The notes beneath the pieces were generated by a model. The model was not told the DNA's origin, searched no databases, and saw nothing but the letters and a program-made list of their open reading frames with translations. From Polyangiaceae bacterium (GTDB taxonomy: Bacteria > Myxococcota_A > Polyangia > Polyangiales > Polyangiaceae): a stretch of 37,449 bases of DNA. The stretch is from positions 1-37,449 of the forward strand of contig JAJDAH010000028.1 in assembly GCA_029261965.1 (NCBI GenBank), given 5' to 3'. Below are positions 1 through 37,449 of this stretch, piece after piece; the first letter of the stretch is position 1; every line of letters starts with the position of its first letter. A program made the position numbers and the translations under genes.

Positions 1-72
1 GGAAGCGGCCTTCTTCTTGGAAGCGGCTTTCTTCTTGGAAGCGGCCTTCTTCTTGGAAGCGGCTTTCTTCTT
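1..72. repeat. 18-bp tandem repeat, four visible units, coding KKKAAS
   Basis: Four consecutive 18-bp units (1-18, 19-36, 37-54, 55-72) read ggaagcggcYttcttctt on the plus strand. The Y position alternates C,T,C,T, a synonymous AAG/AAA change in the minus-strand gene. The real period is therefore 36 bp, which suggests growth by copying pairs of units. The array continues past the left edge, so the total copy number is unknown. Confidence 0.9.
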
Positions 73-651
73 GGCCGGCTTCTTTGCTGCGGCCTTCTTT
101 TTGACGGGCGCCTTCTTCTCCGCGCCCCCAAGCACGCGCTCGAGTGCTTCGGTGACGACGTTTTTCGTCAGCTTTTCCGGGGGCGCGTCGTCGGGTTCGA
201 GGTTCAGACCTGAGGCTTCCGGGACCACCGGCTCGTCTCTGACCTTGTCGCGGAGGGCGGCTCGCTTGGACCGCCGCGCGAGGGTGGCGTCGACCTTTTC
301 GTCGATGACCGAAAATTCGAAAGGTTTGTCGACGTACTCGTCCGCCCCGTAGAGCGGCGACGTCATTTCGTTGAGGTTCTCACCGATGCCGGTGAGCATG
401 ATCACGCCGGTGTGAGCCAGAGACACCGTCTCCCGAATCTTTCGGCAAACCTCCCACCCGCTCATGCCGGGCATCATCACGTCGAGAAGGACCAGATCCG
501 GCAGATGTTCGTGCGCCTTCGTCCAGGCCTCGTCGCCATCGGAGGCCTCCTCGACTCGATAGCCTTTCGAGCGCATGTGGCCAGCGACCAGGGCGAGAGT
601 GCTGGGCTCGTCGTCGGCAACGAGCACGGTGATCTGCTTCTGTTCAGGCAT
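1..651 (-). CDS. CheY-like receiver with histone-H1-like Lys/Ala repeat tail (3' end off the window)
   Basis: 217 codons are visible, starting at ATG 651 and still open at the left edge, so the C-terminus is missing. Residues 1-125 are a complete receiver domain: acidic pair D13/D14, phospho-acceptor D57 in LLDVMMPG, T87 and K109 (DKPF). All key positions are intact, so phosphorylation by a histidine kinase is expected. There is no recognisable output domain. A linker (about 126-185) leads into a tail of KKAPVKKKAAAKKPAKKKAA type and then exact KKKAAS repeats up to the edge. Such tails occur in bacterial H1-like proteins and bind DNA non-specifically, so a DNA- or nucleoid-bound receiver is my inference. 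It is transcribed divergently from the MoxR operon, with no kinase gene beside it. Confidence 0.9.
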   Translation of the reverse strand, partial: MPEQKQITVLVADDEPSTLALVAGHMRSKGYRVEEASDGDEAWTKAHEHLPDLVLLDVMMPGMSGWEVCRKIRETVSLAHTGVIMLTGIGENLNEMTSPLYGADEYVDKPFEFSVIDEKVDATLARRSKRAALRDKVRDEPVVPEASGLNLEPDDAPPEKLTKNVVTEALERVLGGAEKKAPVKKKAAAKKPAKKKAASKKKAASKKKAASKKKAAS

Positions 652-721
652 CTGTGGGGCTCCAGAGGGAGCACGACTAGAGAACACGGCGCCCCTACGG
701 TCAAGGGCGGTCGCCCCAACC

Positions 722-749
722 CCGTGGTGGGGTCGCGTGTCCACCACGG
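722..749. promoter_or_regulatory. Perfect inverted repeat, 9-bp arms, 10-nt loop
   Basis: CCGTGGTGG (722-730) and CCACCACGG (741-749) are perfect complements around a 10-nt loop. It lies about 70 bp upstream of the minus-strand receiver start. It could be an operator for a dimeric regulator or an RNA hairpin in the leader. There is no T-run on either side, so an intrinsic terminator is unlikely. Confidence 0.45.
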
Positions 750-807
750 ATGAGCCCTCGCAGAGTGGCGGCCGCCGCCCAGCATGGGGATAACTGTTCG
801 AAATCCA

Positions 808-828
808 GCCAGATCGAGCCGATCTGGC
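808..828. promoter_or_regulatory. Perfect 21-bp palindrome (9-3-9), operator-like
   Basis: GCCAGATCG - AGC - CGATCTGGC is a perfect inverted repeat with a 3-bp centre, about 136 bp upstream of the MoxR operon start and 157 bp upstream of the receiver start. Size and symmetry fit a binding site for a homodimeric helix-turn-helix regulator. No known regulator is recognised from the sequence. Confidence 0.45.
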
Positions 829-963
829 ATCTGCGGGCACGAGCCAGGATTCCTGGGAAAGCGGCCCGGTCGCGTCGCGCTAGAGTGAAGATACGGTGCC
901 TCGTCGCCTCCGAGAGCGAAAGCATCTGGAACTTTCAGGCGTTAGAAACGTCAGGACAATCGA

Positions 964-2904
964 GTGTCTGAGCAACCGCCCGACCTGAGCCACCTCGCGC
1001 GCCAAGCGCGGTGGACGGCGATTCGTCTGCGCTTCGACAGCGCGCTCGCTCGATTTGCTCTGCTCTTGCCGCTGCCGCTCGTCTACGCGGTCGGGGCGCT
1101 CACATTCATCAAGGTGGCGCGCCCCCCTCACGAGGTGCAGACGTGGCTCATCGGGGTGGGTGCCGTGCCCGTCGCGGTGGTGCTCGTGGGCACGCTGCTG
1201 GCCTGGTTTCGAAGACGGCCCGACCTCGTTGGTGCGATCGCGCTCGATCGCCACCACGGACTCCACGATCGCATCACGAGCGCGCTCACGTTTCGCGAGC
1301 TCGGTGAGCGCACGCCGTTGATGGATGCTGCCATCGACGACGCGGTTGCCGTGGCGAGGGACCTCCGGCCGTCGAAGGCCGCGCCGGTTCGCTTGCCCCG
1401 GGAGCTCGCGGCGGCGGTGTTGCTCGCCGTGGTGGCCGCCGGCATCGCGATGCTCGAGGTGCGCACCTACACCGAGTTGCCCCCGACCAAGACCTTCGAG
1501 CCCATGGTCATGAGCCCGGACGACATCGACCTCTTTCGCAAGATCGCCGACGAGCTCGAAGAACAGAATCAGGATCCCGACACGCTGGCGGCGATTCGCC
1601 GTTTCAACCGCCTGGTCGAGGACGTGGCCCAAAGGCGGTTGGATCGACGCGAAGTGTTCAAACAGATGTCGGAGCTCGAGCGCGATCTGATGCAGGGGGC
1701 CGAGGCCGACAAGGAGGCGAGAGATGAAGGTCTCGATCGCATCGCGAAGGAACTCGAAAAGAGCAGCCTGAGCAAACCCATCGCGAAACACCTCGAACAG
1801 AAGAAGCTCGCCGACGCCGAAAAGGCGATGAGAGAGCTCGCGGAGAAGCTCAAGAAGAAACAAAAGAAAGTCTCGAAAGAGGACCTCGAGAGGCTTCGAA
1901 AAGCGCTTCGCGAGGCGAGCAAGTCGACCTCCAAGTGGCAGAAGGGGATCGAGAAACGGCGGCAGGAGCTCGAGGAGCAGCGAAAGCGCCTCCTCAACAA
2001 GAAGAAGAAGGACAAGAGACTCAGCAAGAAGGACCGCAAGGAGCTCGAAAAGAAGGACCGTCAGCTCGAGCGCCTCAACCGCGAAAAGAAGCGAGCCGAC
2101 AGCGCGAAGCGACAGATGTCGAAGCTCGACCAGGAGTTGGCGAAGGCGGCTCAGGACCTGATGCGCGACATGGGCGCGAGCGCCGACGACATCAATCGCG
2201 GCGCCGAAGACATCAATCGCATGGCTCAGAAGGAGATGAACCAGAGCCAGAAGAAGGAGCTGCTCCAGCGGCTGAAGGAGATGCGCGAAGTCCTACGCCA
2301 ACAAGGCAAGGGCGGTCGGCAGCGCCTCCAGCGCATGCTCCGCTTCGGCAATCGCGCGCGCGGCAATCAGGGCCAGGGCAAGGGCGGCAAGCAAGGCAAA
2401 CAGGGCCAGGGGAAACAAGGTCAGGGCAAAGAGGGTCAGGGCCAAGGCAAGGGCCAAGGAATGATGCCGGGGCCCGGCGGCCAAGGCGAAAAGATCGTCA
2501 TCATGCCCGGCCAGGGGCTCGCACCGGGTCAGGGCAAGGGCCAAGGGCAAGGTCCGGGGCAAGGTCAGCCCGGCGCAGGCGAAGGCGACAAACCCGGTCA
2601 AGGTGGCGGCAAGGGCGGCAAGAGCTGGGGCACGGGACACGACGAGAACGTCAAAGGCGATGCGTCCGAGCTCAAGGGCAACACCAAGGATGTCACCGCC
2701 GCGGGTGTCGACTCCGGAGAAGGCAGCGCCTCGGCCGAGGTGATTCACGGTGCCGCTCAGCGAGGGTTCGTGGGCAAGGGTTATCGAAAGGTCTTCGTCG
2801 ACTACCGAACCGTCGCCGAGGACGTGCTCAAGAACGACGAGATCCCTCCAGGATACCGATTCTACGTCCGGAGGTACTTCCAGCTCATCCGGCCGCGGGA
2901 GTGA
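964..2904 (+). CDS. Membrane-anchored coiled-coil protein of the MoxR operon (DUF4175-like)
   Basis: 646 aa from GTG 964. Three probable membrane segments lie near residues 28-50, 61-83 and 148-166. Residues about 185-450 are very rich in Lys, Glu and Arg and look like long coiled coils. Residues about 465-555 are low complexity, dominated by GQGK units. The last 50 residues form a distinct, apparently folded domain (RGFVGKGYRKVFVDYRT...RRYFQLIRP). Proteins of this build often precede moxR in myxobacterial and planctomycetal clusters, and DUF4175 is the nearest family I can name, tentatively. The stop lies 9 nt before the moxR start, so the two are co-translated. A scaffold or substrate-adaptor role for the ATPase is inference. 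Confidence 0.85.
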   Translation: MSEQPPDLSHLARQARWTAIRLRFDSALARFALLLPLPLVYAVGALTFIKVARPPHEVQTWLIGVGAVPVAVVLVGTLLAWFRRRPDLVGAIALDRHHGLHDRITSALTFRELGERTPLMDAAIDDAVAVARDLRPSKAAPVRLPRELAAAVLLAVVAAGIAMLEVRTYTELPPTKTFEPMVMSPDDIDLFRKIADELEEQNQDPDTLAAIRRFNRLVEDVAQRRLDRREVFKQMSELERDLMQGAEADKEARDEGLDRIAKELEKSSLSKPIAKHLEQKKLADAEKAMRELAEKLKKKQKKVSKEDLERLRKALREASKSTSKWQKGIEKRRQELEEQRKRLLNKKKKDKRLSKKDRKELEKKDRQLERLNREKKRADSAKRQMSKLDQELAKAAQDLMRDMGASADDINRGAEDINRMAQKEMNQSQKKELLQRLKEMREVLRQQGKGGRQRLQRMLRFGNRARGNQGQGKGGKQGKQGQGKQGQGKEGQGQGKGQGMMPGPGGQGEKIVIMPGQGLAPGQGKGQGQGPGQGQPGAGEGDKPGQGGGKGGKSWGTGHDENVKGDASELKGNTKDVTAAGVDSGEGSASAEVIHGAAQRGFVGKGYRKVFVDYRTVAEDVLKNDEIPPGYRFYVRRYFQLIRPRE

Positions 2905-2913
2905 GGAGAAATC

Positions 2914-3915
2914 ATGAGTGAAGCGGAACAGGCGCGCGAGCAAGTCGTCGCCTTTCAGAAAAAAGTCGGCGCGCTCCGCGAGGAAATCGGTCGTGTGATC
3001 GTCGGCAATCGCGACGTGGTCGACGGCGTGCTCACTTGCATGCTCGCCGGGTCACACGCCCTTCTGGAAGGAGTGCCGGGCCTCGGAAAAACCATGCTCG
3101 TGCGCACGCTCGCCGAGGCGGTGGATCTCGACTTTTCGAGGATTCAATTCACTCCGGACTTGATGCCCGCCGACATCATCGGAACCACGGTCATCGAAGA
3201 GAGCGCGGGCGGCCACAAAGTCTTCGAATTTCGAAAGGGCCCGATTTTCGCGAACATCCTCCTGGCGGACGAGGTGAACCGCGCGACCCCGAAGACTCAG
3301 AGCGCTCTGCTCGAAGCCATGCAGGAGCACCGCGTCACCGTCGGGACGACCACGCACACCATCGAGGAGCCTTATTTCGTGCTCGCCACCCAGAACCCGC
3401 TGGAAATGGAGGGCACCTATCCGTTGCCCGAAGCTCAGCTCGACCGATTTTTCTTCAAGCTGCAGGTCCCGTTTCCCAACCGCGAAGAGCTGCACTCGAT
3501 CATCGATCGAACGACGACGGACCACGCCGTGAAAGTAGATGCGGTGGTTTCCAGGAACGACATCCTCGAGATGCAGAAGCTGGTTCGTACCGTCCCGGTT
3601 GCGCGCCACGTTCAAGATTTCGCGATTCGGCTCCTTCAATCGACGCACCCGGATCACGAGGATTCGCCGGACAACGTCAAACGGTTCGTGAGCACGGGTG
3701 CGTCGCCTCGCGGCGCGCAGGCGACGTTACTCGCGGCCAAGATCCGCGCGCTGTTCGAGGGGCGTTTTGCGGCGTCTATCGACGACGTTCGCACGAGCGC
3801 CTTGCCAGCGCTCCGCCACCGCATCTTGCTCAACTTCGAGGGCGAGGCTGAAGGCGTCAAGACCGACGCGGTCATCGAGCAGATTCTCGAAAAGCTGCCC
3901 GAAGGCAAGACCTAG
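2914..3915 (+). CDS. moxR: MoxR-family AAA+ ATPase
   Basis: 333 aa, starting 5 nt after a strong SD (gaggaga). Walker A is GVPGLGKT (residues 53-60), Walker B is ILLADE (115-120) with the typical VNRATPKTQSALLEAMQE following, sensor 1 is ATQNP (158-162), and LPEAQLDRFFF (171-181) is the MoxR signature with the likely arginine finger. The C-terminal helical lid is present and length is typical. MoxR proteins act as chaperone-like ATPases that mature or remodel vWA-domain partners in the cytoplasm or at the inner membrane. The next three genes encode such vWA/DUF58 partners. The gene is complete with no missing catalytic residue. Confidence 0.97.
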   Translation: MSEAEQAREQVVAFQKKVGALREEIGRVIVGNRDVVDGVLTCMLAGSHALLEGVPGLGKTMLVRTLAEAVDLDFSRIQFTPDLMPADIIGTTVIEESAGGHKVFEFRKGPIFANILLADEVNRATPKTQSALLEAMQEHRVTVGTTTHTIEEPYFVLATQNPLEMEGTYPLPEAQLDRFFFKLQVPFPNREELHSIIDRTTTDHAVKVDAVVSRNDILEMQKLVRTVPVARHVQDFAIRLLQSTHPDHEDSPDNVKRFVSTGASPRGAQATLLAAKIRALFEGRFAASIDDVRTSALPALRHRILLNFEGEAEGVKTDAVIEQILEKLPEGKT

Positions 3916-3950
3916 TCCCCGGGGAACGAATGGACGAGGTGAGATAGCCC

Positions 3951-4901
3951 ATGGGGGTTCTCGACGTTTTCAAGCGGGCTGCGGCGCCGGTGTCGCGACG
4001 TTTGTCGCGTCCGAAACCCAAGAAGGAAGAGCTCTTCGACGAGCAGTTCCAGCGAAAGCTCGAGATGCTCGCCGTGGTGAGTCGTCGAGTGTTCGCCGGC
4101 CGCATGAGGGCGGAGCGTCGCAGCAAGAAGAAGGGCAGTGGCATCGAGTTCGCGGACCATCGCGACTACGTGCCCGGCGACGACTTTCGTTACGTCGACT
4201 GGGGGGTGTACCAACGCTTCGACCGGCTGCTGATTCGACTCTTCGAGGAAGAAGAAGACCTCAGCATCTATTTCATCGTCGATTGCTCGACCTCGATGGG
4301 TTTCGGAAGCTCGCGCAAGTTCGACTACGCACGGAAGCTCGCCGCCGCGCTCGCCTACGTCGGGCTCGCCAATCTCGACCGCGTGACGATCGTCGGGGTG
4401 AACGACGAAGTCGTTGCTCGCATGCCGCCGACGCGAGGCAAGGGGCGCATCTTCAAGGTGTTCCAGTTCCTCGACGGCCTCGAGCCGAACGGCACGACCA
4501 ATCTCCGCGACACCCTCAAGACCTTCGTCGCCCAGCACAAGAGGCGGGGGCTCGCGGTGCTCATCAGCGATCTCTACGACCCTGCCGGGTTCGAAGGAGG
4601 CATCAACGTCCTTCGGTACAACAAGTTCGAGCCTTTCGTTCTGCATATCGTCGACCCCGCCGAGGCTCGTCCCCAGCTCAAGGGAGACATCCGTCTGTAC
4701 GACTGTGAAACCGGCGACGAGCGCGAGGTCACCATCACCAAGAAGGTCCTCGAGAAGATGGAGGAGGCGTGGCAGGAGTATCAGAACGAGATTGAGCGGT
4801 TCTGCACCACGCGGCAGGTTCCCTACTTCTCCGCGGATCTCGACGTTCCCTTCGACGAGCTGATCCTTCGCGTATTTCGCCGCGGAGGCTTCCTGCGCTG
4901 A
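3951..4901 (+). CDS. DUF58 protein with vWA-like MIDAS fold
   Basis: 316 aa; an aggtgag SD lies about 10 nt before ATG 3951. The DUF58 signature RDYVPGDDFRYVDW is at residues 71-84, followed by an intact MIDAS motif DCSTS (D111, S113, S115), so divalent metal binding is likely. There is no membrane segment, so it is cytoplasmic, as is common for DUF58 proteins encoded after moxR. In known clusters the DUF58 protein is the direct partner of MoxR. Its stop overlaps the next start by one base (TGATG at 4899-4903), indicating coupled translation. Confidence 0.95.
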   Translation: MGVLDVFKRAAAPVSRRLSRPKPKKEELFDEQFQRKLEMLAVVSRRVFAGRMRAERRSKKKGSGIEFADHRDYVPGDDFRYVDWGVYQRFDRLLIRLFEEEEDLSIYFIVDCSTSMGFGSSRKFDYARKLAAALAYVGLANLDRVTIVGVNDEVVARMPPTRGKGRIFKVFQFLDGLEPNGTTNLRDTLKTFVAQHKRRGLAVLISDLYDPAGFEGGINVLRYNKFEPFVLHIVDPAEARPQLKGDIRLYDCETGDEREVTITKKVLEKMEEAWQEYQNEIERFCTTRQVPYFSADLDVPFDELILRVFRRGGFLR

Positions 4902-6775
4902 TGTTCCTCGCCGGCCTTCCCATCGCGACGCTGCTCACGGTCGCCGGCATCGCGGGCGGTCTGACGCTCGTTTTCTACATCCTCAAGCTCAAGCGGCGTC
5001 CCATCGCGGTGCCGTTTTCACACATTTGGGAGCGGATCCTCCGAGACAAGGAAGCGACGAGCCTCTTCAGTCAGCTCAAACGACTGTTGAGCCTGCTGCT
5101 GCAGCTTCTCTTGCTGGCGCTTCTGATTTTTTCTCTCGGCGATCCCCGCCTTTCGAGGAACCTGGTCGAGGGGCGGAACGTCGTCGTGCTCGTCGATGCG
5201 AGCGCGTCGATGAAGGCGACCGACGTGTTGCCGAGTCGACTCGACGTCGCCAAGGGAAAGGTGCGCGAGCTCATTCGCGGGCTCGGCGGCTCGGATCGAA
5301 TGCTGGTGGCGCAAATGGACGCCTCGCTCGTACCGCTGTCGACGATGACGAGCGAGATCCCGGATCTCGAGCTCGCCGTCGATTCGCTCCGGGCGTCGGA
5401 TACTCGCGCCGACTTCTCCCGTGGGCTCGAGTTTGCCCTCGACAGCTTGAGCGACTTGCCCCGCCCGGAGATCGTCGTCGTGAGCGACGGCGCGCTCGGC
5501 GAGGTGGAGGAGGGGACGGACCTCGGCGACACCAAGCTCAGCTACCTCCGCGTCGGCGAGTCGGGCAAGAACGTGGCGGTCACTGGATTTTCGGTTCGAC
5601 GCTACCCGCTGGACAAAGCCCGGTACGAGGTGATGCTCGAGGTCACCAATACCAACGACGAGCCCGTCGACGTCGAGCTGACGCTGCTCGGCGATGGCGA
5701 GGTCGTCGACGTGTCGCGTCTCAACCTCGGTCCGAGCGAGAGACTGCCGCGTTTCTACGCCGACCTGGCGGGTGCGAGCCGCACCCTAGAGGCGACGATC
5801 GCCTTGGCCGACGGGAGCAAGGACAGTCTTCCGGCGGACGACCACGCCTACGCGCTCATGCCTGAACGGCGACGCGCCAGCGTTCTGGTGGTGAGCGTCG
5901 GCAACACCTATCTCGAAGCCGCGCTTCTGCTCGACGAGTACCTCGACGTCGAGATCATTCATCCGTCCCGGTATCCCGCCGAGGGCAACTTCGACGTCAC
6001 GATCTTCGATGGCGTGGCCCCGCCGTTGGCCTCCGGCACGGGTAGCGCGCTCTACCTCGACGTGCCCGACGAAGGCGCGCCAGTCGGGCGAGGCCGCGCG
6101 CTCGAGCTCTTCGGGTTCGATACCTGGGACAAGAAGACCGGAATCCTGCGCTGGATAGCGATGGAGAATATCCAGATCGCTTCGGGGTATCGCCTGGACG
6201 TCGAGAAGGCGGACCACGTGCTCGGGCGCGCCGGTGGCCATCCGATCCTGGTCAGCGGGCGACGAGATGGGCGCCGCTTCGTCGCCACGGGTTTCGACCC
6301 GCGTGACAGCGACATGGTGTTGCGGGTGGCCTGGCCGCTCTTCGTGCTGAACACCATCAACGATTTCATCGAAGAGGACACCGGCTACATCTCGTCGTAC
6401 CGCACGGGCGACGTGTGGCGAGTGCCGGCGCCGAGCACCGCCGAGGTGGCCACCCTGACCGATCCGTCGGGCAACGAACGGAAGGTCCCAGTCAAAGACG
6501 GTCGCGCGGTGTACCTCGGCGAGCAAGCCGGGTTCTACAAGCTCCAGGTCGGTGGCGACGAGGAGACCGAGACGATGTTCGCGGCCAATCTCGCGGATCT
6601 CGCCGAGAGCCGCATCGAGCCTCTCGACGAGCTTTCGGTCGGTGGAAAGGAAGCCGGCGAGGTCGTGGGCTTCACCGCCGGCGTGCGTCGAGAGATCTGG
6701 CTCTACCTCCTGCTTGCGGTGCTCTTGCTGTCGACCGTCGAATGGATCACCTATCACCGGCGGGTGACCGTATGA
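4901..6775 (+). CDS. BatA-like membrane protein with vWA domain
   Basis: 624 aa. The N-terminus matches the BatA N-terminal family (aerotolerance regulator N-term): membrane segment about 6-29, then KLKRRPIAVPFSHIWERIL, then a second segment about 61-80. A vWA domain follows with intact MIDAS DASAS (D99, S101, S103). Residues about 320-480 (RRASVLVVSVGNTYLEAALLL...) resemble the glutamine-amidotransferase-like region often seen in these proteins. A final membrane segment lies near 602-618. The vWA and middle domains are probably periplasmic. It is coupled upstream (TGATG) and downstream (ATGA). Bat genes were named for aerotolerance in Bacteroides; the role here is unknown. Confidence 0.93.
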   Translation: MFLAGLPIATLLTVAGIAGGLTLVFYILKLKRRPIAVPFSHIWERILRDKEATSLFSQLKRLLSLLLQLLLLALLIFSLGDPRLSRNLVEGRNVVVLVDASASMKATDVLPSRLDVAKGKVRELIRGLGGSDRMLVAQMDASLVPLSTMTSEIPDLELAVDSLRASDTRADFSRGLEFALDSLSDLPRPEIVVVSDGALGEVEEGTDLGDTKLSYLRVGESGKNVAVTGFSVRRYPLDKARYEVMLEVTNTNDEPVDVELTLLGDGEVVDVSRLNLGPSERLPRFYADLAGASRTLEATIALADGSKDSLPADDHAYALMPERRRASVLVVSVGNTYLEAALLLDEYLDVEIIHPSRYPAEGNFDVTIFDGVAPPLASGTGSALYLDVPDEGAPVGRGRALELFGFDTWDKKTGILRWIAMENIQIASGYRLDVEKADHVLGRAGGHPILVSGRRDGRRFVATGFDPRDSDMVLRVAWPLFVLNTINDFIEEDTGYISSYRTGDVWRVPAPSTAEVATLTDPSGNERKVPVKDGRAVYLGEQAGFYKLQVGGDEETETMFAANLADLAESRIEPLDELSVGGKEAGEVVGFTAGVRREIWLYLLLAVLLLSTVEWITYHRRVTV

Positions 6776-9552
6776 GCGACTGGGTGAAGCGCGCCCTCTG
6801 GGGTGCGTTCATCGTCGGCGTCGGCGTCGGCCTGTTCTGGCTGTATCGGAAGCACGTTCTGCTTTCGCCGAACCCGACGATCGAATGGGTCCGCGACGGC
6901 GTGACCTACGAGCTCCTGCAACCGCGCACCCTCGGGCTCGTGCTCGTGGCCCCCTTGTTGCTGTTCGTCATCGGACGCTCGCTCGCCGATTTGCCGTGGC
7001 AGCAGCGGGTTTTGGCCGTGGTGCTCCGAGTCCTCTTCGTCGCGCTCATCGCGGGGTCGCTGGCCAGGTTGGCGAGGACCGCTGAAACGCAGAAAGTCGC
7101 CACGGTTTACCTCGTCGACGTCAGCGACTCGGTTCCGCCAGAAGCCATCGAAGATGCGCGGAGCGTGGTCTCGCGAGCCTTGGCCGCGCGGCCCGACGAC
7201 GCCGAGGTGCGTGTCATCACGTTCGCCAAGCGGCCGCGACTCGTCGAGCTGAGCGACGAGCTTCGCGAGAAGAACGAGCTGCCGAAGGTGGCCGATCTCC
7301 GACACGCGCCGACCGAACGGGACAAGAAGCCCGGCGCCGGCAGCGATTTGCAGTCGGCCCTCCAGCTCGCCTACGGCGTGTTTCCGCCGGGGTATCTGAA
7401 GAGAGCCGTTTTGATTACGGACGGGGTCGAGACCAAAGGTGACGTTCTCGCCGAAGCCAACCGGGCGGTGGGCTTCGGCGTCAAGCTCTTCACGGTGCCC
7501 TACCGTCAGCCGCCGCCGGGGGAGGTGGCGCTTCGCAGCATGCGCACGCCGGAGAAAGTCGAAATCGGTCAGTCCTTCGAGATCATCGCCGACATCTACG
7601 CGAGTCGCCCGACCAAGGCCCGCGCCCGGTTGTATCAGGGCGAAACCCTCAACGGGCTCGATGGCGTTCGCGACCTCGAGCTCCGTGCCGGCCCCAACGA
7701 GGTCAAGTTCAAGTCGGTGGTCAGGGTCGGCGGAGAGGTGACCTACGCGCTCAAGCTCGACAAGATCGGCGAAGACAAGTTCGAGGAGAACAATCAGTAC
7801 ACGTCCACGCTCGAGGTGCCCGGTCGACCGACGGTGCTCTACATCGAGGGACAGACCCACCGGGCGAACTACCTGACGAGCGCTCTGTCCGCGCAGCAGT
7901 TCGACGTCGACGTTCGGGCGCCCTCGGCCTTCCCGGGATCGCTGAAGGAGATGGAGCGCTACGACTTTTTCATCTTGTCCGACGTGCCCAAGGAGAAAGT
8001 CGGGCTGTCGTCTCAGGACTTGGTCGAACGCTACGTGCGCGACCTCGGCGGCGGGTTTCTCATGGCTGGCGGCGAGAGCGGATTCGGATTGGGAGGCTGG
8101 GCGCACACCCCGCTGGAAAGGATCCTTCCAGTTCGCATGGACGTGCAACGGCGTAAGGAGATGCCGAGCGTCGCGATGGCGCTGGTCATCGATCGCTCGG
8201 GTTCGATGACGGGGCTGCCCATCGAAATGGCCAAAGCGGCCTGCAAAGCCACCGTTGGCACGTTGCAAGGGGACGATCTCATCGAGGTCATCGCGTTCGA
8301 CTCGCGGCCCACTCGATTCGTGAAGATGCAGCCCGCGCGGTATCGAACGCGGATCCAGAACGAGATCCTGCGCATTCAGCCCGGCGGCGGCACCGAGATC
8401 TTCCCGGGGCTCGACATGGCGTACCAGGACATGTCGGTGACCCAGGCGCGGAAGAAGCACGTGATTCTGCTCACGGATGGTCGCGCCCCGACCCACGGCA
8501 TCAAAGATCTCGTGCAGGCGATGATCGCCGAAGCCATCACCGTCACCACGGTCGGTCTCGGTGACGGGGCCGATGCCGACCTGCTGAGGATGATCGCCGA
8601 AGTCGGCGGCGGCCGATATCACCACGTGCCGGATGCCAACAGCCTGCCGAAGATCTTCACGCGAGAGACCGAGATGATTTCTCGTCAGGCGGCCGTGGAG
8701 GAGTGGTTTCCGGTGCTGCAGACGGGTCAGGCGGATTTCTTGAAAGGCATCGCAGTCAACGGCGCGCCTCTTCTTCACGGCTACGTCGCCACCCAAATGA
8801 AGGAACATCCGGCGCAGCAGATCCTCGCTAGCGACAAGGACGAGCCGATCCTGGCTCGCGTCAGGCAGGGGCTCGGCTGGACTCTGGCGTGGACCAGCGA
8901 CGTGAAGAATCTCTGGGCGGTCGATTGGCTCCGCTGGAGCGGCTACAGTAAATTCTGGGGTCAGCTCGTGCGCGAGCACATGCGGCATCGCGACCGTCGA
9001 GAGCTCGCCATGAAAACGGAGGTCGACGGCGGTCGAGTTCGAGCGGTGATCGATGCCTTCACCCTCGAGGAGCGTTTCGACAATGCGATGCAGTCGCGAC
9101 TCCTGGTCATCGGTCCCGAGCCCGGTGGACAACGCCGCGAGGTGCCGATGCGTCAAACCGCCCCCGGGCGCTACGAGGCCGACTTCAATCTCGACCAGTA
9201 CGGATCGTTCCTACTTCGAGCCGAGCATTTGAAAGAGAAAGAGGACGGCACCTTTCGTCAGGTGGCGGTGAGCTACGGGCACATCACGAACCCTTACCCG
9301 CGCGAGTACGCCAGCTTCGAGCCCGACGAGGATCGCCTTGCTCGCGCAGCCTTGGCCGGTGGTGGCAGCGTGGACCCGGAGCCCGCGGCGGTGTTCGACC
9401 CCGGCGAGGAGAAAATCGTCTACTACGAGCAGCTCTGGAAGAACTTCGTCTTCCTCGCGCTCGTCATTTTCCTACTCGACTTGCTCGTCCGTCGCGTCCG
9501 ATTCTTCGACCGGAAGTTCCTCCCCAAACGCGCGCGCCGTCAGGCCGTTTGA
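6772..9552 (+). CDS. Large membrane protein: two vWA domains flanking a glutamine-amidotransferase-like domain
   Basis: 926 aa. I place the start at ATG 6772 because it overlaps the upstream stop as ATGA and gives a clean membrane segment (about 9-26). A longer open frame runs back to 6415 but lies inside the previous gene. Further membrane segments lie near 53-69 and 80-98. The first vWA has MIDAS DVSDS (116-120). Residues about 353-446 (VLYIEGQTHRANYLTSALS ... GGGFLMAGGESGFGLGGW) are a class-I-glutamine-amidotransferase-like fold. A second vWA has MIDAS DRSGS (474-478) and an LLTDG strand. One membrane segment near 892-907 precedes a basic cytoplasmic tail. It is the last gene of the MoxR operon, and its stop lies 6 nt from the stop of a converging gene. 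Confidence 0.93.
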   Translation: MSDWVKRALWGAFIVGVGVGLFWLYRKHVLLSPNPTIEWVRDGVTYELLQPRTLGLVLVAPLLLFVIGRSLADLPWQQRVLAVVLRVLFVALIAGSLARLARTAETQKVATVYLVDVSDSVPPEAIEDARSVVSRALAARPDDAEVRVITFAKRPRLVELSDELREKNELPKVADLRHAPTERDKKPGAGSDLQSALQLAYGVFPPGYLKRAVLITDGVETKGDVLAEANRAVGFGVKLFTVPYRQPPPGEVALRSMRTPEKVEIGQSFEIIADIYASRPTKARARLYQGETLNGLDGVRDLELRAGPNEVKFKSVVRVGGEVTYALKLDKIGEDKFEENNQYTSTLEVPGRPTVLYIEGQTHRANYLTSALSAQQFDVDVRAPSAFPGSLKEMERYDFFILSDVPKEKVGLSSQDLVERYVRDLGGGFLMAGGESGFGLGGWAHTPLERILPVRMDVQRRKEMPSVAMALVIDRSGSMTGLPIEMAKAACKATVGTLQGDDLIEVIAFDSRPTRFVKMQPARYRTRIQNEILRIQPGGGTEIFPGLDMAYQDMSVTQARKKHVILLTDGRAPTHGIKDLVQAMIAEAITVTTVGLGDGADADLLRMIAEVGGGRYHHVPDANSLPKIFTRETEMISRQAAVEEWFPVLQTGQADFLKGIAVNGAPLLHGYVATQMKEHPAQQILASDKDEPILARVRQGLGWTLAWTSDVKNLWAVDWLRWSGYSKFWGQLVREHMRHRDRRELAMKTEVDGGRVRAVIDAFTLEERFDNAMQSRLLVIGPEPGGQRREVPMRQTAPGRYEADFNLDQYGSFLLRAEHLKEKEDGTFRQVAVSYGHITNPYPREYASFEPDEDRLARAALAGGGSVDPEPAAVFDPGEEKIVYYEQLWKNFVFLALVIFLLDLLVRRVRFFDRKFLPKRARRQAV

Positions 9553-9558
9553 GGTGGG

Positions 9559-10692
9559 CTATCTGACGAGAATCGCGCAGCGTTCCGCGACTTCGCGCGC
9601 CGAGACGTCATCGCCGATGGACAGCCAGGTGCTGACGCGCGGCGACACGCTCATGATGTCGACTTCGATTTTGCGAGTGGCTCCCCAGAGCACGACCTGA
9701 ACGCTCCCGAGCTCGTCGGCTAGCGCGGCGAGCGCGGAAGGGCGAATCGATGGGCTTCCGCAGTCCAAGACGATGGCGGTGCGAAGCCCTGCGCGATCTT
9801 CGATGTCGCGCAGCAGTGGGAACACTCCGTGAACTCCCACCACGGTGGCGCGCCGTTCGAGCCATCGGCCCAGCCGCTCGACGAGCTGAGTGTCGCGAGT
9901 GACCACCAGTACCATCGGGAGAACCGACTGCTTGGTGATGGCGGCGGACCTCGGTTGGCCCGCGACGCTGCTGCCCAGGGCCTCGAGGGTGCCGCGAAAG
10001 TAATCGGTGCTCGATCGGCCGCGCGAAACTGCCCGCTGGCCCGAATCTCGCGCAACGCCCGGCGGTCTGCTGGGGGACGACGCTGGTAGGACAGACGCTG
10101 GCGGGTCGAACGACTCGGGCGGAGCCAGGGACGACGGCGGAGGAGCAGATCCCACGGGGGTGATGTCGTCATTGTCGAAGCTCTCGGGATCCGCCGAGCG
10201 ACGAGTCGCGGGAAAGGTTTGGCTGCTCGGCGCTCGAGGGTCGAGCGGTGCGCGGAGCGGCGTCGACACATCCGGTGTGACTGCCGACATGCGTGGCCGC
10301 GACGAACGTTTCGGTGCGGCGCTTCGTGCCGCCGCCGAAGGCCTGGTCGATCGCTCGGTGCTCATCGATGGTCTCGACTGGGTTCTGCGCGGACCAGCCG
10401 GCGGAGTGCGCACGCTGTCGCGCCGGCGCGCGGTGGGTGAGCTGCTTGCCGGTGCGAGACACGCTTCGATTTCGTGGGTGATGCTTTCGGCCAGCTCTTC
10501 GCCGAGCCCGGAGCGAAGCGCTGACTGCAGAGGTCCGGCGACGAACTCGTGCATGGCATCGGGATCATCGGGCACGCGTCGCGCGCCGATTTCTTTCAAG
10601 GCGGCGGCGAGAATTTCGTCACGCACGAGTGGAGACACGACCGCGTCGAGTGTCTCCCTCAATGCCTGCTCCCACCGACCGTGCGTGCTCAC
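9559..10692 (-). CDS. Protein with C-terminal pseudo-receiver domain
   Basis: 377 aa from GTG 10692, chosen because AGGGGA lies 5 nt upstream. An in-frame ATG at 10725 would make the SD itself coding. Residues about 5-85 are a helical domain (ALRETLDAVVSPLVRDEILAAAL...), unrecognised. About 90-245 is a Pro/Ser/Arg-rich, probably disordered linker. About 260-377 has receiver-like alternation: MVLVVTRD for strand 1, TAIVLD at the phospho-acceptor position (D310), VQVVLWGAT, then STWLSIGDD where the conserved Lys is expected. The acidic pair is reduced and the Lys is missing, so ordinary phosphorylation signalling is doubtful. It converges on the MoxR operon and diverges from the gene at 10926. 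Function unknown. Confidence 0.85.
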   Translation of the reverse strand: MSTHGRWEQALRETLDAVVSPLVRDEILAAALKEIGARRVPDDPDAMHEFVAGPLQSALRSGLGEELAESITHEIEACLAPASSSPTARRRDSVRTPPAGPRRTQSRPSMSTERSTRPSAAARSAAPKRSSRPRMSAVTPDVSTPLRAPLDPRAPSSQTFPATRRSADPESFDNDDITPVGSAPPPSSLAPPESFDPPASVLPASSPSRPPGVARDSGQRAVSRGRSSTDYFRGTLEALGSSVAGQPRSAAITKQSVLPMVLVVTRDTQLVERLGRWLERRATVVGVHGVFPLLRDIEDRAGLRTAIVLDCGSPSIRPSALAALADELGSVQVVLWGATRKIEVDIMSVSPRVSTWLSIGDDVSAREVAERCAILVR

Positions 10693-10855
10693 TCTTTCCC
10701 CTTTTCCGATTGCGGAGAACCTCATGGGAAATAGGGCCTGAATGGCACGAGCGCAACTCAGATCCGCGCTCGCTGGGCTCGGCCGGACGACCGACTGCCG
10801 AGTGCCTTTGCGGGGGTTTCACCCCTGTTCGGGCGCTCACCTACCTCGGCCTACA

Positions 10856-10885
10856 TTGACCGGCGACTCACCAAGTACGTAGCTT
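10856..10885 (+). promoter_or_regulatory. Possible sigma-70-type promoter for the DUF1592/DUF1501 pair
   Basis: TTGACC (10856-10861) and TAGCTT (10880-10885) are separated by 18 nt. They lie 40 bp before the ATG at 10926, in the 233-bp divergent region 10693-10925. The rest of that region holds a short ggggtttcacccc hairpin near 10813-10826 and no gene I can support. Confidence 0.3.
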
Positions 10886-10925
10886 GATGACACGGTCCGG
10901 GTTCTTCCGGCCCGGAGGAGTATTC

Positions 10926-13220
10926 ATGCGGCGGACTCGGTTCGGGCGGATCACGGCAACCGCAGCGAGTGCGATTGCAGTCGCGGCGCTCGTCGGTGCG
11001 ACGAGCTGCGGCGGTGGCAAGGGCAAAGGGGATTCTGCCGGCGCCGACTGTTCGGATGCTCGCCAGTTTCTAGCGGAGCAGGCGTGGGGCCCGATTTTCG
11101 GTGGCGTGTGTCTCGAATGTCACGGGCCTGGCGGTTTGGCTTCAGAGGACAACGCCAAATTCCGTCTTTTGCCTCCGGAGTACCCGGGCTTTCTGGACGC
11201 CAACCTCGAGCATCTGCGCGGCTTCGTGAAGTACGAGTACGACGGCACGCCGATGATTCTGATGAAGCCGCTCGGGCAGCTCGAGCACGGTGGCGGCACG
11301 AAGCTTCAGGACGGCAGCCCCGAAATGGAGCTCTTGCAGGAGCTGGTGACGCAGCTTCAAGCTTCTGGCGATGGTGCCTGCGCCCCATCGGCGACCGCGG
11401 CGAGCTTCGAAGACGTCGTTCTACTCGATCCTGTCGCGACCTACCGCAAGGCGAGTCTTCATCTGGTGGGCCGCCTGCCGAATCGCGGCGAGATCGACCG
11501 GCTGCTCTCCGAGGGCGAAGCCGCGTTGCCGGGCTTGCTCGACGCCCTGATGACCGAGCCGGGTTTCTACGATCGCCTAAAGGACATCTTCAACGATCTA
11601 CTGCTGACCAACCGCTACTACCGCTCGAACTCGGTCGGCCTGCTCGGAACCGAAGAGTTTCCAGAATCCGATCTGGCTTGGTTCGAGAATCTCGATAACG
11701 ATACGCAGAATCGAGTCGGTCGCGCCGTGGGCGCCGAGCCCCTCGACCTCATCGCTCACATCGTGCGAAACGACCGACCGTTCTCGGAAATTCTGACGGC
11801 CAACTACACCGTCATGAACCCGGACTCCGCACGAATCTACAACGCCGACATCAACTTTGCCGATCCGAACGACCTGAACGAATACCACGAGGGGAAGATT
11901 CGCACCTTCGCCAACGGTCAACTCGTCGAGTATCCGCATGCCGGTGTGTTGACGTCGCCGATGTTTTTGAATCGCTTCCCGACGACGCCGACCAACCGCA
12001 GCCGCCACCGCGCGCGGATGGTTCTTCAACACTTTCTCGGCACGGACATTCTCGCGGTCGCCGAACGGCCGCTCGACCCGACGAGGGCCACGGCGTTCTC
12101 GAATCCGACCCGCGAAGACAGTGCGTGCGCGGTTTGTCACTCGATCATCGACCCCATCGCCGGCGCCTTCCAGAAGTTCGACGAGAACGACATGGAAGAG
12201 TTCGACCCGGCGCAAGAATGGCACCCGGAGATGTTCGCTCCGGGGTTCAAAGACGACGTGATGCAGACGACGGATTTTCCGCAGGCGCCGTCGTGGTTGG
12301 GCCAGCGCCTCGCCGCCGACGACAGGTTCCCGTTGGCCACCGTTTACACCGTCTTCGGAGCCCTGACGGGTCAAAAGCCCGCGCTCTTCCCCAAGGACGC
12401 GGCGAGCGCGACCTTCGCCGACGATCTCGCGGCATGGCAGGCGCAGGATGCGACGCTTCGAGCGATTGCCATCGAGTTCGAGGCGCAGAACCTGAACCTC
12501 AAAACCGCGATCCGACAGGTGATCCTCTCACCTTACTACCGTGCGAAGAACGCGACGGGCCCGCTCGAACCCGGTCGCGCCGCTCAGCTCGGCAACGTCG
12601 GCACGGGAATGCTGTCGACTCCGGAGCTTCTGGATCGAAAGATCCTCGCTATCGTCGGACTCAAGTGGGCTCGATCCTACGACTACAACGCGAGCATGCT
12701 GCGGAACGACTACCAGATCCTTTACGGCGGCATCGACAGCGACGCGGTGACCGAGCGTCTCACCGATCCGAACGGCGTGATGTCGAACGTGGTTTGGAGG
12801 ATGGCGAACGAAGTCTCGTGCGTTTCGACGGCCTACGATTTCACGAAGCCGGCCGAGGAGAGAACGCTGTTCCCGGACGTTCAGCCCACCGACACCCCAA
12901 CCAACGCTGAAGATCGAATTCGCAGCAACATCAAGTATCTGCACGCCTTGGTGCTCGGGGAAACTCTCGAAGACGGTCACCCCGAGCTCGAGCGCACCTA
13001 CCGACTGTTTTTCGACACTTGGCAGGAGGGCAGCGCGCTCGTGGCGGCGGACCAGGAGCCGTCTCGGATCGTCTACAGCTGTCGCGGTCGGGAGAACCCG
13101 ATCACCGACCAAGAGCTTCCCGATGAAGTCAAAGTAGAAGACGACGACGACTACGCAGTTCGTTCGTGGATGGCGGTGATGACGTACCTCCTGTCGGACT
13201 ACAAGTTCATCTACGAGTGA
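10926..13220 (+). CDS. Exported DUF1592/DUF1588-like protein with two CxxCH motifs
   Basis: 764 aa. I chose ATG 10926 because a strong ggaggag SD lies 5 nt upstream; an ATG at 10884 is in frame but lacks one. The signal peptide is followed by GATSC-GGG, so it is probably a lipoprotein cut before C28, although Ala at -3 is not ideal. CLECH (62-66) sits in a short planctomycete-cytochrome-like segment. CAVCHSIIDPIAGAFQKFDEND (from C401) is the characteristic DUF1588 motif, and the preceding LNRFPTTPTNRSRHRARMV matches DUF1592/1588. Near residue 530, LKTAIRQVILSPYYRAK resembles DUF1585. Two c-type haem sites are possible. Such proteins are typically encoded beside DUF1501/DUF1552 partners, as here. 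Biochemical role unknown. Confidence 0.88.
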   Translation: MRRTRFGRITATAASAIAVAALVGATSCGGGKGKGDSAGADCSDARQFLAEQAWGPIFGGVCLECHGPGGLASEDNAKFRLLPPEYPGFLDANLEHLRGFVKYEYDGTPMILMKPLGQLEHGGGTKLQDGSPEMELLQELVTQLQASGDGACAPSATAASFEDVVLLDPVATYRKASLHLVGRLPNRGEIDRLLSEGEAALPGLLDALMTEPGFYDRLKDIFNDLLLTNRYYRSNSVGLLGTEEFPESDLAWFENLDNDTQNRVGRAVGAEPLDLIAHIVRNDRPFSEILTANYTVMNPDSARIYNADINFADPNDLNEYHEGKIRTFANGQLVEYPHAGVLTSPMFLNRFPTTPTNRSRHRARMVLQHFLGTDILAVAERPLDPTRATAFSNPTREDSACAVCHSIIDPIAGAFQKFDENDMEEFDPAQEWHPEMFAPGFKDDVMQTTDFPQAPSWLGQRLAADDRFPLATVYTVFGALTGQKPALFPKDAASATFADDLAAWQAQDATLRAIAIEFEAQNLNLKTAIRQVILSPYYRAKNATGPLEPGRAAQLGNVGTGMLSTPELLDRKILAIVGLKWARSYDYNASMLRNDYQILYGGIDSDAVTERLTDPNGVMSNVVWRMANEVSCVSTAYDFTKPAEERTLFPDVQPTDTPTNAEDRIRSNIKYLHALVLGETLEDGHPELERTYRLFFDTWQEGSALVAADQEPSRIVYSCRGRENPITDQELPDEVKVEDDDDYAVRSWMAVMTYLLSDYKFIYE

Positions 13221-13234
13221 GCGGAGACGAGCCA

Positions 13235-14560
13235 ATGAAACGAAGAAAGTTCCTTCAGCTTGCCGGTCTGAGCGGACTGGCGCTCACCGTGCCCACAGCG
13301 AAGCGAGTCGAAGCCCAAGAGGGCCTCTACGGTGGCCCTTACTACGTGCTCATCACCGCATCCGGCGGGTGGGATCCGCGGTTCATGTTCGACCCGACGA
13401 CGGACGCCGAACAGAACCGGTACTACGCCGTCCAAGGCGCCGCCGGCGCCATTCCGTACGCGGATTGGCCGATCGACGAGGCGGCATTCAACATCGACGT
13501 CGGCATCGGCTACTCGAGCTATTTGATGACGAACGGAGCGTTCCTCGCCAAGCACGGCAACCGCTTGACCGTCATCAACGGCGTGGACACGTCGACGAAC
13601 AACCACGAGGCGGGCAAACGCACGATGATGTCGGGAAGCATTCCCGGCAAGTATCCGGCAATCGGCGCGTTGCTGGCTGCCGCGCGTGCCCCGAACAAAC
13701 CCATCGGTTTCATTTCCAGCGGCGGTTACGACGCGACCGCTGGCCTCGTTCCGCTCGCTCGAGTCGCCAGTGCGGATTCGATGCGGGATCTGGCGTTCCC
13801 GAACGAAGTCGATCCGGGCAACATCGACAACACCGACACGTACCATCTGGCGCAAACCGTGGGTCGAATTCGCGGTGCCCAGCGCGAGCGGTTGCAGGCG
13901 CTGCGCGACGCCCAGCACCTGCCACGCCTAAACCGGAGCATGGGCGCGTTGCACTTGGCGCGCGAGACGGACTCCGAGCTGTCTCGGCTCGCGCTCCCCG
14001 CGGATCTGGCGGACATCACCGTGGGTGGACAGCTGAACGATCTCGAACGACTCATGCAGCAGAGTCAACTCGCCGTTGCTGGGTTCAAGAGCGGCCTGGC
14101 GGTCAGCGCCAGCTTGAGCTTGGGCGGCTTCGACAGTCACGCGAACCACGATCGAGACCAGCCCCGTCAGATCGCCAAGCTCCTCTACGGCGTCGATTTC
14201 CTGATGACCGAGGCGGCGGCTGCCGGGATCGACAACAACATGTATGTCGTGGTGGTTTCCGATTTCGCCCGCGGGCCGCGCTACAACGGAACCAACTCGA
14301 ACGCGGGCAAGGACCACTGGCCGGTGACGAGCATGTTCGCGATGGGACCGAACATCCCGGGAGGCAGGTTGGTTGGCGCAACCACCTCGGACCAACGTGC
14401 ACGTTTCGTCGACCCGGCGACGATGACGCCGGCCGATTCGGGTGTGAAGATTACGCCTGGCACGGTGCATCGCGCGCTTCGCCGAGTGATGGGCATCGAC
14501 GGTCACGAGCTGGCTCAGCGGTACCCCGTTCTCGGCGAAGACTTGCCGCTGTTCGGCTGA
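13235..14560 (+). CDS. Tat-exported DUF1501-family protein
   Basis: 441 aa. ATG 13235 is preceded by ggag 8 nt upstream and gives a clean twin-arginine signal, KRRKFLQLAG, with likely cleavage after VEA (residue 27). The family signature is clear: LGGFDSHANHDRD, then VVVVSDFARGPRYNGTN and GKDHWPVTSMFAMGPNIPGG. DUF1501 has an alkaline-phosphatase/sulfatase-like fold, though its substrate is not established. It follows the CxxCH protein by 14 nt, a pairing common in Planctomycetes and Myxococcota, so the two probably work together in the periplasm or at the outer membrane. Tat export implies folding, possibly with bound metal, before export. Confidence 0.92.
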   Translation: MKRRKFLQLAGLSGLALTVPTAKRVEAQEGLYGGPYYVLITASGGWDPRFMFDPTTDAEQNRYYAVQGAAGAIPYADWPIDEAAFNIDVGIGYSSYLMTNGAFLAKHGNRLTVINGVDTSTNNHEAGKRTMMSGSIPGKYPAIGALLAAARAPNKPIGFISSGGYDATAGLVPLARVASADSMRDLAFPNEVDPGNIDNTDTYHLAQTVGRIRGAQRERLQALRDAQHLPRLNRSMGALHLARETDSELSRLALPADLADITVGGQLNDLERLMQQSQLAVAGFKSGLAVSASLSLGGFDSHANHDRDQPRQIAKLLYGVDFLMTEAAAAGIDNNMYVVVVSDFARGPRYNGTNSNAGKDHWPVTSMFAMGPNIPGGRLVGATTSDQRARFVDPATMTPADSGVKITPGTVHRALRRVMGIDGHELAQRYPVLGEDLPLFG

Positions 14561-14574
14561 CCTGCGGCTGCTTG

Positions 14575-14590
14575 ACGGGGAAACCCCCGT
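14575..14590 (+). terminator. Possible hairpin terminator after the DUF1501 gene
   Basis: ACGGGG-AAAC-CCCCGT is a perfect 6-bp stem with a 4-nt loop, 15 nt after the stop codon. The nearest T-run (gttttc) is about 10 nt downstream, so it is not a textbook intrinsic terminator. Confidence 0.35.
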
Positions 14591-14670
14591 ATCACGAGCG
14601 GTTTTCGCGCTGTTTTCCGACAGCTATCGCTCGATTCGAGCGGGGCATTATCCCAAGCCTCCGCCCTCCC

Positions 14671-14700
14671 TTGTGAGTGGCGAGAGAGTGGGCGTATTCT
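14671..14700 (+). promoter_or_regulatory. Possible sigma-70-type promoter for the surface-protein operon
   Basis: TTGTGA (14671-14676) and TATTCT (14695-14700) have an 18-nt spacer and lie 50 bp before the ATG at 14750. This is the best promoter candidate in the 189-bp gap and supports an independent transcript for the following three genes. Confidence 0.35.
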
Positions 14701-14749
14701 CAGAAGTTGCAGCAATCTGTTTGGCTGCGACGGGACGGGATTCTTCTTC

Positions 14750-17700
14750 ATGAAAAAGCGGGCTTGGCTGGGCGCACTGGGGGCGAGACTGAAACTAGGC
14801 GTCGTGGCGACGGGGATAGCCTCGGTCGGGGTGGCGACGCTCACGACATCGACGGCGCTCGGCCAAGAGCCGGCGCTCTGTCGGTCGACGGATCCGTCCG
14901 ACCATCCCGACTCGTCGAAGCCCTACTTCATGCTGGTCGTGGACACGTCCGGCAGCATGCTGGCGTGCACGAATCCGACCACCAACTACCCCAACCCGTG
15001 TCCGGCTCCCGAGAACACCGCCCTATGGAACTCGTGCGGCATGGTGCCGTCCCGCCTCAACGACGCCAAGTGCGCGCTCCGCCAGACGGTTCAAGCCTTC
15101 GGCGGTGAGGTCAACTTTGGCCTGGCGACCTTCGCGGTGGAGCTCTTCGGGTGCAATACGGGCGCGACGGCATGCAACCCGAGCTGTAACGATCCAAGCG
15201 ATCCAACAGGATCCGACGATTCCGGCTGCGTCGCCGCTGGCGTGGGTACGACGGGAGAGTTCTATTCGGCGAGCGGTTGCTCGGTGCGTGGGCTCCCGGG
15301 TCAAACCGGCAGCTCCTGCGGGAGCACCCCGGACTGCAACGCGGGTGCTGGTCCGCCCGCGCCCAACCTCGCGGAGAACTGGGCGAACGGTGGTCGCGTC
15401 GTCGTCCCGATGCAGGTGCAACCGACCTGGGGACCGCCCCCGCCACCCTCGAACGTCGACGAGGTCTTGCGATGGTTCGACAACGACTGCAGCGATTCCA
15501 AAGAGCTGTTCGCGATGGGTGGCACGCCCATCCATCAGGCGCTCACGTCCATCAACCAGTACATGCGTGCCGGCTGGGACGCCGACTGGGATGAAGCGTT
15601 CTATTGTCCCGGGAACACCGCGTATCAGTACACGGTGCCGCAGGGACAGGCTTCGCCGCCGGCGGTGACTTTCGACGGTACGAGCCCACTCAACGCGCTC
15701 GATCGGCCCTGTCGTGAGGTGCAGATCATCTTGGTGACCGATGGCGCCCCGACGTGTGGCAGCAGCGTGGCGCTGTCTTCGGGCGCGGCCGCAGCGCTTT
15801 TCGCGGGGATTCAAGCGCCGGGAGGCGGCCCGACCTTCAACATTCGCACTAACGTCATCGCCTTCGCGGGCTCCAGTCTCGCGAACGCGACGACCATCGC
15901 CACCGCTGGTGGCGGCGTCGCGCTGCAGGCACAAAACGAGGTTCAGCTGAGCCTCGCCATGTCCCAGATCATCAGTGGCGCCATCCGCCCCGAGGTCTGC
16001 GACAACACCGACAACAACTGCAACGGCTGCACCGACGAGGGTTTCCAAGTCTATTGCAACCGCGGAAAGGTCGCCGCTCCGCTGTCGGCGCCGCCGCAGC
16101 CCGGAGAATGCTGTGATTGGTCGAACACCGCCCAGCGCGACGCCTGCATCGCCGCGTTTCAGGCGAGCATCGGGCCGGGCAACCCGAGCGGTGACCAATG
16201 GCTCCTGCCGTGTTTCACCGACCCGGGTGCGGCCAACCCCGAGCAGCGCTGGCTCTGCAACAATCCGCTCGAGATCTGCGACGACGCCGACAACAACTGC
16301 GACGCGACGTTCACGCTTCCCCCGGGGACGGATGCCATCGACGAGGGCTTCAACAAGTGCCCGAACTGTCCGGTGCCGGAGACCTGCGACGGCAACGACC
16401 AGAACTGCGACGCGATCATCGACAACGCCCCGATGAGCAGCGTTCCGTTCAGCGTTTGCCCCGGCGGGTGCCAGTCTTTCCCGGAGATTTGCGACGGCTG
16501 CGACAACGACTGCAACGGCATCGCGGACGACGGCGTCCCGCCCATCGCGTGCGGATTCCCGGCGCCGCCGAATTGCGACGGCCAGCGCCGATGCGTTTCG
16601 ACGCCCGTGGCCAACCCGGGCGACTGCGTGCCCGGTGGCGGCACGTTCGACATGTGCGACTTCATGCCGACGGGCGAGTTCTGCGACGGTCTGGACAACG
16701 ACTGTAACGGCGTCATCGACGACGGTGTTCCCCCCACCGCGTGCGAGGATCCGGGCAATCCGGGGCGCGTCTACCAGGGCACCTTCCCGCAGAGCCAATG
16801 CATCATGGGTTCGATGCCGTGCTTGGGCACGTGCACCGGGTTCGTGGGGCCCTCGCCGGAATCGTGCAACGGCACGGACAACGATTGCGACGGCGTCGTC
16901 GACGGCACCATCCCCGGGTTCCCTGGGAGCGCCGGGACGGCGTGTGTGACCAGCGCCACCTGCCCGGGCGCCCAAGTGTGTCTGCCGCGACCGATCTCTG
17001 GAAACATGGTCTGCGCCATCCCGCCGCCCGGGACCGGCAACACCTGTGGCACGACAGCGGGCATCTGCACCCAGGGCACCACCGCGTGCGTTGGCGGCAT
17101 GATCGTCTGCAGCGGCGGCACGCAGCCCGGCAACGAGGTGTGCAACGGCCTCGACGACGACTGTGACGGCCAGACCGACGAAGGACTGACCGACGCGCCG
17201 GCGGACAGCCGATGCTGGAGCAACCCGGGCGCCACCTGCACCGACCCGATGACCGGCGTCATGTGGGATCCGCCGCCCGGCGCCGGATGCCGCGACACCG
17301 GAGGTCTGACGGTGCCCTGCCAGGTGGGCACCCTGCTCTGCGGCGGCGGCTCGGGTTGGTTCTGCCAGGGGGACATCAACCCCGGTGCGGAGATTTGTGA
17401 CGGCGTCGACAACGACTGCGACGGAACAGTCGACGACGGCGTCCCGCCGCCCGGGACGACCTGCGGTACCGACGTCGGCGAATGCACCTTCGGCGCGCTC
17501 GTCTGCACGGCCGGCGTGACCTCGTGCGTGGGGGGCCAAGGGCCGACCACCGAGTTCTGCGACGGTGACGACGACGATTGCGACGGTGTGGTCGACGGCA
17601 CGATTCCGCCGAGCGGCCCCACGAGCTGCACGACGAACACGGACTGCGCGATCAACGAGCGGTGTTTGCAGAGAAGTGGCCCCGCGGATCTCGTTTGCGC

Positions 17701-20518
17701 CCTTCCGCCCACCGGCTCGGGCACGGTTTGCGGCACCGGCGTCGGCGAATGCACCAACGGCACCAACGAGTGCGTCGGTGGCACCTTTGTCTGCACCGGC
17801 GGAACCGGTTCCCAACCCGAGGTGTGTGACGGTCTGGACAACGACTGCGACGGCGCCATCGACGACGGCATGCTCGCGGACGCGCCGGCCAGTCTCGGGT
17901 GCTGGCAGCTTCCGGGCAGCTGTTGCTCCGAAGTCGGCCTGCAGTGGTGTCCGCCGGCTGGGGCGACCTGCACGGATATCGGGACCCTGACGGCACCTTG
18001 CTCCTCCGGCACGCTGGTCTGCCAGGGCGGCGCTGGGTGGGCGTGCCAAGGCGGGCGTGTGCCGGCCCCGGAGGTCTGCGACGGCGTCGACAACGACTGC
18101 GCCAACGGCGCGGACGACGGCAATCCGGGCGGAGGCGCTCAGTGCGGAACGAGCGATGTCGGCGAATGCTCCTTCGGCAGCGAGCAGTGCGTCGGCGGCA
18201 GCATCGTTTGCGTTGGCGAGGTCGGGCCGAGCCCGGAAGTCTGCGACGACGACGACGACAACTGCGACGGCGTCGACGACGGTACCGTCGTCGGCGGAAC
18301 CCCCTGCACCTCGAACACCGACTGCACCGTCGGTAACGAGATCTGCTTCCCGTCGGCGCTCGGCGGCATGGTTTGCGCGGAGCCCACGGCCGGTGTGGGC
18401 AACCCCTGCGGGCTGGACACCGGGCAATGCCAGAAGGGCACGACCTTGTGCGTCGGTGGCAATCTCATCTGTCAGGGCGGCACACCGCCGAACCCCGAGA
18501 GCTGCAACGGTCTCGACGACGACTGCGACGGATTCACCGACGAGCCGGCGGAGCTCACGGACGCGCCGGCAGACCCGAACTGCTGGTCGGGCGCGGGGAC
18601 GACGTGCAGCCACTCGAACGCCATGTGGGATCCACCGGCCGGCGCCACGTGCACTGGTCTCGGCACCCTCTCGACCCCACCGTGTCAAACCGGCGGGCTC
18701 CGCTGCGACGGCGCCTCCGGGTGGTCGTGTGTGGGTGACGTCGGTCCGACCGGCGAGATCTGCGACGGCGTCGACAACAACTGCGACGGCACCGCGGACG
18801 AAGGCAACCCCGGTGGGGGAGCCGTTTGCGGGAGCGACGTCGGAGAGTGCATGACCGGCATGACCGTCTGCGTCGGTGGTGTTCTCGACTGCCAGGGCGA
18901 AACCGGCCCGCAGCCGGAAATCTGCGACGGCCTGGACAACGACTGCAACGGCGCCATCGACAACGGGATCCCGATCGGCGGGACCTGTCAGGTGCCCTAC
19001 GACACGGTCGCTTACCCCGGAGATCGGACGCAGGGACAGTGCCGACCGGGTGTCAACGAGTGTGACGGCATGGGCGGTCTCAACTGCGTTGGCGGCATCG
19101 GCCCGACCGCGGAAATTTGCGACGGCAAGGACAACGATTGCGACGGCCTGACCGACGAGCCCGGGCCCCAGCCCGACGGTGTCGACGGTACGGTCAACCC
19201 ACTCGATTCGACCCAGACCATCGGAGACGCCTGCGGCGTCGACGTGGGCGAGTGCAAGCAAGGTCAGCTGGTCTGCGACCAGTCGCTCGGCCAGTTCGTT
19301 TGCGAGGGCTCGATCGGTCCGAACCCCGAGCGGTGTGATTGCGCCGACAACGACTGCGACGGCGAGGTCGACGAGGACCCCGAGGCGACCGAGCCGCAGC
19401 TCTGCTCGCCCGGCAAGACGTGTGTGGCGACTGCGGACTCCTGCCAGTGCGCGCCGCCGTGCGGCTCGGGCGAGTTCCCGTGCCCGACCGGCACCACCTG
19501 CGAAACCGTGACGCGCAGCGGCACGACGATGAACGCCGGTAACTTCTGCATCGACACCAGCACGTGCAGCGACTGCGAAGCGGACACGGTGTTCGACCCG
19601 CAGGGCGGCGCGGTCTGCGGCCCGGCGGGCACGACCGGCATCGACGGCAAACCCACGCCGGTGTGCGTGTGCCAGGGTCAATTCGGCTGCCAAAGCCCGT
19701 GCTTCGGTATCGAGTGCCCCGACCCAGGTCAGCAATGCGTTCCGAGCGGGCCCGCAACGGGGACCTGCCGCAACCAGAACAATTGCAACTTCTTCGGCTG
19801 CATCGCCGGGGAGGCCTGTGACAACGGCGCGTGCGTCGCCGATCCGTGTGAGCCGAACCCGTGCGCGCCGGAACAGGTCTGCAAGCCCAACTCCACGTTC
19901 GACGACAACGACTGCGTGGCTTCCTGTGCGGGCGTGACCTGCCCGGCAGGGGAGGAGTGCTCCGAGGGCAGCTGCGTGCCGACGGGGTGCGGGGTGGACT
20001 GCGGCGTCGGCATGTTCTGTCAGCAAGACGCCGACGGCGGCTTTGCCTGTGGACCCAGCCGATGCATGGGCGCTGACGGCGGGCTTGCCTGCTCGAACGG
20101 CGCGTTCTGCGACCCGGCGACCGGAGCCTGCGGCAACGATCCGTGTACGGCGGTGAAGTGCCCGGCGGGTCAAGAATGCCAGGCCGGCGAATGTGTCGAG
20201 GGCGAGGTAGACGCGGGTCCAGGTACCGGCGGAGCCGGCGGCGTCACCGGCACCGGGGGCTCCGGCAACACCGGCAACACCATGGGCCAGTCGGACGCTG
20301 GACGCGACGCGAGCGCTGGTACGGGTGGCACGACCACCAATCAGGATCGTCGGGTCTTCGGACTGGCTACCGGCGGCGGCGGTTGCGCCTGCCGTGCGAC
20401 GTCCTCGAGCGGTCCGGCACCCATCGGCGGCGTGCTCCTGGCTGGACTGGTTCTCGGAGCCTTTGCTGTCAGGAGGCGGCGAACCCTCCGGGCGGGGCTC
20501 CGAAAGGGGGTGCTCTGA
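14750..20518 (+). CDS. Giant vWA / MopE-repeat surface protein with MYXO-CTERM tail
   Basis: 1922 aa. It has an N-terminal signal peptide (MKKRAW..., hydrophobic to about residue 35, likely cleaved after ALG or LGQ). A vWA domain with intact MIDAS DTSGS (65-69) and VTDGAP (about 329-334) runs to about residue 410. From residue 415 to about 1545 there are about 17 copies of the E-x-C-(D/N)-G-x-D-N-D-C-D-G-x-x-D motif (Pfam MopE-type metal-binding motif). The Asp spacing resembles a calcium-binding loop, so Ca2+ is as plausible as copper. Residues about 1550-1815 are rich in other cysteine modules, followed by a Gly/Thr/Asn linker. The end (1875-1922) is MYXO-CTERM-like: GGGGCACRA, a membrane segment about 1893-1907, then RRRR with an unusually long 11-residue basic tail. 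Such tails are sorted to the cell surface by myxosortases. The stop overlaps the next start. Confidence 0.95.
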   Translation: MKKRAWLGALGARLKLGVVATGIASVGVATLTTSTALGQEPALCRSTDPSDHPDSSKPYFMLVVDTSGSMLACTNPTTNYPNPCPAPENTALWNSCGMVPSRLNDAKCALRQTVQAFGGEVNFGLATFAVELFGCNTGATACNPSCNDPSDPTGSDDSGCVAAGVGTTGEFYSASGCSVRGLPGQTGSSCGSTPDCNAGAGPPAPNLAENWANGGRVVVPMQVQPTWGPPPPPSNVDEVLRWFDNDCSDSKELFAMGGTPIHQALTSINQYMRAGWDADWDEAFYCPGNTAYQYTVPQGQASPPAVTFDGTSPLNALDRPCREVQIILVTDGAPTCGSSVALSSGAAAALFAGIQAPGGGPTFNIRTNVIAFAGSSLANATTIATAGGGVALQAQNEVQLSLAMSQIISGAIRPEVCDNTDNNCNGCTDEGFQVYCNRGKVAAPLSAPPQPGECCDWSNTAQRDACIAAFQASIGPGNPSGDQWLLPCFTDPGAANPEQRWLCNNPLEICDDADNNCDATFTLPPGTDAIDEGFNKCPNCPVPETCDGNDQNCDAIIDNAPMSSVPFSVCPGGCQSFPEICDGCDNDCNGIADDGVPPIACGFPAPPNCDGQRRCVSTPVANPGDCVPGGGTFDMCDFMPTGEFCDGLDNDCNGVIDDGVPPTACEDPGNPGRVYQGTFPQSQCIMGSMPCLGTCTGFVGPSPESCNGTDNDCDGVVDGTIPGFPGSAGTACVTSATCPGAQVCLPRPISGNMVCAIPPPGTGNTCGTTAGICTQGTTACVGGMIVCSGGTQPGNEVCNGLDDDCDGQTDEGLTDAPADSRCWSNPGATCTDPMTGVMWDPPPGAGCRDTGGLTVPCQVGTLLCGGGSGWFCQGDINPGAEICDGVDNDCDGTVDDGVPPPGTTCGTDVGECTFGALVCTAGVTSCVGGQGPTTEFCDGDDDDCDGVVDGTIPPSGPTSCTTNTDCAINERCLQRSGPADLVCALPPTGSGTVCGTGVGECTNGTNECVGGTFVCTGGTGSQPEVCDGLDNDCDGAIDDGMLADAPASLGCWQLPGSCCSEVGLQWCPPAGATCTDIGTLTAPCSSGTLVCQGGAGWACQGGRVPAPEVCDGVDNDCANGADDGNPGGGAQCGTSDVGECSFGSEQCVGGSIVCVGEVGPSPEVCDDDDDNCDGVDDGTVVGGTPCTSNTDCTVGNEICFPSALGGMVCAEPTAGVGNPCGLDTGQCQKGTTLCVGGNLICQGGTPPNPESCNGLDDDCDGFTDEPAELTDAPADPNCWSGAGTTCSHSNAMWDPPAGATCTGLGTLSTPPCQTGGLRCDGASGWSCVGDVGPTGEICDGVDNNCDGTADEGNPGGGAVCGSDVGECMTGMTVCVGGVLDCQGETGPQPEICDGLDNDCNGAIDNGIPIGGTCQVPYDTVAYPGDRTQGQCRPGVNECDGMGGLNCVGGIGPTAEICDGKDNDCDGLTDEPGPQPDGVDGTVNPLDSTQTIGDACGVDVGECKQGQLVCDQSLGQFVCEGSIGPNPERCDCADNDCDGEVDEDPEATEPQLCSPGKTCVATADSCQCAPPCGSGEFPCPTGTTCETVTRSGTTMNAGNFCIDTSTCSDCEADTVFDPQGGAVCGPAGTTGIDGKPTPVCVCQGQFGCQSPCFGIECPDPGQQCVPSGPATGTCRNQNNCNFFGCIAGEACDNGACVADPCEPNPCAPEQVCKPNSTFDDNDCVASCAGVTCPAGEECSEGSCVPTGCGVDCGVGMFCQQDADGGFACGPSRCMGADGGLACSNGAFCDPATGACGNDPCTAVKCPAGQECQAGECVEGEVDAGPGTGGAGGVTGTGGSGNTGNTMGQSDAGRDASAGTGGTTTNQDRRVFGLATGGGGCACRATSSSGPAPIGGVLLAGLVLGAFAVRRRRTLRAGLRKGVL
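16859..18990 (+). repeat. Higher-order tandem repeat inside the giant MopE protein, period about 228 codons
   Basis: Three motif types alternate in fixed order. A type-1 motif, followed by a DAPAD-like CW segment and a WDPPAGATC-like segment, starts at 17135, 17819 and 18497 (spacings 684 and 678 nt). Within each copy the third motif starts 417-420 nt later (17552, 18236, 18917). A partial leading copy starts with a type-3 motif at 16859, 276 nt before the first full copy. All spacings are multiples of three, so the array grew by in-frame duplication of a three-motif block. Confidence 0.8.
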
Positions 20519-23500
20519 TGAGCACCCTGAAGCCGCTGGCGGTCATCGCCGTCGCCACCCTCGGACTGTTCGGGATCGCCGGATGCAATACGGCGGCATT
20601 CTGTTTCGCCAACTGCGAGGACCCGTTTGGCGAGGCCGACGCCGGCGATTCCGGCACCGGCCAACAGGACAGCGGCCCGCTGTTCCAGGATTCCGGATCG
20701 GACGCGTGCATCGGCATCTTCTGTGGCAACCAGCCGGACACCGGAACTGGCGGCCAATGCGTCGAGACGAACGCTGGCGTCGAGATTTGCGACAACGTCG
20801 ACAACGACTGCGATGGCCTCGTCGACGAACCCGACGACATCGACTTCAACCTGCCGCGGAACTGCGGCAACTGTGCGACCAACTGCTCGCTTCTGACCGA
20901 CAACGTCGACCAGCCGACGTGCTCGCCGCCCGCGAACAATCTCGGCGCCGCACCGGGCACTTGCGACTACAACAACTGCGCCCAGGACTTTTACGACGTC
21001 GACGGGGATCGTTCGAACGGTTGCGAGTACTTCTGCCCCTTCAACCCGAATGGCACGAACACGAACGATCCGGGCGGGGCCGATGGTTGCGCCAAGGACG
21101 ACGACTGCGACGGAGAAGTCGACGAGGACGTCAACACCTGCGACGACGTGCAGAACTGCGGACGCTGCGGCAAGCAGTGCGTGATCGCGAACGGAACTGC
21201 GGTTTGCACGACGACCGCGACGGGTGGCGATGCCTGCACCGAGGCCAACACCCGATGCGAAGTCGACCAGTGCGACCCGGGTTTCTTCGACGTCGACGGG
21301 TCGCCGGACAATGGCTGTGAGTACGAGTGCCCGGTCGCCGTGCCCTCCGCGGAGGTCTGCGACGGAATCGACAACGACTGCGACGCGAGGATCGACAACC
21401 TCGACGCGGACCTGACGATGAACGATCCCGACGTCGGGCAGGCGTGTTTCGGCGGCACCGACGGCGAGTGCGCGGACTCGAGCCACGAAGGCGTGCAAAA
21501 GTGCATCGGCGGCGCGATCTCCTGCTGCGACAAGGATTCCGGCGACACCGGCGCGGACCTGCGAAACGGGGAGTGCAGCGGTACCGTGCCTCCGTTCGTC
21601 GTCCGTCCGGGTGACCTTCAAGAGGTCTGCAACAACAAGGATGACGACTGCGACGGGAGCGTCGACGACAACCCCGTGGACGAGGGAGCGGTCTGTGGCT
21701 CTTCGGTCGGCGATTGCCAGGTCGGTACGGTCCTTTGCGTTTCCGGCAGCCTCAATTGTGCTGGGGCCACGGGTCCCCAGGCGGATGTCTGCGACGGACA
21801 GGACAACGATTGCGACGGCATCATCGACGGCACGATTCCCGCCGGGGTACTTCCGATCAGCTGCAACTCCGACGCGGATTGCGCTGGCGAGGCGCCCGCG
21901 GTTTCTTGCAAACCCCGGTCGTCGAACCCCGCCCAGCGCGTCTGCGTCCAGCACGCCGACGGCGTCGGGGATCCCACCACCGGCGTGCCACTAGCGTGCA
22001 ATGTGCCGCCAGCGGCGCCGCCGGGTGCTACCCAGCCATGTCAGGCGGGCGTTTCGGCGTGTCTCAACGGTGTGCCCGCTTGCCCCGGGTCGATCCTCCC
22101 GCAGCAGGGGACCGATGAATGCTTCGAGGACAGCAACTGCGATGGCACGCTCACCGGTCAGTCGGGCCTCAGCAATTCCGATCCGCTCAACTGCGGCACC
22201 TGCGGCAACGACTGCAATTCGCTCGGCGCCGGCGTCGTGTGGGCTTGCAACGCCGGCGTCTGCCAGCCGAATGGTTGCGCCCAGGGTTTCATCGACTGCG
22301 ATGGAAACGCCAGCGATTGCGAGACTGCCTGCACGTTCTCCTCCTCCTCTGAACTCTGCAACAACATCGACGACGACTGCGACTGCTTCGTGGACGCCGC
22401 GGACCCCGAGGGCGTCACGCTGCAGAATCCGGTTCAGGCTTGCGGAGTCAGCCCGGCCGCCACCGATCCGGGATGCACGACGGGCGTCGTCGTCGCTTGT
22501 GTCGGCGGAGGCTTCACCTGCACGTTCCCCGGCGGCTACTGCACGACCGGAGACTGCAGCACCAGCGTAGACGTTTGCGACGGCAGCGGTCTCGACAACA
22601 ACTGCGACGGGGTCGCGGACGAGACGTTCGTGCCGCCGATTCGTGTGCAAGGTTTCCTCGGACAAGCCTGTTTCAGCGATGACGGGCTGCCAGCGCCGGG
22701 ACACGGGCCCTGCCGGACGACCGGCAACTTCGTTTGCGATGGGCCCGGGACCAACACGCAGTGCAACGCGACGATCGATCTCACCCAGGCGAATCCGGAG
22801 CTCTGCGACGGCATCGAAAACGACTGTGACGGCCTCATCGACGCCGCGGATCCGGACCTGCCGACCGACGACACGCGAGTCAACCAGCCGTGTTTCGGTG
22901 GCACGCAGGGCGTCTGCGCCGATCCGTCGAATGCGGGAACCACCGTTTGCACGACCGGCGTCGTGGTCTGTCAGGGACCGAACGTGGTCAATCCCGGCGA
23001 CCTGCTCGAAGTCTGTGACGGGCTCGACAACGACTGCGATGGGCTGGTCGACGATGCCGACCCCGACCTTCCGGGCGACGACCCGCGGGTCGGCCAAACG
23101 TGTTTCGGCGGAACCACCGGCCAGTGCATCTTCCCCGCCCACGCCGGCTCCAACACGTGCGTTTCCGGGGCCATCACGTGCGCCGGCCCGAACATCTTGA
23201 TGCCGTTCGACAACGTCGAGGTTTGCGACAACATCGACAACGATTGCGACGGCAACGTCGACAACAACCTGACCGACACGGGGGGCGTTTGCGACGTGCC
23301 GCCCGCCGTGACGCCGAACGCGGCGTGCCCTGGAGCCACCAATCCGTGCTCCTCCGGCAACTTCATTTGCGGCGCTGGCGGCTCGCTCCAGTGCGGCGGC
23401 TCGGTGACCGCGCCGCCAGGCACCCCGGACTCGTGCTGCGACGACACCAACTGCAACGGCATTCTCGAGAACGTTCCGGACTTCCAGAACGACCCGCTGA

Positions 23501-24945
23501 ACTGCGGGGGTTGCGGGGTGAATTGCAACGCCATCGACCCCACCGGCCACGGCGTCTGGTCATGCGTCACCGGCGGGTGCGTGCGAACGGGTTGCGACGG
23601 CGGGTTCATCGACTGTGACGCCAACGGAAACGACTGCGAAACTGCCTGCACGTTCACGTCGAGCACCGAGCTCTGCAACGGCGTCGACGACAACTGCAAT
23701 TGCCAGGTGGACACGGACATTCTTCCCGCCAACATCCCGTCCACCGTCCAGGTGTGCGGTGTCGGGGCCGCCGCGACCGAGGCGGGCTGCATCTCGACCG
23801 AGACCGGGGGCAACGTCGTCGTGGCGTGCACCGCCGGTGCGTGGGCATGCACTTTCCCCGCCGGATACTGCGGGAGTGGCAGCCCGCCATCGTGTGCGTC
23901 GACCTCGGACACCTGCGACGGCATCGACAACAACTGCAACGGCACGTCGGACGAAGCCTTCCGCTTCCCGGCGAAGCCCGTCGGCGGGTTGACGACTCCT
24001 TGCGCGACCGACGACGGCCAGCCGCCCCCCGGGGACGGCGCGTGTCGTGGCATGGGTGTTTTCGTTTGCAACATCGCCGGGGACGACACGACGTGCAACG
24101 CGACGTTCGATCCCAGCGGCGCTGGTCCCGAGCTCTGTGACGGCCTCGACAACGACTGCGACAGCCTCATCGACGAGCCTTTCAGCAATCCCGGCACCCC
24201 GCCGGTGACCGTGCCCCCCATCACGAACTCGTTCGTGCGCCCAGACGTCGTCCGGGTGGCCGCGAGCCTGTGGATGTACCAGTACGAAGCGTCGCGGCCC
24301 AACGCGACGGTCACCAGCCCAGGAACGGGCAACGGTTATCACACTTCGGCTCCGGCCGGCACGACCCTCGACGCGACGGTCTCGTGCTCGGTGGCGGGCA
24401 ACGTGCCGTGGTTCAACGTCACCCCCGACGAAGTCACCCAGACTTGCCTGGCGGCGGGCGGGCGCATCTGCACCATGCCGGAGTGGCGCTCGATGTGCCA
24501 AGCCACGGCGTCGTGCACCCGCGGTTACGCCCCGCGAACCGGCGCACCCGCCAACTGCACGCAGAACGGCATCTACCCGGCCGGGCCGACTCGCGTTTGC
24601 AACGTCGGACCCTACGATTTCGATACGAGCATCGGCGGGATCCAAGACGGCCTGCTACCCACCGGGTACATGGGCGGGGATCCCGATCGGCCGAGCCTCA
24701 TCAATTGTGGATCCGACTGGGGCGGCCTGCAGGGCAATGCGGCTGGCACGCGCCTCTTCGACACCCTCGGCAATCTGCGCGAAATCACGCAAAACGGCGC
24801 CAACTACACCCTCATGGGCGGCGCCTTCAACAACGCGACGGAGGACGGCGCTGCGTGTGACTTCACGTTCTTCAACGTGCCCGTCGACTTCCAGCTGCTA
24901 GATACCGGGTACCGTTGTTGCTTCGACTCGAACCCGAGTCCTTAG
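20518..24945 (+). CDS. MopE-repeat lipoprotein with C-terminal SUMF1/FGE-like fold
   Basis: 1475 aa. The start is ATG 20518, overlapping the upstream stop (TGATG). A longer open frame back to 20143 lies inside the previous gene. The signal peptide ends in a good lipobox, IAGC (C23), with Asn at +2. Some 15 MopE-type motifs lie between about residues 85 and 1225, mixed with LNCGTCGNDC and GFIDCDGNASDCE cysteine modules common in myxobacterial surface proteins. Residues about 1240-1475 look like a formylglycine-generating-enzyme/sulfatase-modifying-factor fold: WMYQYEASRPNA, PWFNVTPDEVTQTCLAAGGRICTMPEWRSMC, LGNLREITQNG, LMGGAFNN, DTGYRCCF. The MPEW, GNLRE and GYRCC elements match positions conserved in that family. 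Catalytic activity is unproven, so it may be a binding fold. Confidence 0.92.
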   Translation: MSTLKPLAVIAVATLGLFGIAGCNTAAFCFANCEDPFGEADAGDSGTGQQDSGPLFQDSGSDACIGIFCGNQPDTGTGGQCVETNAGVEICDNVDNDCDGLVDEPDDIDFNLPRNCGNCATNCSLLTDNVDQPTCSPPANNLGAAPGTCDYNNCAQDFYDVDGDRSNGCEYFCPFNPNGTNTNDPGGADGCAKDDDCDGEVDEDVNTCDDVQNCGRCGKQCVIANGTAVCTTTATGGDACTEANTRCEVDQCDPGFFDVDGSPDNGCEYECPVAVPSAEVCDGIDNDCDARIDNLDADLTMNDPDVGQACFGGTDGECADSSHEGVQKCIGGAISCCDKDSGDTGADLRNGECSGTVPPFVVRPGDLQEVCNNKDDDCDGSVDDNPVDEGAVCGSSVGDCQVGTVLCVSGSLNCAGATGPQADVCDGQDNDCDGIIDGTIPAGVLPISCNSDADCAGEAPAVSCKPRSSNPAQRVCVQHADGVGDPTTGVPLACNVPPAAPPGATQPCQAGVSACLNGVPACPGSILPQQGTDECFEDSNCDGTLTGQSGLSNSDPLNCGTCGNDCNSLGAGVVWACNAGVCQPNGCAQGFIDCDGNASDCETACTFSSSSELCNNIDDDCDCFVDAADPEGVTLQNPVQACGVSPAATDPGCTTGVVVACVGGGFTCTFPGGYCTTGDCSTSVDVCDGSGLDNNCDGVADETFVPPIRVQGFLGQACFSDDGLPAPGHGPCRTTGNFVCDGPGTNTQCNATIDLTQANPELCDGIENDCDGLIDAADPDLPTDDTRVNQPCFGGTQGVCADPSNAGTTVCTTGVVVCQGPNVVNPGDLLEVCDGLDNDCDGLVDDADPDLPGDDPRVGQTCFGGTTGQCIFPAHAGSNTCVSGAITCAGPNILMPFDNVEVCDNIDNDCDGNVDNNLTDTGGVCDVPPAVTPNAACPGATNPCSSGNFICGAGGSLQCGGSVTAPPGTPDSCCDDTNCNGILENVPDFQNDPLNCGGCGVNCNAIDPTGHGVWSCVTGGCVRTGCDGGFIDCDANGNDCETACTFTSSTELCNGVDDNCNCQVDTDILPANIPSTVQVCGVGAAATEAGCISTETGGNVVVACTAGAWACTFPAGYCGSGSPPSCASTSDTCDGIDNNCNGTSDEAFRFPAKPVGGLTTPCATDDGQPPPGDGACRGMGVFVCNIAGDDTTCNATFDPSGAGPELCDGLDNDCDSLIDEPFSNPGTPPVTVPPITNSFVRPDVVRVAASLWMYQYEASRPNATVTSPGTGNGYHTSAPAGTTLDATVSCSVAGNVPWFNVTPDEVTQTCLAAGGRICTMPEWRSMCQATASCTRGYAPRTGAPANCTQNGIYPAGPTRVCNVGPYDFDTSIGGIQDGLLPTGYMGGDPDRPSLINCGSDWGGLQGNAAGTRLFDTLGNLREITQNGANYTLMGGAFNNATEDGAACDFTFFNVPVDFQLLDTGYRCCFDSNPSP
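22111..24182 (+). repeat. Large internal duplication in the MopE-SUMF1 lipoprotein
   Basis: A block of about 250 codons at 22111-22860 recurs, diverged, at 23425-24182. Matching landmarks include DPLNCGTCGNDCN / DPLNCGGCGVNCN, GFIDCDGNASDCETACTF / GFIDCDANGNDCETACTF, ELCNNIDDDCDCFVD / ELCNGVDDNCNCQVD, and TCTFPGGYC / ACTFPAGYC. The offset is 1314-1317 nt. The spacer between the blocks holds two shorter ADPDLP...CFGGT repeats. Confidence 0.8.
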
Positions 24946-24958
24946 CAGAGGAGATCCC

Positions 24959-26242
24959 ATGCGCTTCGATTCGCCCCTCCGCGCGGCCCTGGTCCTGGCG
25001 GGGCTTTCGCTCGTGCACGCGTCCGGGTGCGGCAGCAGCAGCACGCAGGCGGACGGGGCCGGTGGCTCTGGGGGTGGGACCGCGAGCACCGGAGGCGGTC
25101 CGGGCATGGATGCCGGAACGAGCGGTTTTGGTGGTGCGGTCTTTGGTTGTCAGGGGGATGGGGAATGTGGGCTCGGGCAGATGTGCTCGGCGGCGCGCGT
25201 GTGCGTTCCTTTGGGGGGCTGCGGCGCGAACGAGGATTGTGCTCCGGGGGAGCTCTGCAGCGGAACGCAGTCCTGTATCCCCATGGGGACGTGCGCCGCC
25301 GACGTGGATTGCGGAATGGGCTTCCTTTGCGACACGGCCAGCGGAACGTGTGCACCGGGTGGTGGGTGCGGCGCCGAGGAGTTTCAGACCGAAGCGGTAG
25401 CGCCGAACATGCTGCTCGTTCTCGATCGCTCCTGCAGCATGACTAACGGCACCCCCGCGACGAAGTGGGAGCTTGCCGTCGACGCCATCAACAGCTTGAC
25501 GACGACCTTCAGCGGTCAAATCCGTTTCGGGTTGACGCTTTTTCCCGATACGGAGAATCCGAACTGCGACCAGGGCGCGCCCGCGGTTTTCGTCGGGCCA
25601 GGCAACGAGATGGCGATCCAGGCGATACTGACGGCGGCGCTCGTGAGGGCGGATCCCAACTTTCCCAAGGGGCCGTGCATCACGAACATCACCTCCGCGA
25701 TGACTCAGGCGAGCATGGAGCCTGCGTTCAACGACGCCACTCGACCGAACTACGCCGTGCTCATCACCGACGGCAAGCAATTCGGCTGCATGCAGAACGG
25801 TGGTGACGCGATGACGACCCAGGTCATCGGCAACATGCTGTCGGTCGGCGTCTCGACCTACGTGGTCGGGTTCGGGAGTGGCGTAGACCCGGCGCAACTC
25901 AACATCTTCGCGGACGCGGGCGGCGTACCGCGCAACGACCCCACCACTCGATACTATCAAGCCGACGACGCGGTCACGCTGCAGATGGCGCTCGACACGA
26001 TCGCCACCACGAGCATCGGCTGCACCCTCGCCCTCGGAGAGGCTCCGCCGAACGGCGACGAGCTCTTCGTCTTCTTCGAGGACCAGCCCTTGTCTCGCGA
26101 TCCCAGTCACATGGAAGGGTGGGATTTCGATCCGAGCACCAATCAGGTCACCTTCTACGGGATGGCTTGCGACGCGCTCAAGAGCGGGATGGTTGCGGAT
26201 GTGGATGTCGTTTTCGGCTGCAACGTGCCCACTCCGATGTAG
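24959..26242 (+). CDS. vWA-domain lipoprotein with N-terminal cysteine modules
   Basis: 427 aa, 13 nt after the previous stop, with gaggag as SD. The signal peptide ends in VHASGC-GSSS (C24). The lipobox is imperfect because of Ala at -3, but the Ser/Gly-rich tether that follows is typical of lipoproteins. Residues about 60-140 hold four short C-x(5-6)-C modules of the type DGECGLGQMCSAARVCVP. A vWA domain follows with intact MIDAS DRSCS (D156, S158, S160), an unusual Cys inside the motif, and VLITDGKQFG downstream. It is the third gene of the surface operon, and its role is probably linked to the two MopE proteins. Ligand unknown. Confidence 0.92.
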   Translation: MRFDSPLRAALVLAGLSLVHASGCGSSSTQADGAGGSGGGTASTGGGPGMDAGTSGFGGAVFGCQGDGECGLGQMCSAARVCVPLGGCGANEDCAPGELCSGTQSCIPMGTCAADVDCGMGFLCDTASGTCAPGGGCGAEEFQTEAVAPNMLLVLDRSCSMTNGTPATKWELAVDAINSLTTTFSGQIRFGLTLFPDTENPNCDQGAPAVFVGPGNEMAIQAILTAALVRADPNFPKGPCITNITSAMTQASMEPAFNDATRPNYAVLITDGKQFGCMQNGGDAMTTQVIGNMLSVGVSTYVVGFGSGVDPAQLNIFADAGGVPRNDPTTRYYQADDAVTLQMALDTIATTSIGCTLALGEAPPNGDELFVFFEDQPLSRDPSHMEGWDFDPSTNQVTFYGMACDALKSGMVADVDVVFGCNVPTPM

Positions 26243-26271
26243 ACCCAGCGCCGCCCCAGGCTGCTATGCTC

Positions 26272-26288
26272 TCCCGCCGCTGGCGGGA
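26272..26288 (+). promoter_or_regulatory. Perfect 17-bp inverted repeat just upstream of the LysR start
   Basis: TCCCGCC-GCT-GGCGGGA has perfect 7-bp arms and a 3-nt centre, ending 8 nt before ATG 26297, where an SD would be expected. It could be an autoregulatory operator or an RNA hairpin limiting translation. A possible -10 (TATGCT, 26265-26270) lies immediately before it. It could also help end the upstream transcript, but no T-run follows. Confidence 0.4.
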
Positions 26289-26296
26289 CACGCGCG

Positions 26297-27175
26297 ATGC
26301 TGGACTGGGACGATCTCCGATACTTTCTCGCCGTTCACCGTGCGGGCACGCTCGCGGGCGCGGCGCAAGCACTTCACATCAACCCGACGACGGTGGGACG
26401 CCGGCTCGCGGCGCTGGAGGAGCAGGTCGGCGCCCGGCTTTTCGACCGCACTCCGGACGGCTATCTCGTCACGCAAGCGGGCTCGGACCTCCTTCCGCGA
26501 GCCGAGCGCATGGAGGGGGAGGCCATCGCGCTCGAGAGGGAGATTGCCGGCGCGGACCGCCGCTTCGAAGGCGTCGTGCGTGTCAACGTGACCGAGATGT
26601 TGGCTACCCGGTTCATCACGCCCCACCTGCCGAAGTTCAACGAGCAATACCCGGGCATCGTACTCGACATGAACTGCAGCAATCGCGCCGTCAACTTGGG
26701 GCGACGAGAGGCGGACATCGCGCTTCGCCTCGCCCGACCGCACGAAGAGAACGTCGTCACTCGACGGATCGCGACGATTCACCTGACGCTCTACGCCGCC
26801 CAGTCGTATCTCGACCGGAAGGGGTTGCCCGAGGAGCCCGAAAAGAGCCTCGCGGGTCACGACTTGATTCTGTTCGCGGATTCTCGTGCGTTCTCGAAGG
26901 AGAATGATTGGTTCACGACGCGGCTGGAAGGAGCGCGTGTCGTCATGCGGTCGGACAGCGTCAGCTTCATTTTTGGTGCGGTGCTCCAAGGTGTCGGCAT
27001 TGCCCTTCTGCCGCGAGCGGCGGCCGATTCGGAACCTCGACTCGTCAACATTCCCATCGAGACCGGCCCCGAGCCTCGGGTCGTCTGGCAAACCGTTCAT
27101 CGTGACTTGAAGGACACGGCCAGAATTCGCGTGGTGCTCGACTTCATCGGTGGGATCCTCGATGCGCCGACCTGA
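26297..27175 (+). CDS. LysR-family transcriptional regulator
   Basis: 292 aa, the usual family length. The winged helix-turn-helix is at residues 1-60 (LRYFLAVHRAGTLAGAAQALHINPTTVGRRLAALEEQVGARLFDR). A periplasmic-binding-protein-like effector domain follows from about 88. The start at ATG 26297 gives the standard N-terminus. There is no clear SD; a strong inverted repeat occupies that position. LysR genes often regulate a divergent neighbour, but here the upstream gene points the same way, so the target cannot be read from the layout. It may control the lipoprotein at 27207 or act elsewhere. Ligand unknown. Confidence 0.95.
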   Translation: MLDWDDLRYFLAVHRAGTLAGAAQALHINPTTVGRRLAALEEQVGARLFDRTPDGYLVTQAGSDLLPRAERMEGEAIALEREIAGADRRFEGVVRVNVTEMLATRFITPHLPKFNEQYPGIVLDMNCSNRAVNLGRREADIALRLARPHEENVVTRRIATIHLTLYAAQSYLDRKGLPEEPEKSLAGHDLILFADSRAFSKENDWFTTRLEGARVVMRSDSVSFIFGAVLQGVGIALLPRAAADSEPRLVNIPIETGPEPRVVWQTVHRDLKDTARIRVVLDFIGGILDAPT

Positions 27176-27206
27176 CACCAGCACGCCGAATCGGTATTCT
27201 GCTCGC

Positions 27207-27827
27207 ATGTCGCGAGGTGCTTTGCTCGGGTTTCTTCTGCTCGCGATGCTGCTCGCTGTCGTGGCCTGCAAGAAAGAACCAGACTTCCCGGGCCTGGTCG
27301 AAAAACACCGGGCCGCGGTCGACGCGAAATTGGCGGAAGTAGACGCGGTCGCGAAGAAGGCCGGCATGCCGCAAGACGCGCAGATTTATGGGTTCAAAGC
27401 TCCGGACCCGCCCGCGGTTTGGTCCGGCGAGGACCAGAACGCTATCGTCCTGCTGAAGTCCGATCTCGCGGACGTGACCGCGGTCACTCCCACCGTCGCC
27501 CGACCAACGGTCCCCGAAGGTTTCGTGCGCGCAGCAAAGGCCGTGAAGAAGGGCGACTTCGGGCCGGAGCGTTCCGAGTCGAGCTTCAAGTCGCTCGGTC
27601 AAGAGCTCTCGACGCTGCCGAATCTCCGGTACGTGCTCGTGGTTCAGGCGGGCGGGCCGTCGCAAACATCCTTCGTCGGCGTCGCTCAAATTTGGGATCT
27701 CGCGTCGGCTGAGGCGCTCGGTGCATTCCCGCTGCAAGCGCACGCGCCAGATGGGGCTGCGCTGCAAAAAAAGATCGACGAAGCGCTCGTCACCGAGCTC
27801 GCCAAAGCGATCGAGCGCGCGGGTTAG
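27207..27827 (+). CDS. Small lipoprotein of unknown function
   Basis: 206 aa. I chose ATG 27207 because it gives a textbook lipoprotein signal (hydrophobic 5-20, lipobox VVAC, C21) followed by KKEPDF. An earlier in-frame start at 27150 would overlap the LysR gene. A charged helical stretch follows the anchor (about 30-50), then a mixed alpha/beta region. I recognise no family. It lies 31 nt after the LysR stop, so cotranscription is likely. Its stop codon overlaps the stop of the converging transporter gene. Without the signal peptide there is no other membrane segment. Confidence 0.8.
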   Translation: MSRGALLGFLLLAMLLAVVACKKEPDFPGLVEKHRAAVDAKLAEVDAVAKKAGMPQDAQIYGFKAPDPPAVWSGEDQNAIVLLKSDLADVTAVTPTVARPTVPEGFVRAAKAVKKGDFGPERSESSFKSLGQELSTLPNLRYVLVVQAGGPSQTSFVGVAQIWDLASAEALGAFPLQAHAPDGAALQKKIDEALVTELAKAIERAG

Positions 27828-29656
27828 CCCGTAGCGGCCGCTGGGTCTCGCGCCGGCGGGGCCTTCGCGTTGGCGAGGGCGTCGAGGTGGGCCTGGATCG
27901 TTTGGCGATCGACGGGGTCGCGTTGCATGCGCAGGGCCGGTTTGACGCGGAGAAGGTGGAACAGCAATAGCGCGAAGCTCAGGCCGCCGACGGCTACGGC
28001 GAGCGAAGCCAGCACCCCGGGCTTGTTCGCCACGTGGCTCAGCTCGGCATGAGCCACCCACCCTCCGGCGGCCGTCAGAACCGCCGCGGCGCCAACGGAC
28101 GAGACGACGCCTCGCAACACTCGACCCGGGCCTCCGTCGAGCGAAGCCTGTAGCTCGCGCCGAGAAAAGTGATCGAGGCGCCAGCTCGTGTTTTCGTCCA
28201 CCGGTCGCTCGCTCGAGGGAAGCACCTGACAGCCGGTGATGGGATCCGTGGCGGGTTTTCCTCGAGCGTGCTCGTCGATGCCGGCGCGAATGAGCTCGTG
28301 AGCTTTTTCGCTGAGCGGGTACCACCACATGATCGAAAGCCCAATGGCGTTGAGCACCGCGGGGACCAGCGCGAACATCACTCGGATGGTCATCGCTACC
28401 TCGGGGGTCTGCTCTTGGTTCGGCACGTAGCCCACCCCCTGCATGATGGCGAGCGGGATGGACGCGCCGAGGATGAGGGCGAACTTCGGGATGATCGTCC
28501 AGTAGGCGGCGAACTGCGCTTCGCGGCGCTTGCCGGTCATTAGCTCGTCGTAGTCGACGATGTCGCCGTGCATGGCGCCGCCGAGGAAGAACCAAACCGA
28601 GGCTTGCATGCCCACGTACACTTCGAGCCCGAGCGCGAGGTACTCGTCGCCGGGGCCGATGAAGAACCACGCGATGCCGCCGGTGACTCCGATGAACGAG
28701 ACGATCAACCAGACCTTGAGGCGGCCAATCTTTCGAGACAGCCCGACCCAGAATGGCAGAGCCAAAAACCCTGCCACCAGGTACGTCAGCAGAAGAAAGC
28801 CCGTCCACTGCTCGGGCTCTTCGCTCTTCATCACGTACTCGACGTAGTAGGGCATCAAGGTCGCGGGGATCGCGATGGGGATCCCGGTCACTACGTGCGA
28901 AGCGAACATGACGCGGAACGGCTTACTCCGCATCGCCCGCCGCACACCCGGAACGAAGGGGTTGGTTCCCCGTTTCAGAAAGTCCTTCCGCTCCGGCACG
29001 CCCTGGAGAAACCAGAGATTCGTCAGAAGGTAGCCGACGACACACAGGACCGCGATCGTCTGCATGACGTCGCGGGAGCCGGACACTCCCCACCCCTTGA
29101 TGAATTCGGGCAGTATCGCACCAACGATGAGGCCGAGCGCCACGAAGAGCGCGATCATGCCGTAGAGACTCGTTCGTTCGCGTGGGTTGATCGTGAGCTC
29201 CACCGCCAGCGCTCCCCGGGGGACCGAGACCATCGTCACGAACAGGAAGCTCACGATGAAACACGGCGCGTACCACCACACCATGCCGGCGCCGGTGCCC
29301 TCCGGAGGCACGAGCAGCAGGTAGAACACGACGGAATTGCCGAGCACGCCGAGGGCGATCCAAGGTCGGCGCCGGCCCCAACGCGTCGAGGTGTGGTCGC
29401 TGATGAAACCCATGAGCGGGTCGGTGACGGCGTCGAACGCTCGTGCGAGCGCAACGGCTGCGGCCAACATGCCGGCGGGAAGCAATATGGTGTCCGTGTA
29501 GAACTTGGGCAGGAACACCGCGAGCGTGATGCCCATCACTGCCGCCCAGAATGCCTGGGCAACAAACGCCATCTTCACTTCGAACGGCAGCTCGTTCTTG
29601 GCCGCGGGGTCGGCGTCGGGACTCGGCGCAGGTGGCGAATGTGGCTCGGCAGGCAT
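27824..29656 (-). CDS. GPH-family (MelB-like) sugar transporter with C-terminal extension
   Basis: 610 aa from ATG 29656. A longer frame back to 29788 lies inside the kinase gene. The N-terminal half has the glycoside-pentoside-hexuronide signature: DPLMGFISDHTS followed by WGRRRPWI (79-100). The second half has HGDIVDYDELMTGKRREAQFAAYW, also typical. About 12 membrane segments cover residues 25-470, so it is an inner-membrane secondary symporter, probably for a sugar or glycoside. The usual family length is about 450-480 aa. Here an extra segment of some 130 residues carries two more hydrophobic helices (GVVSSVGAAAVLTAAGGWVA and VLASLAVAVGGLSFALLLF). It starts 37 nt after the kinase stop. 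Confidence 0.92.
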   Translation of the reverse strand: MPAEPHSPPAPSPDADPAAKNELPFEVKMAFVAQAFWAAVMGITLAVFLPKFYTDTILLPAGMLAAAVALARAFDAVTDPLMGFISDHTSTRWGRRRPWIALGVLGNSVVFYLLLVPPEGTGAGMVWWYAPCFIVSFLFVTMVSVPRGALAVELTINPRERTSLYGMIALFVALGLIVGAILPEFIKGWGVSGSRDVMQTIAVLCVVGYLLTNLWFLQGVPERKDFLKRGTNPFVPGVRRAMRSKPFRVMFASHVVTGIPIAIPATLMPYYVEYVMKSEEPEQWTGFLLLTYLVAGFLALPFWVGLSRKIGRLKVWLIVSFIGVTGGIAWFFIGPGDEYLALGLEVYVGMQASVWFFLGGAMHGDIVDYDELMTGKRREAQFAAYWTIIPKFALILGASIPLAIMQGVGYVPNQEQTPEVAMTIRVMFALVPAVLNAIGLSIMWWYPLSEKAHELIRAGIDEHARGKPATDPITGCQVLPSSERPVDENTSWRLDHFSRRELQASLDGGPGRVLRGVVSSVGAAAVLTAAGGWVAHAELSHVANKPGVLASLAVAVGGLSFALLLFHLLRVKPALRMQRDPVDRQTIQAHLDALANAKAPPARDPAAATG

Positions 29657-29693
29657 GTCACGTCGGGCGCCGTCATCCGGCGCCGGCGAAAGC

Positions 29694-31295
29694 CTACTTG
29701 AACCACTGACTCGGCGGCGGGATGTAGATCCCTCCGACGGTCTTTCGCTTCTTCTTCGGGGTTTTCCGCTTGGCGCGTTTCGGCCCACCCGACTTGGACG
29801 ACGACGTCGTCTTGCTCGACGTCGTCGTTTTTGTCGTCGTCTTGTTGGTGGTCGTGCTGCCGGTGGTGGTCTTGGAGCTGGTCTTGGACGTGGTGGTGGA
29901 GCTCGTGTTGTTGGAGCTGCCCTTGGGCGGCGTGCCGGCGGTGTCCGGTTTCACAGCTTTTGGGGCCGAGCCGGCCGTCGGTGCGCCTGGGTCCGGCGCC
30001 GGTTTGCTCGCTGGTGGCGGCTCCGCGCCGGCGACGGTCGTGGCTCCGGCGCTCCCGGTTTTCGGGAGGTCTTTCGGCGGCGCAATGGCGCTGGGTGCTG
30101 CGGCGGCCGCCTCCTCGCTCGTCCCACCACAGGTGGCGAGGCCCACGGCGGCGATGCCGCCGACGACGAGCACAGCCCCTCCGACTGCGGCGAGCCACAC
30201 GGGTGGCGGCGGTTTCTTGTGCGACCGTGTGGGAACGTTGACGGTCTGCGCGGCGACGGACTCGGGTGGCGCCCCGCCGACGAGAGTCTCGGAATACGCG
30301 CCCGCGGCGTTGGACTCCGGGACGGCGAAGACCGGGTTGGTCGGGGACGCGACCGCCACGGTGGCGGATGCCGGCGGAAGCCCTTCGAGCGCCGGCGCTA
30401 TGACGTCGAGCTGCTCGATGACGGCGGAGACGGATTGCGGGCGCATGTCGCGATCTTTGGCGAGCATGAAGTGGACGAGCTCACCGAGGTTAGGATCGCT
30501 CGTTTCGAACGGCGGTGGCGGCTCGGCGATTTGTGCGGCGAGGGTCTGTGGAATCGTGTCCTTCGAGAACGGGACTCGGCCGGCGAGCATCTCGTAGATG
30601 ATGATGCCGAGCGCGTACACGTCCCCGCGCTCGTCCACCGGCTGACCGGCGGCCTGCTCCGGCGCCATGTATTCCGGAGTGCCGAACACCGTGCCGACCC
30701 GGGTGAGCTTCTGGCTGTCTGGCCCGTCGTTCGAGACGTCTCCAGCGCTCAGTTTGGCTATGCCGAAGTCGAGCACTTTGACGAAGTCCGGATCTCCTTG
30801 TTTCTCGACGAGCATCACGTTGTCGGGCTTGAGATCGCGGTGCACGATTCCCGCGGCATGAGCCGCGACGAGCGCTTGGGCGATTTGAGTGGCAATGCGT
30901 ACGGCCCTCGCCGGCGGCAGCGGCCCCTCTTCCACGAGCTTGGAGAGGCTGATCCCATCGACGTACTCGAGAACCAAGAAAAACGAATCGTCCCCCAGCG
31001 TGCCGAAGTCCGTGGCGGTGGCGACGTTCGGGTGATCGATGCGGGCAGCGGCGACCGCCTCGCGTTCGAAGCGTGCGACGACCTCGGGGATCAGAGTCAT
31101 CTGCCCGTGAAGCACCTTGAGCGCGACGGGCTTGCGCAACTGAATGTGCCGAGCGCGATAAACCGAGCCCATGCCGCCCGAACCCAGGAGGCTTTCGACC
31201 TCGTACCGGTCCGCCACGGTCTGCCCGATGAGGGGGTCCGGTGGCTTCGACTCGGCCTCGGCGGCGTCGCCGGCGGTTGCGGCGGGTTCCGTCAC
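29694..31295 (-). CDS. Membrane-anchored Ser/Thr protein kinase (PknB type)
   Basis: 533 aa from GTG 31295. The start is uncertain: the frame is open to a GTG at 31400, but that stretch has poorer codon use and no SD. The kinase domain spans residues 28-300 with GSGGMGSVY (38-46), catalytic Lys in VALK (K60), HRDLKPDN (152-159), DFG (176-178) and GTPEYMAPEQ (205-214). All catalytic residues are intact. A proline-rich linker leads to one membrane helix (366-388). The outer part is Ala/Pro-rich, then a 45-residue tract almost purely Thr, Ser and Lys (about 460-504), then a strongly basic patch and a compact end GGIYIPPPSQWFK. There are no PASTA domains, so the sensor differs from PknB of Gram-positives. 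Confidence 0.94.
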   Translation of the reverse strand: MTEPAATAGDAAEAESKPPDPLIGQTVADRYEVESLLGSGGMGSVYRARHIQLRKPVALKVLHGQMTLIPEVVARFEREAVAAARIDHPNVATATDFGTLGDDSFFLVLEYVDGISLSKLVEEGPLPPARAVRIATQIAQALVAAHAAGIVHRDLKPDNVMLVEKQGDPDFVKVLDFGIAKLSAGDVSNDGPDSQKLTRVGTVFGTPEYMAPEQAAGQPVDERGDVYALGIIIYEMLAGRVPFSKDTIPQTLAAQIAEPPPPFETSDPNLGELVHFMLAKDRDMRPQSVSAVIEQLDVIAPALEGLPPASATVAVASPTNPVFAVPESNAAGAYSETLVGGAPPESVAAQTVNVPTRSHKKPPPPVWLAAVGGAVLVVGGIAAVGLATCGGTSEEAAAAAPSAIAPPKDLPKTGSAGATTVAGAEPPPASKPAPDPGAPTAGSAPKAVKPDTAGTPPKGSSNNTSSTTTSKTSSKTTTGSTTTNKTTTKTTTSSKTTSSSKSGGPKRAKRKTPKKKRKTVGGIYIPPPSQWFK

Positions 31296-31430
31296 AGCTG
31301 GTACTTCGTAGCTCTCCTGTGCGCCGGACGCCACCGGATGGGGCGATCGCGCCGAGTCGGCTACGTGGCGCTGCGAGCGCTGCCATCTACATGCACACAC
31401 CCGCTGCGAGTGGGGAAAACCCTCCGAGGG

Positions 31431-32702
31431 TCAGCCCCATTGTCGAGCCTCTCGCCGAGCCTCGGCCAACAGTGCCCCGGCGTTCGCGCGACTGAGCACG
31501 GCCTCTTCGAGACGTGGCTGCACGACTTCGCGTTGGATTCGGAAAAGATTTTTCGACCAGGGCCATGGGCGCGCCACGGCGAGTTGGTCGTAGGCCACGC
31601 GGAAATTGGGGTTTTCGACGTAGTAGCCGCTCTTCTCGAGTCTTTCGACGGCGGATCGGGTCGTGGGCATGTACCCGGTGCTCGTCGACCACTCGATGAC
31701 CTGCTCGGTCTGCATCATCCATTCGAGAAATCGCCACGCGGTTCGTTTTTCTTCTGTCGGTGCGTCCGCGAGTAAGACGAAGTGAGTTCCACCCGTCGCC
31801 ATGCCGCGCCGCTTGCCGGCCGGCAGGGGTGCGGCGACGACCGGGAAGGGCGCGTTGTCTTCGAAGTACTTGAGAAACGCGGTCGACGTCCAAATCATTG
31901 CGGCTCGCCCCGAGAGGAAGTCGTTGTTCGTCGACTCGTTGGCGTTCGCATCGCGGCCGGGCGGTGGTTTCATCGTTCGATCGTCGTTGACGAGGGTCTG
32001 CCATAGCTCGATGGCTTGCACACCGGCTTCGCCGCCCAGAGAAACGGTCCCGTCGGGCTCGACGACGTCGCCCCCGGCCTGATTGAGCAACGCGACCCAG
32101 AACCACCAACTGATGGGGCACTCGAACCCATAGCGCGTCGTGCGGTCGCCGTTCTTGACGGTCAGCGTTCGTGCGGTGCTGCGGAGCTCCTCCCAAGTGT
32201 TCGGTGCCGAGAGCCGAGCTTCTGCGAAAATGTCGCCGTTGAGATAGGCGATTGGCGTGGAGCGATTGAACGGCAATGCCACCAGGGGGCGGTCGCCGCC
32301 GCCGATCCAAGACCGCTCTTGGCCGAGCTCCGGGATTACGTCGAGGGTGTTGGCACCGTCGTAGGCGTCCAGGGGTTCGAGGACTCCGGCGTGGGCGAGA
32401 TAGGGAATCACCTCACCGATGACGTGACTCATGCTCGGCGGGGCCTTTGCCGCCACGCCCAGACGCAGCTTGGCGATTCCTTCGTAGTAGTCCCCTTGAA
32501 ACACGCCGTGCAGGTAGTGTTCGGCATGCGAGTCGTTGAATCGCGCGATCAGGCGTTCGAGAGTCTCGCGATTGCGTCCGCCATAGCTGAACCACATCGA
32601 CGCCGCTCCGCGGCTCTTGTCACGGCACCCCGGCAAAGAGGCGCCGTACGCCGCGCCCAACCCCCGGGCGGCATCGGTGAGAAAGCGGCGACGCGACGGC
32701 AC
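31431..32702 (-). CDS. Extracellular solute-binding protein of carbohydrate ABC type (Tat/lipoprotein)
   Basis: 423 aa from GTG 32702, which yields PSRRRFLTDAARGLG...SLPGC: a twin-arginine motif (4-9) followed by a lipobox (C26). A TTG at 32783 would add 27 unlikely residues. No good SD is seen for either, so the start is tentative. The mature protein matches the family-1 sugar-binding fold: MWFSYGGRNRETLERLIARFN, IPYLAHAGVLEPLD, LPFNRSTPIAYLNGDIF, NTWEELRSTARTL, FLSGRAAMIWTSTAFLKYF and RTAWRFLEWMM. It should bind an oligosaccharide or glycerol phosphate outside the inner membrane. No permease or ATPase gene is adjacent. The stop is 135 nt upstream of the kinase start. Confidence 0.9.
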   Translation of the reverse strand: MPSRRRFLTDAARGLGAAYGASLPGCRDKSRGAASMWFSYGGRNRETLERLIARFNDSHAEHYLHGVFQGDYYEGIAKLRLGVAAKAPPSMSHVIGEVIPYLAHAGVLEPLDAYDGANTLDVIPELGQERSWIGGGDRPLVALPFNRSTPIAYLNGDIFAEARLSAPNTWEELRSTARTLTVKNGDRTTRYGFECPISWWFWVALLNQAGGDVVEPDGTVSLGGEAGVQAIELWQTLVNDDRTMKPPPGRDANANESTNNDFLSGRAAMIWTSTAFLKYFEDNAPFPVVAAPLPAGKRRGMATGGTHFVLLADAPTEEKRTAWRFLEWMMQTEQVIEWSTSTGYMPTTRSAVERLEKSGYYVENPNFRVAYDQLAVARPWPWSKNLFRIQREVVQPRLEEAVLSRANAGALLAEARREARQWG

Positions 32703-32802
32703 CTCCGGATGGTACGGCGCTCGGGCGTGCCGATCGCGAATTTCCCGCCCCCGGGGGACCGATTGCTCGTCGATTCTTCCCAATCGATGTACTAGTCAAG
32801 TG

Positions 32803-33636
32803 ATGGTGCGGGTCGCGTTCGTTTCGGATGTGCATTTCGGACCGCCGGCGCGCTTCGGCGGCAAGTTGCGCAAGCTCTCGCAGTTCGCCGGCCCACTGCT
32901 GGAGGAGTTCGTCGAAAGGATGAACGCCGTCGAGCGGCCCGATTTCATCGTCAATCTGGGGGATGTCGTCGAGGACGAGTCGCCCGAAGCCGACTTGCGG
33001 AACTACCGTACCTTTGTCGACATCCTGTCGCGGGCAGACGCCGAGGTGATGCACGTGGCCGGTAACCACGAGCTCGAGAACCTCACCGACGAGGTGCTCG
33101 CCGAGCTCTGGGGCATCAGTGGACCTTTGCACTATTCACGCGAGGTCGGCGATTTTCGGGTCGTCGTGCTCAAGACGGAGACGCGCCGTGCGCGCGACAT
33201 CCGGCTGCCCGAGGAGCAAATCGAATGGCTCGGCGAAACGTTAGCGAGCTCCGCGCTGCCCGCGATCGTTCTCGTACATCACCCGCTGAGCGACATGAGG
33301 CTGGAAGGCAATCGGTGGTTCGAAAAGGACCCGCATCTGGCCCGGGTCGCCGAGCGAAAGCGGGTTCGGGAGGTGCTGGAACAGAGTGGGAGGGTCGTCG
33401 CGGTTTTCAACGGCCACGTGCACTGGAATCACCTCGACGTGATTCGCGGCATTCCGTATGTGACGATTCAGAGCATGACCGAAAACCTGGACGACGACGC
33501 TCCAGGCCGGCCGTCCCGGGCCCACGCGGTGGTGGACTTCGACCAGCACGGCATTCTGGTCCGCGTCGAAGGCGAGGAGAGGGCGAGGTACCAGTTTGGC
33601 CGCCCCCGAGCGGGGGGCTCGGCGGCGTCGGAATGA
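32803..33636 (+). CDS. Calcineurin-like metallophosphoesterase
   Basis: 277 aa from ATG 32803 (GTG 32806 is an alternative). A longer frame back to 32617 overlaps the diverging solute-binding-protein gene and reads as non-coding. The full metal site is visible: D9-V-H11 (SDVHFG), NLGDVVED, AGNHE, VHHPLSD and FNGHVHWNHLD. There is no signal peptide, so it is probably cytoplasmic. The fold fits class III phosphodiesterase-like or UshA-like phosphoesterases, but the substrate cannot be told. The 100-bp gap 32703-32802 must carry promoters for both directions. Confidence 0.93.
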   Translation: MVRVAFVSDVHFGPPARFGGKLRKLSQFAGPLLEEFVERMNAVERPDFIVNLGDVVEDESPEADLRNYRTFVDILSRADAEVMHVAGNHELENLTDEVLAELWGISGPLHYSREVGDFRVVVLKTETRRARDIRLPEEQIEWLGETLASSALPAIVLVHHPLSDMRLEGNRWFEKDPHLARVAERKRVREVLEQSGRVVAVFNGHVHWNHLDVIRGIPYVTIQSMTENLDDDAPGRPSRAHAVVDFDQHGILVRVEGEERARYQFGRPRAGGSAASE

Positions 33637-33737
33637 CGTGGCGGGTCCGGAGTCTGTCAGTTGCCCCGCGGGGGACCCAGTTGCTCGCCAGTCAGCCGGC
33701 GGATGTTCTAAGCTGCCGAACTACTCAGGGAGAGCGG

Positions 33738-35507
33738 ATGAGCCTTCGGCAGCGATTGACACGACACGGGAGATATTTGTCGGCAGCGGCAGCTGGGGTG
33801 GGGCTTTTGGCGTGCCTGCCCGAGTACCAGCCGAAACAGGCCGGAGACGACGATTTCGTCGTGAAAGCCGACAGTCCCGAGGCCGTGGGGGAGAGCGTCG
33901 AGTGGATCTACGTGACGAGCGAGTCGGCCCCGCCCGAAATGCAGTGTGGGGTCGTGCTCGAAGCGCTCAAACGCGAGAATTCTTGCAAGGGACCCCTGTG
34001 TAGCCACGCCATCACTCTTGGAAAAGACTGGATCAAAGGGTGCCTCAAATACACGCCGGACGGCGCGCCTACGGTTCGGGCGATGGTGACCAAGCTCGAG
34101 GATCAGCCATCGGTGGGGATCCGACCTTGCGACCAACAGGGCGAGCGGCTCTTGGAGAACGGGTGCAAGAGCGGGTCCACTTGCAAGGCCGAAGTGCAAA
34201 CGTGGGCAACGAAGTGCTCCGGGGAGATCTCGAGCCCGCTCGTCGTCAGCATGGTGCAGATCGGTACAGCCCAGAAGCTCGGCAAGTCCAAGCTCGAGGT
34301 CGATTCGAGAAGCTGTGACGACCTCGCCAAGCCCGTTCGGGAGGGAGCGGATTGTGCGCTCGGAACGCCCTGTGCCAAGCCCCTCGAAGATGTCGAGCTG
34401 CTGCGGCGCCGATGCACCGATCAGGGCATCGGCGTGCCGATTCGAGATGCGATCGCGATGCAGTCGATCACCGCCGGGGCGGGTCAGTTCGGCAACGCCG
34501 TACCCTTCACGGGCCCAGTCAAGCCGATCACCGATCGCGAGGCACAACTGCCGCTTTCGGACGGCTCCGGCGCGATCCTTCTCGTATGCGAGAGGCGCAC
34601 GGTGGACGTCGAGCAGTACCTCGACGTGCGCAAGAGCTGTAACGAGGGCGAGATCCTTCTCGCGATTCTCGACGCCGGGCCAAAGCCGCCAGTCATCCGA
34701 ATGGCCAAGCTCGACTACTTCGGCGACGAGGACTTGCTCAGTCGGGCGCCGTCGCTCCAGGTGGACGGAGAAACGGCGCTCCGCGAACGCAAAATCGAAA
34801 CCGCATTCAAGGCCGAGCTCGCGGATGTCGCAAAGGCGGGCAAGGGCGACGTCAAAGCTGGCCTAGTGAAGCTCGTCGAGGTGCTCACGAAGTACCGTCG
34901 CGTCATCCGCAACACGGACACCGGCTCCGCGGCCCTCCAGGCGCGCGACGAGTCGCTCGTTCCGCTCTTCACCGAGCTCGGGAAGCTGAAGAGCAAGAAG
35001 GCGACCAACAAGCTCAGTGGCAACCGTTTTGTCACTTACGTTCGGCGTTCGACCGTGCTCGCTCTATCGGATGTCACTTCGGAGGGTGAGGTCGAAATCC
35101 GGGCGGTGAACCCGGCGGCGAGTTTCGACTTGCGGGAGCACCTTCCCAAGGCGATGGCGGCCTACGTCGACGCGATGGACAAGAAGATCAAGAGGGCCGA
35201 CAAGAAGAAGTTCCCCGACTCCGTCGTCGCGGTGTTCGTCGCCAAGGCGAGCGAGCACGCGGTGACTTGTGCGAACTCGGAGTCGGCGCTGCTCAAGTCG
35301 GAGAACATGGAAATGGCTTGCGCCGCAAAGATGAAGAACTGCGACGAGAAGCTGATTCTCGACGACAGCGCGCGTGCAAAGGCTCAGACCGCTGCCGAGG
35401 CGGCCTACACGAAGATTTGGATGAACCTCGCGACGGTGTCGCCGGCGCGTCGTACCCAGTCGCTCGGGGGCGCGACGGAAATCGGTTGTCGAGCGCCCTG
35501 GTGGTGA
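33738..35507 (+). CDS. Cysteine-containing lipoprotein of unknown function
   Basis: 589 aa. ATG 33738 is preceded by gggagag. A much longer frame back to 33225 lies in the metallophosphoesterase gene. The signal peptide ends in GLLAC (C26), followed by LPEYQPK. The first half has many cysteines, often in pairs some 10-15 residues apart (NSCKGPLCSH, GCKSGSTCKAEVQTWATKCS, ADCALGTPC), suggesting disulfides in the periplasm. The second half is helical and Lys/Ala/Glu-rich (about 340-400 and 465-540). I recognise no domain. It could be an envelope structural or binding lipoprotein. Its stop lies 18 nt from the converging phosphatase stop. Confidence 0.85.
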   Translation: MSLRQRLTRHGRYLSAAAAGVGLLACLPEYQPKQAGDDDFVVKADSPEAVGESVEWIYVTSESAPPEMQCGVVLEALKRENSCKGPLCSHAITLGKDWIKGCLKYTPDGAPTVRAMVTKLEDQPSVGIRPCDQQGERLLENGCKSGSTCKAEVQTWATKCSGEISSPLVVSMVQIGTAQKLGKSKLEVDSRSCDDLAKPVREGADCALGTPCAKPLEDVELLRRRCTDQGIGVPIRDAIAMQSITAGAGQFGNAVPFTGPVKPITDREAQLPLSDGSGAILLVCERRTVDVEQYLDVRKSCNEGEILLAILDAGPKPPVIRMAKLDYFGDEDLLSRAPSLQVDGETALRERKIETAFKAELADVAKAGKGDVKAGLVKLVEVLTKYRRVIRNTDTGSAALQARDESLVPLFTELGKLKSKKATNKLSGNRFVTYVRRSTVLALSDVTSEGEVEIRAVNPAASFDLREHLPKAMAAYVDAMDKKIKRADKKKFPDSVVAVFVAKASEHAVTCANSESALLKSENMEMACAAKMKNCDEKLILDDSARAKAQTAAEAAYTKIWMNLATVSPARRTQSLGGATEIGCRAPWW

Positions 35508-35529
35508 GTCAGAACGACGTTCGGATCAC
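35504..35529. terminator. Imperfect hairpin between convergent stop codons
   Basis: GTGA-gtca-GAACG-a-CGTTC-gga-TCAC forms a nested inverted repeat covering the whole 18-nt gap and both stop codons. It is almost symmetric, so it could serve both strands, but it has mismatches and no T-run. Confidence 0.3.
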
Positions 35530-37449
35530 TCCGCACGGGTGACGTCGAACCTATCGATCTCCTCGCCGGACAGCGCGATCGTCTTGGCGACGACTTCCGA
35601 TCCGTGCACACGCACGGTGACGAAGTGCTGTCGCCCGTCGAACTTGCGGACCTTGCCCAACCACGGCACATCGCGGCTCTGCGCGTAGTAGGGCGCTCCG
35701 GCACCACCGGAGATGACTGCCCAGAGCGGGTTGGGCAGACCGGGAATCGAAGTCGCGTCGACCAGCGTGCGGCTGTAGTTGTGCTCGTCCCCGTGAAAAA
35801 TGGCGCGCACGCCGTGCTCTGCCATGACGCCGAACAGTTTGGCGCGCTGAGCCAGGACCTCCGGGATCTCGCCGTTCCACCACATGCCATCGTGCACGTG
35901 GCCACCGTTGGGAAATCCGGGCTCGTGGGTGAAGACGAACAGGTGCGCGGCTCCCGCCTTCTTGGCGGCGGCGAGGTCCGCGTCGAGCCACTCGATGACA
36001 TCGTCCGGCACCCAACCCTCGCGGTGGCCGCGTCCGGCTGCGGGGTGGTCCTCGCGGTGCGCGTGCGAGCGGTACCAATAGTTCGAGTTGACCGTGGCGA
36101 AATGCGCGTTACCGAAGTCGAAGCTGTAGACGTTCTCCGAGTACGGTGGAGCACCGGCGTGCGCCGGTTTGGGTCCGTTTTTCGGGTTGACGAACGTCTC
36201 GGCGAAGATCGCCTCGGCGCTCGTCGGACTGGAACGTCCGACGACCCACCCCGAGCTCCACGCATCGAGCAGGACCTCGTGGTTGCCCATGGACTCGTAG
36301 ATCGGGAAGTAGGCGGCGAACGGCGCGACGGATCGCTGCCACGCTTCGAGCTCGAACCGAAACGCTGAGGCGGAAGTCGTATAGCCATCGACCAAGTCGC
36401 CGACGAAAATCACGAAATCGGGATCGTGCGCCACCGCGGCACCCAGCAGTCCTCGCAGCACTCGCCGATTGGTTCCCGCGTACCTCTCGTCGGCAGTCCC
36501 TTGTCCGCTTCGGCTGTCGCTCAGAACCACGAACGAAAATGGCGAGAGCGCGTCCGCCGGAGCGGTTTCGAAAGTCGCGCCGCGGCTCACGCCGACTTCG
36601 CCCCGCGCGTCGACCATCAATGCGTAGTAGCGGTAGCGCGTCTTCGAATCGAGACCGGTGAGCTCTACCTCGTGACGAGTGCCGGGCGTGGAGCTCTGGA
36701 ATCGTTTGATTTCACCCCCCTCGGCCCGCGCGACCACGACGCCCGCCGTAGCGGCGTCGGTGCTAAAAGACACGGTCGCCCGGTCGGGCCCCACGCGGTC
36801 GACGAAAGGTCCGAGGCGGGCCGTCGGGAGTTGCACGAACTTCGCTTCTTTGGTGCACGGCAGGGGTTCGCACCGGAAGGACAGCCGACCGTCGTAGACC
36901 CGGGCTGTTGCATCTGACGGGTCGAGTAGCTCGAGGCGCCACGCAGCCACGCCTCGCCCGGTCGATCCGACGTTGGCGATGTCGTACTGCGGTGCGAGAA
37001 TCGAAGGCACACGAAAGCTGAGCGAGTGCCGAAGCGGGGACGAGCTCTCGAGCTTCTTCGAACGCCTACGGTGCCGAGAGAAACCGAACGGATCGGCGGG
37101 CACGACTGTTCCGTAGTAGAGGCTTGCTGCTGGGATCTCCCGTACGGTTTCGAAGTCGAGACGAACGGTCCCCGCGGGGGACAGCTCGGCGCTCGGCTCT
37201 CGGCTGAGGAGCCGCCGGTGGGACTCGACTCGCTCGCCCGGCTCGCCCGCCTTCGGCTCGGTGCGAAAAATCGCGTGTTCGAGCTCGTGACCCGTCAATA
37301 ATCGTCGGCTAGGGTCGACGTCGACGACGACCGCGCCGCGGGTCGAAACTGTCGGCTCCTTGGGGACTCGTTTCGCGAGCGGTGCGACGCGTTGGCGTTC
37401 CCCCTCGAGCTCCTCGGCACCGAATGGCGCCGGGTCGAGCAGCCGCGCC
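35526..37449 (-). CDS. Purple-acid-phosphatase-like metallophosphoesterase with Fn3-like domain (5' end off the window)
   Basis: The frame stays open from the stop at 35526 to the right edge (641 codons visible). A TTG at 37298 is not the true start: the upstream sequence reads as good coding (...VPKEPTVSTRGAVVVDVDPSRRLL...). The N-terminal part is an uncharacterised beta-rich region. A fibronectin-III-like domain follows (ARLGPFVDRVGPDRATVSFSTDA ... GLDSKTRYRYYALM). The phosphatase domain has LSDSRSG (metal Asp), FVGDLVDGY, MGNHEVLLD, FTHEPGF and FHGDEHNYSR. This order matches the purple acid phosphatase / phosphodiesterase superfamily, normally exported. The signal peptide, if any, is outside the window. 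Confidence 0.9.
   Translation of the reverse strand, partial: ARLLDPAPFGAEELEGERQRVAPLAKRVPKEPTVSTRGAVVVDVDPSRRLLTGHELEHAIFRTEPKAGEPGERVESHRRLLSREPSAELSPAGTVRLDFETVREIPAASLYYGTVVPADPFGFSRHRRRSKKLESSSPLRHSLSFRVPSILAPQYDIANVGSTGRGVAAWRLELLDPSDATARVYDGRLSFRCEPLPCTKEAKFVQLPTARLGPFVDRVGPDRATVSFSTDAATAGVVVARAEGGEIKRFQSSTPGTRHEVELTGLDSKTRYRYYALMVDARGEVGVSRGATFETAPADALSPFSFVVLSDSRSGQGTADERYAGTNRRVLRGLLGAAVAHDPDFVIFVGDLVDGYTTSASAFRFELEAWQRSVAPFAAYFPIYESMGNHEVLLDAWSSGWVVGRSSPTSAEAIFAETFVNPKNGPKPAHAGAPPYSENVYSFDFGNAHFATVNSNYWYRSHAHREDHPAAGRGHREGWVPDDVIEWLDADLAAAKKAGAAHLFVFTHEPGFPNGGHVHDGMWWNGEIPEVLAQRAKLFGVMAEHGVRAIFHGDEHNYSRTLVDATSIPGLPNPLWAVISGGAGAPYYAQSRDVPWLGKVRKFDGRQHFVTVRVHGSEVVAKTIALSGEEIDRFDVTRAE

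Follow-up and report, generated by a model that had tools for sequence, protein, structure and literature searches.

The three consecutive genes at positions 14750 to 26242 of the window, by which we mean the whole analyzed stretch of 37,449 nucleotides from a Polyangiaceae bacterium, raise the question of whether neighboring genes for exported, cysteine-rich proteins specify a single assembly on the cell surface. The initial annotation had proposed exactly this for three genes in a row with more than 3,800 residues in total, and the open reading frame coordinates agree with its description: the TGA of the first gene (P1) overlaps the ATG start of the second (P2) at position 20518 in the sequence TGATG, 13 nt separate the end of P2 (24945) from the start of the third gene (P3, 24959), and the products add up to 3,824 residues (1922 + 1475 + 427) with cysteine contents of 9.4%, 9.3% and 4.9%, respectively. 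The features are collected in Table 1. The window is one entire contig of a 480-contig, 9.6-Mb genome. Relatives in the same family include, among the matches listed, the metagenome-assembled genome ADurb.Bin207 (contig MWCO01000042.1, G014:C42), and a relative in the same order, G048, which we take to be Sandaracinus amylolyticus, is assembled as a single contig. Elsewhere in the window, genes for a MoxR ATPase, a DUF58 protein and a BatA-like vWA protein follow each other in a typical Bat-type cluster (2914-6775). An open frame of 1716 codons runs antisense to P1 on the minus strand (15023-20173) and is most likely not a gene but an effect of the high GC content of the coding strand.

Table 1. 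Coordinates of the predicted genes and protein regions in the window
Feature	Position	Strand	Basis
P1: signal peptide, vWA head with MIDAS, about 17 MopE repeats, Cys-rich tail, MYXO-CTERM anchor	14750..20518	+	1922 aa; PF11617 and TIGR03901 above cut-off; MIDAS conserved in alignment
P1 vWA head	14870..15979	+	Alignment of 24 sequences; phylum-wide profile matches
P1 MopE repeat array (putative stalk), with larger internal duplications	15998..19435	+	Strict motif 16 times; DNA repeat families
P1 MYXO-CTERM anchor	20375..20518	+	TIGR03901 23.5 bits, residues 1876-1911
P2: predicted lipoprotein, MopE array, SUMF1-like C-terminal head	20518..24945	+	1475 aa; PF11617; conserved partner of P1
P2 lipoprotein signal, lipobox GIAGC	20518..20589	+	Sequence; lipobox in 42/46 P2 relatives
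P2 MopE repeat array (putative stalk)	20788..24162	+	Strict motif 10 times, about 15 including degenerate copies
P2 SUMF1/C-type-lectin-fold head	24235..24942	+	PF03781 in 10/19 aligned members; predicted model, Z about 13-16
P3: CglB-like predicted vWA lipoprotein, adjacent, outside the conserved module	24959..26242	+	427 aa; PF00092, weak NF033757; not found in other pair loci

The annotated domains withstood closer inspection. Both proposed MIDAS sites are present: in P1 the residues DxSxS, T and D are 90-100% conserved over the 24 aligned sequences, and P3, which matches PF00092, carries DRSCS and LITDG. The differing anchors that had been described, one MYXO-CTERM and two lipid anchors, were also recovered, as the C-terminus of P1 scores 23.5 bits with TIGR03901 (cut-off 20) and the lipoboxes of P2 (FGIAGC) and P3 (VHASGC) are plausible by eye. 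A MYXO-CTERM-like tail, consisting of a C-terminal cysteine motif, a transmembrane helix and an arginine cluster, ends 45 of 46 P1 relatives, and in the P2 relatives a conserved [FY]C-type motif often comes after the N-terminal lipobox. According to a published model, MYXO-CTERM proteins receive a lipid, are cut by myxosortase and reach the cell surface through type II secretion (PMC11980579). P1 shares this anchor with TraA and other surface-sorted MYXO-CTERM proteins (PMC11980579), but differs from them in its vWA head, its MopE array and a lipoprotein partner with a matched array. An N-terminal vWA domain also occurs in the pilus-tip protein PilY1, for which a role in adhesion has been proposed (PMC9109919); in contrast to such pilus-tip adhesins, P1 terminates in a membrane anchor, and the C-terminal domain of PilY1 was not matched in Pfam.

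The C-terminal head of P2 had been described as a SUMF1-like fold. Taken alone, the head from the window stays below Pfam detection for PF03781, and the assignment was borne out by the family: PF03781 matches 10 of 19 aligned members (best 8.9e-11), and a predicted model of the head (pLDDT 74.6, pTM 0.79) aligns with CalU17 (Z 15.9), TvpA (14.9) and formylglycine-generating enzyme (FGE, about 14.5), the whole range, including Mtd, being about 13-16. The catalytic cysteine pair of FGE lies in the motif GGSW.C....C. In the alignment of P2 heads no cysteine follows within about ten residues of the invariant GG, so that for the P2 head, which shares its fold with FGE/SUMF1 and the variable proteins of diversity-generating retroelements, a role in binding is more probable than an enzymatic one. 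A retroelement origin of the head, which would call for an adjacent template repeat and a reverse transcriptase, gained no support from the window, in which no template repeat was found. In three genomes (L106, L107 and L177, i.e., G029:C35, G017:C283 and G016:C211) about 270-350 additional bases interrupt the SUMF1 head, each time at the same position near residue 210 of the domain.

The long middle parts of P1 and P2 consist of repeats that score well above the Pfam gathering cut-off of 27 bits for PF11617 (MopE), with 153.5 bits for P1 and 87.8 bits for P2. A strict motif, formulated as a regular expression, occurs 16 times in P1 and 10 times in P2 (26 in total; mean in shuffled sequences 0.01-0.04), and counting by eye with inclusion of degenerate copies gives about 17 and about 15, which reproduces the approximately 32 motifs first reported. 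What do these arrays bind? The initial annotation had named both calcium and copper as metals to be measured. The copper site of MopE* is formed by two histidines and a kynurenine (PMC3423442), whereas the strict motif cores of P1 and P2 are Asp/Asn/Cys loops devoid of His and Trp; copper binding is thus unsupported, and the likeness to the copper proteins MopE and CorA lies in the repeat motif. CorA and MopE* also bind structural calcium (PMC3912023). By analogy, and judging from their acidic character, the presumably disulfide-bonded loops in P1 and P2 probably bind calcium, which would stiffen the arrays into stalks. It is quite improbable, in our estimation, that the arrays instead serve as surface buffers or sensors for calcium or copper. 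Such a role would fit the naming of PF11617 after a copper protein and the acidic, cysteine-rich composition of the repeats, but it is at odds with the missing copper ligands and leaves both the matched repeat numbers described below and the conserved heads unexplained. No PDB chain matched the array profile by sequence, and neither Foldseek nor VIA-align among Foldseek's candidates yielded a solved structure for a MopE array; confidence in the predicted array model is moderate (pLDDT 71.5, pTM 0.45).

In order to see which of the three genes belong together, 59 relatives were searched with each of the three proteins, and the regions retrieved were re-annotated. P1 located directly upstream of P2 is a recurrent arrangement, sometimes with two copies of P1 or two P1-P2 pairs in tandem, and 4-nt overlaps between the two genes were found in four further loci (L095, L098, L100 and L130). 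Profile searches in 235 Myxococcota genomes returned 63 SUMF1 domains of the P2 type (at least 111 bits). For 37 of them, in 21 genomes, a P1-type vWA domain lies upstream in the same orientation at a distance of at most 9 kb, and several of the unpaired domains are situated within a few kb of a contig end. The only differing arrangement among the 63 is that in G096:C78, where the SUMF1 domain precedes the P1-type vWA domain. The anchors are mirrored as well: over 46 pairs, the MYXO-CTERM tail is C-terminal in P1 (45/46) and the lipobox N-terminal in P2 (42/46), so that the heads of both proteins are at the far ends. Combined with the MYXO-CTERM model (PMC11980579), these positions imply that both heads would be held off the membrane by a MopE stalk.

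Parts of a shared neighborhood recur around the pairs in G000 (C382, C304), G012, G013, G020, G022, G027 and G029, in the order gltX (identified by eye), a CPBP/Rce1-like protease, a lytic transglycosylase, a divergent WYL regulator, P1-P2 and a thymidine-phosphorylase-like gene. The protease gene (PF02517), a few genes upstream of P1 (L113:9015-10007, L102:1140-2093, L131:3472-4710), encodes a member of the myxosortase superfamily with MrtA-like scores of 65-83 bits (cut-off 200); it may serve as a dedicated processing enzyme or reflect mere housekeeping synteny. The divergent HTH-WYL-WCX protein encoded just upstream of P1 (L113:10741-11811, also in L097, L098, L102, L104 and L131) is a candidate regulator of the pair and is missing at the copy in the window. 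Two further P1-P2 pairs in G000 appear to be broken inside P1 at contig ends (C382 end, C304 start, C438 end, C447 end), probably as a result of the repeats. The pair in the window lies outside the shared neighborhood and follows a gene for a DUF1592/DUF1588 lipoprotein-like protein and a DUF1501 gene (10926-14560). These two were considered as parts of the module and rejected, as they do not accompany the other pair loci; the sole other case in which they occur near a pair is L145, where they are on the opposite strand and 8 kb away.

P3 presents a different picture. CglB, the gliding adhesin of Myxococcus xanthus, is essential for gliding and exposed at focal adhesions. PMC12282271 cites it as a vWA surface lipoprotein. 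Both P3 and the head of P1 resemble CglB in having a vWA domain. P3, however, reaches only 35.3 bits with the CglB profile NF033757, for which the curated equivalog cut-off is 200, and P1 differs from CglB in its long MopE stalk and its MYXO-CTERM anchor. The identification of P3 as CglB was consequently rejected, and so was a close relationship between the vWA domains of P3 and P1 (BLASTP E only 0.08). None of the 59 relatives holds a protein above the NF033757 cut-off, though weak CglB-like matches are present in nearly all of them. The closest relatives of P3 (50-55% identity) are encoded on other contigs that lack the pair, where they are solitary or, in G005, form a tandem pair. Conversely, no P3-like gene was found with a P3 profile in about 55 other fetched P2-head loci, some of them overlapping; the only two weak matches apparently fall on P1's own vWA domain. 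As judged from sequence and gene order, P3 is therefore a member of a scattered family of CglB-like vWA lipoproteins, lies outside the P1-P2 module and follows the pair here by chance. An assembly of all three proteins is therefore unsupported and was rejected on the basis of synteny: the short distance between P2 and P3 may allow co-transcription, but as the other pair loci examined lack a P3-like gene and the relatives of P3 are located elsewhere, we regard such an assembly as highly improbable. Of the three-gene order for which a survey of Myxococcota had been suggested, only the P1-P2 part is kept.

The second line of evidence for a joint function of P1 and P2 comes from the number of their repeats. 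A covariation was first suggested by the first dozen or so loci, and further loci were then fetched as a test. Counting was performed with best-domain limits for the domain ends, and the statistics exclude pair L178, whose P1 frame is interrupted. In 46 pairs from 33 genomes or records the P1/P2 counts range from 3/3 (found in G240) to 19/17 with a Spearman coefficient of 0.91, which amounts to 0.95 in the 30 loci that had no part in suggesting the covariation and to 0.90 (median) when one locus per genome is used; a looser motif over-counts and still gives 0.84. When the SUMF1-head tree was used for independent contrasts, r was 0.96, a coefficient whose own p-value is not to be read at face value, and 24 of 27 informative contrasts agreed in sign (p 5e-5). 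Seven loci contain P1 twice, with identical counts in the two genes. The residue spans of the arrays agree likewise (median ratio 1.11, interquartile range 1.00-1.14), with exceptions in some loci such as L214 and L216 (about 300 residues in P1 versus about 630 in P2), where length matches less well than count. By the strict motif the pair in the window is an outlier (16/10), and it moves closer when degenerate motifs are included. Metagenome assemblies may collapse repeats; an origin of the covariation in such collapse is nevertheless unlikely, given that the four pairs of the single-contig genome G048 alone have counts of 19/17, 13/10, 11/9 and 4/4.

How could such matching arise? One explanation would be that P1 and P2 are functionally linked and that each stalk crosses the same layer, be it capsule, S-layer or matrix, without mutual contact. 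This explanation, too, predicts arrays of equal length that expanded separately. We nonetheless consider it rather unlikely, as pairs within one genome extend from 4/4 to 19/17 and a shared envelope layer could dictate the length only if each pair were expressed in a different state. Within genomes the covariation is in fact particularly tight (centered r 0.98 for nine genomes with multiple pairs; partner-swap permutation p ~1e-4), which means that envelope thickness or any other factor acting on the genome as a whole is not the explanation. Another way to equal numbers, recombination that copies repeats between the neighboring homologous arrays in the absence of selection for length, appears improbable to us. 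P1 units are slightly nearer to the P2 units of their own locus (best match for 6%, about 2% expected), a small excess that may stem from shared ancestry and composition, but in expanded loci the units of P1 are more similar to each other (65-79% identity) than to those of P2 (51-72%). The arrays thus seemingly grew separately, and the repeats look as if they had expanded within each gene and had not been copied between genes. The simplest reading of the matched counts is selection for equal length or for one-to-one pairing. With order, strand and proximity kept throughout the phylum and repeat numbers covarying, the proposal of one assembly is, at the level of sequence, well supported for P1 and P2; P3, scattered and missing from the other pair loci, has no part in it.

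We therefore propose, with moderate confidence, that P1 and P2 form a dedicated two-protein module assembled in cis on the cell surface, with matched stalks side by side and a function as adhesin or receptor. The C-terminal MYXO-CTERM lipid anchor would fix P1 in the outer membrane and the N-terminal lipid would do so for P2, and the disulfide-bonded MopE arrays with their probably calcium-binding loops would each form a stalk that presents, opposite the anchor, a MIDAS-type vWA head on P1 and a head of SUMF1/C-type-lectin fold on P2. If the stalks stand side by side in one complex, their repeat numbers would be matched so that both heads reach the same height; alternatively, the matching may be imposed by stalks that pair repeat by repeat. 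Most likely the complex serves as an adhesin or receptor whose ligand would be located on a surface, in a matrix or on prey, with adhesion, motility, predation and matrix building as candidate roles. The pairing, order and overlap of the genes, the mirrored anchors, the MIDAS residues, the head folds and the covariation are observed; the physical complex, the exposure on the same leaflet, and the binding of calcium and of a ligand are inferred. A point against the model is that the lipid of P2 could reside in the inner leaflet of the outer membrane. More tentatively, repeat-by-repeat pairing might turn the two stalks into a phylum-wide two-chain molecular ruler, in which oppositely anchored, co-evolving chains carry a joint vWA and lectin-fold tip.

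We found no description of the P1-P2 gene pair in the literature searched. The component domains are already known, and what stands out is that two stalks encoded by different genes are matched in length. Such covariation of repeat number in the products of two genes is strong evidence, amenable to testing, that the proteins act jointly at a set length, and it provides a hypothesis for the function of many proteins of Myxococcota that are annotated with a "putative metal-binding motif".
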